A stretch of DNA of 64,000 bases. Origin: Fulvivirga imtechensis AK7. GTDB taxonomy: Bacteria > Bacteroidota > Bacteroidia > Cytophagales > Cyclobacteriaceae. The stretch covers positions 62,001 to 126,000 of the forward strand of contig NZ_AMZN01000014.1 in NCBI RefSeq assembly GCF_000331535.1. Direction: 5' to 3'. The stretch's first letter is position 1, and each line of letters starts with the position of its first letter. A program made the position numbers and the translations under genes. The notes under the pieces are model-generated. The model was not told where the DNA came from, did not search any database, and worked only from the letters and a program-made list of their open reading frames with translations. This document shows positions 1 to 64,000 of the stretch, piece after piece.

Positions 1-1
1 T

Positions 2-631
2 GATGATACTGATCCTGACCTTATCATAGGCAACTCCACAATAGAGAATATTGGGGGTAACGACAAAATTGCCGTTAACGGAGGGTTGGTTTTACCCGGC
101 TATGGCCTGCTGGCCATTACGTCAGATCTCTATGCATACAACACACTGATTAACAATTGCGCCATTAACACGGTGGGAAACTATGCGGGTGGCAATTATC
201 GCTATGAACACTGCACTTTTGCCAATTTTTCCTATGACTTTTTTCGTGAAGATCCTGCCGCGGTTTTTTCTGACAATCTGGTAATCAATAACGATGCTTT
301 GTTGGTTAGTGATATACGTGTAGACTTGGTAAATACAATTATTTGGGGAAACCTCAGGGATGAAATTTTGTTAAGCAATGGAGGTGAGGCGGCATTTACG
401 TTAAACATGACCAATAATTTACTCAAGTCAACGAATGCGGAATTTGATATGAACAATAATATCCTTAATAAGGATCCTAAATTTTTTGATTCCAGAGAGT
501 ATCAATACATACTGGATACCTTATCTCCGGCCAAAGACGCTGGGATCGACATAGGTGTTGCCACTGACCATAACGGTAGCCCCAGGGATGCTCAGCCAGA
601 TATAGGTGCATTTGAAAGAATTGAAAATTAA
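2..631 (+). CDS. C-terminal part of a beta-helix surface protein (choice-of-anchor Q type), 5' truncated by window edge
   Basis: The frame is open from base 2 to the TAA at 629-631, giving 209 residues; no ATG appears early, so the gene starts before the window. The repetitive Asn- and Ile-rich rungs fit a right-handed parallel beta-helix. The end has the choice-of-anchor Q signature: SPAKDAG, then DHNGSPRDAQPDIGAFE. Proteins with this ending are exported and usually surface-attached in Bacteroidota; substrate or function cannot be read from this fragment. It ends 5 nt before yjbQ, so the two may be cotranscribed, although no functional link is evident. Confidence 0.75.
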   Translation, partial: DDTDPDLIIGNSTIENIGGNDKIAVNGGLVLPGYGLLAITSDLYAYNTLINNCAINTVGNYAGGNYRYEHCTFANFSYDFFREDPAAVFSDNLVINNDALLVSDIRVDLVNTIIWGNLRDEILLSNGGEAAFTLNMTNNLLKSTNAEFDMNNNILNKDPKFFDSREYQYILDTLSPAKDAGIDIGVATDHNGSPRDAQPDIGAFERIEN

Positions 632-636
632 GGGGT

Positions 637-1059
637 ATGAAATTCTTCCAAAAGGAAATTACGCTTACTGCCCGTCCACGGGGCTTTCATCTGATCACAG
701 GTATCATTGAAGAATCAATACCGGAAATCAGACGCATTAATGCGGGAATGCTTCAGGTTTTCATTAAGCACACATCGGCTGGACTCACCATCAACGAGAA
801 TGCCGACCCGACGGTACGGGCGGATTTTGAAAGTCACTTCAATAAGATGGTGCCTGAAAATGCCCCTTACTACAAACACACCCTTGAGGGACCGGATGAT
901 ATGCCCGCCCATTTGAAGGCTGCTCTGCTTGGGAGCTCAGTAAATATACCCATTACCGAAGGACGCCTCAATGTCGGCACCTGGCAGGGGATATATTTAT
1001 GTGAGCATCGCAATTCAGGTGGCAAGCGTGAACTGGTGATTACTGCTTTTGGCGAATGA
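637..1059 (+). CDS. yjbQ: YjbQ / UPF0047 family protein (secondary thiamine-phosphate synthase type)
   Basis: A 140-residue protein covering the whole UPF0047/YjbQ family. The family signature HTSAGLTINENAD is near residue 45 and the C-terminal block GTWQGIYLCEHR near residue 114. The E. coli member has weak thiamine-phosphate synthase activity; the true role in most genomes is unsettled. The ATG at 637 follows an AAGGGG ribosome-binding sequence directly after the stop of the preceding gene. It converges on the lipoprotein gene that ends at 1064, with only 4 nt between the two stops. Confidence 0.9.
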   Translation: MKFFQKEITLTARPRGFHLITGIIEESIPEIRRINAGMLQVFIKHTSAGLTINENADPTVRADFESHFNKMVPENAPYYKHTLEGPDDMPAHLKAALLGSSVNIPITEGRLNVGTWQGIYLCEHRNSGGKRELVITAFGE

Positions 1060-1063
1060 CATC

Positions 1064-1603
1064 TTAATAGATGCGCGTAAGGCGATAGTAATCCGCAACT
1101 GTGATACGAAAAGCTTCCCTTTCGGTGGGATCTTGTAAAACAGGTACTTTCGCTCCATGGATTTCAACTTTGAACCCGGCCCTTTTCAGCATCGCCTCGT
1201 AGACCTGTGAGGCAAACTCCAGCATTCCTTCCCGGTTATAGTTTTCCAAAATGATTTCACCTTGTTGATTTTGTTCAGCTTTCCAAAATATTTTCACTTT
1301 GTCCTGGTCGCGCAACATTTCATTGGGCTCAACCAGCAAATAGGCTTCATCGCGGGTATAGTTTACGACAATGGCAAGATTCAGCAGGGGGTGTCCGGCT
1401 TCTTTTATTCTGTCCTCATAGCGAAAGACATTCATCTTAGCTACTTTGTTTTCTTCCAGATCATAATAAGATTGGCGTACATTTTTAAAGAAAAGCTCAG
1501 TGTCATCTCCTGTTTTGAAGCTAAACTTCTCCCTGTCGACAGTTTTGTCACGATCTAATTTGCAGGAGGTCATCAGGATCAAAAGAAAAGCAAAATACTT
1601 CAT
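1064..1603 (-). CDS. Hypothetical lipoprotein
   Basis: This 179-residue protein begins MKYFAFLLILMTSC, a lipoprotein signal peptide whose Cys at residue 14 would be lipidated. The frame stays open upstream to 1768, but that extension would run into the divergent lemA gene and the lipobox fits a start at 1603. The mature part is charged, with alternating strand-like segments, and has no motif I recognise. It is divergent from lemA across about 75 nt. An outer-membrane or periplasmic location is inferred from the signal only. Confidence 0.7.
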   Translation of the reverse strand: MKYFAFLLILMTSCKLDRDKTVDREKFSFKTGDDTELFFKNVRQSYYDLEENKVAKMNVFRYEDRIKEAGHPLLNLAIVVNYTRDEAYLLVEPNEMLRDQDKVKIFWKAEQNQQGEIILENYNREGMLEFASQVYEAMLKRAGFKVEIHGAKVPVLQDPTEREAFRITVADYYRLTRIY

Positions 1604-1679
1604 TAAATTCTTTTTAATTGTAAACTTACAAAGTTGTTGATAAGTTTGATTTAGTTTACTTTTAACATTGATACTGAAG

Positions 1680-2264
1680 ATGAGCAATATGAAAAAATAT
1701 ATTCCATGGATAATAATAGCCGTTGTGATTATATGGCTATTCTCTGCATATAATGGTCTGGTTAACAAAGAGGAAAATACCGAGGCTGCCTGGGCACAGG
1801 TTGAAAATGTTTACCAGCGAAGAGCTGATCTTATCCCGAACCTGGTAAATACTGTAAAAGGTGCGGCTGATTTTGAAAAAGGAACACTTACAGACGTGAT
1901 TGAAGCACGTGCAAAAGCCACGTCCATTAATGTTGATCCTTCCAATCTTTCACCTGAAGCGATCCAACAGTTCCAACAAGCGCAGGATGGCTTGTCCTCA
2001 GCCTTGGCAAGGTTGATGGTCGTGGTAGAGCGCTATCCCGAGCTAAAAGCAACGGAAAACTTCAGTCAGCTACAGGCCCAACTGGAAGGAACCGAAAATA
2101 GAATTGCTGTTGAGAGAAGAAGATTTAATGAAGTAGTCAGGGAGTACAACACCTCCATACGCAGGGTGCCCGGAAATATTCTGGCCGGAATCTTTGGCTT
2201 CGAAAGAAAAGGCTATTTTGAAGCAGAAGAAGGATCCGAGAAGGCACCTGAAGTGAAGTTTTAA
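1680..2264 (+). CDS. lemA: LemA family protein
   Basis: A 194-residue protein with one N-terminal membrane segment (IPWIIIAVVIIWLF), then the LemA core: the NTEAAWAQVENVYQRRADLIPNL region, the KATSI block and the ERRRFNEVVREYN stretch. LemA proteins are small membrane-anchored helical proteins of uncertain function, often beside TPM-domain proteins; no such partner is present here. The start could be ATG 1680 or ATG 1689 (MKKYIP); both precede the membrane segment. A palindromic element begins 2 nt after the stop codon. Confidence 0.92.
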   Translation: MSNMKKYIPWIIIAVVIIWLFSAYNGLVNKEENTEAAWAQVENVYQRRADLIPNLVNTVKGAADFEKGTLTDVIEARAKATSINVDPSNLSPEAIQQFQQAQDGLSSALARLMVVVERYPELKATENFSQLQAQLEGTENRIAVERRRFNEVVREYNTSIRRVPGNILAGIFGFERKGYFEAEEGSEKAPEVKF

Positions 2265-2265
2265 C

Positions 2266-2413
2266 TAGTGTCTCTAAGAAAACGTCAATGTCTGTGTTAC
2301 GCTCGCCCCAATAATACTCACGTACCTCAGTACGCTCCGCTTTTTGGGACTTCGTCCCGCCCTTTGGCGGGAACGTTTTCTGAAAGCCACTTAGGGTTTT
2401 CTTATAGACACTA
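2266..2413. repeat. 148-bp palindromic miniature element, uninterrupted copy
   Basis: The element runs from TAGTGTCTCTAAGAAAAC to an end whose reverse complement is TAGTGTCTATAAGAAAAC, so the termini are 18-bp inverted repeats with one mismatch. The interior has a GGGACTTCGTCCC-type stem and encodes nothing. Its reverse complement matches 26635-27105 once the insertion there is removed, at exactly the same length. It lies in AT-rich DNA immediately after the lemA stop and could act as its terminator. No transposase is nearby, so it would be non-autonomous. Confidence 0.85.
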
Positions 2414-2504
2414 ATTAAATTGTTTAAAAAAACTTTGTATTTCAGTTAAACTTCCTTGACAATTGAATTTGTTTTTAAGTTAAATAAATTCCTTATATTG
2501 TAAT

Positions 2505-2723
2505 ATGAAGCAGTTTAAGATACATAGTAAGTCTAATGGTAAATTGTACATTAAACCATCAGAAATTTTTAACAACGATGATGGTAAGGCTATGGTAAAA
2601 AGGCTAAGAAACTCTTCGATTTACAAATCAATTAAAAAGCTTAAAGGAGGGTCAGCCGCAGCCCAGTGCATGCCATTTAATCTGTTAATATTTCCGTTAA
2701 TAGGTGGGGCTATTGTTTTTTGA
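2505..2723 (+). CDS. Small peptide with double-glycine leader-like motif (candidate precursor peptide)
   Basis: The frame encodes 72 residues: a basic, Ser/Asn/Lys-rich N-terminus, then KKLKGG ending at residue 49, then a 23-residue hydrophobic tail with one Cys at residue 55. A charged leader ending in GG before a short hydrophobic core resembles precursors cleaved by C39-peptidase transporters. No transporter or modification gene is nearby and no clear ribosome-binding site is visible. The tail could instead be a membrane segment of an unrelated small protein or a decayed gene. A promoter in the AT-rich leader (TTGACA at 2456) is possible but not typical for this phylum. Confidence 0.35.
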   Translation: MKQFKIHSKSNGKLYIKPSEIFNNDDGKAMVKRLRNSSIYKSIKKLKGGSAAAQCMPFNLLIFPLIGGAIVF

Positions 2724-2800
2724 TACTTTCTCGTTTCACAAAGTAACAAAGTATCATCACCAACGAATAGACAGGCAAAAGCTACTATTCAATTCTATAA

Positions 2801-3377
2801 TCGCCGGGAGTCTTTTTACTAATCGCTGCAACAACAGTTACAGGTACAGCTACACATTATTTTCCCAGCGTAAGTTTTAAGGCCAAATCTATATTTCCCC
2901 TGGATCTACCTTATCTTGGTACTACTTTTCTGGCATTATTTTAGGCATAATACTGGCTGTACTTAGTAACGTTTTTAAAAATGAAGCGAAATCGATCATT
3001 AATGCCATCGACAATTTTGGTAATGAACTTGAGCTTCTTACTAAAGCGTCCTGGGAACATGGTATACTTCTAAATATATCCCTTAAGTCTGGAAAAGCTA
3101 TGTCGGTTGGGTTACTACGTTGCAGAAGCCTTCAAAATCAACTTATATCACACTTCTTCCTGCGTTTAGTGGATATAGAAGTTCTGAAACCAAAGAATTA
3201 ACTTTTACCCCCCAGTATCTTGACTTGTATGCGGAATTCATCAAATCTGGAAAATATCAAAGCCTAAATGACATGAATTTTCAGATAGTAATTAACACAG
3301 ATGAAATCATATCAACAAGTATATTTGACATAGAGGTGTATGAATTATTTAATAGTGATAAACGGAAGGTTAACTAG
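2801..3377 (+). pseudogene. Frameshifted membrane protein gene (unknown family)
   Basis: Three frames must be joined to read a coherent protein. Frame 2 from 2801 gives two hydrophobic stretches (FLLIAATTVTG, then LGTTFLALF) until a TAG at 2942. Frame 1 takes over near 2932 with GIILGIILAVLSNVFKNEAK and continues to about 3100. The last frame, to the TAG at 3375-3377, carries a soluble domain with FSGYRSSETKELTFTPQYLD. Both shifts go the same way, as two single-base losses would produce. The result resembles a two-helix membrane anchor with a cytoplasmic domain. Sequencing error is the alternative, and the 5' end is also unclear. Confidence 0.55.
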
Positions 3378-3385
3378 CCTAAATT

Positions 3386-5821
3386 TTACCCTGTGAAATA
3401 AACTCTCTTCACCCTTTGACTAACGTTAGTCAGTATCTCATAAGGGATAGTATTTATCTTCCTGGCCACTTCCATAATCGTCAAATGCTCTCCAAAAATT
3501 TCCACTTCATCTCCTTCCCGGGCATCGATACCGGTAATATCGATCATGGTCATATCCATACATATATTGCCTATCACTGGCGCTCGTCTTCCTTTTAGCC
3601 ATACTTCACCCACTCCATTGCTGAAGGCTCTGCTAAAACCATCTGCATATCCAATGGCAATGGTGGCGAGTTTCATATCATTTTCGGCTACACCTCTTCT
3701 TCCATAGCCAATTGTTTCTCCCTTTTTTACCTCTTTTACCTGCGAAATGATCGTTTTTAACCTACTGATAGACTGTAATTGATCCTGCTGCTGGTTGGTG
3801 GCTTCAAGACCATATAGACCTATCCCCAAACGGACCATATCGTAATGATATGCAGGGAAGCGAATGATGCCGGGTGAGTTGAGCAGATGACGAAGGGGAT
3901 CAATGGCCGCACCGTTAATAACCTGCGTTGACATGGCGTCAAACTTCTGAGCCTGTCTTTCGGAAAATTCGTTATGAGTAGCTTCGTCAGAACCAGCCAA
4001 ATGACTAAATATACTCCTGACATCAATATTTTTGTTCTGTTGCAATATGTCTACCAACTGTTCGATATCCCCTTCTTCAAAACCAAGTCTATGCATACCT
4101 GTATCCAGTTTAATATGCACGGCCACTGCTCGACCGTTCAAAAAACGGATCAGTTTATTGAGTATATTGAAGTTATAGACCTCCGGCTCCAGCTTGTACT
4201 GCAGTAGCTTATCAAAGCTGTCTTCACTGGGATTCATGACCATTATAGGAAGGTGGATACCATTGGTCCTAAGTATGACGCCTTCATCTGCATAGGCAAC
4301 ACCCAGGTAGTCCACACGATGAAACTGAAGCAGGTTGGCCACTTCAAGACTACCACTGCCATAGGCAAATGCTTTTACCATTACCATCAGCCTGGTATCC
4401 GGCTTAAGTTTAGACCGGTAAAAATTCAAGTTGCTGGTCAGGGCATCCAGGTTAATTTCCAGTTGTGTCCCGTGTATCTTTTCCTCCAGAGCATTTACAA
4501 TATGCTCAAACGCAAATATTCGGGCTCCTTTTACCAGAATAATCTCGCGGTGGAAGGAGTTCAGATCATGTTTTTTTAGAAATTCTTCTGTCGTTTCATA
4601 AAAACGAGCCTCCATGTGGAACAAGTGCTTGTATCGAGAAAGTGAGGGTCCAATGGCTATCAATTTTTGAATGTCGGCTGCAGTCAGCAGGTCACTCACA
4701 TTTTGATAAAGTGCTTCCTCAGGAAGACCGGATTGCAAAATGTCAGATAATATAATTGACCTGCCGACCTGTTGTTTTTGGTGCGATAAAAATTCCAATG
4801 CTACCTGTAGTCCACCCAGATCATTGTTGTAAGCATCATCCACCAGGTAGCAATTATTGATGGCCCGCTTAAGCTCAAGCCTCATACGCACCTGCAAAAG
4901 CTGGTTCAATCCTTCCTGGATACGATCGACATCATAACCAAGATATACCATAAATGCTATGCAGTGCAGGCTGTTTTCTATAGAGGCCTGATCTACAAAA
5001 GGGAGCGTGTACTTCAGGGTCTTTCCTTCGTATTTCAGTAGCACGTTGGTATCTAATTCCCTGATCTGAAGGTTCTCTATTCTAATATTACTACCGGGGT
5101 GATGTCCCCAGGTAAAGCCTTTTTCATAGAGCACACGATCTATCTCCAGGTAGTCTTTGCAATAAATAACTATCGGTGTATTCTTAAACAGCAGCGCTTT
5201 TTCTTTCACTTTTTCTGTTATAGACGAAAAGCCCGAATCGTGGGCCGATCCGATGTTGGAAAATATGCCTATTGATGGTTTAATTATGGCTTCCAGCCGC
5301 TCCATCTCTCCGGGCCTGGAAATGCCCGCTTCAAAAATTCCTACCTCATGCCTGCTTTCAATATGCCAAACAGACAATGGCACACCTATCTGCGAATTGT
5401 AGCTATGCGGATTTTTAATCGTTCTTTTAAAAGGAGCAATAAGCTGAGAAAGCCACTCTTTTATGATGGTTTTACCATTACTCCCGGTGATTCCTACCAC
5501 AATTAAGCCAAACTGACCTCTGTGGAAGCGTGCCAGTGCCTGCAGTGCCGCCAGGCTGCTCGGGACCTTCATAAAATTAGCGTCTTTAAATTTCTCCAGC
5601 GATATATCCTGTTCTACCACAAATTGCCGCACCCCCTGGTCATAGAGAGATAAAATATATTGATGACCATCATGTCTTTCTCCCTTTATGGCAAAAAAAA
5701 CACCTCCTGCGGCAAAAAAGGACTTTCTGCTATCAGTAATCAGGTATTTAATTTCGCTATTCTCGTTTAACGACAGAATTTCACCCCCTGTAATACCGGG
5801 GAGGTCTTTAAAGTGGACCAT
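3386..5821 (-). CDS. murF-alr: Bifunctional UDP-N-acetylmuramoyl-tripeptide:D-Ala-D-Ala ligase / alanine racemase
   Basis: An 811-residue fusion found across Bacteroidota. The MurF part (about 1-450) has the ATP loop GITGSNGKT at 110-118 and adds D-Ala-D-Ala to the UDP-MurNAc-tripeptide. The racemase part (about 455-811) has the PLP lysine in MVKAFAYG (K483), the IGYGRRG segment and the GNICMDMTMIDIT block, and makes D-Ala from L-Ala. The fusion places supply of D-Ala and its use for peptidoglycan in one cytoplasmic protein. It has no close operon partner in cell-wall synthesis here; the next upstream gene on this strand is a GNAT protein about 50 nt away. Confidence 0.97.
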   Translation of the reverse strand: MVHFKDLPGITGGEILSLNENSEIKYLITDSRKSFFAAGGVFFAIKGERHDGHQYILSLYDQGVRQFVVEQDISLEKFKDANFMKVPSSLAALQALARFHRGQFGLIVVGITGSNGKTIIKEWLSQLIAPFKRTIKNPHSYNSQIGVPLSVWHIESRHEVGIFEAGISRPGEMERLEAIIKPSIGIFSNIGSAHDSGFSSITEKVKEKALLFKNTPIVIYCKDYLEIDRVLYEKGFTWGHHPGSNIRIENLQIRELDTNVLLKYEGKTLKYTLPFVDQASIENSLHCIAFMVYLGYDVDRIQEGLNQLLQVRMRLELKRAINNCYLVDDAYNNDLGGLQVALEFLSHQKQQVGRSIILSDILQSGLPEEALYQNVSDLLTAADIQKLIAIGPSLSRYKHLFHMEARFYETTEEFLKKHDLNSFHREIILVKGARIFAFEHIVNALEEKIHGTQLEINLDALTSNLNFYRSKLKPDTRLMVMVKAFAYGSGSLEVANLLQFHRVDYLGVAYADEGVILRTNGIHLPIMVMNPSEDSFDKLLQYKLEPEVYNFNILNKLIRFLNGRAVAVHIKLDTGMHRLGFEEGDIEQLVDILQQNKNIDVRSIFSHLAGSDEATHNEFSERQAQKFDAMSTQVINGAAIDPLRHLLNSPGIIRFPAYHYDMVRLGIGLYGLEATNQQQDQLQSISRLKTIISQVKEVKKGETIGYGRRGVAENDMKLATIAIGYADGFSRAFSNGVGEVWLKGRRAPVIGNICMDMTMIDITGIDAREGDEVEIFGEHLTIMEVARKINTIPYEILTNVSQRVKRVYFTG

Positions 5822-5870
5822 AAGCTAAAATTATAATGCCTTTAAATTAAAGAAAGAATTTGATAAGCTA

Positions 5871-6743
5871 TTATTCCAGCGGAAGGATCATTTCATACTG
5901 ATCTATTTGATTGAGAAAGCCCAGATTCAAAAAGAAATCTTGTGTGACAGATGCATTCTTCTCTACATTGATAACCGTCAGATGCTTTTGCTGGCAAGTG
6001 GCGAATATGTACTGAATGATATTAGCGCCCACCCCTTTGCCACGCATCTCCGGCGACACACCCACCTGGCTGATCCGTCCGAAGGCCGGCTGATATATAG
6101 CATATCCAATACATCTTCCATTGTGATGGGCCTCTATGATCGTTTCATTGGCAAGGTTATCATTGATCATCAATGACGAATCAAGAAAGGATGGTTTCTG
6201 CTCAGCAAAAGATTCGTACACATCCCAGTTGGGCAGTTTAACACTAAATATCTCCAAAGGTATGACAGGAGGGCGCACTTTAAAATGTTTGTTTTCCAGC
6301 TTAAAGCAGCGATAATACTTAGTTTTTTGAAAACCGATGGCGCTGTAGGAATTTATCGCTCGTTTATTATGCGTTAGCACTTCCAATACACACTGTTTGA
6401 TCTTTCTTTCCTTAAACATAGGTATTAGGAAATCATACATTTGCGCAGTTGCTTTATGGCCCCGATAAGCAGGACGCACGCCTGTTCCTCCATTATAGGC
6501 GGTAAGCTTATTATCATAATAGTTGATCGTGGTAAAAATAAAGCCGGCAAGAGTATCATCATAGGCAAAGGCTCCGGCAGACAATGTAAAGTTGATCCTT
6601 AACTTTTCGACAAATTTGCGCACAAACTGCTCCTTGGTAAGCCTGAAGGGTATAGCATAATCTGAAAATGCATCCAGAAAGGCAATATACATTTCAGTAA
6701 GATCGACCGGTTTAAGGCTTCTTATATACAGCGATTTTGCCAT
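5871..6743 (-). CDS. GNAT family N-acetyltransferase, two GNAT domains
   Basis: A 290-residue protein with two tandem GNAT modules. The N-terminal one has GGTGVRPAYRGHKATAQMYDF; the C-terminal one has the clearer acetyl-CoA loop VGVSPEMRGKGVGANI and ends NLGF, typical of the fold. It should transfer an acetyl group from acetyl-CoA to an amine; the substrate cannot be read from sequence. It lies 5 nt downstream of csaA on the same strand and is probably cotranscribed with it. Confidence 0.88.
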   Translation of the reverse strand: MAKSLYIRSLKPVDLTEMYIAFLDAFSDYAIPFRLTKEQFVRKFVEKLRINFTLSAGAFAYDDTLAGFIFTTINYYDNKLTAYNGGTGVRPAYRGHKATAQMYDFLIPMFKERKIKQCVLEVLTHNKRAINSYSAIGFQKTKYYRCFKLENKHFKVRPPVIPLEIFSVKLPNWDVYESFAEQKPSFLDSSLMINDNLANETIIEAHHNGRCIGYAIYQPAFGRISQVGVSPEMRGKGVGANIIQYIFATCQQKHLTVINVEKNASVTQDFFLNLGFLNQIDQYEMILPLE

Positions 6744-6748
6744 AGTTA

Positions 6749-7087
6749 TTAATGCAATTTAGCACCATTAGGTATCCGTTTCTCCGGTACGGCCAGTATG
6801 ATATCCCCATTTTCATCCGAAAAACCAGTGATCAACACTTCTGACAAAAACGGTCCGATCTGCTTTTTAGGAAAGTTCACCACACAGATCACCTGTCTGT
6901 CAAGCAGACCCTCTTTGGTATAATGATGCGTAATCTGAGCGCTGGATTTACGAATTCCGAGTTCGGCCCCCAGATCTACCCATACTTTATAGGCAGGTTT
7001 ACGTGCTTCCGGGAACTCCTCCACATGGGTAATTGTTCCAACCCGGAGGTCAACTTTTTCAAAATCATTCCAGTTGATCGTCTGCAT
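6749..7087 (-). CDS. csaA: CsaA-type tRNA-binding domain protein
   Basis: This 112-residue protein consists of one OB-fold tRNA-binding domain. The family motifs are visible: FEKVDLRVGTI near the start, RKSSAQIT in the middle and NFPKKQIGPFLSEVL, VPEKRIPNG at the end. CsaA proteins bind tRNA and have been described as export-related chaperones. The start at 7087 (MQTINW) is preferred over the upstream Met at 7108 because family members begin at the INW-DF-KVDLRVG segment. Confidence 0.93.
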   Translation of the reverse strand: MQTINWNDFEKVDLRVGTITHVEEFPEARKPAYKVWVDLGAELGIRKSSAQITHHYTKEGLLDRQVICVVNFPKKQIGPFLSEVLITGFSDENGDIILAVPEKRIPNGAKLH

Positions 7088-7174
7088 GAGACAAATATAG
7101 GATAACACCCTGAGACAAATTTCAAACGTTGTAACCTTTTAAAAATATTTGCGTATATTAGGACACCTTAAGCC

Positions 7175-7585
7175 ATGAAAGTACGGGCACTAAAATATTT
7201 CGTTATAGCATCTATCGCTGGCGTCTGTTATAGCAATCCACTATCAGCGCAGGAGGGAGGCTTTATGTTTGACGATGACGGTCAGCAAGAAAAAATAGAA
7301 ACACTGGCTACTCCCGGCTCCGAGCGTGTTTATAAGCCCAATACAGGTGGCTCCGGCAACAACACCGTGAAAAAATCAGCCGGGCAAAATGAAGTCCCTT
7401 CCCAACAAAAAGAATCGACAACTACCACAAAAACAGAGGCAAAAAAGCCTGTTACAAAAGAACCTGCTTCCAATCCTGCCATAGATACTACAAACAAAGA
7501 GGAAGATCCTGACTCAATACTTTCCTTTAATTTTTTGCACTACATTATTCAGCGGTATAAATTTTCAGACGTCATCGACCAATAA
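7175..7585 (+). CDS. Exported low-complexity hypothetical protein
   Basis: A 136-residue protein with a signal peptide (basic MKVRALK, hydrophobic core, cleavage likely after NPLSAQ). The mature part is rich in Thr, Lys, Gln and Pro, looks disordered through about residue 110, and ends in a hydrophobic segment SILSFNFLHYIIQRYKF. No domain is recognised. It is divergent from csaA and 50 nt upstream of the TonB receptor on the same strand. The receptor probably has its own regulatory site, so the two need not be one operon. Confidence 0.65.
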   Translation: MKVRALKYFVIASIAGVCYSNPLSAQEGGFMFDDDGQQEKIETLATPGSERVYKPNTGGSGNNTVKKSAGQNEVPSQQKESTTTTKTEAKKPVTKEPASNPAIDTTNKEEDPDSILSFNFLHYIIQRYKFSDVIDQ

Positions 7586-7621
7586 AAAATCTTCACTTCT
7601 TGAGAATTTTTAAATTCGTAT

Positions 7622-7638
7622 TTGCAACTTTGTTGCAA
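7622..7638. promoter_or_regulatory. Palindromic operator candidate overlapping the TonB receptor start codon
   Basis: The sequence TTGCAAC-TTT-GTTGCAA is a perfect 7-3-7 inverted repeat. The same geometry recurs at 10108-10124 before the next gene. Its last base is the A of the receptor ATG at 7638. A repressor of the Fur/Zur type is a reasonable guess because such palindromes control metal-uptake receptors, but the regulator is not in the window. CAACTTTG at 7625-7632 is one mismatch from the TAnnTTTG promoter box and would start a nearly leaderless mRNA. Confidence 0.6.
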
Positions 7639-10085
7639 TGATACCCCAAGTTAACTTTTCGACTAACCTTTTCCTGGCTACTCTGTCCATTGGATTATTG
7701 TTGACCGGCCAGTTGCAAGCTCAGCACGAATGCGAAAAAGACTGTAGCTGCTCCATATCGGGCCTGGTAGTGGATGTATCCACCGGAGAGCCCATTCCAT
7801 ATGCTACAATACAGGTCAGCAACGGCAATCAAAAAGGAGGCCTGACAGATCAAAATGGGAGATTTCTTATCGATGGATTATGTCATGCCGAATATGACAT
7901 TACAATTTCTCATGTTGGATATAAAAGTGTAATCCACCACCACGATATCTACCACCCCAATCTGGAAGTAAAAATGGCCACCAACGAGATGATCCTTGAA
8001 AGTATTATTGTTGAAGGCGAAGCGATGGAGACAGGGTTGGAATCATTGTCGATATCTAAACTTTCCGGGAAAGACCTTGATCGGTTGAAAACTGAAAAGC
8101 TTGGAGAAGCCTTGGCAAATATTACCGGTGTTTCTACCTTAAAAACCGGACAAAATATAGTAAAGCCGGTAATCCACGGATTGCATAGCAATAGGGTATT
8201 GATCATTAACAATGGAATAAGGCATGAAAGTCAGAGCTGGGGACAGGAGCATGCTCCCGAAATAGATCCGGCTATGGCGGATAACATCAGTTTGGTCAAA
8301 GGAGCTGCGGCAGTGAAATACGGACCAGATGCGATGGGTGGGGTGATCATTATTAATCCTCCAAAAATGGAATTATCTACGGGTCACTTGCATGGTGAAG
8401 CAGGTATAACGTCAGCCAGCAATGGCCGCTCGCTAAATGCCGATCTGTTGTTGCAGGAGGGATATAAAAACTTCGCCTGGATGGCTCAGGTATCAGGACT
8501 TTACCAGGGCGACCTGTCAGCTCCGGATTATCTACTTACAAATACCGGAGCAAGGGAGTTAAGCTATATGTTAGGCGGACACTACCATAAAAGAAATCTT
8601 GATATCAATATTTACTACAGCCATGTACGGCAGCGGCTTGGCATTTTGCGGGGTTCGGTAGTAGGTAATTTGAATGATCTGCAGTTGGCCGTGGATGCTG
8701 ATGAGCCGTTTTACACCCGCTCTTTTAGCTACGATATTAATACGCCCTACCAGGAGGTTAGCCACGATCTGATTAAGGCTGAAGGATCGTACATTCTGCC
8801 CACGAGCAAAATAAACTTTCAATATGGTTTCCAGGTCAATAAACGTCAGGAATTTGATGTAAGAAGAGGGGCTAACAACGAACGTCCGTCTATTGACCTC
8901 GAATTGATGACACACTCTCTAGATATTGACTGGCTTCATCCTGAGTTAGGAGACTGGTCGGGAAAAATAGGAGGGCAGATGCTGTACCAGGATAACAATA
9001 ACATTCCCGGAACCAATACCATTCCTTTTGTTCCTAACTATAACAATAGCAGGGTTGGAGTCTATGTAGTAGAATCGAAGTATTTCAGAGCGCTCCATTT
9101 TGAGGCAGGTTTAAGATATGACTACCAAAGTACTTCTGCGAGAGGCAGGAATACCAATAATGATATTTACAGTAATAATTTCAGCTACCACAGCCTGACA
9201 GGTCTGGTGGGTATCAGTACCCCGTGGGGACGTCATACAAATCTCCAGATGAATATTGGTTCGGCATGGAGGCCTCCAAATATCGCTGAGCTGTATAGTT
9301 TCGGCAAACATGAATACACCATCGAGTACGGTCTTTGGAGATCAGAAATAGATGAATTGGGTCGTCCGGTAAGCTCCGATGTTGTTTATAGTCAAGATAC
9401 AAAGCCGGTTGATAATGAATTGGGATTTAAATGGATAACTACAGTTAATCGCTCCATGGGAAAGAGCAGCCTGGAGGCATCGGTATACGCTAATTACCTA
9501 AAAAATTATATTTTCACAAAGCCTGGGGGTGTGACCTCAACAGTACGTGGGCCATTTCCCTACTATGTTTATCTGCAAACGGATGCCTTCTTCTATGGGT
9601 TAGATGCCAGTGTTATCATGCAACATCCCAACAGGTGGAAATCCCGAATAACAGGCTCATACTTAAACGCCAGGGATATTGAAAATGACGATTATTTTGT
9701 TGGCATACCGTCTAACAGGCTTAGTTATGAGATCTCCCACCAAAAGAAAATATTTGGATTAGAGTTTGACGGAAGTATAGAAACCCGGTACGTTTTTAGG
9801 CAGTATAATGCCCCAAGAACCATATCAATACAAGAGATTATCTATGCTGATGCCAGCAACATCAATCTTTTTGAAGCGGATGACTCCAGCTTTGATTTTC
9901 TGGATGCCCCCAATGGATACCTGCTACTCAATACACACCTGGACATTACCATCCGTCAACTGGTGTTGGGCATCCAGGTCAATAATATACTTAATGCCAG
10001 CTACAGGGAATACACCAATTTGCTCCGGTACTTTGCTGATGAACCGGGAATCAACTTCAAATTTTCCGCTCGTTACAAATTTTAA
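7638..10085 (+). CDS. TonB-dependent outer-membrane receptor with carboxypeptidase-like N-terminal domain
   Basis: An 815-residue receptor. A signal peptide ends near LQAQ (residue 29) and is followed by a Cys/His-rich stretch, HECEKDCSCS. Next come a carboxypeptidase-regulatory-like domain (GLVVDVSTGEPIPYATI, then GYKSVIHHHDIYH), a plug domain from about residue 130 (VEGE, then ITGVSTLKTG, PVIHGLHSNRVLI) and a long beta-barrel ending in the aromatic ARYKF. It imports a ligand across the outer membrane using TonB. The metal-ligand-rich N-terminus, the operator and the partner lipoprotein suggest zinc or another metal, which is inference. Neighbouring TonB/ExbBD genes are absent. Confidence 0.93.
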   Translation: MIPQVNFSTNLFLATLSIGLLLTGQLQAQHECEKDCSCSISGLVVDVSTGEPIPYATIQVSNGNQKGGLTDQNGRFLIDGLCHAEYDITISHVGYKSVIHHHDIYHPNLEVKMATNEMILESIIVEGEAMETGLESLSISKLSGKDLDRLKTEKLGEALANITGVSTLKTGQNIVKPVIHGLHSNRVLIINNGIRHESQSWGQEHAPEIDPAMADNISLVKGAAAVKYGPDAMGGVIIINPPKMELSTGHLHGEAGITSASNGRSLNADLLLQEGYKNFAWMAQVSGLYQGDLSAPDYLLTNTGARELSYMLGGHYHKRNLDINIYYSHVRQRLGILRGSVVGNLNDLQLAVDADEPFYTRSFSYDINTPYQEVSHDLIKAEGSYILPTSKINFQYGFQVNKRQEFDVRRGANNERPSIDLELMTHSLDIDWLHPELGDWSGKIGGQMLYQDNNNIPGTNTIPFVPNYNNSRVGVYVVESKYFRALHFEAGLRYDYQSTSARGRNTNNDIYSNNFSYHSLTGLVGISTPWGRHTNLQMNIGSAWRPPNIAELYSFGKHEYTIEYGLWRSEIDELGRPVSSDVVYSQDTKPVDNELGFKWITTVNRSMGKSSLEASVYANYLKNYIFTKPGGVTSTVRGPFPYYVYLQTDAFFYGLDASVIMQHPNRWKSRITGSYLNARDIENDDYFVGIPSNRLSYEISHQKKIFGLEFDGSIETRYVFRQYNAPRTISIQEIIYADASNINLFEADDSSFDFLDAPNGYLLLNTHLDITIRQLVLGIQVNNILNASYREYTNLLRYFADEPGINFKFSARYKF

Positions 10086-10106
10086 TGTAAATTAAACATA
10101 ATTGCA

Positions 10107-10137
10107 TTTGCATCGTTGTTGCATTTGTATATATTTG
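10107..10137 (+). promoter_or_regulatory. Bacteroidota-type promoter of the partner lipoprotein gene
   Basis: TTTG at 10107-10110 and TATATTTG at 10130-10137 are 19 nt apart, matching the Bacteroidota consensus TTTG-N19/21-TAnnTTTG. Transcription would begin near 10144 and leave a leader of about 25 nt before the ATG at 10170. The operator palindrome fills the spacer, so a bound repressor would block this promoter. Confidence 0.65.
10108..10124. promoter_or_regulatory. Second copy of the 7-3-7 palindromic operator
   Basis: TTGCATC-GTT-GTTGCAT repeats the geometry of the site at 7622-7638 with small changes (12 of the 14 arm bases are identical). An extra half-site TTGCAT lies at 10102-10107. 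It sits between the two promoter boxes of the next gene. Shared sites at receptor and lipoprotein argue for one regulon. Confidence 0.6.
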
Positions 10138-10169
10138 TATAAGCAAAAAATTTTAAACCTTATAACCAA

Positions 10170-10763
10170 ATGAAGTCAACAAAGTATTTTCTAAGTGTAT
10201 TTATTTTATCCGCTCTTTTCATTCTGGCCGGCTGTGGAGATGATGACGCCCCCGAGGCGGAAAATGAAGAAGAAGTTATCAATGAAGTGTCGTTAGTTTT
10301 CACCCCTGTAGATGGTGGCACTACTTTAACATTTAACTATGTTGATCCTGATGGGGAAGGTACTGCTGCACCAACACAGGATAAAATTACTCTTGCTGCA
10401 AATACAGAATACACCCTAAATGTTTTTCTTAAAAATACCGTAGGTGATGCTGATGAAGATATAACTGAAGAGGTAAGTGAAGAGGGAGAAGAGCACATGC
10501 TATTTTACGGGTGGACAGAAGGCTTGTTCGCAACTCCTGCAGGAAACGGCAATATAGATAATCGTTCCGACAACGTGGCGTATGTTGATTTTGATGTAAA
10601 TGGACTGCCTGTTGGTTTGGAAACCAAGTGGAAAACAGGAGATGCCGCTACGGGAAGTTTTCGCCTGGTGCTTAAACATCAGCCTGATGTAAAGTCAGCC
10701 ACCTCCACTGTCAGCGATGGAGAATCCGATATAGACCTGGATTGGGAAATTGAAATACAATAA
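10170..10763 (+). CDS. Lipoprotein of the type 1 periplasmic-binding-fold-like group, partner of the TonB receptor
   Basis: A 197-residue lipoprotein: the signal peptide ends ILAGC, followed by an acidic linker (GDDDAPEAENEEE). The rest is a beta-rich domain with the EEGEEHMLFYGW segment and a repeated Thr-Gly pattern ending DLDWEIEIQ. Similar small lipoproteins commonly follow TonB receptors in Bacteroidota and are annotated as periplasmic-binding-fold superfamily proteins; their function is not established. The separate promoter with its own operator suggests ligand- or metal-responsive co-expression with the receptor. The acidic and His-containing core could bind a cation, which is speculation. 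Confidence 0.75.
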   Translation: MKSTKYFLSVFILSALFILAGCGDDDAPEAENEEEVINEVSLVFTPVDGGTTLTFNYVDPDGEGTAAPTQDKITLAANTEYTLNVFLKNTVGDADEDITEEVSEEGEEHMLFYGWTEGLFATPAGNGNIDNRSDNVAYVDFDVNGLPVGLETKWKTGDAATGSFRLVLKHQPDVKSATSTVSDGESDIDLDWEIEIQ

Positions 10764-10813
10764 AGCTGACTTATAGCAACTTTTGGTTTAGGTTGAAAAT
10801 AGTCAGTCAAAGG

Positions 10814-10841
10814 CCGCTCCTTAAAGGAGCGGTTTTTTTTT
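10814..10841 (+). terminator. Rho-independent terminator
   Basis: An 8-bp perfect stem (CCGCTCCT / AGGAGCGG) with a 3-nt loop is followed by nine T residues. It ends the receptor-lipoprotein unit about 50 nt after the lipoprotein stop. Confidence 0.9.
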
Positions 10842-10945
10842 GAAAAGATATGAAGTTCTGCTTGCAGGGCGAGCAAAACAGATGCGCGCAGAAATGCTAC
10901 TTACAGGATATACTTTAACCCTCCAACAATAACTACAACAAACGA

Positions 10946-11674
10946 TCAGGCTTTTACAAGAAATTCCTCCAATTCTTTGAGCTTAATCCTTCCCTCATAA
11001 TAGGCCCTTCCGAAGATTACGGCAAATACGCCCATGTCATTAAGGCGTTTGATGTCATCCACATTTCTGACTCCACCGCTGGCTAATACGCAAATGTCCG
11101 GAAATTTATCCTGAATACTTTTGTACAGGTCGAAGGCAGGCCCCTGCATAACACCATCTTTATCAACGTCCGTAGTTTTTACGTATTTCAAGCCTCTGGA
11201 ATAGAAATAGTCGATGTGTTCAAAAATGTCTATCTCAGTGCTTTTTTGCCAACCTCTAATGGCTATTTTTCCGTTAATGGCATCAGCGCCAAGCGTGATT
11301 TTTTCGCGACCATAGGAAATGATCCACGATGAGAAGAGTTCTTTACGGCTCACAGCAATGCTGGCCGCAGTTATGTAGCTGGCACCATATTCATACGCCT
11401 TGCTTATATCACCGTCAGTGTGAATACCTCCCGTGAAATCAACTTTCAAATTGGTATGCCCTGCTATAGCCTCCAGAATATGATAATTCACAGGTTGCCC
11501 CCTTCTCGCACCATCCAGATCAACCAGGTGAACTACCTCAATACCATGATCTTCAAAATTCTTGGCCAGGTCTACCGGACTTTGATCATACACCTTCTCT
11601 TTAGAAAAGTCTCCCTGCTGTAGTTTGATTACTTTTCCGCCATTTATAACAATAGAAGGTATTATCTGGATCAT
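10946..11674 (-). CDS. hisA: HisA-like TIM-barrel isomerase, standing alone and lacking the usual N-terminal catalytic Asp
   Basis: A 242-residue barrel collinear with HisA (ProFAR isomerase of histidine synthesis). Conserved blocks include LVDLDGA, VDFTGGIHTDGD, GADAINGK (D131), the GWQKST loop, KTTDVDKDG (T167/T168) and the phosphate-binding ASGGV and FGRAYYEG. At the first strand, where HisA has an Asp in the AIDL/ALDL motif, this protein has IPSIVI, so the general base is Val9. There is no his operon here. It is either a divergent HisA or a paralog with another role; the gene name marks family only. Confidence 0.8.
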   Translation of the reverse strand: MIQIIPSIVINGGKVIKLQQGDFSKEKVYDQSPVDLAKNFEDHGIEVVHLVDLDGARRGQPVNYHILEAIAGHTNLKVDFTGGIHTDGDISKAYEYGASYITAASIAVSRKELFSSWIISYGREKITLGADAINGKIAIRGWQKSTEIDIFEHIDYFYSRGLKYVKTTDVDKDGVMQGPAFDLYKSIQDKFPDICVLASGGVRNVDDIKRLNDMGVFAVIFGRAYYEGRIKLKELEEFLVKA

Positions 11675-12161
11675 AAGGTTCTGCTTTTTTAGATGTTGGT
11701 TTACTCCACAATATTACGTATTCCCGAACATGTTCGGAATAGTCAATTATTAATAAATCTGTAATAAATCCCCTGCGTTTCTTTACAATAGCACTTATAT
11801 GGTTTCCAAAAGGGGGGAGTTGTTAATATACTGAAAAAAATTAAGGTTTACAAGCGTAACCCTAAGATCCGGCTACCTGCATTTGTAAGTTTTTAGGCTT
11901 TTAAGGTGTCTTTTCAGGCAAGATGCTGCATAGCTGACACTATAGATATGAAACCTGGCGAGCTTCTAAAGAAGACTCAGGCATAAGGGTAAGAACCAGA
12001 TAACTCCCTTCTTTTTCCGAACGAAAATATTGGTTTTGGCCTTCCATTTTTTCAAGTTAATATTACAAAGGGAGCTGCTCTAATGTCTGGGTTATCCCAG
12101 TCTGAAATCCTATCAATTAAATTTCCACATATTTGACAGCCCCCAATATATGATGACTTAT
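11675..12161. other. Intergenic region with one strong palindrome
   Basis: No convincing gene on either strand in 487 nt. The notable feature is the perfect 14-bp palindrome CCGAACATGTTCGG at 11724-11737, 50 nt upstream of the HisA-like start, a possible operator for it. The rest is AT-rich with no terminator or repeat that I can support. Confidence 0.5.
11724..11737. promoter_or_regulatory. Perfect palindrome upstream of the HisA-like gene
   Basis: CCGAACATGTTCGG is self-complementary over 14 bp, extended outside by TTC/GAA-like bases. Its position 50 bp before the start codon fits an operator. No regulator gene is adjacent, so the protein that might bind is unknown. Confidence 0.35.
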
Positions 12162-12650
12162 TTATTGCTGCAGGCATGCCGGTGCCACACCGCAGATTAT
12201 TCCTATACAACTGCCAACCGGATAATCATCGCAAGTTGTCGGACACACCGGGAGTGGATTACCGTTGCCTTTCCTGCAGTACGTAGTAGATGCTGAAACA
12301 TTTATATGGGAGAAGTCAATATATGAATAGATCTCCTTTTCTACATCCTCCTCTTCTACTTTTAATAATTCAATTTTTTGAACGCCCTTCAAAGTGCCCA
12401 TAACCAAATAATAGTATCCATTCCTTTCGGAATACTGAACATTTACGGCATCAACTTCGTCAAACAAATTGAAGAATTTCGTCTGGATGTCCGCTCTCAG
12501 ATCACTGTTTTCTGTCGTACGGATAAATTCCTTATCCAGAAATGCTGTCACCTCTTCTGACAAACCTTCCGGATATTTTGATGCACGCTCTGTCAACACA
12601 AAAGAAAAGGCCGTAAAGGCCACTACGGTTAATAAAATTAGATTTTTCAT
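12162..12650 (-). CDS. Exported hypothetical protein with Cys-rich C-terminus
   Basis: A 162-residue protein with a signal peptide (MKNLILLTVVAFTAFSFVL). The middle is charged and helical with a strand-rich segment NGYYYLVMGTLKGVQKIEL. The last 40 residues hold six Cys (YCRKG, PVCPTTCDD, GSCIGIICG, APACLQQ), probably disulfide-bonded outside the cytoplasm. I do not recognise the family. It stands alone between two gaps of over 400 nt. A leader of the form ACCAACAAAGA precedes the ATG, without a Shine-Dalgarno sequence, as is common in this phylum. Confidence 0.6.
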   Translation of the reverse strand: MKNLILLTVVAFTAFSFVLTERASKYPEGLSEEVTAFLDKEFIRTTENSDLRADIQTKFFNLFDEVDAVNVQYSERNGYYYLVMGTLKGVQKIELLKVEEEDVEKEIYSYIDFSHINVSASTTYCRKGNGNPLPVCPTTCDDYPVGSCIGIICGVAPACLQQ

Positions 12651-13081
12651 TCTTTGTTGGTTTTAGTTAATGAAAATTTAAAATAATACCCTACACGGAT
12701 AATTTACCAGAATATACACATTATTCTTAAACAATTATCGATTAAGTACTATTTATTTAAGAATTACATTCTTTGACGCAATAGAAATATGAAATCCATT
12801 ATAGCTACTTACCCTTAAACAGATTCGCCAGATAAGTGAGGGACAAAACGGAAGAAGAGAATAATTTATAAGTAGTGTTTGTAAGAAAACTCACAACTTA
12901 TCGTCATCGGTAACGAAATGCAAAAATCCCTCCCCCTAAGTGTGCCATAAGATCGCTGGGATTACTACAGATGACAATAAGAGTTCGGTTCTATTACTAT
13001 ATAATTTAGAGATCCACAGATCAAATGTGAATTGGGAAAAGCTCATAATCTGTCGACTGCCTCCTGTCTTATTACTTCGAC
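12651..13081. other. Intergenic region with a solo end of the 148-bp element
   Basis: No gene is supported in 431 nt. At 12873-12890 the sequence TAGTGTTTGTAAGAAAAC is identical over 18 bases to the left terminus of the element at 26635, but no matching right end follows. It looks like a decayed or truncated copy. The remainder shows no clear promoter for the minus-strand gene at 12650. Confidence 0.5.
12873..12890. repeat. Solo terminal repeat of the miniature element
   Basis: This is an 18-of-18 match to the left end of the element at 26635. No opposite terminus is found nearby, so it is a fragment rather than a complete copy. Confidence 0.6.
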
Positions 13082-15154
13082 CTACTCCTCCAAAAAAACA
13101 ACTTCTGTCCTTCTATTCAACCTACGTCCCTCAGGGTTATCTGAGCCGTCAGGGTTTTCATTGGGTGCGATGGGCCTGTCTTCACCATAACCGACTGCCA
13201 CCAGCCGCTTGGCATTAATGCCCTTGTTGATTAGATGTTGACGTATGGCCTCTGCCCTGCGTTGAGAAAGGTCGTGGTTGTGCTGTGCATCACCTTTACT
13301 ATCTGTATGACCTGCTATTTCTATGTGAGTAGTAGGGTGACGCCTCAGGTAGCTTTCCAACAGGTTCAGGTCCTGATGTGCTTCCGGTTTGACCTCTGCC
13401 CGGTTGAAATCAAAATATATGTGCTCCAGCACTAGTACCGTACCTTTTTTGACCTCCATTGCCAGCGATTCTTTCGACAAAACTTCCAGCTCCTGGTGGC
13501 CTATTTTATCCAGTTTTTCCCTCCACTTCATACTCCTTTCCATGGCAATTACAATGGTGTCGGCTTGGTTACCAGAATCATTTACAACATCTTTGTAGCT
13601 GGTTTCCAAACCTTCTCTGACTCCTGCCAGCTTCAATTGCTCATCCAGTTTAAATTTGATAGTGAAATGACCATCAGCATCACTCATGGTTACCCAGCGA
13701 ATGCTGTCGGTATCTTCCCCTTCCGAAGATAATACATGGCCGATGTTCACATGGGAAAGACGCACATGTATAGAATCTGCCAATACTACAATACCCGGGC
13801 GCTCGTAGACCGGCTGTTTCTCAACCATGAATATATCATCACAGCAATTGCTGCCAAATACAGAGACTGCACCATCGCGATTAGAGACCAGTGAGCCGTC
13901 AATTTCCGGTATCCTCCAGGAAAAATAGGTGTCATCAAAGCCTGAATTGACCCCAATGCCCATATTCACCGGATTTTTCCAGCTTTTCATTCCTCCATAT
14001 GCTTTGAAAACATCATAACCACCTAGCCCAAAATGATAATCTGAACTGAAGTAAAGCTCTGAGGTCTCGCTATGAAAATAAGGTGTCACTTCGTTGCCTG
14101 AGGTATTGATAGCGCTGCCACAGTTGATGGGTGTATCCCATTCTCCTTTATTGTTTTTAACACTATACCAAATGTCCATTCCACCACGACCGCCATGACG
14201 GTTAGAAACAAAATACAGCACCTCGGTGACATATCCCTTTCTTTTTATTTCCCCCAACGAAGGCTGTGTACTGGTTGACGAAACATGATTAATTCCATTT
14301 TTAAGTTTTTCCGGTTCACTCCACCTGTCTCCATTCTTTTTTGCCATGTACAATGCGCACCTGATCTCATGAGACGGGCTCTCCTGACAGACACTATAAA
14401 TAAATTCTTTTCCATCGGCTGAAAAACTGCCATTTGCTGCATGGTAAAGCTCGTGATTGAAATGCTCAAACTGCTCAGGTGCCTGCCATTGGGTATTCTC
14501 CTGCCTGGCTATATACAGCCTGCTCAGGTGCGGATGCAGCTCAGACCCGTCAGACTTCAGGAGTGTATCGGACTGCATGGAGGTATATAGCAAAGTGTGA
14601 GGGTCGATCCAAACGGGGCCAAAATCCGAATATGCGCTGTTAATCTGGTTCGGCATTCGCACGGTAGAGTATTCGTTTGGGTAAGATGCTGCTATCATCT
14701 CCTTAGCCAACTGACATGATTTTATGTTAGCATTGGCCATCCGTTTGAGCTCCCTGTAGTCAGCATGTAAAGGCTTTAATCTCAAAAAATCCAGGAATAC
14801 TTTACGTGCAGCATCATATTTTCCAATTGCCATCAGGCTATTGCCCAGATTAAAGAAGGCTTTATAATGGCTATTTCGTTGTCCCTTTTCTTTCTCGAGC
14901 AATTTCAACAGCTTTTCGTAAGCATCCACAGCCTGGTAGTGATCACGTACATGATAGACCGCGTTTCCCAAATGATGCCAGGCTTTGATATTCTTCGGAT
15001 CGTGTTTTACTACCTGTTGATATAATGGTATGGCTGCATAAAGATCTCCCTTGTTGTAACTTAACTCAGCCTCCTTCATCATATCTGACACCTGCGCCAA
15101 CACAGGGAAAAAACCGAAAATACTGCTAAGGAATATGAGAACTATTCTTTTCAT
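13082..15154 (-). CDS. OmpA family protein with TPR and PD40 repeats (type IX secretion / gliding-associated, PorE-like layout)
   Basis: A 690-residue exported protein: signal peptide, TPR helices at about 25-150, a WD40-like PD40 beta-propeller at about 180-440 (YFSSDYHFGLGGYD, SNRHGGRGGMDIWY), a short regulatory-like beta domain, and a C-terminal OmpA peptidoglycan-binding domain from about residue 570 (YFDFNRAEVKP, IAGHTDSKGDAQHN, LSQRRAEAIRQHL). This layout is common next to PorP/SprF genes and in PorE. It probably anchors the outer-membrane machinery to peptidoglycan. It starts 1 nt after the PorP/SprF stop, third in an operon with the PKD protein. Confidence 0.9.
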   Translation of the reverse strand: MKRIVLIFLSSIFGFFPVLAQVSDMMKEAELSYNKGDLYAAIPLYQQVVKHDPKNIKAWHHLGNAVYHVRDHYQAVDAYEKLLKLLEKEKGQRNSHYKAFFNLGNSLMAIGKYDAARKVFLDFLRLKPLHADYRELKRMANANIKSCQLAKEMIAASYPNEYSTVRMPNQINSAYSDFGPVWIDPHTLLYTSMQSDTLLKSDGSELHPHLSRLYIARQENTQWQAPEQFEHFNHELYHAANGSFSADGKEFIYSVCQESPSHEIRCALYMAKKNGDRWSEPEKLKNGINHVSSTSTQPSLGEIKRKGYVTEVLYFVSNRHGGRGGMDIWYSVKNNKGEWDTPINCGSAINTSGNEVTPYFHSETSELYFSSDYHFGLGGYDVFKAYGGMKSWKNPVNMGIGVNSGFDDTYFSWRIPEIDGSLVSNRDGAVSVFGSNCCDDIFMVEKQPVYERPGIVVLADSIHVRLSHVNIGHVLSSEGEDTDSIRWVTMSDADGHFTIKFKLDEQLKLAGVREGLETSYKDVVNDSGNQADTIVIAMERSMKWREKLDKIGHQELEVLSKESLAMEVKKGTVLVLEHIYFDFNRAEVKPEAHQDLNLLESYLRRHPTTHIEIAGHTDSKGDAQHNHDLSQRRAEAIRQHLINKGINAKRLVAVGYGEDRPIAPNENPDGSDNPEGRRLNRRTEVVFLEE

Positions 15155-15155
15155 A

Positions 15156-16196
15156 CTAGAAAATTCTGCAAGGGACTATGTAAGAAGCTGTACTTTTCCT
15201 TTTGTTACCCCTGTAAACAAGTGAAATCTCAAAAACTCCCGGTTTTCCGGAAGCGCCTTCCTGTACGGAAGCTATATTTGTTAATCCTGCAATGGAAAGA
15301 TCATAGCTGGCATGGATCTCCAGGTTTTTAATGCCGGCTCCTGCATAAAAAGTCACGTATTCTTTCCATTGACCGAGTACGCCTATATTAAGCTGTACTT
15401 GTTTTTGCGGAGAAACGAGATATTCGGTAACTACTCCGCTGCTGACTTCGGTATTGTTTCGCTGGTTGTTGATCAACCACCGGGGCACCAGTGATACGCG
15501 GTCATTAAGTTTGTATCGAACCCATCCCGAAACCACACCCCGGTTCAGTGCACGGGCAGAGGCCGAATCGAGCAGGAAATTCTCTTGTGGCGCTATCAGG
15601 TTAAGTGCGGACACGGAAACTGATGTCTGCCATTTTCTGTTGATAAAAAATTTGTAAGACACTCCACCTCCGGCATCATAGTTGGCTGCGTTATCACTGC
15701 TAAATGACTCTCCATTAGGGGCTTGAATATCAGGCATGAATCCATCAAACTGGCTTTCAAACAGCAGCTTCTCTATGTTAACTGCACTAAACGCATAGCT
15801 GAATACGCCTCCAATCGAGATAAGGTGGCGTCCATGAAAATCCAGAGGATGGTGATAGGCCAGCGAAAGACCCACTTTTTGATGTTGCATCAGGTTGTCT
15901 CCTAAATGATCATCCACCGCATAGATCCCTACACCCCAGAAATCTCCTGGCATCAAACCTCTTGAAAACTTCATGTCTCCCGAAATACCAAAGGTGGTGA
16001 ACTCAGCATTGATGCTATTCCACTGTTGCCGGTAAATGCCTGCCACCCTGTAATCCTGAGCAAAATTTCCGGTAGCTGCCGGGTTGAGGTAAAGGGGAAA
16101 GTTAAAGAACTGAGAAAATTTTACTTCCTGCACCTGGCTATGACCTTGTGAAAAGGAAAGTAATACAACTACAACTATGGAAAAGCCTGCTCTCAT
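15156..16196 (-). CDS. PorP/SprF family type IX secretion membrane protein
   Basis: A 346-residue outer-membrane beta-barrel protein with a signal peptide ending GHSQ and the family opening QFFNFPLYLNPAATGNF, then RQQWNSI, plus the ISIGGVFSYAF and GVSYKFFI strands. In Flavobacterium, SprF is needed for secretion and attachment of SprB, which carries a type B C-terminal signal; PorP/SprF relatives are usually paired with one such cargo. Here the cargo would be the PKD/CHU_C protein just upstream. Its ATG overlaps that gene's TGA by 4 nt, implying translational coupling, and OmpA follows by 1 nt. Confidence 0.93.
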   Translation of the reverse strand: MRAGFSIVVVVLLSFSQGHSQVQEVKFSQFFNFPLYLNPAATGNFAQDYRVAGIYRQQWNSINAEFTTFGISGDMKFSRGLMPGDFWGVGIYAVDDHLGDNLMQHQKVGLSLAYHHPLDFHGRHLISIGGVFSYAFSAVNIEKLLFESQFDGFMPDIQAPNGESFSSDNAANYDAGGGVSYKFFINRKWQTSVSVSALNLIAPQENFLLDSASARALNRGVVSGWVRYKLNDRVSLVPRWLINNQRNNTEVSSGVVTEYLVSPQKQVQLNIGVLGQWKEYVTFYAGAGIKNLEIHASYDLSIAGLTNIASVQEGASGKPGVFEISLVYRGNKRKSTASYIVPCRIF

Positions 16197-17398
16197 CTCA
16201 ATAGTGTTACATTTCTTTTGAAATTGAACTCTTTGCCGTAAGCGCCTAAGGCTTTTACATGGGCCACATAAACTCCCTGCGGTTGCGAGCGTCCATTATA
16301 GGTGCCATCCCAGGCAGCATCCACATCTCCTTCCGCACTAAAAACCTCCTGCCCATACCTGTTGTACAATTTGTAGGTATAAAGCTGCTTTATCCCCTGG
16401 TGAAGTAGCTTTAGTTGATCGTTTTTGTCATCATTATTAGGACTAAATGCCGTAGGCAGATCGAGGTAAACGTTAAGGTCGAGCATTAGTTGCAGGGTAT
16501 CGGAACAGCCAATGGTATTCATTACAGCATGTTTCAAAGGATACCGGTCTATTTTATCATAGGTATGAATTGGATCCTTCTCTTCAGTGACATTTCCATC
16601 ACCGAAATCCCAAAAATAGGATACAATATCCCCTTCCGAAGCATCATACATCTGCACTGGAATAAAAGCCTCTACAAATGGCACTGGAATTTCCACTCCC
16701 GCAGTAGGCGCTTGCTTGATCAAAACCTTTTGGGTCAGTGTGTCGCGACATCCCAAAGAAGAAATTGATATCAGGCTTACCGGGAAAACACCCGATTCTT
16801 CAAAGAAATAACTGGCATCCGCAGCATCATCTGTTGACCCATCCGGAAAAACCCATGTATAACCTGCTATGGCGCCGTCACCGGGGGTGGTAAGGTTCCT
16901 AAAATGCATAGTGGTACGGGCACAAATGGTGTCAAAGTCGAAATTGATCTGGGGCGGAGAGATGATGTCAACATTCCTGGTTACGGATCGTTCACAACCG
17001 GAAAAACTGTTGATCACTGTCAAAGTAACAGGGTAAGTCCCTCCTTTATTAAAAGCATGGGTGATCATAGGTATGGGTACCTGTCCCTCTTCAATAGTTC
17101 CATCTCCAAAGTCCCAACGATAGTCGGTAATATTCTCCAATGTATCTCTGAACGCCTCGTTAAATGTCAGGTATTCCTTGGCACATACTTTACCAAATTC
17201 AAAATCTGGTGTTGCTACTCTGTCCGCAAAGCCTTCGATTGCATCAAAATCAATACACCCATTAATATCCCTTGCGGTAAGAGCCACACGGTAGTTCGTT
17301 CTCTCTTGAAAGATGTGATTGATGCTAAAATCAGTATATGTGGTACTGTTTCCCGTCTTTTTGTTAGTAATGCGCCATTCAACGGATTCTATGTCATC
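16193..17398 (-). pseudogene. C-terminal part of the PKD protein beyond an in-frame amber codon, with gliding-motility C-terminal domain
   Basis: This 401-codon stretch is in the same frame as the gene ending at 17399 and is separated from it only by a TAG. Reading on from the stop gives DDIESVEWRITN and then three further PKD-like domains (WDFGDGTIEEG, WVFPDGSTDD, WDFGDGNVTEE). The end is a CHU_C type B secretion domain (LPTAFSPNNDDKNDQLKL, YNRYGQEVFS, WDGTYNG, QPQGVY). There is no credible start of its own; the first usable codon is a GTG inside the domain at 17287. It is expressed only if the stop is read through, suppressed, or is a sequencing error. Confidence 0.8.
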
Positions 17399-20140
17399 CT
17401 ATGAATCGAAGGTGAATGTCGTTTTCTCTCCCTGGCAAAACCTGTTTGTTGAAGAGACAATCGATACTGTCGGCCTTGCGTTGACCTGTATTTGCTCATT
17501 AAAATCGACAATACAATCAGAGGTAGCAAGGGGATTATTATTGTAGATAACCTGGAGCGCGATATGATATTCTCCTGTAGCGGTGTAATTGTGGTACACG
17601 TGCTGTACTGAATCGGTCGATCCGTCTCCAAAGTCCCACACATAGCTATTAATATGTGCTCCGTTAGGTCCATTTCCTGAAATCCCCGAGCCGAGACATA
17701 TAGAATTTTCGGGAAGCACCTCAAATTGATTATCGATAGAAGTGTTATACACAGGCCAGGAGAAAGTGTTTTGACATCCATCAGAATCTTCTATACTCAG
17801 GCGTACAAGATAGTCCCGCTCACTTGAAAAATGATGTGCTGGCTCTGCAATTGATGATGTATTGTCGGCTCCTGATCCCGGATCATCAAAATTCCACGCA
17901 TAGCTGGTGATGGTATTGGTGTGTGCCACTGAAGTATCATGAAACTTAACGATATCTCCCGTTTCGCAATAAGGATCATACTGAAATTGGGCAGCAAGAG
18001 GATAAATCACTGCGATCCCATCAGAATAGCTACAGCCAATATCATCTGTTGCTGTTACCACATAGGTATTCGCTTCACTAATGGTGATGTTCTCAGTAGT
18101 TTCCCCGGTGTTCCAGTAGTAGCTGATAGCGCCTGTGCCACCTTCCAGAATTTCAGTGGCCAGCAATGAATCCGGGTTGCTACATATCAGGAAAAAGCTC
18201 TCGGGTATGATGTTCACCCTGGGGCTTGGGAATATTTCCAGCGTTTCCGTAACGCTATTAGCACAACCATTGGTGTTGATACCGGTAACAACAATATCAT
18301 ATGAACCCGCCACATAATACACATGCCTGTTGGTATAACAGTCTGGGTTTGTTAGTGGATTACAACCGTAAGAAGTACCATCGCCAAAATCGTAAAGAAT
18401 AGAATCCAGCCTGTTGCATAACTCCGCGTCAGGCAGGGTTACCTGAATTTCAATATTATTATAGGTACAATAGCCCTCAATATTAATGCTATACTGAGGT
18501 GGATCGCAAATGGTGATAATTTGAGTGGTTTCGTTTTCGCATGGAGGAGAATCATCGTCTGACACCGTAAGACTAACCTCATAATCTCCGGATGCAGAGT
18601 AGGTATGTTTGGGATTTTGCTCTGTTGACTTAGCGCCATCGCCAAAATCCCACAGCCAGTTGGTGATATTATTGGTGTTTGATGAATGAGTAGAGCGATC
18701 GGTAAATTCTACGGGGGTTCCAATGCATAGAGGGCTGGCCGTAAAAGCGGCAGCTATCTCTCCTGAAAAAGTAATAACATCCGTGAAAGAACACCCTGTA
18801 CCATCTGTTACGGTGAGGCTATGAATACCGATTCCCACCTCTAGAGATGTCCCGGTAGAGCCATCACTCCACATGTAGGTATAATTGCCGTCACCTCCCG
18901 TTACCGTTGGTGTCAACGTTATTGTTTCATTACATCCCAAATCCTGACTGGCGCCAAGATCAAAACTTGGAGTGGCTCTTACTTCTATGGTGTATGTTTT
19001 TGTTGCAATTCCGGGTTGCGGGCACACATTATCACTCACCTGCACCACAAATTGGCGGGTACCAACATCACTCTGAGTTGGAGTCCAGGTGATCTGTCCT
19101 GTGGGAGACGTAGAATTATTGTGATCTACATGAAATGTTGCCGAAGGCCCTTCGAGCAATGTTATCGTCAGGTTGTCATTATCAGCGTCTGTAGCATCAA
19201 AGGTCACATCCACGAACTCTCCCGCACACACACTTATTTTATCCGAATTAATGCCGTTAAAATCAGACAGCACGGGAAGTGTATTGCTACAATCAATACT
19301 GGTAAATTGAATGCCTCTTTTTACCCAACTTATCAACTGGCCATTGCGATATTCCTCCACCTTAAAGTCGGTGATCCCCACCTCCAGCATCGTGGGATTG
19401 AAGGTCAGGTCACCACTACTGACATCCAATGTGGCGTCATTGGCAAAAGTCATGAAACTTGAGGCGTCATATCCGCTGGCAAAAACTACTTCGGTTTCAA
19501 AGTTGCTCTTAGGCGCAACGAGAGAGTAACGTAGCTCGTCCCCATCGGGATCTACGGCCACGTTATTGAAGGTCTGCTCCTGATTGATACACACCGTAGC
19601 CACCGGTGAGCCATCAAAAACAACTGATTGGTTACATGGCGCTACCTTGCTGTTCATGGAAGCCTCTATGAAAAAATCTTCAGCCTCTGGTACTACCAAA
19701 GTCGTGATCACTTCGCTTCTTGCGGGACGTTGCCAGAAAAATCGCCAGTCTTCACTGGCACCATAACTGCTGAGGTTGACCGTTCCTTTGTAAACAACCC
19801 GCTCTACACCTCTGCGTGAGCCGCCCGAGCAGTCTGTGGTCACAGCATCACAAAAAAGCTTTACTTCGGTTGTGGAGTGTTTATTTACATTAAAACTCAG
19901 TGGGCTCTCCGGAACAATAGAAAGGTCAGTAGCATAGTATTTGATAGGATAGTAGCTTTCCAATATGGCCTGCGAACCACACTCGCTATACACCGTTAAT
20001 GTGATCTCATACCTGCCAGAGCCCAAACACCTGTAACTGATATCACCGCCAATAATGTGCGTAGCGTAAGCCTCCCCAAGGAAAAGGAAACAAATAAACA
20101 GGAAAAGCGTCCTTTTGATAATCTTAGTTGCCACCATCAA
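17399..20140 (-). CDS. PKD-repeat surface protein, N-terminal part, ended by a premature amber codon
   Basis: The 913-residue product has a signal peptide ending GEAYA, an N-terminal domain typical of these adhesins (THIIGGDISYRCLGSGRYE), Ig/cadherin-like strands, and at least four PKD repeats in the second half (WDFGDGAKSTE, YDFGDGTSYG, WNFDDPGSG, WDFGDGSTDS). It stops mid-domain at FTFDS-TAG. With the downstream frame the protein would be 1315 residues and end in the type IX secretion signal, making it the probable cargo of the PorP/SprF protein next to it. As written, it lacks the export signal for the cell surface. First gene of a three-gene operon. Confidence 0.88.
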   Translation of the reverse strand: MMVATKIIKRTLFLFICFLFLGEAYATHIIGGDISYRCLGSGRYEITLTVYSECGSQAILESYYPIKYYATDLSIVPESPLSFNVNKHSTTEVKLFCDAVTTDCSGGSRRGVERVVYKGTVNLSSYGASEDWRFFWQRPARSEVITTLVVPEAEDFFIEASMNSKVAPCNQSVVFDGSPVATVCINQEQTFNNVAVDPDGDELRYSLVAPKSNFETEVVFASGYDASSFMTFANDATLDVSSGDLTFNPTMLEVGITDFKVEEYRNGQLISWVKRGIQFTSIDCSNTLPVLSDFNGINSDKISVCAGEFVDVTFDATDADNDNLTITLLEGPSATFHVDHNNSTSPTGQITWTPTQSDVGTRQFVVQVSDNVCPQPGIATKTYTIEVRATPSFDLGASQDLGCNETITLTPTVTGGDGNYTYMWSDGSTGTSLEVGIGIHSLTVTDGTGCSFTDVITFSGEIAAAFTASPLCIGTPVEFTDRSTHSSNTNNITNWLWDFGDGAKSTEQNPKHTYSASGDYEVSLTVSDDDSPPCENETTQIITICDPPQYSINIEGYCTYNNIEIQVTLPDAELCNRLDSILYDFGDGTSYGCNPLTNPDCYTNRHVYYVAGSYDIVVTGINTNGCANSVTETLEIFPSPRVNIIPESFFLICSNPDSLLATEILEGGTGAISYYWNTGETTENITISEANTYVVTATDDIGCSYSDGIAVIYPLAAQFQYDPYCETGDIVKFHDTSVAHTNTITSYAWNFDDPGSGADNTSSIAEPAHHFSSERDYLVRLSIEDSDGCQNTFSWPVYNTSIDNQFEVLPENSICLGSGISGNGPNGAHINSYVWDFGDGSTDSVQHVYHNYTATGEYHIALQVIYNNNPLATSDCIVDFNEQIQVNARPTVSIVSSTNRFCQGEKTTFTFDS

Positions 20141-20238
20141 CTACAATTGAGGGCGCAATTAAGGAATAATTAATGATAATTGTAATTTTTTTAGCAAAAA
20201 ATTTACATTGATAGTGTTTTGGGCCGGGTTTTCATATA

Positions 20239-21006
20239 TTACCCACAATCAATATCTTCAAAGGAGGAGCTCCAACAGCGCGGTAAATCGTCCAGATAAT
20301 GTGTGGGTTCAATGATAGAGCCATTCTTCTTTTCCAAATGCCATTCAATAGTTACCGGTTGCTTATTCGCTTCTATGTTATAATAAGCACTAAACGGCTC
20401 TTCTCCGGTAAATACATATTGAATGAAGTCACCCTTATTTACCACATATTTCATGTCAGTTATTTCACCATCACCGTTGCTCTTCCAGTGTATGTGTAGA
20501 GCTGGGGCATTGTTTTCCGGGTTGTCATAAATGGTCCACTGGCCAGATTTCAAATCGTGAGAAGATACTCCTTCCATCCACATAAAGCCCTCAAAATTTC
20601 CAGGTTGCGAAATAAACATTTTCCACGCCTGATCCGCTGTATCTGCCTCCACCGCATGAATTTCTGCCTGATAGGTTTCGCTATTTGTATTATATTCATA
20701 AGACCAGACCCATTCTCCGTTTGTATATTCTGCTTTTTTCCCATCTGAAGCCAGAAAAGCATTTACCGGAATTGCCAGATCCATAGTCAGAATATTTTTC
20801 CAGGAGGCAACATGGGTACCAGCCCTGTGCGCATGACCTAATGAGTAAGTTCGTCCATCTGCAGCCGAAAAGGTCTCAAAGTTCATCATCACAGTAGTGC
20901 CCGCTGGCAACTCAGGAGCCGGCCCTGATTCGGGGTCATCATCCGAACACGAAAAGATTCCAAAAGCAGCCAACACGACAATGATTCTACATGAAATACT
21001 TTTCAT
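20239..21006 (-). CDS. Hypothetical lipoprotein
   Basis: A 255-residue protein with a lipoprotein signal peptide (AAFGIFSC) followed by SDDDPESGP, the acidic linker of surface-directed Bacteroidota lipoproteins. The mature part is rich in Trp and aromatic residues with alternating strands (WKNILTMDLAIP, WVWSYEY, GQWTIYDN, LHIHWKSNGDG) and looks like an all-beta domain. No named family is recognised. It stands alone, 98 nt downstream of the PKD gene start and divergent from lysA. Confidence 0.7.
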   Translation of the reverse strand: MKSISCRIIVVLAAFGIFSCSDDDPESGPAPELPAGTTVMMNFETFSAADGRTYSLGHAHRAGTHVASWKNILTMDLAIPVNAFLASDGKKAEYTNGEWVWSYEYNTNSETYQAEIHAVEADTADQAWKMFISQPGNFEGFMWMEGVSSHDLKSGQWTIYDNPENNAPALHIHWKSNGDGEITDMKYVVNKGDFIQYVFTGEEPFSAYYNIEANKQPVTIEWHLEKKNGSIIEPTHYLDDLPRCWSSSFEDIDCG

Positions 21007-21115
21007 CCATCATTTTTTGGTTCTTTAACACCTGGGCCCTTATCTTGTTTATCTCAAAAACCTGAACATCAGGTGAATGAAACTATTCTCCTTTAAATGG
21101 TTGATTTCTCCCGTT

Positions 21116-21148
21116 TTTGGGTGTGATGCTTTTGTTTTTATATATTTG
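21116..21148 (+). promoter_or_regulatory. Bacteroidota-type promoter of lysA
   Basis: TTTG at 21116-21119 and TATATTTG at 21141-21148 are separated by 21 nt, matching TTTG-N19/21-TAnnTTTG. Transcription would start near 21155, about 11 nt before the lysA ATG, so the leader is very short. Confidence 0.6.
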
Positions 21149-21165
21149 GCGAATATTTTTAAACA

Positions 21166-22398
21166 ATGGATATAAAAAACAACACCTATCAGGTACAGGG
21201 TCTGGATCTGGTTAAGGTTGTCAAAGAGTTTGACAGCCCCTTGTATGTTTATGACGCTGATAAAATTGTAAGCCAGCTTCAGAAATTGAAGAATGCTTTC
21301 AGCAATCAGAAGATACGGGTGAAGTATGCCGTAAAAGCGTTGTCTAACATATCCATTCTCAAATTACTAAAAAAACACGGTGCCGGTGTTGACGTGGTTT
21401 CTGTCCAGGAAGCCAAGTTGGCCTTAAAAGCCGGATTTGAACCTGGTGATATCCTGTTTACACCTAATTGTGTCTCTTTTGAAGAGATACAACAAGGAGT
21501 GGATATGGGGCTGATGATCAATATTGACAATATTTCGATACTTGAACAATTCGGTCATAAGTACAGAAACTCTGTCCCCTGCTGTGTGCGATTGAACCCA
21601 CACATCATGGCCGGTGGGAATACCAAGATCTCTACTGGTCACGTGGATTCAAAATTCGGCATCTCTATCTACCAGCTACCGCACTTGCTTAGAGTTATCA
21701 AGACCACCAACATTGATGTCATAGGTTTGCACATGCATACAGGTTCAGACATACTCGATGCAGATGTTTTCCTCAAAGTGGCTGAGATCTTGTATGGAGT
21801 GGCCCGTGAGTTTCCTAATCTTGAATTTGTTGATTTCGGAAGTGGTTTTAAAGTGGGTTACAAGGAAAACGATATTACTACCAATGTTTATGACCTTGGA
21901 GTGAAATTGGGTAAATCCTTCGATGATTTTTGTGAAACCTATGGCCGAAAATTAGAAATGTGGTTTGAGCCCGGCAAATATTTGGTGAGCGAATCCGGCT
22001 ATTTCCTTGTTCGAGCCAACGTGATCAAAACTACTCCCGCTACAGTTTTTGTGGGTGTAGATTCCGGCATGAATCATCTTCTGCGGCCAATGATGTATGA
22101 TGCCTATCACGAGATCATTAATATTTCCAATCCAAAAGGCATTCAGCGAGTTTATAGCATTGTAGGCTATATCTGCGAAACAGATACTTTCGGCTGGGAC
22201 CGAAAGCTGAACGAAGTTCGGGAAGGCGATATTCTGGCGATAAAGAATGCGGGTGCCTATGGCTTTAGCATGTCTTCCAATTATAACTCCAGGTACAGGC
22301 CTGCCGAAGTACTGATCTATGAGGGCAAAGCACACCTGATCCGCGAACGGGAAACGATGGAGGATATTCTGAGAAATCAGGTGGAGATTGATCTATAA
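21166..22398 (+). CDS. lysA: Diaminopimelate decarboxylase
   Basis: A 410-residue fold-type III PLP enzyme that decarboxylates meso-diaminopimelate to L-lysine, the last step of lysine synthesis. Visible motifs are the PLP lysine in VKYAVKALSN (near residue 50), the HMHTGSDI block, the GSGFKVGY glycine loop, EPGKYLV and the C-terminal CETDTFGWDR and NAGAYGFSMSSNYNSR. The length and order match the family. It is transcribed alone from a good promoter and followed by a hairpin. Confidence 0.96.
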   Translation: MDIKNNTYQVQGLDLVKVVKEFDSPLYVYDADKIVSQLQKLKNAFSNQKIRVKYAVKALSNISILKLLKKHGAGVDVVSVQEAKLALKAGFEPGDILFTPNCVSFEEIQQGVDMGLMINIDNISILEQFGHKYRNSVPCCVRLNPHIMAGGNTKISTGHVDSKFGISIYQLPHLLRVIKTTNIDVIGLHMHTGSDILDADVFLKVAEILYGVAREFPNLEFVDFGSGFKVGYKENDITTNVYDLGVKLGKSFDDFCETYGRKLEMWFEPGKYLVSESGYFLVRANVIKTTPATVFVGVDSGMNHLLRPMMYDAYHEIINISNPKGIQRVYSIVGYICETDTFGWDRKLNEVREGDILAIKNAGAYGFSMSSNYNSRYRPAEVLIYEGKAHLIRERETMEDILRNQVEIDL

Positions 22399-22433
22399 TT
22401 GGAAGTAGGCAACAGGCAGAAGCAGTGGACAAA

Positions 22434-22471
22434 TTAAGCGTCAGACGGTCTGGAACCGTTCAGACGCTTAA
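22434..22471. terminator. Hairpin between convergent lysA and dehydratase genes
   Basis: TTAAGCGTC pairs with GACGCTTAA over 9 bp, extended by imperfect pairing (AGACGGT with ACCGTTC). It lies between two converging genes and could terminate both directions, although no T-tract follows. Confidence 0.55.
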
Positions 22472-22496
22472 CATAATCCGAAAACATACACCCCCA

Positions 22497-23447
22497 CTAA
22501 AAAGGCAGTTTATTCACGTCCACATTACCCCCGCTGATGATTATGCCCACATTTTTGCCCTGAAAGCGATCTTTATTCTTCAAAAGAGCAGCAAATGGTA
22601 CTGCTGATGAGGACTCAATGATAATTTTCATTCGCTCCCAGATCATTTGCATACCAGCAATGATCTCTTTGTCTTCTGCAAGGACAATATCCCCCACGTA
22701 CTTTTTTATGATCTCAAAAGGCTTTTTGCCGAGAGAGGTTCTCAGCCCATCTGCTATTGTAGTCGGGTTAGTCTGAGGTATCAGTTCCCCTGATTTAAAT
22801 GAGCGGTAAGCATCGTCAGCCCCCGCAGGCTCGCAGCCTATAACGCTGGTGGTTGGGGACAAGTAATGTGCCGCCAGTGACGTGCCGCTCAATAATCCAC
22901 CACCTCCAACAGGAGCTAGCAAATAGTCAAAGATCACGTCAGTATCTTCAATAAGCTCTTTAGCAGCCGTGGCCTGTCCTTCAATGATACGATAGTCGTC
23001 ATAAGGATGGATCAGAATAGCGCCTGTTTCTTCGATCACCCGTTGTAAAGTATCTTCCCTGGCCTGTAATGTCGGTTCGCATTCAATTAATTCTGCGCCA
23101 TACCCCAAAACAGCGGCTTTCTTTACTTCAGCGGAATTAGAAGGCATCACAATAAAAGCTGGAATACCATTTTCCCGGGCCGCCAGGGCCACCGCCTGCG
23201 CATGGTTGCCGGAAGAGTGGGTGGCTACACCTTTACTACGCTCAGCAGCGCTCAGCGATAAAACGGCATTCATACCTCCTCTGGCTTTAAATGCGCCTAT
23301 CTTCTGAAAATTCTCACATTTAAAATAGAGGTTTGCTCCTGCAACGGCGTTTAGGCTCTTACAAGAAAAAACCGGTGTCCGGTGAATGAAAGGGCTTACT
23401 CTTTCATGGGCTTCGGAAATGGAGCTGAGATCAGGAATAGCAGACAT
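22497..23447 (-). CDS. PLP-dependent threonine/serine dehydratase (serine racemase-like)
   Basis: A 316-residue fold-type II PLP enzyme. The PLP lysine is in QKIGAFKARGG, the substrate loop is SSGNHAQA and the phosphate-binding glycines are VGGGGLLSG. There is no C-terminal ACT regulatory domain, so it is the short catabolic form, which deaminates L-threonine or L-serine; serine racemase and hydroxyaspartate ammonia-lyase share this architecture and cannot be separated by eye. It converges on lysA. Confidence 0.9.
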   Translation of the reverse strand: MSAIPDLSSISEAHERVSPFIHRTPVFSCKSLNAVAGANLYFKCENFQKIGAFKARGGMNAVLSLSAAERSKGVATHSSGNHAQAVALAARENGIPAFIVMPSNSAEVKKAAVLGYGAELIECEPTLQAREDTLQRVIEETGAILIHPYDDYRIIEGQATAAKELIEDTDVIFDYLLAPVGGGGLLSGTSLAAHYLSPTTSVIGCEPAGADDAYRSFKSGELIPQTNPTTIADGLRTSLGKKPFEIIKKYVGDIVLAEDKEIIAGMQMIWERMKIIIESSSAVPFAALLKNKDRFQGKNVGIIISGGNVDVNKLPF

Positions 23448-23776
23448 GCAGCGAAAATAGTCGTAATTTTTAACACTTCCGAGCTTTTCCAGCCTCTTCA
23501 GGGAAAACGCCTATACACTATCCGAGCATGACGAGGATCAGTACAGCTATGGCAATCCCAAGAAATAACAAACCCACCTGTGATGTCTTCTTCATAACCT
23601 TCACTGTTTTTCAAAACAAAGGTCGTAACAGATCTTTTCAGGTAAAAGTGAAATGGAGTGAACGGTGGTAAAACCGAACTGAAACGGCAAAATTGCCGAC
23701 TGAAGCCGGGCAAGCAAGTTCCCCACCACCCGGAAACCTTCTTTGAAGCAGGATTTTGGCGCGGAACGTAAATACT
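23448..23776. other. Short intergenic region holding a possible 25-residue membrane peptide
   Basis: Apart from the small minus-strand reading frame at 23518-23595, nothing convincing is seen in this 329-nt gap. It separates polA from the dehydratase gene. Confidence 0.4.
23518..23595 (-). CDS. Candidate 25-residue membrane peptide
   Basis: The frame encodes MKKTSQVGLLFLG followed by an uninterrupted hydrophobic run (IAIAVLILVMLG) and a stop. A basic N-terminus, one membrane span and an AAGG sequence a few bases before the ATG make it plausible as a small membrane protein. Chance is a serious alternative at this length. Confidence 0.3.
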   Translation of the reverse strand: MKKTSQVGLLFLGIAIAVLILVMLG

Positions 23777-26572
23777 CTAGTGTGCCTTCAGCCAGTTTTC
23801 TCCTATGCCCGCCTCAACCTCCATGGGCACCTCCAGGTCTACCGCAGACTTCATCAGTCTTATCACGTTCTCCCTAACCAGATCAGCCTCCTCTTTCGGA
23901 ACGTCAAAAACCAATTCGTCATGTACCTGCATGATCATTCGGGCCCCCAGCTTTTGCTCTTCAAGCCATTGATGGATGTTCACCATGGCAATTTTAATGA
24001 TATCAGCAGCGCTGCCCTGAATAGGCGCATTGATAGCATTACGTTCAGCATACCCCCGCATGGTGGCATTTCTCGAGTTGATGTCTCTAAGGTATCGTCT
24101 CCTTCCGAGAATTGTTTCTACATATTCATTTTCCTTAGCCTTATTGATGGAATCATCCATGTATCGCTTGATCGCGGGAAATTCCTTGAAGTATGCTTTT
24201 ATAATATCGCTGGCTTCAGAGCGGGCAATGTTAAGGTTCTGTGCCAGGCCAAAAGCTGAAATCCCGTAGATGATACCGAAGTTCACCTCTTTGGCTTTCC
24301 TTCTCATATTAGCGTCTACTTCATCGACCTGTACATTAAATACCTTGGCGGCTGTGGTAGCGTGAATATCACGTCCACTTCTGAAGGCCTCGATCATATC
24401 CTTATCCTGAGCAAAGGAGGCCGCTATACGCAGTTCGATCTGCGAGTAGTCAGCAGAAAGCAACACATGGTTTTCATCTCTCGGAACGAATGCCTTCCTT
24501 ATTTCCCTGCCCTTTTCTGTCCGTATCGGGATATTCTGCAGGTTAGGATTATTAGAGCTCAATCGGCCGGTTGCTGCAACAGCTTGACCATAGTCGGTAT
24601 GTACCCTGCCATCTCTCCGGCTGATCATCTTAGGAAGCGCATCAACATAAGTAGATTTGAGCTTCTGGTATTCTCTGAACTCAAGGATCTTACGCGCTAT
24701 CTCATGTTCGGCAGCAAGGCGGCTCAATATTTCCTCACCGGTAGCATACTGCCCCGACTTCGTCTTTTTAGGCTTTTCGATCAGCTTCAACCGATCAAAA
24801 AGTATCTCTCCCAACTGTTTTGGCGATGCAATATTAAACTCGCATTTAGCCATGGCAAATATCTCTTCCTGTGCTTTTAGACACGCTTCCTGAAGCTCCC
24901 CGGACATTTGTTCCAGCGCATTTTGGTCTATCCGTACCCCTTCGTGCTCCATGCTTGCCAGCACATAAACGAGCGGGTGCTCTACTTTATCCAAAAGTTT
25001 ATTCAGGCCCTCTTCATTGATCTTTTTAGAAAGTACGTGCTTAAGCTGCAATGCCATGTCTGCGTCCTCTCCCGCATACTCAACTATGCTCGCAGGACTA
25101 ATGTCTCGCATGTTTTTCTGCCTTCTTCCCTGCGGCCCGAGCACTGCCGTAATAGGCACAGTCATATAATTAAGATATTGCTCAGCCATCATATCGAGGC
25201 TGTGCTTTGTTTCCGGCTCGATGATGTAGTGCGCTAACATAGTGTCAAAAAGCCGTCCCTGAACACAAATGCCATATTTCCTTAGTGCCAGAATATCGTA
25301 TTTCAGGTTTTGCCCTACTTTTTTGATATCTTTATTTTCCAGAACATGTTTAAATTCCTGTAAAACACTGGCTGCCTCATCAAAGTCTTCGGGAATAGCA
25401 ACATAGTGCGCTTCTCCTTTGATGTACGAAAAAGCAATTCCTACTATTTCTGCCTCTACAGCATCAATATTAGTGGTTTCGGTATCAAAGCATATCTCCT
25501 CCTGTAGCTCCAGGAATTCGATCAGCGCTTTCCTTTTTTCAGGTGTATCTATGAGGTGATAATCATGGTCAACGGTTTTTATAGTATCCTTTTCTATTAT
25601 TACGGTCTCAGAAACCTCGATAGCTGCTTTGCTTTCCTCACTGAACATTGATAGCTGGCCGGTAGTGGACGCTACTTTTTTACCTGAGGCCTCCTCACCG
25701 AAGATACGTTTAATGACCGTTCTGAATTCCAGCTCCTCACAAATCGTGCGCACCTTTACCTCATCAGGTCCTTCGTACAGGAGCGCCCTTTCGTCAAACT
25801 CTATAGGCACATCGGTGTGAATAGTGGCCAGCCTTTTAGAAAGAATACCCTGATCTCCGTAGGTTTCAACATTTTCTCTAAGCTTTCCTTTAAGCTGGTC
25901 TGCATTCTTTACCAGTTCCTCTACAGAACCAAAGTCTCTGATGAGCTTTGAAGCCGTTTTAGGCCCTACTCCAGGAATACCGGGAATGTTATCAGAAGCA
26001 TCGCCCTGAAGCCCCAGCATGTCGGTTACCTGGTGTACATTTTCTATGTCCCATTTCTCACAAACCTCCTTTGGCCCCAGTATATCAACAGCATTGCCCA
26101 TGTAAGCGGGTTTGTACAGGTATACATGCTCTTCAACCAACTGTCCGAAATCTTTATCGGGGGTCATCATATACACCTCAAACCCACTTTTGGATGCTTG
26201 TTTAGCGAGTGTGCCAATAATATCATCAGCTTCATATCCATCACACTCGATCACGGGAATATTAAAAGCTCTGACGATGTCTTTTACCACCGGGATCCCC
26301 GTCTTGATGTCCTCAGGAGTCTCTTGCCGCGTAGCCTTATAAGCTTCAAATTCCTCGTGTCTAAAAGTAGGAGCAGAAGTATCAAAAGCCACCGCAATAT
26401 GGGTGGGTTTCTGTTTTTGAAGCACTTCAAGCAGGGTGTTTAAAAAACCGAACATAACCCCTGTGTTTACGCCTTTTGAGCTTATTCGGGGACTTTTACT
26501 AAAAGCAAAGTGTGCACGGTAAATGAGCGCATATGCGTCAAGAAGAAACAGTTTTTTTTCGGGCTTACTCAT
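23777..26572 (-). CDS. polA: DNA polymerase I
   Basis: A 931-residue enzyme with the full three-domain layout. The N-terminal 5'-3' exonuclease runs to about residue 300 (LLDAYALIYRAHFAF, GDASDNIPGIPGVGPKTA). The 3'-5' proofreading domain is intact: FDTETT near residue 350, GQNLKYD, and YAGEDAD. The polymerase has LLSADYSQIELR (motif A), RRKAKEVNFGIIYG (motif B) and MQVHDELVFD (motif C). It performs gap filling, primer removal and repair synthesis. It is a single gene with no evident operon partner. Confidence 0.98.
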   Translation of the reverse strand: MSKPEKKLFLLDAYALIYRAHFAFSKSPRISSKGVNTGVMFGFLNTLLEVLQKQKPTHIAVAFDTSAPTFRHEEFEAYKATRQETPEDIKTGIPVVKDIVRAFNIPVIECDGYEADDIIGTLAKQASKSGFEVYMMTPDKDFGQLVEEHVYLYKPAYMGNAVDILGPKEVCEKWDIENVHQVTDMLGLQGDASDNIPGIPGVGPKTASKLIRDFGSVEELVKNADQLKGKLRENVETYGDQGILSKRLATIHTDVPIEFDERALLYEGPDEVKVRTICEELEFRTVIKRIFGEEASGKKVASTTGQLSMFSEESKAAIEVSETVIIEKDTIKTVDHDYHLIDTPEKRKALIEFLELQEEICFDTETTNIDAVEAEIVGIAFSYIKGEAHYVAIPEDFDEAASVLQEFKHVLENKDIKKVGQNLKYDILALRKYGICVQGRLFDTMLAHYIIEPETKHSLDMMAEQYLNYMTVPITAVLGPQGRRQKNMRDISPASIVEYAGEDADMALQLKHVLSKKINEEGLNKLLDKVEHPLVYVLASMEHEGVRIDQNALEQMSGELQEACLKAQEEIFAMAKCEFNIASPKQLGEILFDRLKLIEKPKKTKSGQYATGEEILSRLAAEHEIARKILEFREYQKLKSTYVDALPKMISRRDGRVHTDYGQAVAATGRLSSNNPNLQNIPIRTEKGREIRKAFVPRDENHVLLSADYSQIELRIAASFAQDKDMIEAFRSGRDIHATTAAKVFNVQVDEVDANMRRKAKEVNFGIIYGISAFGLAQNLNIARSEASDIIKAYFKEFPAIKRYMDDSINKAKENEYVETILGRRRYLRDINSRNATMRGYAERNAINAPIQGSAADIIKIAMVNIHQWLEEQKLGARMIMQVHDELVFDVPKEEADLVRENVIRLMKSAVDLEVPMEVEAGIGENWLKAH

Positions 26573-26740
26573 AACCGGTAAAGTTAATTAATTGCAGTTA
26601 CCTATAACAAGTTTAGACGTAATTAGTCCGTAATTAGTGTTTGTAAGAAAACTCTAAGTGGCTTTAAGAAAAGGTTCCCGCCAAAGGGCCATAGCCGTTA
26701 ACTTAAGAGAATAACGAGCCCCCAGAGGGGGTAAATCTTT

Positions 26741-26763
26741 GTAGCCCGGGGTGAAGCCCCGGG
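26741..26763 (+). repeat. REP-like hairpin, forward copy
   Basis: GTAG followed by CCCGGGGTGAAGCCCCGGG, a near-perfect stem. A GTAG tetranucleotide next to a hairpin is the layout of REP sequences handled by RAYT (TnpA-REP) transposases. An inverted copy lies at 26938-26960. Confidence 0.75.
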
Positions 26764-26937
26764 TTTAAACGAGAAGTTGAGTGTGCCATAGGAAGGCCCA
26801 ACCATGGAACACAGGCTTCCTTGGCACACATGGCAGGAATGAGTTCGAAGCATTTACCTTAGTAAGCATGGATGCGCCAAAATAGCCTTCTCATCTTCCC
26901 AAGCTTGAATGTGGCGCATAAAAAAATCTAATCCTAT

Positions 26938-26960
26938 CCCGGGGCTTCACCCCGGGCTAC
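26938..26960 (-). repeat. REP-like hairpin, inverted copy
   Basis: This is the exact reverse complement of 26741-26763, ending in CTAC. The two face each other about 174 nt apart, the arrangement called a BIME. Confidence 0.75.
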
Positions 26961-27227
26961 CAATATTGCATCCCTACCGGGATGCTTAAGTTAACGGCTA
27001 TGGCCAAAGGGCGGGACGAAGTCCCAAAAAGCGGAGCGTACTGAGGTACGAGAGCATTTTTGGGACAAGCGTAACGCAGACATTGGCGTTTTCTTAGAGA
27101 CACTAATTAAACTGGGCTTTAGTGCTGTTGAAAACCGGCTAACCAAAAAAAATGTGACTTTTTTACGACCGGTGATTATGGAATCATAAGATCTTCAGCA
27201 TCATGTCAGAAACAAATAATCAAAACT

Positions 27228-28082
27228 ATGAAAAAGATACTCTATTTTCTCTTCATTATGCCTGTAGCCATTGCTTGTAATAAATCTACTGAGGGTGATA
27301 TAGCCGCTGACAGCTATGATATAGAAATGATGGAATCTGTTCCCGAAAAAATTTATGCTGCTGGTGCAGCGAAAGATGTCCGATTTGCAAGCAACCCTCA
27401 ACAGATAGAGCGAAAGGTGATCAAAACGGCTAATCTGAATATACAGGTAGCCAACCTGGATTCAGCGAAAACCAACATTGATCGTATTGTGCGGGAATAT
27501 AATGCGTATGTAAGCGCTGACAATCGCGATAATAATAATTACCGGTTTACATTGAATATGACGATCAGGGTACAACAGGATCAGATGGAAAAAATGGTCC
27601 AGAAAATAGAGGAACAAGCTTCTTATGTCCACTATAACAATATCAACGCACAAGATGTAACTGAAGAATTTGTCGACCTCAACATCCGGTTGAAGAATAA
27701 AAAGGCAGTGGAAGAGCAATATGTGAAGCTACTACAAAGGGCTAATAAGGTGGAAGACATCTTAAAGATCGAAAATGAACTTCGCGTAATCAGGGAAGAA
27801 ATTGAGGCTAAGGAAGGGCGACTGAAATATTTGGAAAGCCAGGTGACCATGTCTACTATTCATTTGACCGCTTATCAGGATGTATATCATGTGGAAAGGG
27901 CTCCAGCAAAAAGCTTTTTGCTTAAAATAGGAGATGGACTGAGCGGCGGATGGGACCTGCTAAAAAATATTGTAGTGGGGCTTGCTTACATATGGCCGAT
28001 ATGGATAGTTGGCGGGTTGTTGACATTTATGGCAGTAAAGAGGATCAGGAGGTACAGAATGAAAAGGACTAAAGTTGTTTAA
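27228..28082 (+). CDS. DUF4349 domain lipoprotein
   Basis: A 284-residue protein. A lipoprotein signal peptide (PVAIAC, Cys at 17) precedes the DUF4349 region from about residue 60 (ERKVIKTANLNIQVANLDSAK). A long coiled-coil block follows (VDLNIRLKNKKAVEEQY, LKIENELRVIREEIEAKEGRLKYLE), then a C-terminal membrane span with a basic tail. DUF4349 proteins are envelope proteins of unknown function. The gene overlaps the convergent 7TM gene by 4 nt at the stop codons. Upstream DNA is the nested repeat. Confidence 0.9.
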   Translation: MKKILYFLFIMPVAIACNKSTEGDIAADSYDIEMMESVPEKIYAAGAAKDVRFASNPQQIERKVIKTANLNIQVANLDSAKTNIDRIVREYNAYVSADNRDNNNYRFTLNMTIRVQQDQMEKMVQKIEEQASYVHYNNINAQDVTEEFVDLNIRLKNKKAVEEQYVKLLQRANKVEDILKIENELRVIREEIEAKEGRLKYLESQVTMSTIHLTAYQDVYHVERAPAKSFLLKIGDGLSGGWDLLKNIVVGLAYIWPIWIVGGLLTFMAVKRIRRYRMKRTKVV

Positions 28083-29380
28083 GCCCGTCTTAGCCTTCGC
28101 TCGAAGCTGCTGGCTTTTTCCTTTTCCAACACGTGTACTTGCTTATATGCGCCTACAAAATGATAAGCCAGTACCAGGGAGTTCAGGAAAAATATCATTA
28201 AATATCCCAAATTAAGGAACACAAGGTTGATCTTAACAACAAGCGCATAGGCCGTAAGCTCATAAGCAAAAAGGCCTATGCCTATTATTATACTTGCAGC
28301 GCTAAACCATGCTTCAAACTGCTTTTCATAAATAGCACGACTAATGACAACCACAGCATAAAGCAAATTAACTGCTATGAAAAACTGGTACGCAGGCAGC
28401 AGTTGGGTAAAAAATACAGGAGGCAAGATAACCGTAAGAGAAATAATACAGTAATTGATAGTGATCAGGATGTATTTGTACAGGGCTTTCATCCCATTAG
28501 GGAAAACACTACTGATAAATAGCATTCCCCAGAGCATGCTCAGGTAAAGAGATATATACTCTACGCGCACCGCCAGCCCCCAGCTCGTACTCTCAAAAAA
28601 AGATGTAACGAGATAAATGTTTGAAAACAGAGACCTGATACCCCAAAACAGGCATAAGGCCCCAAAATACATGGTAGCTCTTTGTCCTTTTCTTATCAGA
28701 AAGAATACCAGGAAAAATGCCCCCAGGATCAACAGCCCGCCAACCAGCAACATATTGGCAACTACTGCCGTTTCCCGGTCTTTGCTGATGGCCTCCGGTG
28801 TACCCAGCTTCAGACTCTTGTGCACGCCTCCTCGAGCATGATGAAAGTTTGACACCTGTAAAATGATCTCAATGGTCTCTCCCGAAGCTTCAAATGTTTT
28901 TATCACAGGCTCCCACTGTGGTTTTGCCAGGGAGGCTTCTGTACCCACATTACCATTTGATGAAAGGATAACTCCATTTATCCACAGCTTATAATTTGTA
29001 TATACATTAGGAATGGAAAGGCTCAAAAGCTGTCGCTCTGAATCATTCCTTAATAGCAACAAACGATAAGTGGCATATCCTTCAGGGGCAAGCTCTTGTA
29101 GTCCGGCATATTTATTATTCCAAACTTCTGGTACAGCGAAATAATGAGGATCGGGGTCTGCAAAGGCTTTGAAATCATCCGGGGCAAGAAGTTGCTTCCA
29201 GTAAAATTCCCATTCGCCATCTAAACTGACTAAACCTGCCTGATTGAAATCAACCAATGATATATCCAGCTTTCCTTTGCGGGCTGGCATAGTTTGCTCT
29301 GCCTCTGCCATATTGGTGAAGAAAAGGACAAGGAAAAAGCCGGCTGCTAACCTTGTGATGAATGGTACGGGGGGACACAT
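28079..29380 (-). CDS. 7TM-DISM receptor-type protein without an output domain
   Basis: A 433-residue protein. After a signal peptide comes an extracytoplasmic jelly-roll 7TMR-DISM domain (SLDGEWEFYWKQLL, then YATYRLLLL and LSIPNVYTNYKLWING), then seven membrane helices from about residue 210. It ends in a short basic coiled segment, HVLEKEKASSFERRLRRA. Relatives usually continue into a histidine kinase, SpoIIE phosphatase, cyclase or LytTR domain; none follows here. It may work with a separate partner, or be a truncated copy. The ligand is probably a carbohydrate or other small molecule, as in the family. Confidence 0.85.
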   Translation of the reverse strand: MCPPVPFITRLAAGFFLVLFFTNMAEAEQTMPARKGKLDISLVDFNQAGLVSLDGEWEFYWKQLLAPDDFKAFADPDPHYFAVPEVWNNKYAGLQELAPEGYATYRLLLLRNDSERQLLSLSIPNVYTNYKLWINGVILSSNGNVGTEASLAKPQWEPVIKTFEASGETIEIILQVSNFHHARGGVHKSLKLGTPEAISKDRETAVVANMLLVGGLLILGAFFLVFFLIRKGQRATMYFGALCLFWGIRSLFSNIYLVTSFFESTSWGLAVRVEYISLYLSMLWGMLFISSVFPNGMKALYKYILITINYCIISLTVILPPVFFTQLLPAYQFFIAVNLLYAVVVISRAIYEKQFEAWFSAASIIIGIGLFAYELTAYALVVKINLVFLNLGYLMIFFLNSLVLAYHFVGAYKQVHVLEKEKASSFERRLRRA

Positions 29381-29519
29381 TTCACAAAAATTTCAGTTAA
29401 CCACCGCGCAAGCTAATACAAGTTGTGGTTTTATCCTACTCAAAAACACGATAAATGGTACATGAACTAACTCCCTCTAATCCAGCACCTTTTGAGAAAT
29501 GTGAGAGATTTGTCATTGT

Positions 29520-29978
29520 TTATTTCTGTCGGGCATAGGCAATATAATCCGTCACGGGCGGTTCTATGCCTTCTTCCTTCAGCAAGGAAGCTATTTGCCC
29601 CCGATGGTAGGAGCTATGGTTGATCACCTGATTGATAATTTCTCTTATCGTATTTTCGAATTTCCTGCCATTTGAGTTTTTATAAAAGACCATCTCCTCG
29701 AAAGTCTCAAATTTATGGGTGTCGAGGTAGTTAAGCCAGTTGCTGGAGCTCTCTTCCGTCATGCTCCTCAACTCTCTAAGTTTATATTGTTCCCATATGG
29801 GAAAAGGGGAGGTGGGAATATCCTTGATCCTGTTGAGCCAAACGATCTGCGCTGACAGCAAATGACTAAAAAGAAGCAGGAGCTTTTCATTTTTAAAATC
29901 ACTTTGTTCCAGTGTGATCAAAACCCTTTGGTTAGCCCAGTCATTGTATTGAAACAAGTCACGAAAATGTTTTTTCAT
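29520..29978 (-). CDS. DinB family protein
   Basis: A 152-residue four-helix-bundle protein of the DinB/YfiT type. The opening FQYNDWANQRVL and the metal-binding His residues near residue 39 and in NHSSYHRGQI fit the family, which includes metal-dependent thiol S-transferases. No substrate can be named. It stands alone, divergent from the amidase gene. Confidence 0.85.
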   Translation of the reverse strand: MKKHFRDLFQYNDWANQRVLITLEQSDFKNEKLLLLFSHLLSAQIVWLNRIKDIPTSPFPIWEQYKLRELRSMTEESSSNWLNYLDTHKFETFEEMVFYKNSNGRKFENTIREIINQVINHSSYHRGQIASLLKEEGIEPPVTDYIAYARQK

Positions 29979-30050
29979 CGGTCGGTGGTTATATTGGAAT
30001 GATGCCTTTAAAAATATAAATTGGATTGTTTTTAATTCCCGTACTAAAAT

Positions 30051-31706
30051 ATGAAAAATCCGATTCTTTTTGCAGCCATAGCTTTTTTGTTGTTATCATG
30101 TGTAAAGCAGGAAAAAGAGCCTGCAGAGGGTGCCATTGATTCTCTGGCTTACGTGGAACCCTACCTGGGGTTGTCTTTTACGCAGTCCAAGAGAGATTCT
30201 CTCAGAGAAGGACTGCGAGAGACAGTAAGCGATATTCGAAAAATACATGCCTACTCGCTGGAAAACAGTACTCCTCCGGCTATCAGCTTTAATCCTATTC
30301 CTGTGGGGTTTCAGATCAATCAACTGCAGCTCCCCATAAACTGGCGGCTCCCTTCGGATGTAAAATTTCCTGTCAATGAGAATGAGCTTGCGTTTTATAC
30401 CGTTGCTGAACTTTCCGTGTTGATAAGAACCGGTCAGATCTCTTCGGAGGACTTAACCCTATTCTTTCTCGGCAGATTAAAACAGTACGGTGATACATTG
30501 CAGTGTGTTGTTACTTTAACCGAAGAGCTTGCCCTTGAGCAGGCTAAACGTGCCGATGCTGAATTGGCCAATGGCAAATACCGTGGGCCCCTGCATGGAA
30601 TACCTTATGGAATAAAGGACTTGCTGGCCGTTGAAGGTTATAATACCACCTGGGGGGCTACACCTTATAAAAACCAACAGATCGATGGAACCGCTGCGGT
30701 CGTTAAAAAGCTGGAGGAAGAAGGAGCCGTATTAGTTGCAAAACTTACGTTGGGAGCCCTTGCCATGGGCGACATCTGGTATGGAGGAGTGACAAAAAAT
30801 CCGTGGGACCTGAAGCAGGGCTCCAGTGGCTCTTCGGCTGGTTCCGCTGCCGCGACCGCTGCCGGATTGGTACCTTTTGCCATAGGTTCTGAAACATGGG
30901 GCTCTATTATTTCCCCCTCAACGAGATGTGGGACGACCGGTCTCAGGCCAACCTTCGGCAGGGTAAGCCGCACCGGGGCCATGGCGCTAAGCTGGACAAT
31001 GGATAAGCTTGGCCCTATCTGCCGCTCAGCCAAAGATTGCGCACTTGTATTCGAGGTAATCAGAGGCAGTGATGGTATTGATCAATCAGTGATAGATGCA
31101 GCTTTTAATTTTAATGCCGCTACACCTGCGCATCAGCTAAAGGTAGGATATCTGAAAACGCTCTTTGAGCAGCAATACCCCAACAGCGCCAATGACAGCA
31201 TTTCACTGGCTGTCTTTCGGGATATGGGTCTGCAGCTACATGAAGTTGAACTACCAGAAGACATCCCTGTTAATGCGCTTAGTATTATCCTTGCTGCCGA
31301 GGCCGCAGCCGCCTTTGACGAACTGACCCGTTCAGGCCGCGACAGCCTGCTGGTGAACCAGAAAAAGAGTGCCTGGCCCAACTATTTCCGCACAGCCCGG
31401 TTCATTTCAGCGGTAGATTATATCAACGCAAACAGAATCCGGTACGAACTGATACAAAAAATGAATGAAGTTTTAAAAGAATATGATGCCATCATCGCCC
31501 CAAGTTTTGGCGGAAATCAGCTTCTCATGACAAATCTGACGGGCCACCCGTGCGTTGTTTTCCCGAATGGGTTCAATGCAGAGGGAAAGCCGGCAAGTAT
31601 ATCCATTATCGGAAATCTTTTTGATGAAGCGAAGCTCTTGCAGTTGGCAGAAGCCTACCAGGCAGCTACCGGGGTAGATGAAATGCACCCGGAGATGTTT
31701 AAGTAA
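30051..31706 (+). CDS. Amidase-signature lipoprotein
   Basis: A 551-residue amidase of the GatA/fatty-acid-amide-hydrolase superfamily with a lipoprotein signal (AFLLLSC, Cys at 17). The catalytic Lys-Ser-Ser triad is visible: GIPYGIKDLL, the SSGSSAGSAAA glycine-serine loop and GSETWGSIISPS. It should hydrolyse an amide outside the cytoplasm; the substrate is unknown. No operon partner is evident. Confidence 0.9.
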   Translation: MKNPILFAAIAFLLLSCVKQEKEPAEGAIDSLAYVEPYLGLSFTQSKRDSLREGLRETVSDIRKIHAYSLENSTPPAISFNPIPVGFQINQLQLPINWRLPSDVKFPVNENELAFYTVAELSVLIRTGQISSEDLTLFFLGRLKQYGDTLQCVVTLTEELALEQAKRADAELANGKYRGPLHGIPYGIKDLLAVEGYNTTWGATPYKNQQIDGTAAVVKKLEEEGAVLVAKLTLGALAMGDIWYGGVTKNPWDLKQGSSGSSAGSAAATAAGLVPFAIGSETWGSIISPSTRCGTTGLRPTFGRVSRTGAMALSWTMDKLGPICRSAKDCALVFEVIRGSDGIDQSVIDAAFNFNAATPAHQLKVGYLKTLFEQQYPNSANDSISLAVFRDMGLQLHEVELPEDIPVNALSIILAAEAAAAFDELTRSGRDSLLVNQKKSAWPNYFRTARFISAVDYINANRIRYELIQKMNEVLKEYDAIIAPSFGGNQLLMTNLTGHPCVVFPNGFNAEGKPASISIIGNLFDEAKLLQLAEAYQAATGVDEMHPEMFK

Positions 31707-31873
31707 AAATTTGCGGACGCAGGCAGTACTCCTCAATAAAAATGAGCCCCCGTTCGAAAGGTTAACTAATGTGAGTTCGGTCATTCTGCCTGTCCCGAAC
31801 TTGCTTAACTTGCCTCGGGAAAGCACGAAGAATCTTACTAAGTTCAAGGATGGCTGAGGAGATTTCTCGAGGG

Positions 31874-31890
31874 CCATAGCCGTTAACTTA
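31874..31890. repeat. Solo terminal repeat of the 315-bp element
   Basis: Seventeen bases are identical to the CCATAGCCGTTAACTTAAG terminus at 26689, then diverge. No partner end occurs before the next gene, so it is a remnant. Confidence 0.55.
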
Positions 31891-31911
31891 TAAGTATTCC
31901 CTTTGAGTTTA

Positions 31912-32022
31912 TCACCTCACCCCTGAACAGGCTGAAGTATAAGCACAGTAGAACCGCCCTCTCCTCCGAGGAGAGGGAATTGCAGACTGCAGTAAAAGCA
32001 CAGGCTTTTGATGGGTGAGGTG
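31912..32022. repeat. Palindromic intergenic element
   Basis: CACCTCACCC at 31913-31922 is repeated inverted at 32013-32022. The centre has a 9-bp stem (CCCTCTCCT / AGGAGAGGG, 31957-31977). It could be a small repeat element or a folded RNA; no second copy is seen in the window. Confidence 0.4.
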
Positions 32023-32190
32023 TGAAATTCGGGGCAACGGGAAAGCTATCGAATAAGGCAATGCCGAAGGGTTATTTGAGCTACAGCGTCTGTGTTTCCT
32101 ATTATTGAAGCATAGCGTCAGGCTCTACTGCCATAGGGTTGTCAGTGGCGTAGTTTTAATTGCAGTCAGCAACTAAAACAACTCAACCAA

Positions 32191-32814
32191 ATGGATAAAC
32201 TGGACCTTACCAAAAGATACAAAAGCTATTATACGGCTAAAGCCAAGCCTGAAATTACAGAGATCGAGCCCGCCAAATTTCTTTCTATACAAGGAGTAGG
32301 CGACCCTTCGGGAAGTGATTTTGCTGACAATGTTCAAGCGCTTTATGCCACTGCTTATGCTATAAAATTTGTTTGTAAAGCTCTGAATAAAGATTTTGTC
32401 GTGTCCAAATTGGAGGGATTATGGTGGTTTGATGAACAGAAGTATAAAGGCTACACCATGGAAGAAGCGCCCGTGAAGATACCAAGGAGCGAGTGGGGAT
32501 ACAGGCTCCTGATCAGAATGCCTGAATATGTTACTGAACAAATAGTGCAGGAAGCTATTGCTTCGACCGTTGAGAAAAAAGAATTACCACTTGCCCGGGA
32601 AATCGAATTGTACCCTATGACGGAAGGAAAGGTAGTGCAGATGCTGCATGTGGGCCCTTTCAACAAGGAAACCGAGACGCTACTACAGATGAACGAATTC
32701 ATACAGGAAAATAATTTCGACAGGAATGGCCTCCACCATGAAATTTACCTGTCTGATTTCAGAAAAACTGCGCCTGAAAAGTTAAAAACGATTTTAAGGG
32801 AGCCGGTAAAGTAA
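32191..32814 (+). CDS. GyrI-like small-molecule-binding domain protein
   Basis: A 207-residue protein made of a GyrI/AraC effector-binding-like fold with no DNA-binding domain. Characteristic segments are AKFLSIQGVGDPSGSDF near the start, LEGLWWFDEQ in the middle, and MLHVGPFNKETETL and HHEIYLSDFRKT near the end. Standalone GyrI-like proteins bind small ligands, and some hydrolyse cyclopropanoid genotoxins. The role here is not indicated by neighbours. Confidence 0.88.
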   Translation: MDKLDLTKRYKSYYTAKAKPEITEIEPAKFLSIQGVGDPSGSDFADNVQALYATAYAIKFVCKALNKDFVVSKLEGLWWFDEQKYKGYTMEEAPVKIPRSEWGYRLLIRMPEYVTEQIVQEAIASTVEKKELPLAREIELYPMTEGKVVQMLHVGPFNKETETLLQMNEFIQENNFDRNGLHHEIYLSDFRKTAPEKLKTILREPVK

Positions 32815-32852
32815 TAAATAGTAACGGTAGAGTTACTTTTAAAACTCTGCCG

Positions 32853-33689
32853 TCAACTAAACTCAGACATTACAAATTCATGGCCTTTAAACAAAAGGAT
32901 TATTTCCAAAATTGTGGCCGGTATCAATAAGGCAAAGGCTACCGGGGTTAGAATTACACTAATAAAGCAAACCCCTAAAACAATCTCGATTCCCCCGGCA
33001 TATCCTGATATTGTACCCATACTATCTCTAAGCTTTAGAAGCGCCACACCAAAGGATAAACTCGCAAAACCGGCAATCAGCGATTGGGCGCTACCAATAA
33101 TAATCGTCAGGTGTTCATCCCCCTCCAAAAATATTTTAAATATGTCTATTATTCCGATTATGACCATTGCACAGATCATAATATAAGAGATAATCTTAAG
33201 GAAGTAGTTTTCAAAAATTTTTCCCAAAGCAACAAAACCCAGCATGTAAAGACAGAATGAAATAAGCACCCAAAATTTTACGACCATATAAACAACCTTT
33301 CCTGAAAATGTCAGTGAAATGCTTGAATATAGCCAATAATCAAAGAAGCCCTCGCCAATGAGCATGATAAAATACGCCAATCCCGCTATCCAGGAAGTCT
33401 GCGTGGCCATCAACAGCTTTTCATTATTTACTTTCCCAATAAGAAAAAACGTATGCAAGGGGTTGCCCATCGGTGCCTTCTTATGCGAGTGCGCGATTAG
33501 CTGTTGATAGTCATACCCTAATGTTTTCAGCAACAGCCGAATAGTAGACGTTCGGGGCAGCACCTGCCCCGACTCAATGCGCTGAATTGTGCGCACACCA
33601 ACATGGCTCATCTCAGCTAATTCGTTCTGGGTCAGATTTCTATTCTTTCGTAACTGAGATATTTTCTCACCAAGTTCGGGCTGCTTCAT
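32853..33689 (-). CDS. XRE-family membrane-bound transcriptional regulator
   Basis: A 278-residue protein with an N-terminal helix-turn-helix (LGEKISQLRKNRNLTQNELA, then VGVRTIQRIESGQVLPR, residues 6-60) and a hydrophobic remainder with about six membrane helices. It probably binds DNA while anchored in the inner membrane and senses an envelope signal. It lies 32 nt downstream of the serine hydrolase gene on the same strand and is probably cotranscribed with it. Confidence 0.88.
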   Translation of the reverse strand: MKQPELGEKISQLRKNRNLTQNELAEMSHVGVRTIQRIESGQVLPRTSTIRLLLKTLGYDYQQLIAHSHKKAPMGNPLHTFFLIGKVNNEKLLMATQTSWIAGLAYFIMLIGEGFFDYWLYSSISLTFSGKVVYMVVKFWVLISFCLYMLGFVALGKIFENYFLKIISYIMICAMVIIGIIDIFKIFLEGDEHLTIIIGSAQSLIAGFASLSFGVALLKLRDSMGTISGYAGGIEIVLGVCFISVILTPVAFALLIPATILEIILLFKGHEFVMSEFS

Positions 33690-33721
33690 TTGCTATTGGT
33701 TGAACAATTCATTTAAACTAA

Positions 33722-35008
33722 TTAAAATAAATGAATACCCTTCCTTACCGTCCTTCCTCGTTTGATATATATTATCATCAAAAGAAACATCACAATCCAA
33801 CCTATACCAATTAAACTCAACATTTGAGTTGTTAGAAAAGTAAACATTAGTGTATCTACATTTCCCGTTTTCCAAAACACCCACTGGCTTGCCAGCTTAC
33901 TAGCCAAAAGTGGATTGCCGGTTTCCAAAATGATTATTCCATCGCCAGTTAAGGGGTCTAAACGTGCAGCAGTGTTTATAGCGGGTTCATTTTTGCCATC
34001 ATGCCCTATTATGTAAGTGCCTTTGTTGTTACTTGCAAATAGCATAGTACCCAGTCCCCAGATTTCGACTCCCATATAAATGCCGTGTGCTTCTCTCATC
34101 TTTTCCACCGTTTCTGGTTTAAGTACCCTCCGGCCAATTGGTTCACTATTTATACCAACCACATGTGCCTGTAAAAACAACTCCAGATCGGATAACGAAG
34201 TATACAACGAGCTGGCGGCTAATGATGTAAAACGATAGTGTTCTGCTTCTGTAGAATCTACATCGTAAAAAGCCGCTAGCTGTAACCCTGAAGAATCATT
34301 CCATTGATAGGTAGAATGTGTCATGCCTAATGGCTCGAAAACTTTGTTTGTCATGAAAGACGAAAAGGATTGCCCCGTAACTTCTTCTATCAAAAGTTGA
34401 AGTAAAGTATATCCGCCCCCAGAGTACTGCCACTTACTTCCCGGCTCATATCCAACTCGTACAGCTCCTCCAGTGCCACGAGAAGCGTCTGAGGCCTTTG
34501 TTAACGAAGATTCCAAAGCCTGAGCAGGTCTGCCCTGTGGAAAGCCAGCATACCCCAACCCATCTGTAAGCCCGGCCGTATGACTTAGCAGCCTGCGTAC
34601 TGTCACGCCATCATTGTCGAAGTCACCAGGAGGAAGTTGCCAGCGGGTGAGGTACTTCGATACAGGCGTATCCAGTGCCAGTTTGCCTTCTTCTACGAGC
34701 TTCATAACACCCCAGGCGGATACCCATTTGCTGAGCGATGCCACCTGAAATACTGTATTTCGATCTACCGGTTCGCCAATTGAGTAAAAATATTCGTCAT
34801 GGACAAAACCGTTTTCAATTAAAGCCATAGTTACATTTCCAATAGAGCCACGGCTGATCTCTTCCTTAGCCGCTTTCATGAAATCTTGCGGAGAACGACT
34901 TTCTGTTAAGGGAGCGTGCCACCAACCCTCCACCGTTCCGCAAAAGATAAGTAGGGTCCAGCAAAGAGCTAAGGATAATGTAAGTAAAATGACTTTTAGT
35001 ATTCGCAT
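33722..35008 (-). CDS. Serine hydrolase, beta-lactamase / penicillin-binding protein class C family
   Basis: A 428-residue exported protein with an N-terminal membrane/signal segment. The SxxK catalytic motif is SLSK at 91-94, and a YSGG segment lies near residue 195 with an HDGK-like third motif near 330. The C-terminus carries a membrane helix (LMFTFLTTQMLSLIGIGWIV). Such proteins are esterases, peptidases or D-aminopeptidases rather than proven beta-lactamases. Its neighbour is the XRE regulator. Confidence 0.88.
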   Translation of the reverse strand: MRILKVILLTLSLALCWTLLIFCGTVEGWWHAPLTESRSPQDFMKAAKEEISRGSIGNVTMALIENGFVHDEYFYSIGEPVDRNTVFQVASLSKWVSAWGVMKLVEEGKLALDTPVSKYLTRWQLPPGDFDNDGVTVRRLLSHTAGLTDGLGYAGFPQGRPAQALESSLTKASDASRGTGGAVRVGYEPGSKWQYSGGGYTLLQLLIEEVTGQSFSSFMTNKVFEPLGMTHSTYQWNDSSGLQLAAFYDVDSTEAEHYRFTSLAASSLYTSLSDLELFLQAHVVGINSEPIGRRVLKPETVEKMREAHGIYMGVEIWGLGTMLFASNNKGTYIIGHDGKNEPAINTAARLDPLTGDGIIILETGNPLLASKLASQWVFWKTGNVDTLMFTFLTTQMLSLIGIGWIVMFLLMIIYIKRGRTVRKGIHLF

Positions 35009-35214
35009 TTGTTTTTTAGAAGCAATGCTAGTTTTTGATTCGGATCAAATCAAAAAAACCGGTCGCCACTCGTCCGCCATTTATGCGCCATTCGCATTTG
35101 AAGGAGATAAAATGATTTTTTTTAAAAATTTTTGGCAGATTTCCGGCAGCATAACTGACTGCAAAACTTCCCGATTTTATTTAAGTTTATGATACTGAAC
35201 CATCAACACAGGAA

Positions 35215-35757
35215 ATGCAACATAAAAAAGCCCTGCTCATCATCGACATGCAGAAAGGTTCTTTTACACCTGTCACACCACGTTATGATACAGCCGGTGT
35301 TGTTAAAAGAATAAACTTGCTGGCACAATTATTTCGAAAAAACGACCTGCCCGTTATTTTTGTCCAGCATGATGGGACTAAAGGGGGTGCATTTATTCCA
35401 AATACTACCGAGTGGGAGCTGCTTGCAGAATTAGATGTGAAAGCCAACGACATCATTGTGAGCAAAGAAGCTAATGATGCCTTTTATCGAACAAATCTTG
35501 AAAAGCTGCTCCATGAATTGGAGGTGAACCACCTTGTGGTAACGGGTTGTGCAACAGACTTTTGTGTGGAGTCCACAATACAGTCTGCGCTAACCAAAAA
35601 TTTTGATATCACCGTAGTCAGCAACGGGCATACCACTGGCGAAAGACCAAGTTTGAGTGCCGAAAAGGTGATCCAACATTATAATTGGATTTGGAAAAAT
35701 ATGATCCCAACAGAAGGGAAAATAGTAGTTGTGGATTTTGACGAGATAGAAGTATAG
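35215..35757 (+). CDS. Cysteine hydrolase of the isochorismatase-like family
   Basis: A 180-residue cytoplasmic enzyme. The Asp-Lys-Cys triad is visible: LLIIDMQKG (D11), VSKEANDAF (K84) and VTGCATDFCVES (C117). Members hydrolyse amides such as nicotinamide, ureidoacrylate or N-carbamoylsarcosine; the exact substrate cannot be read. It stands alone. Confidence 0.9.
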   Translation: MQHKKALLIIDMQKGSFTPVTPRYDTAGVVKRINLLAQLFRKNDLPVIFVQHDGTKGGAFIPNTTEWELLAELDVKANDIIVSKEANDAFYRTNLEKLLHELEVNHLVVTGCATDFCVESTIQSALTKNFDITVVSNGHTTGERPSLSAEKVIQHYNWIWKNMIPTEGKIVVVDFDEIEV

Positions 35758-36078
35758 CATCCTGGTTTGTATTTCATTAGTCGATGAAATCGGCAAAATC
35801 TCAAAGTTCCATTAAATCCTAATTCCGGCCAAACAAGCTTTTGATCGGAATGAATAGATACGCCTTTAAGTTCGTTGGGAGCTGGATGTTCAAAAATAAG
35901 GAATAAATGGATTACAATTATTGTTATAAATGTGGATAACTAATGTGGATATCGGTTGAATATTGTTGATAAGGTTTATTTACTTTGTTACCAAGTCGAC
36001 CGGGCAAGTTCCGCTTTAACTTGTCGGGCCGCAAAGAATCCTCGGTTTATGAACCGGGGTTTTTAATTTTGTAACCAG
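35758..36078. other. Intergenic region with a possible small RNA
   Basis: No protein gene is supported in 321 nt. The first 200 nt are AT-rich. The end holds two consecutive hairpins, the second followed by a T-run, described separately at 36000-36064. Confidence 0.5.
36000..36064 (+). ncRNA. Candidate small RNA or attenuator: two hairpins ending in a terminator
   Basis: The first hairpin pairs 36000-36010 with 36018-36028 (CCGGGCAAGTT against AACTTGTCGGG, one mismatch, one wobble). The second (36040-36059) pairs CCTCGGTT with AACCGGGG and is followed by five T residues. A promoter-like TACTTTG lies at about 35982. The 243-nt distance from the preceding gene stop argues against a simple gene terminator. 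No known RNA family is recognised. Confidence 0.35.
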
Positions 36079-36531
36079 TCAATTTCTGACGATTCCTAAC
36101 TCATCATTTTTAGAGGCTTCTTTAAGTAGAATAGGCTCAATTCTATTAAATAAATGCTCTACTCCACATTTTTTTTAAACTTCCTTTAGGAAACTCATGC
36201 CGATAAAGACAGTGAGAATATTGATTACCTTAGCCGTATCAAAAATAATCAGTATTTGGCTACAAAAATCTCGCAAAATATTTATCCTCTCTGTTTTCCC
36301 AATATTCCGATATTCGGTAAGCTTATTTATCCTTATAAGTTCTGAGGCATGAATTTCTGTTCTTTGATTCAATCCATATGTGTTTTTCAAAGACTTTCTA
36401 AATTTTTTTAAACGAACAAGATTTTCCTTCCAATCATCCTCAGAAATGATTAAGCCTGAAAGAATATAATGCAGAGAACTATAGGCGTCTATACCCGGGT
36501 CTCCACTTTCATCAACATACATCAAATGCAT
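36079..36531 (-). pseudogene. Degraded DUF3800 gene
   Basis: The first 118 codons encode the start of a DUF3800 protein, with the acidic motif MYVDESGDPG and the middle segment EIHASELIR. A TAA at 36175-36177 interrupts the frame. The same frame then continues KKCGVEHLFNRIEPILLKEA and ends GIVRN-TGA, so a GAA-to-TAA change in KEV-E-KKCG would explain the break. The intact family is longer, so the 3' end also seems lost. DUF3800 proteins have an RNase H-like fold and travel with mobile DNA. It lies 12 nt after the M14 peptidase. Confidence 0.65.
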
Positions 36532-36543
36532 TCTTAGTTTTTC

Positions 36544-38277
36544 TTATTCCACTAACCTATACACCGGGTACTGTAAATGAGCATTTTCATAATAAGGAGA
36601 GCGCTTAAAAATAAAATCCAGTTGGGCATACCAGCTCTCAGAAAACTCTTTATTCTCCTTTTTCTTTGCTTCAAAAGCCTGTTTGAGCTCGGGGTCGTTT
36701 TGTAACAGGTCCCAGGCAGCCTCTTCAAAGACATATGGTGAAAAGTGTTCTTTTTGCTGTAAAATAGTATCAAAGAAATTCCAGTTGAAGAAAGAATCCG
36801 TGGCCTCCGGCTCAAGTGTTTCCACAAGATACCGGCCACCCGGCTGATCGATGTGAAAAATGTAATCTCCCTTACTGAAAGACATTGTTTTTGTCTCCTT
36901 GCTCACCTCGGTACTATTATGAGGATAATGCCCTTCATAGGCAGAAGAGGAAGTATTATACTTTTCAATACGGTATGCTTCTACATTTATTGTCGTATCT
37001 CTGCTCAGCAGCGTATATTTCAACCCATTCCATTTTAGCCTGTCGATCACCGCATGCCATCCCTGGGGCACAACATAGCCAACAGGTAAGGTCACTTCCC
37101 GGGCAGGTACATAGGTGTTGTAATACGGGATAGTTTTGCTAAACGGTTTATTCCGGTCATAATACAGGCGCTGTTGGCCAGTGACCTTGCTTTCAACCAT
37201 CGCACCTTCATACCCTTTGAAAGGAATTTCCTTATGCTGTCCGCGGTCAAGCTTCCAGGCTATGGGGTGCCTCTCGCCTGGCTTCATCTTATTGGCCTTG
37301 CGTATTCTTTGTATCTCTTTACCTTCCTTTCCGGCTATGTCAATTACAGCCTCCAGAAAATCATAGGTGGCCATTACCCGCACATTAAATGGCTTGAGCA
37401 TGTGTGTTTCGATCATAAAGCCGAGGGTATTGAACAAAGCCGTGTAGCCTGTAGAGTACGTGGGGTGATCCATAAATTGTGTAATGCCCTCTGCATCAGG
37501 TGTATTGTTGAATACATTTACATAAGGCGTAATTTCACTTCCTTTCTTCTTGATCAGCGCTTCAAGCTTTGGTGTAAACTGGTTATCAATGTATCGGCCC
37601 ATTTCGCTGTTAAGTTTATTGTGTTGTGTAGCCAGATGTGTAATGCTGTATTGATAATCCGCGCCATTGCTCACATGGGTATCAATAAAAATATCAGGTT
37701 GTGTTAAGTGAAATATTTCATAAAAAGAACGGGTGTTCTTAGCGTCCGCTTTGATGAAGTCTCTGTTCAGGTCATAGTTACGAGCATTGCCTCTGAACCC
37801 ATATTCCTTGGGACCATTCTGGTTGGCCCGGGAATGTGAGTTCCTATTCAGCGCCCCTCCTATATTGTAAACCGGAATTACCGCCAGCACTATATCCTTC
37901 AGCGCTGCCCGCCTTTCCTTGTGGAAGGCGAAATCGCGCAGCAACATTTGTGAAGCCTCTATTCCATCTGCTTCCCCGGGGTGGATACCGTTATTGATCA
38001 GAATAACAGTCTTTCCTTTTTCTCTGGACCTCTCCAGGTCAAAATCTCTGTCCGCATCCAGGATCACAAGATGTAAGGGCAACCCACTGTCCGTTTCGCC
38101 CATTTTTCTTATTTGTATATCCGGTGAAGATTGCGCCAGCTTCTCATAAAATGCTATTACCTCTGTATGAGTGCCGGTTTCCTGGCCATTAGATTGTTCA
38201 AAAACAGTTTTAATGTCGTTTTGTGCCAACGCAACTACCTGAGATATGAAAAGGATGAGGGTTAGAAGTCGTTTCAT
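36544..38277 (-). CDS. M14 family zinc carboxypeptidase, exported
   Basis: A 577-residue protein with a signal peptide (MKRLLTLILFISQVVALAQ). Zinc ligands are H99 and E102 in GIHPGEADG and a His in DTHVSNGADYQ; the catalytic Glu is probably in FMIETHM. The RNYDLNRDF substrate-binding block is present. It removes C-terminal amino acids from peptides outside the cytoplasm. The start at 38277 is preferred over 38328 because it begins exactly at the signal peptide. Confidence 0.92.
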   Translation of the reverse strand: MKRLLTLILFISQVVALAQNDIKTVFEQSNGQETGTHTEVIAFYEKLAQSSPDIQIRKMGETDSGLPLHLVILDADRDFDLERSREKGKTVILINNGIHPGEADGIEASQMLLRDFAFHKERRAALKDIVLAVIPVYNIGGALNRNSHSRANQNGPKEYGFRGNARNYDLNRDFIKADAKNTRSFYEIFHLTQPDIFIDTHVSNGADYQYSITHLATQHNKLNSEMGRYIDNQFTPKLEALIKKKGSEITPYVNVFNNTPDAEGITQFMDHPTYSTGYTALFNTLGFMIETHMLKPFNVRVMATYDFLEAVIDIAGKEGKEIQRIRKANKMKPGERHPIAWKLDRGQHKEIPFKGYEGAMVESKVTGQQRLYYDRNKPFSKTIPYYNTYVPAREVTLPVGYVVPQGWHAVIDRLKWNGLKYTLLSRDTTINVEAYRIEKYNTSSSAYEGHYPHNSTEVSKETKTMSFSKGDYIFHIDQPGGRYLVETLEPEATDSFFNWNFFDTILQQKEHFSPYVFEEAAWDLLQNDPELKQAFEAKKKENKEFSESWYAQLDFIFKRSPYYENAHLQYPVYRLVE

Positions 38278-38330
38278 TGTTATAAATTTATGGGCGTCAT
38301 AAAAATAGGAAATCAAAACATTATTCATCT

Positions 38331-38915
38331 ATGGAATTTACAAAAGCGGTCAATGAAATGATCAGGACCAGAAGGTCTATATATACGAATATGTTTTCAG
38401 GTGAAGTGGTGGATGACAACATCATTGATGAGATGCTTGAAAATGCCAATTGGGCTCCTACACATAAACTAACTGAACCCTGGAGATTTGTTGTGTTCAC
38501 AGGTAAAGGTCTAAAGAAGCTAAGCGAATTTCAGGGAGAGCTGTATAAAGCCAGGAATCAGGACCATTTCAAGGAGGATGTATATAATAAATTCAAAAGT
38601 AAGCCGTTGGAATGTTCTCATGTCATTGCCATCGGCATGCACCGCGATGAAGAACACAGTTTGCCGGAGGTTGAAGAGGTATGCGCAACCGCCTGTGCCG
38701 TACAGAACATGTGGCTCACTGCTTCGGCCCACAGGATCGGGTGCTATTGGAGCACCGGAGGGGTTACTTTTTATGAAGAGGCGAAACCATTCTTCGGCCT
38801 TGGTGAAGAGGATCTTCTGCTTGGCTTTTTATACATCGGTGTGCCCAAAACAGGGGCCTGGCCGCAAGGGAGGAGAAAACCTGCTGAGGATAAGGTAAAA
38901 TGGGTGAAAGGGTAA
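38331..38915 (+). CDS. Nitroreductase family FMN oxidoreductase
   Basis: A 194-residue flavoprotein. The FMN-binding RTRRSIYTNMFSG near residue 13, the WAPTHKLTEPWRFVVF block and the C-terminal GAWPQGRRKPAEDKVKW are family features. It uses NAD(P)H and FMN to reduce nitro compounds, quinones or enones; the native substrate is unknown. Divergent from the M14 gene across 53 nt. Confidence 0.92.
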   Translation: MEFTKAVNEMIRTRRSIYTNMFSGEVVDDNIIDEMLENANWAPTHKLTEPWRFVVFTGKGLKKLSEFQGELYKARNQDHFKEDVYNKFKSKPLECSHVIAIGMHRDEEHSLPEVEEVCATACAVQNMWLTASAHRIGCYWSTGGVTFYEEAKPFFGLGEEDLLLGFLYIGVPKTGAWPQGRRKPAEDKVKWVKG

Positions 38916-39025
38916 TTGCCGGGTGCTTGTTCCTGGTTACTGGGCGCTGGTTTCGAACTGGAAAATGGTCAATAGTCAAAGTGTCACCTATTGGCCATTG
39001 ACCAACGACCAATTCACCAGCTAAG

Positions 39026-39571
39026 CTACTCCAACACGTCCTCTATTTCAGACATTTTTTTGTCAGTAAACTTTCCTGAAGTAGCATAGATGATTTTTCC
39101 ATATGCATCCAGAACGAAGAAATAGGGAACATCTTTTTTCTCAAACTCAAGAGCATCTTTGTAAGGCTTTAACTTGCCTTTATAAAAAAGGATATAAGGC
39201 AATAGTTTGGCATCAATGTTTTTCAAGGCTTTATTCTTGGCAGTACCTGTTGCTGCAGCATTAATCCCCGTAAACATAGGTATGAAGTATACATTTACAT
39301 CATGCCCGAAACCCGAAAACAAGCCTCCACCTTCGCGAATGAATTTATTGTACACCGGGCTGAACCAGGAGTTGAGATCATCTTCCGATTTCTTTGAATA
39401 AGCAAGACCCAGCAAAGTGAATTTGCCTTTGGTAGCTTCAGGAAGCACCACCACCTCATCTTCAACAGTTTCCGCCTCAAGCTCAGGAAAATCGTTTCCA
39501 ACAACTTGTGCCTCAGACACATAACAAACAGCCAACAACAGAAATAGAACAACAATAATCTTCTGATTCAT
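39026..39571 (-). CDS. Exported thioredoxin-fold protein without CXXC
   Basis: A 181-residue protein with a signal peptide ending SEAQ. The layout GNDFPELEAET, GKFTLLGLAYSKKSEDDLNSW and VPYFFVLDAYGKIIYATSGKF resembles TlpA/AhpC-type or ATP10-like thioredoxin folds. The usual Cys-X-X-Cys position reads YSKKSE, so redox chemistry is not expected. Function unknown. Confidence 0.65.
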   Translation of the reverse strand: MNQKIIVVLFLLLAVCYVSEAQVVGNDFPELEAETVEDEVVVLPEATKGKFTLLGLAYSKKSEDDLNSWFSPVYNKFIREGGGLFSGFGHDVNVYFIPMFTGINAAATGTAKNKALKNIDAKLLPYILFYKGKLKPYKDALEFEKKDVPYFFVLDAYGKIIYATSGKFTDKKMSEIEDVLE

Positions 39572-39689
39572 AGTTTATGATTAAAATGATTCCAATAAAA
39601 TTACGAAAAATCATGCCAACAATAAAACTGTCGCTCGCACGACTATACAACTAAAACGATACAACCTTTGATGCATTGTTTCGTTAAAT

Positions 39690-39707
39690 TTAATGTTTAA
39701 ACATTAA
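39690..39707. promoter_or_regulatory. Perfect 18-bp AT-rich palindrome upstream of the DoxX-like gene
   Basis: TTAATGTTTAAACATTAA is fully self-complementary and ends 8 nt before the ATG at 39716. It may be an operator, although AT-rich palindromes arise more easily by chance. Confidence 0.3.
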
Positions 39708-39715
39708 TTAAAATT

Positions 39716-40084
39716 ATGACAGCAAAAACCAAAAACATTATTGGCTGGGTCCTTGTAGGCCTGCTTTCTCTTTTCATGTTCTTCAGCGCCTACAACAAAC
39801 TTTCAGGCAACTTTACAGACATGATGGTTTCCTGGGGTTTTTCAGAATCGGAAGTATTTCTAATTGCCGCGGGAGAAATTTTATCAGTACTATTATTCCT
39901 GATACCAAGAACGTCATTATTTGGTCTGCTTCTGCTAAGCTCCTATTTGGGTGGCGCTATAGCTACACATATGCAGGCTGCACCTCCGGCAGATAGCTAT
40001 CTTGTGCCTGCCATTATTCTCGTATTATTCTGGATAGCCGGTTTTTTAAGGATCCCGAAAATTTTATCATTATTTGCCTCTTAA
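39716..40084 (+). CDS. DoxX-like integral membrane protein
   Basis: A 122-residue protein with four membrane helices. The first (IIGWVLVGLLSLFMFFSAYNKLSG) and the E-containing second (VFLIAAGEILSVLLFLIP) fit the DoxX-like fold. Such proteins are often linked with redox or membrane homeostasis without a defined reaction. A terminator follows directly. Confidence 0.8.
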   Translation: MTAKTKNIIGWVLVGLLSLFMFFSAYNKLSGNFTDMMVSWGFSESEVFLIAAGEILSVLLFLIPRTSLFGLLLLSSYLGGAIATHMQAAPPADSYLVPAIILVLFWIAGFLRIPKILSLFAS

Positions 40085-40090
40085 TCAAAT

Positions 40091-40116
40091 AAACCCGAAG
40101 CTTTGTTTCGGGTTTT
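40091..40116 (+). terminator. Rho-independent terminator
   Basis: AAACCCGAA pairs with TTCGGGTTT over 9 bp across a short loop, followed by TTA. It begins 6 nt after the DoxX-like stop. Confidence 0.85.
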
Positions 40117-40136
40117 ATTGTTGTTCCTGCAACACG

Positions 40137-40153
40137 GTGTCTCTAAGAAAAAC
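40137..40153. repeat. Solo terminal repeat of the miniature element
   Basis: GTGTCTCTAAGAAAAAC matches the terminus of the element at 2266 apart from one extra A in the A-run. No second terminus is found, so it is a fragment upstream of the histidine kinase gene. Confidence 0.45.
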
Positions 40154-40211
40154 ACCACATAGTTGAAAGTCAACCTTGATTGATTAATTTAATGGAGAAT
40201 TTGTTCAGTTT

Positions 40212-41606
40212 ATGGTATATCAAATAATAGAACGACTTCTGGAGATAGACCAATTAAAAGAGGTCCCTCGTAATCAGCTAGAGTGGCTGGTGGAGAAGAG
40301 CGATTGTAGAAGCGTAAAGCAGGGCGACTATTTATTTAAAAAAGGCGCCCCAATAGATAAGATGTACATTATTTTGCATGGGCACTTCATACTCAAGATC
40401 CAGCAAAACAACCAGTTTAGGGTTATCGGAAGCCTGGAAGAAAAAGCCATCACGGGGGCATTACCTTATTCCCGGGCCAGCATAGCCACAGGCATTGCCG
40501 AGGCCGCTGAAAATGCAGAAGTATTAGCCCTTGATAAGACCTATTTTAAAGAGATGATCACAGACTATCATGAACTGACAACGGCTTTTGTCCATGTTAT
40601 GAGCACGCGAATTCGTCATTTTACCAAATTGCAGCAGCAAAACGACAAAATGATGGCCCTTGGTAAACTCTCTGCCGGTCTTGCTCATGAACTTAATAAT
40701 CCCTCCGGGGCGGTAATACGTTCTGCCAGAATGCTGCGGAAACACCTGGCCCTGCTACCTGAAGAGTTTAAGAAAGTCATAAAAATAAAAATAGACGATC
40801 AGCAGCTTGATATCGTAACAGATTTGTTGTTTGACAAAATAAAGGATGGCGTTCAGCATATTCCATTGATGGAAAAAACTGACCGGGAAGACAGTATTGC
40901 CAGTTGGCTTGAAGAGCATGACTTTAATGACGGTTATGAGGCAGCGGAAAATTTTGTCGACTTCAATTTTACCGAAGAAGATATGGATACCATTGCCGAA
41001 CAGGTGAATGGAAAGGACCTTGTGCCGGTGGTCAACTGGCTTAACCAGGTATTAGCCACGGAAAAGCTTGTAAACGAGATAGAAGATGCATCACAGCGCA
41101 TCAACGATCTGGTGAAATCGGTAAAAAGTTATACACACATGGACCAGGCACCGGAAAAGCAGCCTGCAAACATTCATACAGGTATAGACAATACGCTGAC
41201 AATGCTTAACCACAAGCTTAAGAAAGCACACATCAACGTGATAAAAAAATACCAGGAGGATCTGCCAAAGCCGATGATCTACATCAGTGAGCTCAACCAG
41301 GTGTGGACCAACCTAATCGACAATGCTATAGATGCTCTGGAAGATGCGGAGCATAAAAACCTGGAAATTCAGACGAAACAAGATGGTTCGTTTGTCAAAA
41401 TAAATATTGTTGATTCCGGCAAGGGGATACCTGACGAAGTGAAAGATCAGATCTTTGATCCTTTTTTTACCACAAAAGCTATTGGCAAAGGCACCGGATT
41501 GGGGTTGGATATTGTGCAACAAATCATCAGCCAGCATAATGGCACTATCGATGTGGATTCAAAGCCCGGACGAACAGAATTTAAGATATGTATACCCATT
41601 GCGTAA
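40212..41606 (+). CDS. Sensor histidine kinase with N-terminal cyclic-nucleotide-binding domain
   Basis: A 464-residue soluble kinase. Residues 10-125 form a cNMP-binding-type domain ([21 protein letters not shown]). The H-box is [16 protein letters not shown] (H159), and the ATPase boxes are [23 protein letters not shown] and [11 protein letters not shown]. No membrane segment is present, so it senses an internal signal, probably a nucleotide or a redox cue. It is 52 nt upstream of a receiver-containing flavoprotein fusion on the same strand; the two are likely a two-component pair. Confidence 0.93.
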
Positions 41607-41658
41607 TTCACGAATACTGCTGCTCAGCCTAAAGCTGAAGGCAAAATGCGATTAACGA

Positions 41659-43320
41659 ATGAAAAAACCGATAATATTTGTTCTGGATGATGATACTTCC
41701 GTACTGCGGGCGGTGGTTCGAGACCTGAGGGAAGCGTACAAGAAGGAGTATCGCATACTAGCCACAGAATCCGCCCAGGATGCGCTTGTATCTGTAAAAG
41801 AACTAAAGAATAAAGGTGAAACGATCGCCCTTTTCCTGTGCGACCAGCGTATGCCAGAAATGCTTGGGGTAGAGTTTTTGGAGGAGGCCAAACAAATATA
41901 TCCGGAAGCCAAAAGGATATTGCTAACTGCTTATTCTGATACAGAGGCCGCTATCAGGGCCATCAATGAAGTACAACTGGATTATTATCTTATGAAACCT
42001 TGGGACCCACCCGAAGAAAGACTTTATCCGGTGATTACTGATCATCTCGATGAATGGCAGAGTGCATACCGGCCTGAATTTCAGGGGATAAAAATTGTAG
42101 GCTACCAATGGTCGCCACGCTCCCATATGGTGAAAGACTTTCTTTCGGGCAACCTCATCCCATATCAATGGCTCGACATGGAAACCAATGAAAAAGCAGA
42201 GCCACTGATCAAATTTAATGGCCTCGACTCCAAGGACCTACCAGTTGTGATCTTCGAGGATGGGAGTGTGCTGAAAAACCCCGATCTGCCCGCAGTAGGA
42301 GAAAAAATGGGCATGCAGGGCATTGCGCAACAGAAGATGTACGATGTGACCATTATAGGAGCAGGACCAGCCGGTTTGGCTGCTGCGGTATATGGTGGTT
42401 CAGAAGGACTAAACACGCTACTCATTGAAAAACGTGCTCCCGGGGGCCAGGCTGGTACAAGCTCAAGAATAGAGAATTACCTGGGTTTTCCGAAAGGATT
42501 GAGTGGTGCTGAACTCTCCAGAAGAGCCATTACCCAGGCCACCCGGTTTGGAATCGAATTTCTTTCCCCGCAGGAGGTGGTTGACATTTCTTTAAAAGAC
42601 AATTACAAGATTGTCAAGCTGGCCAACGGCAACGAAATCAACACAAAAAGTATAATTATTACGACTGGAGTAGACTATCGTCAGCTTGAAGCAGAAGGCG
42701 TCAATGATTTCACAGGCGCTGGTATCTATTATGGTGCGGCTACCACTGAAGCCAATGCCTGTAAAGATGAGGAAGTATATGTGGTTGGTGGCGGCAATTC
42801 AGCCGGGCAGGCTGCCATGTATCTCTCAAATTTTGCAAGAAGGGTCTACATGCTTATCAGAAAGCCGGATCTTAAGTCGAGCATGTCGCAGTACCTGATC
42901 GATCAGATAGCCGCCACTGAAAATATAGAAGTGACGGGCCATACTGAGGTTGTCAGGGCGCATGGTACCGACCGACTTAAAGAATTAACGCTGAAGGATG
43001 TAAAGACAGGGGAAGAAAGAACAGTTCCGGCCGGAGCATTGCTGATATTCATTGGAGCAAAACCTATAACCGCATGGCTGGGTCTGAATATTGTGAAAGA
43101 TGAGAAAGGATTCATCGAAACCGGCAACTCACTACACAAGTATGAGACGTTTAAAAAATCATGGAAATTGGATAGAGAGCCATTCCTTCTGGAAACTTGC
43201 AGCCCCGGAATATTCGCTGCCGGTGATGTGCGTGCAGGGGCTATGAATCGCGTGGCCAGTGCGGTAGGCGAAGGCGCTATGGCCATTAAATTTATCCATG
43301 AGTATCTGGCTGAGATTTAA
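41659..43320 (+). CDS. Response-regulator receiver fused to thioredoxin-like and thioredoxin reductase-like domains
   Basis: A 553-residue fusion. The receiver (1-125) has D10/D11, the phosphorylatable D62 in LFLCDQRMP and K113. Residues 143-220 form a thioredoxin/glutaredoxin-like linker (VGYQWSPRSHMVKDFL) without cysteines. From residue 230 it is a thioredoxin reductase-type FAD/NAD(P)H module (GAGPAG at 234-239, VVGGGNSAGQAAMYL). Where reductases have a redox CxxC, this reads GAAT (359-362), so disulfide reduction is unlikely. It probably pairs with the cNMP-domain kinase immediately upstream. Confidence 0.93.
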   Translation: MKKPIIFVLDDDTSVLRAVVRDLREAYKKEYRILATESAQDALVSVKELKNKGETIALFLCDQRMPEMLGVEFLEEAKQIYPEAKRILLTAYSDTEAAIRAINEVQLDYYLMKPWDPPEERLYPVITDHLDEWQSAYRPEFQGIKIVGYQWSPRSHMVKDFLSGNLIPYQWLDMETNEKAEPLIKFNGLDSKDLPVVIFEDGSVLKNPDLPAVGEKMGMQGIAQQKMYDVTIIGAGPAGLAAAVYGGSEGLNTLLIEKRAPGGQAGTSSRIENYLGFPKGLSGAELSRRAITQATRFGIEFLSPQEVVDISLKDNYKIVKLANGNEINTKSIIITTGVDYRQLEAEGVNDFTGAGIYYGAATTEANACKDEEVYVVGGGNSAGQAAMYLSNFARRVYMLIRKPDLKSSMSQYLIDQIAATENIEVTGHTEVVRAHGTDRLKELTLKDVKTGEERTVPAGALLIFIGAKPITAWLGLNIVKDEKGFIETGNSLHKYETFKKSWKLDREPFLLETCSPGIFAAGDVRAGAMNRVASAVGEGAMAIKFIHEYLAEI

Positions 43321-43418
43321 GGGAACCAGTCAAATGCGATTGTTTATAACCTTTTAAATATCTTTATTGAAAGCAGGACCGGTTTTTGACCTTTCAATAT
43401 ACTAAGACGACAACGCTT

Positions 43419-44189
43419 ATGGACGTACAACTTCTATTTATGCTGAAAACGGCTATTGTAACTATGCTATTTGGCATTGCTGCTTATTCATCGCATGCTC
43501 AGGACTCCAAAAAACCTGCAGAAATGACTCCCGAGATGACCGAGCAGTGGGAGCCTGAACCTCAGGTAGTTACTCCCGGAACAAATAACGCTGCAGCACC
43601 TTCCGATGCCATTATTCTTTTCGATGGCAAGGACCTTTCAAAGTGGAAGTCTAAAAATGGTGAAGGCGATGCTGCCTGGCCAGTAAATGACGGTTATTTC
43701 ACGGTGGGTAAAGGTGATATCTCTACGAAACAGGGATTCAGAGACTTTCAGTTGCACCTGGAATGGAGCGCTCCCGAAAAAGTAGAGGGCGAAGGACAGG
43801 GTAGGGGCAACAGCGGAGTATTCTTACAAGACCGGTATGAAGTACAGATCCTGGATTCTCATAATAATCGCACCTACTCCAACGGACAGGCGGGCAGTAT
43901 CTACAAGCAGTATCCTCCTCTGGTGAATGCCATGAGAAAGCCGGGTGAATGGAATTCGTATGATATCATTTACACCGCGCCTCGTTTTAATGAAGATGGT
44001 TCACTATTTTCAGAAGCACGGGTAACTGTGATCCACAATGGTGTGGTGATCCAGAATAATGCGGTAATCCGAGGTGCCACTGAATATATCGGACTACCAA
44101 AATACAAAGCACATGGCAATGCACCTATTTCCCTGCAGGATCATGGAAACCCTGTAAGGTTCAGAAATATCTGGATAAGGGAACTGTAA
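43419..44189 (+). CDS. DUF1080 (3-keto-disaccharide hydrolase family) exported protein
   Basis: A 256-residue protein with a signal peptide ending SSHAQ, then a jelly-roll-like DUF1080 domain. Motifs are [17 protein letters not shown], the [19 protein letters not shown] block and the ending [19 protein letters not shown]. Members hydrolyse 3-keto sugars or bind sugars. The start could be ATG 43419 or ATG 43440; both keep the signal peptide. Confidence 0.9.
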
Positions 44190-44244
44190 ATGGTTAAGTG
44201 TTATTGTTATTCGTAATTATTCGTAATTCGTAATTCATCAATCG

Positions 44245-45801
44245 TCAATTGAATTTCAGCTTATTGCTGCCTTTATCTACAGTAACAGACATGCCTAATT
44301 TCTCCGAAGAAGACGGTTCGCGCAGAGTTTCTACAAAAAACCACTGCGCTCTGGCGCTGTCGGGAAACAGTGATAGCACCATATAACCGTGGTCGCGCAG
44401 GTTGGCATATTTCAAATGAGGGTTAACTGGTGTGTTGACAATCTTTTTCTCATGAAGCAGTACAGAATCGGTAGAAAACCGCTCGTTTGAATTGGACGAA
44501 TTGATACTGGTGGTGCCGAACTCAACAGCAAAAGCTCCTTGCCCGGAAATGGGGTCATAGTCGCTAAAAGGATTTACCGTGACTTCAAACGCCCATGACG
44601 AATGGGTATCACCGGTCACGAATATCACATTCCCGATGTCATTCTTTTTTATAAAGTTGGCGATCTTTTGCTGTTCCGCAGGGTAACCATCCCATGAATC
44701 AAGATTGATGTTGAATGTTTCATGCCCCCAGTTCAGGTATGAATAAATAACCTGGTTACCAATCACCTTCCAGGTGGCATCTGCACTTTTCAACTGACCG
44801 GTAAACCATGACATTTGCTCTTCTCCTAACATGCTCCTAGCTTCACTTTCAAATTCAGGGTCCATCACACTATCTACAGGTGCTGTTCTACCCGCCAGTC
44901 GCTCATCCAGCATGATGAGCTTTGCCAGATTGCCATACTTAAAGGCCCGGTACAACTGGTTGGAAGGCCGCACAGGAAGCCATTCATAGTACGCCTTTCT
45001 AGCCGCGGCTTTTCTTTCATCGTAATCACCTTCCCCCGGCTGATGGTTCTGCGCTCCCTCCGAGTAGGAATCATTGGCAATTTCATGATCATCCCAAATG
45101 GTGATAAAGGGATGGTTTTGATGTGCCGCCCGGAGGTCCGGATCCAATCTGTATTGTGAATAGCGTAAGCGATAATCTTCCAGTGTTACAATCTCATGCG
45201 GGGGGAAATGCTTCCTGCCAATGGTGGTGTCTCCATAGCCTCCAACAGGATACTCATAGATGTAATCCCCCAGGTGAAGTACCGCATCCAGATCTTCCCT
45301 TTCGGCAATATTTTTATAAGCATTAAAGTAACCCCATTCATAATTACTACAGCTCGCCACAGCAAATTTGAGGCTGTCTACCATGGTTTCGGGTACTGTT
45401 TTCGTACTTCCGATAGGAGAAACAACACCTAATGCCTTGAAACGGTAGAAGTATCTGGTGTTAGGACTTAACCGGTCGACATCTATTTTCACCGTGTAAT
45501 CATTCCCGGGGCCTGTGGTAGTCTGTCCTGAATTAATAATTTCACCGAAGCTTTCATTTGCGGCTACTTCCCAAACTACTTCAAGGCTCTGAACCTGCTC
45601 TTCCGGGGTTACCCGCGTCCAGATAATCACCCGGTCGGAAAGCGGATCGCCTGAGGCAACACCATGATAGAACGGTTTCAGGCTATTTTCGAAATACTGT
45701 GCGATACCCGATCGGGAATGAGATTCACTTTCATTTTGCCGGGCTGATTCGCAGGAAATCAAATAAACTGTCAACAACAGGAGGGCCAATGGATACTTCA
45801 T
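44245..45801 (-). CDS. phoD: Alkaline phosphatase D family lipoprotein
   Basis: A 518-residue protein with a lipoprotein signal (TVYLISC, Cys at 17), an N-terminal fibronectin-like PhoD domain (FYHGVASGDPLSDRVIIWTRVTP) and a metallophosphatase core (AVASCSNYEWGYFNAY, VLHLGDYIYEY, TIWDDHEIANDS, FVTGDTHSSWAFEV). It hydrolyses phosphate mono- or diesters at the envelope, using calcium and iron in studied members. No pho box was identified. Confidence 0.94.
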   Translation of the reverse strand: MKYPLALLLLTVYLISCESARQNESESHSRSGIAQYFENSLKPFYHGVASGDPLSDRVIIWTRVTPEEQVQSLEVVWEVAANESFGEIINSGQTTTGPGNDYTVKIDVDRLSPNTRYFYRFKALGVVSPIGSTKTVPETMVDSLKFAVASCSNYEWGYFNAYKNIAEREDLDAVLHLGDYIYEYPVGGYGDTTIGRKHFPPHEIVTLEDYRLRYSQYRLDPDLRAAHQNHPFITIWDDHEIANDSYSEGAQNHQPGEGDYDERKAAARKAYYEWLPVRPSNQLYRAFKYGNLAKLIMLDERLAGRTAPVDSVMDPEFESEARSMLGEEQMSWFTGQLKSADATWKVIGNQVIYSYLNWGHETFNINLDSWDGYPAEQQKIANFIKKNDIGNVIFVTGDTHSSWAFEVTVNPFSDYDPISGQGAFAVEFGTTSINSSNSNERFSTDSVLLHEKKIVNTPVNPHLKYANLRDHGYMVLSLFPDSARAQWFFVETLREPSSSEKLGMSVTVDKGSNKLKFN

Positions 45802-45920
45802 AAGCTTGGATTTTTCAGAAATTTACAAGATATGGTTTACTTGTGTGTTAAATTGAGGTGAAATTTATCGTATGGCTACATCCTCCCGGAAAAACCCCCT
45901 TTATTTCAAAAACAAAGTGG

Positions 45921-45940
45921 TTGTAGACCTTTTGTAGACC
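45921..45940. promoter_or_regulatory. Direct repeat of TTGTAGACC one helical turn apart
   Basis: TTGTAGACC occurs at 45921-45929 and 45932-45940, with starts 11 bp apart, about 80 nt before the lanthipeptide precursor. Direct repeats on the same DNA face are typical of LytTR or OmpR-type regulators. No regulator gene is adjacent. Confidence 0.35.
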
Positions 45941-46016
45941 CATCAAGTTTCCTTCTACAGCATTTTCTCAACAATTTCGTCATGATATTTTTTTATAAAC
46001 CTTAACTTATTTTATT

Positions 46017-46214
46017 ATGAAAAAGTCAAAAATGAAGTTGAATGAGCTTAAAGTGAAAAGCTTTACTACCGAGATCGAGGAAAACGCTCAGAATAATGCC
46101 AAAGGAGGAACTGATGTAGTATTGAATACTCGTCCTATGTGTGGGCTGATCAGCATATTCTTTGTGTGCAACATTGCTGATCCGTTGCATACATGGCACG
46201 CTGAATGCCCGTGA
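46017..46214 (+). CDS. Pinensin-type lanthipeptide precursor (orphan)
   Basis: A 65-residue peptide. The leader MKKSKMKLNELKVKSFTTEI, ending AKGG at 28-31, matches the Bacteroidota class I lanthipeptide leader (KxKLNxLKVxSF and a terminal GG). The core (32-65) has Cys at 42, 51 and 64 and Thr/Ser at 32, 38, 46 and 59, enough for up to three lanthionine rings. No LanB, LanC or peptidase-transporter lies in the window, so modification would rely on enzymes encoded elsewhere, as is common for these precursors. Confidence 0.75.
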   Translation: MKKSKMKLNELKVKSFTTEIEENAQNNAKGGTDVVLNTRPMCGLISIFFVCNIADPLHTWHAECP

Positions 46215-46235
46215 TAGAAATTTAAAACGTCTCTT

Positions 46236-46355
46236 AAAGAGGCCGTCTCACAAGCCTGCTTCTAACGTCATCCTCTCCCCTGATTGGTTTCTACGCTTTA
46301 GGGGAATTCCAAATCAAGTTTGGAATGGCGCATTGGCTTGTAAGACGGTCTCTTT
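46236..46355. repeat. Long palindromic element / terminator after the lanthipeptide gene
   Basis: A 21-nt left arm (46236-46256) pairs with 46335-46355 at 19 of 21 positions. Between them is an inner stem (ATTCCAAA / TTTGGAAT). The right arm runs into TTTTATTTT. It may be a folded terminator for the precursor mRNA or a small mobile repeat; no second copy is seen here. Confidence 0.6.
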
Positions 46356-46454
46356 TATTTTAAAACCTGCAAAAAAGTAGCGTTAACCAAAAACAAAGTG
46401 AGACCCAAAGTGCTTAAAGTAATAAAAGACGTTTAAACATGTAACTCTAACATT

Positions 46455-47087
46455 ATGGCTAACACAAAACTCGCTATCATATACTACAGCGCCACAGGTA
46501 CAAACTACCAAATGGCCAAATGGGCTGAAGAAGGTGCAAAAAACGCAGGTGCCGAAGTAAAAATGTTGAAGATACCGGAAACCGCGCCTGATCAGGCGAT
46601 AGAAGCAAACGCTGCGTGGAAGAAGCACTACGACAAAACGAAAGATAATCCCAAGGCTACACTAGACGCCCTGGAATGGGCTGATGCATACATTTTTAGC
46701 ATACCGACCCGGTATGGTAACCTTCCCTCTCAGGTGCAGAGCTTTATAGATACCACCGGAGGGTTATGGTTTCAGGGTAAGCTTTCCAACAAAGTAGTGA
46801 GCGCCATGAGCAGTGCTATGAACCCACATGGCGGGCAGGAAAGCACCATTCAATCGCTTTACAAGACCATGTGCCATTGGGGAGCCATTATCGTTCCTCC
46901 CGGATATACCGACAAAGTGACCTTTGCAGCCGGAGGAAATCCATATGGAACAAGCGTAACGGTAGACCAGGATGGTAATATGAAGGAACATGTTCGTGAT
47001 GCAGTTGTACACCAGGCAAAGAGAACTGTACAGGTGACGGAATGGGTAAAAAAAGGGATTAGCGCCAGTCGTCAGGTATCTGTTTGA
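46455..47087 (+). CDS. wrbA: NAD(P)H:quinone oxidoreductase, WrbA type
   Basis: A 210-residue flavodoxin-like enzyme. The FMN loop is YYSATGTNYQMAKW, and AYIFSIPTRYGNLPSQVQSFID and MSSAMNPHGGQESTIQSLY are family signatures. It performs two-electron reduction of quinones with FMN and NAD(P)H, protecting against oxidative stress. No operon partner. Confidence 0.95.
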   Translation: MANTKLAIIYYSATGTNYQMAKWAEEGAKNAGAEVKMLKIPETAPDQAIEANAAWKKHYDKTKDNPKATLDALEWADAYIFSIPTRYGNLPSQVQSFIDTTGGLWFQGKLSNKVVSAMSSAMNPHGGQESTIQSLYKTMCHWGAIIVPPGYTDKVTFAAGGNPYGTSVTVDQDGNMKEHVRDAVVHQAKRTVQVTEWVKKGISASRQVSV

Positions 47088-47632
47088 GGCCAACGCCATT
47101 GGGCGAAGAACCCCTCTCAATCAGGCAGCATCCCAGGATGCAACATTGGTAGCTCAGAGTCCCCAATGCTTATTAAGTTAAGAAAGAACTCTTATTAGAA
47201 GTACAGTCATCTCGAGACTTAACATTTTTCACAAAAATGCACAAAATGAGATGACGAATTGTTCTGTTGCAAAGCCTGCAGCGAAAGAAATGGGATATCA
47301 ACTTGTTACAAATCAAACATGTTGAATAATACGTTATCGGTAGGCATCAACAAACTTGGCAGTTGATTTTGCTTATAATAACAGTTACCCGAACGGCCTT
47401 GAGGAAATGGCGTTAAGAATTTCAATGCCACATGTACATGTAAATCACACTGTTTGGGGCCCGTTTTTTTCACGGGGTGAGTTTGTGATCTGTCATCGCA
47501 GGCATTGAAATTTAGCCATTTACTCACAGCCTTGACTTTTTTTGTTATCCCCGAAAGCTTTATTGAAGCATCGGGATGAAAACCAGAGTTAAAACCTCAA
47601 AAAATAGCGAAACTACTAACGCCCTGAATTCC
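47088..47632. other. Intergenic region with a decayed REP-containing repeat
   Basis: No gene is supported in 545 nt; a 73-codon minus-strand frame at 47306-47527 lacks a credible protein character. At 47128-47153 a GCATCCC-AGGATGC hairpin followed by CAACATTGGTAGC resembles the reverse complement of 26956-26985 in the 315-bp element, but it is diverged and has lost the GC stem. Confidence 0.45.
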
Positions 47633-48685
47633 TTATCCCTCCACTTCCTCAAGCTTGAAGAGAAAGCCGCTGAAATCATCCTCTGGCTGAAGGCATAACT
47701 TCTTTCTTAATCGGTATCGAGCCATTTTCACACTCTGTGGTGAGATGCCAAGGATGGCTGCAATTTCCTTGGAAGACATATTGAGTCGCATAAGAGCGCA
47801 TAACCTGAGCTCATTAGCTGTCAACTGTGGATAACTTCCTTTGAGGCACCTGAAAAAATCCTGATGCACCTGCTCAAAATAGAGTTTGAAATGTTCCCAC
47901 TCACGATCCACGCTTGTTCCCTGCACCGCTTTATTTTTTAGTTTATAAAGGTCTGGGATCAACCTGCTGCCGTCTGCCTTTTTACAAATAGATTCCACCT
48001 CCTCTTTCATGGACTTTATTAAATTGTTCTTTTGTACAAAGTTGAGTGTGAAACTCGTAAATTGACGTGCCTTAAGGTCGAGTTCCTGCTGCAGCCGGGC
48101 TTTTTTCAATCGTAATTCTTCCAGTTCTGCTTCCTTTTCGTTTTTTTGCAAAAGCTGATACCTAAGCCTTAGGTGCTGCTTTCTTACAAAATAGAGCGCA
48201 GCAGCGAGCAAAACTGTTATTATACTAAACAAAACATATTTCGAAGCCTTCTGCCGTCTAATTTCTGCATTCTTGATCTCAATAACTCTTGATTTCAGCT
48301 TAAGGTCTGTGGTCATATCACGGATAACCTGTGCCTTGCCGTATTCGTTGTCAACCTCTTCGTAGAGCTCCAGTGAAGCTATAAGGTGGTTTGCCGCTCG
48401 TTCGTAGTGAGCTTGTTTGATATATGCCTTGCCAACGCCATGATGCAGGAGTGCCAGTTGGTCAACATCAGAAAATCTCTCCGCTATTTCTATTCCTTTT
48501 AATCCAAAATCCACTGCCTTGGCCGGATCTTGTTTTTGAAAAGCATTACATAGTTCATTGAAAATAGTTGCTTTCCGGTCATCCGCGGCTGAATAAAGCT
48601 GACGCTCAAGCACTCGCGCACGCTGATCTCCTGCAAAAGCCAGAGAATAAGTAAAGAAGAACACAAAAATAGCAAAGGATTTCAC
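47633..48685 (-). CDS. TPR-containing transcriptional regulator with LuxR-type helix-turn-helix
   Basis: A 350-residue protein with a signal/membrane segment at the start, two or three TPR-like helices, an inner-membrane helix near residue 155 (VLFSIITVLLAAALYFV), a coiled coil, and a C-terminal helix-turn-helix (LTANELRLCALMRLNMSSKEIAAILGIS). This layout is a common Bacteroidota one-component membrane regulator, here shorter than most. Targets are unknown. Confidence 0.88.
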   Translation of the reverse strand: MKSFAIFVFFFTYSLAFAGDQRARVLERQLYSAADDRKATIFNELCNAFQKQDPAKAVDFGLKGIEIAERFSDVDQLALLHHGVGKAYIKQAHYERAANHLIASLELYEEVDNEYGKAQVIRDMTTDLKLKSRVIEIKNAEIRRQKASKYVLFSIITVLLAAALYFVRKQHLRLRYQLLQKNEKEAELEELRLKKARLQQELDLKARQFTSFTLNFVQKNNLIKSMKEEVESICKKADGSRLIPDLYKLKNKAVQGTSVDREWEHFKLYFEQVHQDFFRCLKGSYPQLTANELRLCALMRLNMSSKEIAAILGISPQSVKMARYRLRKKLCLQPEDDFSGFLFKLEEVEG

Positions 48686-49116
48686 TTCCGGGGTAGTTTA
48701 GGTGAATTATTAACTGCTTATTCCCTTATACAGTTGGCCATCGGCCCTCCGGCTTTTCAGTGCTGGGATGTTTTCTGAATTTTCACCGGAGGAGCCAACG
48801 GCTAAGCTGCGCCTAACTAAATAATTTGTTAGTAGAAACAGGAATACAAGATGTATTTACCTCCACACCCCCGTCCTCGCCCAAATGGTTAAATGGATCG
48901 TTTTCATGGTTGTTGGTTTCATTCTTTGTGAATTAACTCTTTATTTAAGACTCTTTCCCGGCCGATTTATGTAGCGTCCATTCTGTTTGATAAAACCCCT
49001 TTTTGAATTGATGTTGTTAACCTTGAGCATCAAAAAATCCTGACTATTATCAGTAACCCCAATGATGCCCATCACCGTTATAGGTAATAAAGGGTTATAA
49101 CTTTGAAAATAAAAAA
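48686..49116. other. Intergenic region, no gene seen
   Basis: These 431 nt hold no supported gene. A stretch at about 48735-48810 forms an imperfect inverted repeat (GGCCATCGGCCCTCCGG and CCGGAGGAGCC). A short minus-strand frame (MKPTTMKTIHL) near 48920 may be the remnant start of a lost gene. Confidence 0.4.
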
Positions 49117-49647
49117 ATGCGCTTATTATTCACTGTTTTGTCTTTATTGGCCCTGGCCTGCGCAGAAGTAAAAGTGCATACCAGCTACGACACACGTGTA
49201 GACTTTTCTAAATATAAAACCTGGTGTTGGCTCAATGGCTGTACCCCAAGCTACGAAGGACCTCGTTTTTTGTATGATAGTAGCTCCATTGAAAATGTTG
49301 CCAATACCATTGCTATTGAAATGCAGGAAAAAGGCTTCATTCAGGGTGATGAGAGCGCTGAGCTGATGCTAGACTTTCATATTGTATTAAAAGAAGATTC
49401 ATCCATGGCCGCCTGGGTCCACGAAGAAGACCTTCCATTCTGGGATTCGTATAAAGAGCCCGGGCCATACTATCATTTTTTAAGAGGCTCTCTTATCATA
49501 GATGTTATCGACAGAGAGCGAGGCCAGGTGATCTGGAGGTCTAATGCCGAACGCCTGATGGCGCTCACACCAGAAATGGAAAATGCCGACATTAAAAGAG
49601 GGATCAAAAAAGCCTTAAAGTACTTTCCTCCTCAAGAAAAGAAATAA
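49117..49647 (+). CDS. DUF4136 domain lipoprotein
   Basis: A 176-residue protein with a lipoprotein signal (LLALAC, Cys at 15) and the DUF4136 signature YDTRVDFSKYKTWCW near residue 24, VANTIAIEMQEKGF in the middle and GSLIIDVIDRERGQVIWRSNA near the end. Family members are envelope proteins of unknown function. It stands alone. Confidence 0.88.
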   Translation: MRLLFTVLSLLALACAEVKVHTSYDTRVDFSKYKTWCWLNGCTPSYEGPRFLYDSSSIENVANTIAIEMQEKGFIQGDESAELMLDFHIVLKEDSSMAAWVHEEDLPFWDSYKEPGPYYHFLRGSLIIDVIDRERGQVIWRSNAERLMALTPEMENADIKRGIKKALKYFPPQEKK

Positions 49648-49973
49648 TCTTCGGGAGCCCTTGATAATTCTTTTTTTTAGAAAACAAGCGTTTTTTCTGC
49701 TTTAGAGAAGTTTCAGCAGCATGTGACTGGCAGTTGTGACCTCATAATGCATCAGTTTCGCCAATTTTTGAGGTTTCTACTCCGGTTTTCATCCCGATGT
49801 TTCAATCGGGACGAAACAAAAGAAAAAGGTGCCACGTGCAAAGCCCGTTCTCCCCACTAAACGCTCATGGCCAGCCCTTAAAGCTGCTTACCCACATGCA
49901 TCAAACGGGCCGCGCTGCACGTGGACGTCCCGCCCGCCTGTGGATCCATTAATTTTCAAGGAAAGCCAATCTT
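49648..49973. other. Intergenic region with a GC-rich palindrome
   Basis: No gene is supported in 326 nt. A stem CCCGAT/ATCGGG lies at about 49792-49810. CCACGTGC at 49832-49839 and GCACGTGG at 49917-49924, with an inner AAGCCCGTT/AACGGGC pairing, make a 93-bp palindromic stretch just downstream of the last permease gene. Confidence 0.45.
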
Positions 49974-52361
49974 CTATTCCTCCTTTAAAGCGTCTACCGG
50001 ATTTGCAATTGCTGCGCGAATTGTTTGCAGAGCAACTGTTATCCCCGCCAAAACCAGTGCCAGCATGAGCGCAAATATAAAACTCCATGCATTTAAAGGA
50101 ATCCGGTACGCAAAGTTAGTCAGCCAGTCTTCCAGCAAAAACCATCCAAGAGGTATAGCTAAGAAAGCAGCGATAATAACTAAAACAAGAAATTTTCCTG
50201 AGAGAAGGCCCACCACCTGCCGTACCGAAGCACCCAGCACTTTACGGATGCCGATTTCCTTATGCTTGGCTTCTACATGAAACGATACCATGCCATACAA
50301 GCCTATACATGCTAAAAATACTGCCAACACCGAAAAAGAGTTGACCAATGCCGTAAACTGCTGATCAGCGCGATATAATTGCTGAATATGATCATCGATA
50401 AATCTATAATCAAACGGCATATCAGGATTTATTTCAGCCCAATCTCTTTCCAGCGAGGTCAGTATTTCACTTACCGAGCCTGCTTTAGCCTTGATGAAAA
50501 TATAGTCCTGGTAAGCTCTGGGCACATAAAGTACCAGCGGAGTGATCTCTTCATGCATGCTGGCGTAGTGAAAATCCCTGACAACACCGATCACTTCTCC
50601 TTCCCAGGTATCATTGAGTAATAGCTTCTTTCCAATAGGGCTATCCTCCCAACCCAACATTTTAACAGCCGACTCATTGAGGATAAAGTTGCTGCTGTCA
50701 TTGGCAAATTCTTCAGAAAAATCTCTGCCGGCAACAAATTCAAGATCCATCACCCGGCCGAAGTCATAATGTGCTCCGAAAAGGCTGATGCGGTTGCGCG
50801 ATTCATCATTACCCACTTCCTGAACCGGAACTCCACCATTTTGCCCGTCAAAGAGGTTTCCCGCTGCGGTCACTTCCTCCACATATGGATTCTGACGCAA
50901 GTGATCTCTGGTCGAAATATATCTTCCGTGCAGCTCTTCCCCCACCATTTGCACAGCTATTACCCTGTTTTGGTCAAAACCCAGATCCCTTTCACTCAAA
51001 TATTTCATTTGCCTGCTCACCACCAGGCTGGCAGCAATCAGGCCTATGGTGATGAAAAACTGAAACACGACCAGTACATTTTTTACAGGGATGCTGCTGG
51101 TCTTCACATTTAGCCTTCCTTTCAATGCTCTGGTAGGCGAATACCCTGAAAGAAACAGGGCGGGGTATAATCCTCCTGCAAGCCCAACTATGAGGATCAG
51201 CAACAGATATAGTGGCAGGCTCTCCAGGTGTACACCAACGGCCATGTCCATATCATTTTTTAGCAGGTTGGAGATTGGAGCTGAAAATATTTCAAGCAGC
51301 GCGACTGCGAGGAACAGGCTGCCGAGCGCCAGCACCAGCGATTCTGTGATATGCTGAAAGAATAGAACGGTTCTCTTTGCTCCCAGCGTTTTTCTCACAC
51401 CAATTTCCCTTATTCTCTTTAGGGATAGTGTTGTGGATAAATTCGTAAAATTAAAAACAGCTATTCCCAGGATCAGTATGGCAATAGCCAAGAGGCCATA
51501 CACGTAAGTAATGTCACCTTTTGGCGCTGTACCATCACGCTCGGTAATCTCTTTTGATCTAAGGTGAATATCGCGGACGGGTTGCAAATCCAGGGCTATA
51601 CGTTCTGCAGTTTCCTCACCCATATGACTGGCAATGAAATGATGAAGTTTCGGTGTCATTCCTGCTGTGTTCGCACCTTCATGCAACCGCACGTAGGTTG
51701 GAAAAGAAGTCCATCCCCAGCTCTCGAGCGTGACGGGATAACCGTGCGGCACTTCAAAGGAGCTGAACGAGATCAGCATGGCAAACTGCAAATGGCTTTT
51801 GGCCGGGGCGTCTCCAATTACGCCCGTGATGCGCACAACCAGGTCGTTGTCAATCGAGATCGTTTTGCCGACCGGATCTTCTCCTGCAAAATATTTTTCT
51901 GCCAAAGTATTCGTGATCACAGCGGAATTTTTCTGATCCAGCACGCTTGTGGGATCACCGGCTAACAACGGAAAAGAAAATACATCGAAAAAAGTAGAGT
52001 CAACATAGAAGATGTGATCTTCATAAAATCGCTCCTCACCAATGCGAACCAGTACATTATCGGCATGGCGCAGTCTTACGGAAGTCATTATTTCAGGTAT
52101 CTCATCCACAAGAGCGGGACCCATGGGAGGAGATATGGCCGAGGCCCTGCGGACTTCTGTTTGCCCTTTCGACATCAGGTTTACCCGGTAAATATCACCG
52201 GAGTGTTCATGAAAATTATCGAATGACATCTCCTGGCGCACATAGCTGACAATCAGCAGGCAACTTGCGAGGCCAAGAGTAAGACCTAAAAGGTTGATCA
52301 GCGTGTAAAGCTTGTGCCGGGATAAAAATCTAATAGCGAATTTGATGTAGTTCTTTAGCAT
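49974..52361 (-). CDS. FtsX/MacB-type ABC transporter permease (copy 1 of 5)
   Basis: A 795-residue protein of the double FtsX/MacB-PCD type. It starts LKNYIKFAIRFLSRHKLYTLIN with a membrane helix, then a large periplasmic domain, three FtsX helices (about 290-420), a second periplasmic domain and a final FtsX block (KEIGIRKVLGASVRQVVGLL). It ends NPVDALKEE. These permeases couple to a MacB-like ATPase that drives mechanical export work; none is encoded in the window. It is the last gene of the cluster. Confidence 0.92.
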   Translation of the reverse strand: MLKNYIKFAIRFLSRHKLYTLINLLGLTLGLASCLLIVSYVRQEMSFDNFHEHSGDIYRVNLMSKGQTEVRRASAISPPMGPALVDEIPEIMTSVRLRHADNVLVRIGEERFYEDHIFYVDSTFFDVFSFPLLAGDPTSVLDQKNSAVITNTLAEKYFAGEDPVGKTISIDNDLVVRITGVIGDAPAKSHLQFAMLISFSSFEVPHGYPVTLESWGWTSFPTYVRLHEGANTAGMTPKLHHFIASHMGEETAERIALDLQPVRDIHLRSKEITERDGTAPKGDITYVYGLLAIAILILGIAVFNFTNLSTTLSLKRIREIGVRKTLGAKRTVLFFQHITESLVLALGSLFLAVALLEIFSAPISNLLKNDMDMAVGVHLESLPLYLLLILIVGLAGGLYPALFLSGYSPTRALKGRLNVKTSSIPVKNVLVVFQFFITIGLIAASLVVSRQMKYLSERDLGFDQNRVIAVQMVGEELHGRYISTRDHLRQNPYVEEVTAAGNLFDGQNGGVPVQEVGNDESRNRISLFGAHYDFGRVMDLEFVAGRDFSEEFANDSSNFILNESAVKMLGWEDSPIGKKLLLNDTWEGEVIGVVRDFHYASMHEEITPLVLYVPRAYQDYIFIKAKAGSVSEILTSLERDWAEINPDMPFDYRFIDDHIQQLYRADQQFTALVNSFSVLAVFLACIGLYGMVSFHVEAKHKEIGIRKVLGASVRQVVGLLSGKFLVLVIIAAFLAIPLGWFLLEDWLTNFAYRIPLNAWSFIFALMLALVLAGITVALQTIRAAIANPVDALKEE

Positions 52362-52418
52362 AAGATGTCGTTTTTGTGCTTTCTGAGCCCTAAGACTCCG
52401 TTTTTAACGCTCCCCTAA

Positions 52419-52476
52419 CCCCTCTCTAAAAATTAGAGAGGGGAAGTTCAAATCACAGATTTGAACGGGGGTGAGT
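52419..52476. repeat. Paired hairpins between permease copies 1 and 2
   Basis: CCCCTCTCT / AGAGAGGGG is a strong stem around AAAAATT, followed by GTTCAAATC / GATTTGAAC and GGGGG. It could terminate or process the permease transcript. Confidence 0.5.
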
Positions 52477-52505
52477 TTATAAGGCCAAATGCATCCGGTC
52501 CATAG

Positions 52506-54878
52506 TTATTCTTCTTTTAACACATCCACCGGGTTGGCCATGGCGGCTTTCACCGACTGCATGACCACTGAGGCCAGGGCAATGGCCATGGCTACCAGTA
52601 ATGTCAGTGCGAATACTTCAACGCCAATGGATACTTTGTATGCAAATTGATCGAGCCACTGTCGTGAGAAATACCACCCCAGAGGCCATGCCACCAGGTT
52701 GGCAATGAGCACCAGCACGAGGTAGTCCTTCACCAGCAGTGATGTAATACTTTTTATGCTGGCGCCCAGCGCCTTTCTTATTCCAATCTCTTTCAGCCTT
52801 TGATTGGCCGTAAATGTTGCCAGCCCGAAAATACCCAGGCAGGAAATGAAGATGACAATACCGGAAAATATGGTAAATAACCGGCCCTGCAACTGCTCCG
52901 TTTGGTAGAGTCTGTTAAAATTCTCATCTAAAAATTCATAGGCAATAGGATAACCCGCACTATGTGCTGACCAGGCATTTTCAATGTACTCCACCGCGTC
53001 TTTCACATCCCCCTGGATCTTGATGGCCATCATCCTGCCGTTGGTACGATTGGTGATCATCAGCGGCTCGATGCCGGCTTTTAATGAGGAGAAGTTGTAG
53101 TCTTTCACCACACCGACCACCGTTTTGGGTATCGAGTCGAATGAAATGGACAGCCTGCGGCCGATGATCTCATCGTTGGTCAGGCCTGTTTCGCGAACGG
53201 CTCTTTCATTGAGCACGACCACCTGGTTGTGATCTGCGGCATGGTCTTTCCTAAAGCCCCGCCCAGCTACTATCTGGAGGCCAAAGCTTCTGAAATAGTC
53301 GGCATCGGCAAACAACGTTCTGAACCTCGGATTTTCGTCAAGCCCTTCGATATCTGCCGTCATGGTGTCGTGAAACCCCCCGGGGATACCTGTTCCGGCT
53401 CCCACGGAAAGTATTGCCGGGTGCTCGAGCATTTTATTCTTAAAAGCCTCACGGTTATTTCGTATCTCCGTATGGTTTAGTGGAAATGTAAGCACCTGCT
53501 GCTTATCAAAACCGAGGTCCTTTTCCTGGATAAAATTCATCTGCCTCCCTACCATAAGTGTCATGATGATCAGAAATGCAGAGGTAGTAAACTGAAGAAT
53601 AACCAACACCTTTCTAAAACCAACACCACTTTTTCCGCTTTTTACTTTTCCCTTCAGCACCTCCACGGGTTTATATGCCGAAAGTATAAATGCCGGATAA
53701 ATACCGGAAAGAAGACCGGTAACAACAATGATAAAACCAAGCATAGGCAAAAGCACCGGTAGTTCATGAGTAAGGGATAGCTCCAACCCGAAGGTGTGGT
53801 TAAAAACCGGCAGAACGACTTCAATAGACATAAAAGCAAGCACCACAGAAACGCCGGAAATAAGAAATGCCTCTCCCAAAAACTGGATCATTAACCCCTT
53901 TTTCGATGAGCCGAGCGTCTTTCTTACTCCTACTTCTCTGGCTCTTAACACAGACTTTGCCGTGGCCAGGTTCATGAAATTAATGCAGGCGATCAGAAAA
54001 ATAAATATGCCTACCACAGAAAAGACGATGACACTGCTTTTGCTGCCATGCAACACTTCATCGTAGCGCACATCCTGCTCGAAATATGTTTCTGACAGGG
54101 GCTGTAAAGTGATGTCTATCCGGTTGGTCATCGTTTCGAAATCCTTCCCGAAATACTTATCCATAAAGCCCGGAAACTGTGCCTCCAGATGAGATTCACT
54201 GGCAGGGTCGTTAAGTAAGACGTAGGTAATAAAACTATTGCTCCACCAGTCGGAGAAGTAGCTTGCATTTCGCAGTAGCGCCAGGTTGCCCACAAAGTCA
54301 AAGTCCATATGAGATTTGGCAGGAAGCTCTTCGAATACTCCTGTTACCATCAGGTCGAATTCATTATCAACCCTAATCATTTTGTTTAGCGGGCTATCAT
54401 CTCCAAAATATTTCCTGGCTATCTCCCCGGTAATGATCACTGAATTTGGCTGATCCAGCGCTGTTTTGGGATTTCCCTGAGCGAGCGGAAAAGTGAATAC
54501 ATCCAGAAAATTCGAGTCCGCAAGAGAAAATTTTTCTTCCATAAACACCTTGTCTTCATAAGCCACCAGCCCCTCCCCAAAAGACATTCTCACCGTTTGA
54601 TCCACTTCTTCGGGAAAGTCGGTATGTAGCGCCTCTGCAAACGGACCGGAAGTCACCCCAATGAGGTATTTTTCGCCATTGAGATTTCCGATGCGTAGTA
54701 GCCTGTATATTCTGTCTGATTGGGCATGAAAACTGTCATAGCTGAGCTGATCATTGACATACAAATAAATGACCATGCAAACGGATATCCCAAGTGTAAG
54801 CCCTGAGATATTGATGAGGCTGAAAACCTTCTGCTTCCAGAGGTTTCTTAGTGATATTTTTATGTAATTTCTTAGCAT
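52506..54878 (-). CDS. FtsX/MacB-type ABC transporter permease (copy 2 of 5)
   Basis: A 790-residue paralog opening LRNYIKISLRNLWKQKVFSLIN, with two periplasmic MacB-PCD domains and two FtsX blocks (the first with VLRAREVGVRKTLGSSKKGL, the second with KEIGIRKALGASIKSI). It ends NPVDVLKEE. It is separated from copies 1 and 3 by about 145 nt of hairpin-forming DNA on each side. The sequence is well diverged from its neighbours, so the duplication is old. No ATPase is nearby. Confidence 0.92.
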   Translation of the reverse strand: MLRNYIKISLRNLWKQKVFSLINISGLTLGISVCMVIYLYVNDQLSYDSFHAQSDRIYRLLRIGNLNGEKYLIGVTSGPFAEALHTDFPEEVDQTVRMSFGEGLVAYEDKVFMEEKFSLADSNFLDVFTFPLAQGNPKTALDQPNSVIITGEIARKYFGDDSPLNKMIRVDNEFDLMVTGVFEELPAKSHMDFDFVGNLALLRNASYFSDWWSNSFITYVLLNDPASESHLEAQFPGFMDKYFGKDFETMTNRIDITLQPLSETYFEQDVRYDEVLHGSKSSVIVFSVVGIFIFLIACINFMNLATAKSVLRAREVGVRKTLGSSKKGLMIQFLGEAFLISGVSVVLAFMSIEVVLPVFNHTFGLELSLTHELPVLLPMLGFIIVVTGLLSGIYPAFILSAYKPVEVLKGKVKSGKSGVGFRKVLVILQFTTSAFLIIMTLMVGRQMNFIQEKDLGFDKQQVLTFPLNHTEIRNNREAFKNKMLEHPAILSVGAGTGIPGGFHDTMTADIEGLDENPRFRTLFADADYFRSFGLQIVAGRGFRKDHAADHNQVVVLNERAVRETGLTNDEIIGRRLSISFDSIPKTVVGVVKDYNFSSLKAGIEPLMITNRTNGRMMAIKIQGDVKDAVEYIENAWSAHSAGYPIAYEFLDENFNRLYQTEQLQGRLFTIFSGIVIFISCLGIFGLATFTANQRLKEIGIRKALGASIKSITSLLVKDYLVLVLIANLVAWPLGWYFSRQWLDQFAYKVSIGVEVFALTLLVAMAIALASVVMQSVKAAMANPVDVLKEE

Positions 54879-54910
54879 CGTGTTTGTCTGTTTATTTCAG
54901 AACTTTTCGA

Positions 54911-54996
54911 AACCACAGAGGTAACAGAGGCTTATTGGAGAAACACAGAGAAATCTCTCTGCGGACTCTGTTTCTCCTCTGTGTACCTCTGCGGTT
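54911..54996. repeat. 86-bp imperfect palindrome between permease copies 2 and 3
   Basis: AACCACAGAGGTAACAGAGG at the left mirrors CCTCTGTGTACCTCTGCGGTT at the right, with an AGAGAAA/TTTCTC middle. The core CACAGAG units make it look like a dispersed palindromic repeat family; only one copy lies in the window. Confidence 0.6.
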
Positions 54997-55024
54997 AATC
55001 ATATCGTCAAAACGATCGATCTTT

Positions 55025-57436
55025 TTATTCTTCTTTCAGTACCTCCACGGGGTTGGTCCGCGCTGCTCTGAACGACTGGTAGCTCACTGTGATCAGCGTT
55101 ATCATCACCATAGACAAGCCTGCTATAACGAATATCAGCGGGCTCACTTCTATTTTGTAGGAGAAGTTCTGCAGCCAGTAATCTGCCAGGTAGTAGCTAA
55201 ACGGAACTGCTATCACCAAAGCTATTGCTATGAGCGTCAGAAAACCTTTGTTGACCAGCAGCAGAATATCTTTTATATTCGCGCCAAGCACCTTTCTTAT
55301 ACCAATTTCTCTCACTTTTTGTGTAGTGGTGTAATATACTAATCCAAAAAGGCCGATACACGCAATGAAAATTCCGAGTCCGGTGAATATGGTGAACAAC
55401 GCATTCAGCCGCTCTTCCGATTTATACATTTTGTCAAAAGCATCATCCATAAACGTATAGGCAAACGGCCATTCCGGCTCCAGCTCCGCCCACTTGTTCT
55501 CAATGAAAGTCAGGGTTTCGGAAACATTCTCCGGTTTTATCCTCAGCGCCAGGGTATGATATGCCTCAGGATAAATCTGCAACACCGTGGAGGACATGTC
55601 TTCTCTAAGGCTTTTAAAATGAAAGTCTTTCACCACACCTATCACCCGGGCTGTTTTTACCGAATCATAATGCCACATGTCCCATTTTAATTCTTTACCA
55701 AGTACCTGTTCAGGCTCATTATATCCCATGTTTTTCATGGCTGTTTCATTAATAATAAAAGCCGACTGGTGGTCTGTTGAATGTTCTTTCGAAAATGCCC
55801 GGCCGGCCAGCAGCTCCAGTTGCATGGTCTGCAGGTAGTCATGGTCTACCATAAAATGATTGGCGGGATACTCTTTACCGCTCACCGCGTCCACCACCTC
55901 ATCACCGGAAACGAGGTCACCGGGAAGGCCGTAAGAATAGGTTGCGGCAATAATGTTTGGGTGGTTGAGAAACTCCTGCTTAGCCGCATTCTGGTTATCG
56001 CTGATATTATCCCTGATCCTGAAAAAGATGATCTGCTCTTTGTTAAAACCCAGGTCCTTATTGCGCAGAAAGCTCAATTGCTGATATACTACGATGGAGC
56101 CTACGATAAGGAAAATGGATAAAGTAAATTGAATGACGACCATCACTTTTCTGAAAACAGAGGTAGAGGAAACTTTTGATCCGGAACCTTTGCCCAAAAT
56201 AGCCACGGGTTTGAACTTAGAGGCATACAAGGCCGGGTATACGCCCGCCAGGCAACCGATAAATACAGCAAAAGCTATAATGGAAAGTAACACCAGGGGC
56301 TCGGTCACAAAATGAAATTGAATGTTCTTATCCGCATAGGCATTGAGGTAGGGAAGCAGAAGCTCGGCCATCAAGCCGGCAATCAACACCGAAACCACCG
56401 CCAGGAGGATGGATTCTCCCAAAAACTGAAAAACCAGTTGTTTCCTGACTGCTCCGATCACCTTTCTTACACCCACTTCCTTCACCCGGTTGAGCGAGCG
56501 GGATGTGGATAAATTGATGAAATTGATACAAACAATAATGATGATGAAGATGGCGCTGGCCGAAAGTGCTGTCACCGTATAAATGCTGCCTTTTTTGGCA
56601 ATATCCATTTCCAGCCTGGACGAATGCAGGTAGATATCCTGCACATTTTGAAAGTATGGACGATACGTAAACCCCCGCGGTTCCGTAACCGGCCAGGCCT
56701 CCTCTTCGATGAAGGAGGCAAACTTATCTTCAAAAGCCTGCGGATCAACCTCCTCTTTTAGCTTCACATAGGTAAAAAACTGCTGCCAGACCCAATTCTT
56801 CATCCGCTCCATATCAAAGCTGGGGTGGTACAGGCTTTCCATCGATATCACCACCTCCAGGTCGAGGTGGCTGTGTTCGGGAAGGTCTTCAAATACACCG
56901 GACACTGTGAAATCTCCCTGATCGAGCTTGATCACCTTGCCCAGTGGCTCATTGCCCAGATGTGCCTGTGCAAAACTTTCCGATACAATAATATGGCGAC
57001 CTTCTTTTAGTGCAGTGGCCGGGTCACCTTTAAGCAGCTCTACGTCCAGGATGTCAAAAAATGTGGGCTCCGCATAAATAACGTTACGTTCGAAAAACCG
57101 ATCTCCGTCTATGTCAAACATCACCTCGCCATAGGTGTCCAGCACCCGCATGGTGGATTCCACCTCTCCGAAATTCTCTTCCAGCTTGGTAGCAAAAACA
57201 GGAGGCACAATGGGATAGTAGTTGGTAGTGCCATCCGTGCCTTTTCGGATATTGTAGATCCGGAAAGTTCTATCCTTATCCGCATAATGGGTGTCATATT
57301 TCAGCTCGTCCCAAACGAAAGTGCCGATGAGCATAAAGCTGGCCATGCCTATCGCCATTCCGGCTATGTTGATAGCGGAGAACAGCTTGCTTTTAACAAT
57401 ATTCCGGTAGGCTATTTTTAAATAATTTCGAATCAT
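55025..57436 (-). CDS. FtsX/MacB-type ABC transporter permease (copy 3 of 5)
   Basis: An 803-residue paralog. The frame extends upstream to 57562, but that part overlaps copy 4 and lacks protein character; MIRNYLKIAYRNIVKSKLF at 57436 is the typical family start. Both FtsX blocks are present (SLNRVKEVGVRKVIGAVRKQL and REIGIRKVLGANIKDIL), and it ends NPVEVLKEE. Its ATG lies 11 nt after the stop of copy 4, so copies 5, 4 and 3 form a compact operon. Confidence 0.92.
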   Translation of the reverse strand: MIRNYLKIAYRNIVKSKLFSAINIAGMAIGMASFMLIGTFVWDELKYDTHYADKDRTFRIYNIRKGTDGTTNYYPIVPPVFATKLEENFGEVESTMRVLDTYGEVMFDIDGDRFFERNVIYAEPTFFDILDVELLKGDPATALKEGRHIIVSESFAQAHLGNEPLGKVIKLDQGDFTVSGVFEDLPEHSHLDLEVVISMESLYHPSFDMERMKNWVWQQFFTYVKLKEEVDPQAFEDKFASFIEEEAWPVTEPRGFTYRPYFQNVQDIYLHSSRLEMDIAKKGSIYTVTALSASAIFIIIIVCINFINLSTSRSLNRVKEVGVRKVIGAVRKQLVFQFLGESILLAVVSVLIAGLMAELLLPYLNAYADKNIQFHFVTEPLVLLSIIAFAVFIGCLAGVYPALYASKFKPVAILGKGSGSKVSSTSVFRKVMVVIQFTLSIFLIVGSIVVYQQLSFLRNKDLGFNKEQIIFFRIRDNISDNQNAAKQEFLNHPNIIAATYSYGLPGDLVSGDEVVDAVSGKEYPANHFMVDHDYLQTMQLELLAGRAFSKEHSTDHQSAFIINETAMKNMGYNEPEQVLGKELKWDMWHYDSVKTARVIGVVKDFHFKSLREDMSSTVLQIYPEAYHTLALRIKPENVSETLTFIENKWAELEPEWPFAYTFMDDAFDKMYKSEERLNALFTIFTGLGIFIACIGLFGLVYYTTTQKVREIGIRKVLGANIKDILLLVNKGFLTLIAIALVIAVPFSYYLADYWLQNFSYKIEVSPLIFVIAGLSMVMITLITVSYQSFRAARTNPVEVLKEE

Positions 57437-57447
57437 CTCTCTGACAT

Positions 57448-59838
57448 TTATTCCTCTTTCAAAACATCCACCGGGTTGGTGAGCGAAGCCCTGAGTGTCT
57501 GAACAACGATGACCGCCAGCGCCAGCAATGCTACTATGGCGCCTGCAGCCATAAAAAACCAAACCTCCATTTCAACCCGGTAAGGAAATTCATTGAGCCA
57601 GCGGGTCATGATCCACCAGGCTACCGGCAGAGCGATAGCCGCGGCTATGACGATCAGTCGCAAAAAGTCTCCTGAGATCATTGCTATTATCTGATTGGCT
57701 GAGGCGCCCAGCACCTTTCTGATGCCTATTTCCTTTGTTTTCCTGCTTACGGTATATCCCACCAGCCCGAAAAGACCGAGAAGAGCGATCAGCAGGGAGA
57801 TAACAGAGAAAATGTTGACTATTTTAGCAAACCGCTGATCATCTCCATAGCTGTTGAGCAGGGCCTGATCCTGGAAGGTGTAGTCGAAAATAGCAGAAGG
57901 GAAATGCTTCTTCCACGCTTTTTCCGCCACTGCAAACAGCGCTTCAGCATCCTTTCCCTTGATCGTAATCCTGGAAAAATTGGTTTGGACGTACATGCCC
58001 AATGGTTCTATCTGATGTCTCAATGAATTGAAGTGAAAGTTTTTCGTGACTCCGATGATCTTCCCTTTGCGGCCGCTGTAGACCAATTCCTTATCGATGG
58101 CCTCCTCAGGGCTCCAGCCATAGGCCTTCGCTGCTTTTTCGTTGATCAGAAATGCCTGCGTAGAGTCAGAATTGATCTCAGGAGAGAAGTTCCTGCCCGC
58201 CAGTAGCTCTATGCCGTACGTATCGAGATAGTCGAAGTCTACCGGCAGGCGGTAGAGCTTTTCAAACCGCACCTCGCCATCTTCATACTGCACGCGGCCA
58301 TTGCCGTTGCCCAGTCCATTGGTGATCATAGACCCCGAGCTGGCCACCTGCTGGATATTCGCATGTGACATCAGCTCTTCCCGGAAAGCGAGATACCCGT
58401 TTCTCACATCTTCATTACCGTTGACGCGCAACACCATCAGGTTGTTGTGATCATATCCAAGGTCCTTCGACTGCACAAATTTCAACTGCTGTGTCACCAC
58501 CACCAGGCCTACCAGTATCATCAGGGTGATAGCAAACTGGAAGGTCACCAATATGCTTCTGGTGGCGCTCCTGCCGGTTTGGCTCAGCGTGCCCTTCAAC
58601 GAACTGATGGTATTCAGGCGCGCCAGCCTGCGGGCCGGAAAATAGCCGGCAACAAACCCGAGGGGCAGGCAGAGCAACAGCAACTGAAGCGCTACACTTA
58701 AACGGTCGAACAAAATGAATTCCTTGCCGGAAAGCTGGTAAAACAGGGGCTTAAATACTTCGATCAGCAGCCCTGCGAAGATCATGGATAATAATGTTAG
58801 TAATAAAGTTTCTGTCAAATGCTGCCAGATCAGTTGCTGGCGCATCGCTCCGAGCACTTTCCGCACACCGGTCTCCCGGGCCCGCTCCAGTAAAAATGAA
58901 GTGGAAAGGTTGACATAATTGATACCTGCCAATAGCAGAATAAAAACTCCGATAGCTGAAAATATCCACACATGGGCGAGCTTGCCATTCGCTTTGAACT
59001 CATACATCAGATGGGAGTGCAGGTAAATAGAGGTGATTGGCTGCAGATAAAACCTGTAGTAGAGGTCATACTCCTCCATCATTTCTCCCATGTGGGTATC
59101 GGCCATGCCGGGAAGCTTTTTCTCCAGGGCTTCGGGAGAGGCACCCTCGTCTAACAGCACATACGTATGATAGCTGTTATTACCCCAGTTTTGAAGTTCT
59201 CCCCCGGCAACACTTTCGATGGTTTGCAATGATCCCAGGATATTGAAGGTGAAATGCGAAGCTTGAGGAGGATCAGCGATAACGCCAGTTACCTCATAGT
59301 CTATTCCACGGCCGTCAGGGTCATACTGGTATATCTTCAGCGACTGACCAACCGGATTTTCCTCTCCAAAGTATTTTTTGGCCATACTTTCCGTCAGCAC
59401 CACCTGGTACGGTGCGGAAAGCGCAGTTTCTTCATTGCCTTGCAGCAGGTGATAATCGAAAACCTCAAAGAAGGATGGGTTGGTAAAAACTATGTAGTCC
59501 TCCACAAATTTCAACTCCCCCTTTTCTACAATGGCGTCATTCTTCGCGAACGTTGCGCTGGCTTTTACCTCAGGAAAGTCCGCTACCATAGTTGGTCCCA
59601 AAGGCAGACTGGTTACGGACTGGTGCCAGCGGTCAGTACCCACGCCACCCTCGGCCACTACACGATAAAGCTGATCTTTCTTCGCAAAGTGCTGATCGTA
59701 GGAAAACTCGCTGCTGACCCAATTGAATATAAATGCCGCACACGCCAGACCTGTGGATAACCCGATGATGTTGATCAGGCTATACATTTTTCTGCGTTTC
59801 AGGCTCCTCAGGGCTATTTTTATATAATTTTTTAACAT
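57448..59838 (-). CDS. FtsX/MacB-type ABC transporter permease (copy 4 of 5)
   Basis: A 796-residue paralog starting LKNYIKIALRSLKRRKMYSLIN, with RARETGVRKVLGAMRQQL and KEIGIRKVLGASANQIIAMI as its FtsX signatures and NPVDVLKEE at the end. It follows copy 5 by 10 nt and precedes copy 3 by 11 nt. Domain order matches the other copies. Confidence 0.92.
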   Translation of the reverse strand: MLKNYIKIALRSLKRRKMYSLINIIGLSTGLACAAFIFNWVSSEFSYDQHFAKKDQLYRVVAEGGVGTDRWHQSVTSLPLGPTMVADFPEVKASATFAKNDAIVEKGELKFVEDYIVFTNPSFFEVFDYHLLQGNEETALSAPYQVVLTESMAKKYFGEENPVGQSLKIYQYDPDGRGIDYEVTGVIADPPQASHFTFNILGSLQTIESVAGGELQNWGNNSYHTYVLLDEGASPEALEKKLPGMADTHMGEMMEEYDLYYRFYLQPITSIYLHSHLMYEFKANGKLAHVWIFSAIGVFILLLAGINYVNLSTSFLLERARETGVRKVLGAMRQQLIWQHLTETLLLTLLSMIFAGLLIEVFKPLFYQLSGKEFILFDRLSVALQLLLLCLPLGFVAGYFPARRLARLNTISSLKGTLSQTGRSATRSILVTFQFAITLMILVGLVVVTQQLKFVQSKDLGYDHNNLMVLRVNGNEDVRNGYLAFREELMSHANIQQVASSGSMITNGLGNGNGRVQYEDGEVRFEKLYRLPVDFDYLDTYGIELLAGRNFSPEINSDSTQAFLINEKAAKAYGWSPEEAIDKELVYSGRKGKIIGVTKNFHFNSLRHQIEPLGMYVQTNFSRITIKGKDAEALFAVAEKAWKKHFPSAIFDYTFQDQALLNSYGDDQRFAKIVNIFSVISLLIALLGLFGLVGYTVSRKTKEIGIRKVLGASANQIIAMISGDFLRLIVIAAAIALPVAWWIMTRWLNEFPYRVEMEVWFFMAAGAIVALLALAVIVVQTLRASLTNPVDVLKEE

Positions 59839-59848
59839 TTTTGATCTT

Positions 59849-62218
59849 TTATTCCTCTTTCAATGATTCTACAGGGTTGGTAAATCCCGCTTTCAGCGCG
59901 TGATAGGCTACCGTAACAAAGGCAATCAGGCCCGCGCTAACAATGGTAATAATAAAAATTTCGGCTCCGATGGCTATTCTATAAGCAAAATCCTGCAGCC
60001 AGCTGTTCATCCCATACCAGGCCAGCAGACAGGCAGGCACCGCTGCTATCAGCACGATCATGAGGTATTTCTTTGAAAATGATGCTACAATCCATGAAAT
60101 GGAAGCCCCCAGCACTTTCCGGATGGCGATCTCCTTGGTTTTGAGCATTACACTGAAGGACGCCAGGGCATATAATCCCAGGCAGGCGATCAACACTGCA
60201 AAAACCATGGAGAAGGTGAGTACGCTGGCTACATTTTCTTCCGTAGCATACAGTTCCTTGAACCTTTCCGCGGGAAAATAATATTCATACGCCTGATCGA
60301 AGCCCATTTTCTCCCACGTGGCCGCTATTTCCTGCAGTGCCGTGGCCCTGGCTTCCGGGTTGAGCTTTACAGACACGTAGCGATAAGAGCGGGCGCTGTC
60401 GCCTCCGTAGTAGTGGACCAGCGGCTGCACTGGGTCGCGCAGTGACTGGACATTGAAGTTATCCACCACTCCGATGATATCCAGCTCATCACGGGAGCGC
60501 GGGAAAATCAGTTTCTTACCCTCTGCCGTTTTCCAGCCGATCTGATCGAGCGCGGCTTTATTCAAAATTACGCCTCTATCGAAATCGCTTCGCGAACCTT
60601 CATGAAACGATCGCCCCTCCAGCATTTTCACGCCATAGGCCTCAAAGAAATTATGATCGACCACGGCTACCTGCCAATCGAGCGTAACATCTTCTTTGCC
60701 CTCGGCCAAAAAGAGGGTGTAAGATCTCGTATAGTTACCGGGAACGGAGCTGGAGCCCGTCACTTCGGTCACCCCCGCGATGTTTTTTAGTTCATTGCGA
60801 AAGGAGATGATCCGAGGCAGGGCAGTATCCCTGTCACGAAAATCTCTTAGCGACAAGGGGATAACCATCACATTGTCCTGGTCGAAATTCAGGTCGTGGT
60901 TTTTCATGAAATCGATCTGCTTCATAATAATGCCCACGCTGCTCATCAGGGCGATGGCCAATACAAACTGTATCGTCACCAGTGTATTGCGGACGGACAT
61001 CTTTCCTCCTTTCACCTGGCCACCCTTGAGGATGTGCCCTGGCTCAAAGCGTGAAACAAAAAGTGCAGGATAGCTGCCTGAAATAATGCCCACGAGCAGC
61101 CCGATGCCGACAATCAGCATCAGAAAATCAGGATCCTGCAGGTAGCGGATCTCCAGGTCCATCTCCACCAGCTCGTTGAACTTAGGCAGGAACAATTCTG
61201 CCAGCAGGCCACCCAATATCAGCGCGATGATGCTCATGATCATCGATTCGCCCATGAACTGACTGATCAATTTGTGGCGGTTGGCGCCCAACACTTTTCT
61301 TACCCCTACCTCCCTGGTCCTGAGCATACTTTGGGCTGTCGCCAGGTTAGTGAAATTGATAATGGCAATGACGAGGATACCCAGCGCCACCAATAGTAGG
61401 ATGTGGGCATATTTCCTTTGTCCAGTTATCTTATCGTACAGATCTTCCAGGGGCAGGATCAGAAAATTACCCCGCTCCTGCTCCACAACATACTTCTCCA
61501 TCAGGATATTGAGCTGTGGACGAAGTTGATCGGGATCAGCGCCGGCCCTCAGTTTAATAAAGGAATCGCAAAATGAACCGCGCCACAGGTTGTCTCCCAA
61601 CTGCTCTCTGACCAAAGTGGCAGACAGGGGAGCGATACAATCAAAGGTGTAGGACGAATTCGAAGGAATTTTACCCAAAACACCAGTCACGACTCGCTCA
61701 GTGCTGAACCCGAAGCGCAGGGTCTTGCCCAGCGGATCTTCATCGCCAAAAAATTTCTGCGCCACCTCCTGGCTGATGACCACGGAGTTGGGCTCGTCCA
61801 AAGCCGTCAGCGGATCGCCCTTGATCACGGGAAAAGTAAATACTTTGAAGAAGTTGGAATCTGCCAGCGTCATCTGCTGCTCAAAGCGCTTGTCATCCAG
61901 CTCTACCCAGGTGTTTCCGGTTCCCACCATGCGTGTGCCCTGCTCGATCATGGAAAACTCCTCTTTGGCCACATCTACCAGGGGATACCACGTATCAAAT
62001 ACATCCATACGGCCATTTTCAGTGGCCCGGTCGCGGTACATGAAGTAGATCTGGTCGGAGTCTTTGTGAAACTGGTCGTAGGTGAGCACGCTTTGCGCGT
62101 AAAATATGATCAGGATGGTGATGGCCAAACTACCGGCCAAACCGAGAATATTGATCAGGGAATATGCTTTATGCTTAAGAATATTCCGAAAGGCGATCTT
62201 CAGGTAGTTTTTAATCAT
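59849..62218 (-). CDS. FtsX/MacB-type ABC transporter permease (copy 5 of 5, first in the operon)
   Basis: A 789-residue paralog starting IKNYLKIAFRNILKHKAYSLIN, with RTREVGVRKVLGANRHKLIS and KEIAIRKVLGASISWIVASF FtsX signatures and NPVESLKEE at the end. It is the promoter-proximal gene. The divergent Crp/Fnr regulator starts 190 nt away, and the shared region may control both. Confidence 0.92.
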   Translation of the reverse strand: MIKNYLKIAFRNILKHKAYSLINILGLAGSLAITILIIFYAQSVLTYDQFHKDSDQIYFMYRDRATENGRMDVFDTWYPLVDVAKEEFSMIEQGTRMVGTGNTWVELDDKRFEQQMTLADSNFFKVFTFPVIKGDPLTALDEPNSVVISQEVAQKFFGDEDPLGKTLRFGFSTERVVTGVLGKIPSNSSYTFDCIAPLSATLVREQLGDNLWRGSFCDSFIKLRAGADPDQLRPQLNILMEKYVVEQERGNFLILPLEDLYDKITGQRKYAHILLLVALGILVIAIINFTNLATAQSMLRTREVGVRKVLGANRHKLISQFMGESMIMSIIALILGGLLAELFLPKFNELVEMDLEIRYLQDPDFLMLIVGIGLLVGIISGSYPALFVSRFEPGHILKGGQVKGGKMSVRNTLVTIQFVLAIALMSSVGIIMKQIDFMKNHDLNFDQDNVMVIPLSLRDFRDRDTALPRIISFRNELKNIAGVTEVTGSSSVPGNYTRSYTLFLAEGKEDVTLDWQVAVVDHNFFEAYGVKMLEGRSFHEGSRSDFDRGVILNKAALDQIGWKTAEGKKLIFPRSRDELDIIGVVDNFNVQSLRDPVQPLVHYYGGDSARSYRYVSVKLNPEARATALQEIAATWEKMGFDQAYEYYFPAERFKELYATEENVASVLTFSMVFAVLIACLGLYALASFSVMLKTKEIAIRKVLGASISWIVASFSKKYLMIVLIAAVPACLLAWYGMNSWLQDFAYRIAIGAEIFIITIVSAGLIAFVTVAYHALKAGFTNPVESLKEE

Positions 62219-62407
62219 AAAAATTTGAGTTTTTGACCTTGATTTTCTCCTTCCAATACATGTGCCATAGAAATTATTGCACTGAAAATCAACCGTTTAT
62301 ATTATATCCATTGATCCCAAAACAACTATTTTGTTCCTTTTTGGAACAGCTTTGTTTCGGTGTGAAACAACATTTACTTTTACAGCTAATGGAAAATAAG
62401 CTACTTG

Positions 62408-62977
62408 ATGGACAAGATCAGGGAAATTTTTGAAAGCGTTGTAAAACAGAGTGATGCTGACTGGCAGGTATTCTCGTCAAAGCTTGTTAGAAGGGAATAC
62501 CCAAAGAAAACCCTGTTGTTAAAAACCGGGGAAACGGAAAAGCATCTCTCTTTTATTGAAAAAGGCATCGTGAGGTTCTTCATGCCCCGCGAAGAAAACG
62601 ACCTGACCACAGCCTTTATTTTCGAAAATGAATTCTTCAGCGCCTACGACTCCTTTCTCACCCAAACCCCGGCCATCTACCAGGTAGAAACCCTCACGGA
62701 TGCCACCGTCTGGCATATCACACATGCCGACCTGCAGGAAATCTACGAACGCACCTCCGTTGGCAACCGCATCGGCCGCCATGCCGCGGAGAACCTGTTT
62801 CTGAAGAAAACAAAGCGAGAGCTCTCCCTCCTCAATGACAGCGCAGAGGAACGATACCTGAAATTATTCACCGAACGGCCCGAGTTGATCCGGCATATCC
62901 CGTTGAAGTATATTGCTTCTTATATTGGCATTACTCCGCAGGCACTGAGCAGGATCAGGAGGAGGGTGAGGGGGTAG
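62408..62977 (+). CDS. Crp/Fnr family transcriptional regulator
   Basis: A 189-residue regulator with an N-terminal cNMP-binding-like barrel (LLLKTGETEKHLSFIEKGIVRFF) and a C-terminal helix-turn-helix of the Bacteroidota type (IPLKYIASYIGITPQALSRIRR). The cyclic-nucleotide phosphate cassette is not conserved, so it may sense another signal or none. Divergent from the permease operon, which it may regulate. Confidence 0.9.
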   Translation: MDKIREIFESVVKQSDADWQVFSSKLVRREYPKKTLLLKTGETEKHLSFIEKGIVRFFMPREENDLTTAFIFENEFFSAYDSFLTQTPAIYQVETLTDATVWHITHADLQEIYERTSVGNRIGRHAAENLFLKKTKRELSLLNDSAEERYLKLFTERPELIRHIPLKYIASYIGITPQALSRIRRRVRG

Positions 62978-63039
62978 GTGGATGGTGCTTCACCATAGTT
63001 TTGTCGGTAGATAAAGCAGCAAAACGTAGATGCTGTAGC

Positions 63040-63519
63040 TTAGTCAAAATCCAGCAATCCATACGTTTCGTGATACGAAGTTCTGATGTTGATTATTTCA
63101 AACTTAGCGTTCACCTTTTCTTTGAGAATCTTGTGTATTTTCAAGCATCCCTCATCAGAAGTGACAAAGTGCGTTATCGCCTCCTCTATATCAGCTTGAG
63201 CAAAAAGCTTCGAGTCATTGGGAATGATGTTCCTGTTATTCAGCTCAAGTTTGTCTTTTTCATCAAATATGATTCTTGCGAATTGTCCCGCTCGAATACC
63301 GTGGTTAAAGTTGAATGGAACAACTTGCAAATTTCTCCAAGGTAGCTCATCAAAACTTCCTCTAACGCAATATTCAGCAATAGATATTGTTGAGCATTTT
63401 AATATAATATCTTTCTCAAGAAAGTATTTAAAATACCCAAGTGCATTTGAATGCAGACTATCATTTTCATTTAATAGCCGGATGAAGAAGCTTGTATCTA
63501 GGAGGACACTATGCTTCAT
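63040..63519 (-). CDS. PIN-domain ribonuclease, probable toxin (VapC-like)
   Basis: A 159-residue PIN protein. Acidic active-site residues are D8 (LLDTSFFI), E49 (ISIAEYC), D110 and D122 (THFVTSDEGCL), the latter in the position of the last PIN aspartate. PIN toxins cut RNA, often tRNA or rRNA. It overlaps the upstream gene by 11 nt, the coupling expected for toxin and partner. Confidence 0.82.
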   Translation of the reverse strand: MKHSVLLDTSFFIRLLNENDSLHSNALGYFKYFLEKDIILKCSTISIAEYCVRGSFDELPWRNLQVVPFNFNHGIRAGQFARIIFDEKDKLELNNRNIIPNDSKLFAQADIEEAITHFVTSDEGCLKIHKILKEKVNAKFEIINIRTSYHETYGLLDFD

Positions 63520-64000
63520 AATTTCCTCTTATGGAATTAAGCCACTTATCGACATCATCTACATCTGACCATTTTGATGTTGCTTTCTTCATCAAAGTAG
63601 ATAGATAGTTTTGATCGTACTTAGGAGTGTAGTCTATAAGTTCGATAAGTTTCAAACTGGATTTATCTATTTCAGAAGTTTGGATATTCTGTTTCCCAAT
63701 TGCTCTGACCCCAAAGTCCTTATAAAGCAAATTTTCCTCCTTTTCACCAAGAAATTCTCGATCTGTTTGGATTGTTAATGACCCAAGATCCTCGGTGTCT
63801 AGATGAATATTAGCTTTGTTTTTACCCCCAGCATTTGTTAATGTGCCATAAAAATAGAATTCAGCATCAACCCAAATATTTTGGGTTCTTTTGAATCTAG
63901 TCTGGCTGGTAATTTTAAGTTCATTACTCTTATCAAGGGAAGTTCTAATACTTAGATCAAAATTATTTTTGATAGCGTTCTCTTGTAATGTTTCTATTGC
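63509..64000 (-). CDS. Probable partner/antitoxin gene of the PIN protein, N-terminus beyond the window
   Basis: The frame is open from the window edge to the stop at 63509 and gives 163 residues of a larger protein. The first 100 residues are strand-rich and Thr/Asn-rich (ANIHLDTEDLGSLTIQTD). The tail WSDVDDVDKWLNSIRGNYEA resembles the toxin-binding end of VapB/Phd-type antitoxins (W..D..DEWL..IRG). Ordinary VapB proteins are about 80 residues, so this partner is unusually large. The true start lies outside. Confidence 0.7.
   Translation of the reverse strand, partial: AIETLQENAIKNNFDLSIRTSLDKSNELKITSQTRFKRTQNIWVDAEFYFYGTLTNAGGKNKANIHLDTEDLGSLTIQTDREFLGEKEENLLYKDFGVRAIGKQNIQTSEIDKSSLKLIELIDYTPKYDQNYLSTLMKKATSKWSDVDDVDKWLNSIRGNYEA

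Follow-up and report, generated by a model that had tools for sequence, protein, structure and literature searches.

A miniature IS231-type element nested in another miniature element of Fulvivirga imtechensis AK7, and the palindromic target sites of its family

Two nested miniature elements between genes

The window analysed here, a 64,000-nucleotide stretch of a Fulvivirga imtechensis AK7 contig, contains between two open reading frames a miniature element (MITE) that is split by a second one. The inner element, which has further copies in the home genome, occupies 313 bp on the forward strand (26690–27002), carries no transposase gene and runs from CATAGCC to GGCTATG. Its terminal inverted repeats are perfect over 18 bp (CATAGCCGTTAACTTAAG at 26690–26707 on the forward strand, and an identical repeat at 26985–27002 on the reverse strand), and it is flanked by direct copies of the 10-bp word GCCAAAGGGC at 26680–26689 and 27003–27012. 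This duplication lies at the centre of a palindromic target of the form CCC[G-N8/9-C]GGG, with one arm, CCC, adjoining the duplication on the left (26677–26679) and the other, GGG, on the right (27013–27015). The original prediction had given the insert as 315 bp with perfect 19-bp ends and an 8-bp duplication. The direct repeat is in fact 10 bp and, because CATA is preceded by G (locus L156) or T (L171) in relatives, the leading C and trailing G are assigned to the target, which leaves ends of 18 bp.

The reading of one miniature element inside another is borne out, since a further copy of the repeat at 2266–2413 is split here by the insert, which the duplicated word flanks on both sides, and taking out the insert and one duplicate leaves 148 bp, of which 136 positions match the reverse complement of that repeat. 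The outer borders, previously placed at 26635–27105 and 2266–2413, move inwards by a TA on each side, which is part of a 6-bp duplication. So delimited, the outer MITE lies on the reverse strand at 26637–27103, in the opposite orientation to the copy at 2268–2411, measures 144 bp without the insert and one duplicate, and is flanked by TAATTA on both the left (26631–26636) and the right (27104–27109). The uninterrupted copy on the forward strand (2268–2411) is also 144 bp long, has the flanks TAACTA and TAATTA with one mismatch between them, and contains the empty target site, CCC[GCCCTTTGGC]GGG, at 2356–2371 (the same as C14:64356-64371).

The termini of the outer MITE read GTGTCT..AGACAC. Flanks were anchored in 29 of 30 outer copies, a few anchors being visibly misplaced, and in 16 of these 29 the 6 bp on each side are identical and of the form TANNTA. 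The family is very abundant, with some hundreds of ends: a 17-mer of the ends, with up to three mismatches, occurs at 347 and 309 places in the home genome (656 in total) against 8 and 14 (22 in total) in the control. Read as RNA, the outer MITE folds better than shuffled sequences on both strands (z −4.9 and −5.5), and Rfam at gathering scores gave zero matches within the window. A solitary outer-type end, GTGTTTGTAAGAAAACTC, lies at 12874–12891 of the window with TAAGTA before it and no partner within the 700 bases read. Elsewhere in the window, at 49974–59880, five copies of a 32-nt word spaced by about 2.4–2.5 kb perhaps mark tandem paralogous genes.

The inner element has 77 matches in the 6.7-Mb home genome, many of which are short pieces of its internal hairpins, and its 19-mer end CCATAGCCGTTAACTTAAG, with up to three mismatches, is found there at 41 and 38 places (0 and 2 for the reversed control). 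Eight full-length copies match at 100% after rounding, six of them identical, the window copy included, and two with one base different; given the remaining long matches, at 81–97% identity, the family also includes older members. The mean pairwise identity among 29 outer copies is 91.6% (range 83.8–98.0%), in a sample made up of the best matches to one copy (query 2264–2415) with two truncated copies left out. Set against the eight inner copies, which lie 0–1 base from the window copy, the outer family would be of greater age than the group that contains the window's inner copy, in agreement with the nesting and with the order proposed originally. The insertion had also been called datable; this holds for its relative order only. 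A DNA search of 196 genomes of the same bacterial family, with few candidates scored per genome, returned outside the home genome just short inner pieces, mostly internal hairpins. The hairpin regions have matches of 82–94% in same-family genomes (L108–L112 and L114–L120) that, as listed, come without the element ends.

Autonomous relatives and their transposase

The inner element has the properties of a MITE, being short and multicopy, with terminal inverted repeats and a target duplication and without a transposase, and its end matches each specified position of the IS231 signature CAT-------AA--TAA---. A transposase with matching ends, which the original prediction had proposed to look for, was found in relatives but not in the home assembly. 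Across 390 genomes of the order, the end pattern is present in 7 when one mismatch is tolerated, the home genome being one of them, and a protein search placed the relatives' transposases in 12 of the 390, none of them the home genome. One complete element, L138 in a genome that is probably Marivirga aurantiaca (G148), spans 2050–3643 with a 465-codon frame of the IS4 type, printed without an N-terminal Met; its left 18 bases are identical to those of the inner element, its right end agrees at 16 of 18, and its duplication is GTGTCCCCAC. This autonomous relative (L138/L169) measures 1592 bp from CATAG to CTATG, inside the IS231 size range of 1450–5400 bp.

All five of the relatives' proteins that were scanned score above the thresholds of both the IS4-family model NF033592 (NCBIfam) and PF01609. 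Seven aligned relatives have open frames of 446–466 codons, a single-ORF transposase without a frameshift, and Y337, R340, E344 and K351 are invariant in all seven aligned rows, so that the Y(2)R(3)E(6)K motif is present in the relatives; D136 and D207 are the putative catalytic residues by our reading of the alignment. A PDB profile search gave the Tn5 transposase as best matches at a non-significant E of 0.36. In the transposase tree, whose root is arbitrary, the Bacteroidota and Bacillota rows stand on opposite sides of one branch (100/99) when eight ungrouped rows are ignored, the viral contigs L244 and L245 having been labelled Bacillota from their ends. By criteria taken from the published description, and with a tree that holds only loci of this analysis, the inner element fits a non-autonomous type of the IS231 subgroup of the IS4 family.

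The loci examined numbered 91: the best 80 of 334 from the contig scan, four of the seven from the viral scan (three viral loci were left out) and seven from the protein search. With the best 80 of 334 included, 83 of the 91 have a CAT..ATG inverted repeat by the set criterion, some of them spurious; 73 have long enough flanks, and 24 have duplications with at most one mismatch.

In the own assembly, a PF01609 search gave one gene, of another type, and a protein search with the relatives gave no match. The sole PF01609 gene (L107, C25:92724-93425, 391 codons) was rejected as a candidate; it belongs to an element without inner-type ends that is presumably ISAs1-like, and some 6 kb away from it the contig terminates within an inner-type end. 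Several contigs of the assembly break off inside element ends, so a collapsed autonomous copy is possible in the own genome.

Target sites and their symmetry

The presence of further genomic copies with these ends and flanking duplications, on which the original prediction had been staked, is seen in 25 inner copies delimited by both ends in the home genome (single-ended copies left out; 29 rows), in which the duplication has at most one mismatch in 20, two in three, and three or four in two. The best-scoring duplication is 10–12 bp long in all 25 (one was parsed as 12), the length of IS231 direct repeats. By manual count, 19 of the 25 copies have CCC immediately to the left of the duplication and GGG immediately to its right, and the duplication is 10 bp where the half-sites stand 8 bases apart inside G..C and 11 bp where they stand 9 apart. 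The pattern CCCGN8-9CGGG occurs 223 times in the 6.7 Mb against 66 for the reversed control, and most palindromes used in the home genome, which lie in the outer MITE and in REP-like repeats, have the form given above for the window. The target site of the inner element is not arbitrary: the same 10-bp site was used by four insertions in four outer copies, of 313 bp (L004, in the window), 321 bp (L010), 292 bp (L090) and 210 bp (L085).

Two further observations concern these repeats. Loci L001 and L003 have reciprocal hybrid duplications (GGAACTGGTCC/GGAACAGGTCC; reverse order on the other strand), as expected for recombination between two copies. A repeat of about 260 bp at 31853–32113 of the window, 94–97% alike in L094, L100 and L106 and with shorter matches in L093 and L095, contains a solitary inner-type end (CATAGCC at 31875) after TTTCTCGAGGG and is perhaps a further composite repeat.

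Arm pairing was scored without the arms guiding the choice of duplication. Among sites with good duplications (those with at least two mismatches were left out of these group means), pairing was 0.72 in the home genome (n = 20; 11 distinct duplications) and, among the matches listed, 0.66 in Bacteroidota elements (n = 10) and 0.47 in the less palindromic relatives outside Bacteroidota (n = 14), where random pairing is about 0.26. With near-duplicates merged and sites with at least three mismatches left out, 58 sites from 14 genomes gave 31 target classes, in which the duplication is 10 bp long in 13, 11 bp in 10 and 9 bp in 8. When the centre was shifted in increments of half a base between −5 and +5, the mean pairing of nine pairs in these classes was 0.69 at offset 0 and 0.18–0.33 at all others, and the best centre was at offset 0 in 22 of the 31. 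At least six of nine pairs form in 20 of the 31 classes (17 of 25 without the home genome), compared with 898 of 60,000 random positions; part of the sites are poorly paired, 8 of the 31 having at most four pairs. In the copies from G000 (the home genome), G279, G339 and G373, which were found through queries that include the leading C, the innermost G-C pair is in part predetermined by the query, while the G292, G538, G536 and G539 copies in the multi-copy sample were found without it. For one target type of G292, hairpins without an insertion are present too, for example an exact one at C11:454608. Judged by these sites, this clade of elements inserts at the dyad axes of hairpins.

From the observed ends, duplications, dyad-centring and transposase family of the relatives, we consider it highly probable that a non-autonomous IS231-type element, mobilised in trans by a relative's DDE transposase, inserts by a staggered attack about a palindrome's axis of symmetry. 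The transposase of a full-length relative would recognise the 18-bp ends, and excision would be expected to proceed by cut-and-paste, as reported for IS231A. The element would then be joined to the target by attacks placed 9–11 bp from each other, at equal distances from the dyad axis, and gap repair would duplicate the stretch between the attack points, so that the duplication corresponds to the centre of the hairpin and the remaining stem is split to both sides. In the window, the outer MITE would bear the trace of one insertion of this kind. We infer that the dyad-centring reflects recognition by the transposase.

What the transposase would recognise can be read in two ways. A transposase clade in Bacteroidota may pick its targets by shape, attacking DNA able to form hairpins or cruciforms at positions symmetric to its dyad axis, with the stem sequence largely irrelevant, the 9–11 bp stagger adapting, and hairpins of any origin, including other MITEs, serving as landing pads; this is a tentative proposal, somewhat short of an even chance. 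The transposase could instead read a fixed symmetric sequence, the CCC/GGG half-sites, with hairpins arising only because half-sites of this kind form a palindrome and REP-like repeats are rich in them, a reading to which we give comparable weight. The two were compared by exchanging right arms between sites (20,000 permutations): pairing that is kept after the swap indicates conserved half-sites, and pairing that is lost indicates arms that match their own partner only. Over all 31 classes, own arms paired at 0.69 and exchanged arms at 0.37, with 0 of 20,000 permutations as high, though this pooled figure mixes lineages with different half-sites, and the within-genome figures are fairer but come from small samples (such as 5 and 6 classes).

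Within the home genome (n = 6), own arms paired at 0.59 and exchanged arms almost as well at 0.53 (3200 of 20,000 permutations); the half-site is nearly constant, and the conserved CCC/GGG sequence alone would suffice there, structure not being needed. A fixed sequence is also in keeping with L149, from a genome of the same bacterial family, which again shows CCC[GACCACTGTAC]GGG, with the duplication edges in G538, mostly GTG..AC, and with the preference of IS231A for GGG-N5-CCC. Against it, own arms beat exchanged arms in G292 (0.69 versus 0.33, n = 5; 357 of 20,000), where MITEs with left ends differing at 2–3 of 18 positions sit in varied hairpins: CTTC[TCCTTCAGGA]GAAG at L307, TGTCGG[ATCGAAAGAC]CCGACA at L312, GTGGCCA[GTCACAGAC]AGGCCAC at L309 and, with weaker pairing, TTCTG[GTGCATACAC]CGGCC at L311. 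The figures for G538 (n = 6) are 0.72 versus 0.54 (112 of 20,000), with 0.67 versus 0.40 for the outer six pairs; here five copies of one 1541-bp element have the GTG..AC edges in common and varied stems (CGGCAC/GTGCCG in two copies, CAT/ATG, and CGGTGG with a poorer partner), and L282 by our reading met its hairpin one base off centre. In G292 and G538, then, the stems differ while pairing persists. The sequence statistics show the targeting habit, which may reflect recognition of structure by the transposase, and the several unrelated hairpins hit in one genome make reading of structure versus sequence by a DDE transposase directly testable. Structure reading, if true, would explain the nesting of MITEs and the gathering of insertions in hairpin-rich intergenic DNA.

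The palindromes might also be a by-product of insertions being tolerated only in intergenic DNA, which is rich in terminators and REPs. The window insertion is intergenic and many targets are repeated palindromes, but tolerance would not place the duplication so precisely at the centre of symmetry (pairing drops to 0.31–0.33 with a shift of half a base), and we regard this as improbable. We think it less probable still that template switching between the inverted ends created the flanking palindromes once the element was in place, as inverted instead of direct flanking words in some elements might suggest: among 123 records with usable flanks, a count that includes redundant loci and spurious end pairs, 64 have direct duplications (at most one mismatch), 11 inverted ones and 48 neither, and the empty palindromes in the window (2356–2371) and in G292 contradict this origin for those two target types. 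The inverted words, found by a mechanical test at L173, L186, L304, L144 (counted twice), L188 and L204 among others, some of them doubtful, could come from such template switching or from hybrid copies. Very improbable, finally, is the original parse from the duplicated word CCAAAGGG, a MITE belonging to some other family, with 19-bp ends and duplications of 8 bp; it is refuted by the extension of the repeat to 10 bp, with the best parse of 10–12 bp in every delimited copy and the IS4/IS231-like ends and relatives' transposases also against it.

Comparison with known elements

The element itself is of an ordinary kind, a MITE with IS231-subgroup ends, and it is the targeting habit that is sharper and broader than we found described; a literature search over titles and the starts of abstracts, covering few subscription papers, returned no report of such targeting in Bacteroidota. 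IS231A has the palindromic target GGG-N5-CCC, and non-autonomous cassettes of IS231 are known as MIC231. The home-genome sites, CCC[G-N8/9-C]GGG, are likewise palindromic but have another half-site, and the relatives use varied hairpins. In its published description, the IS231 subgroup (IS4 family) is characterised by ends of the form CAT-7-AA-2-TAA, the YREK motif and 10–12-bp direct repeats, with cut-and-paste movement and some insertion specificity for IS231A, and the 2008 survey found it almost only in the B. cereus group (PMC2266710). The present elements resemble the subgroup in end signature, YREK (in the relatives' transposases) and direct repeats, and differ in their occurrence in Bacteroidota, in the 9–11-bp duplications of relatives and in the 313-bp gene-less form.

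ISPsy8, ISPa11, ISPpu9/10 and the REP-targeting element IS1397 belong to other IS families. Insertion of ISPsy8, ISPa11 and ISPpu9/10 at a fixed REP point, for ISPsy8 on the hairpin axis, is described in PMC1525189, and their 0–3-bp repeats and attachment to one repeat family each are unlike what is seen here. In the cases compared, the known REP-aiming insertion elements are each tied to one repeat family. A comparable case is ISRm22 (IS4Sa subgroup), which belongs to the IS4 family and has inserted into Sinorhizobium REPs at their axis of palindromy, with 6-bp repeats (PMC1525189); whereas ISRm22 is described there from one REP family, the present elements lie in several unrelated hairpins and have repeats of 9–11 bp.
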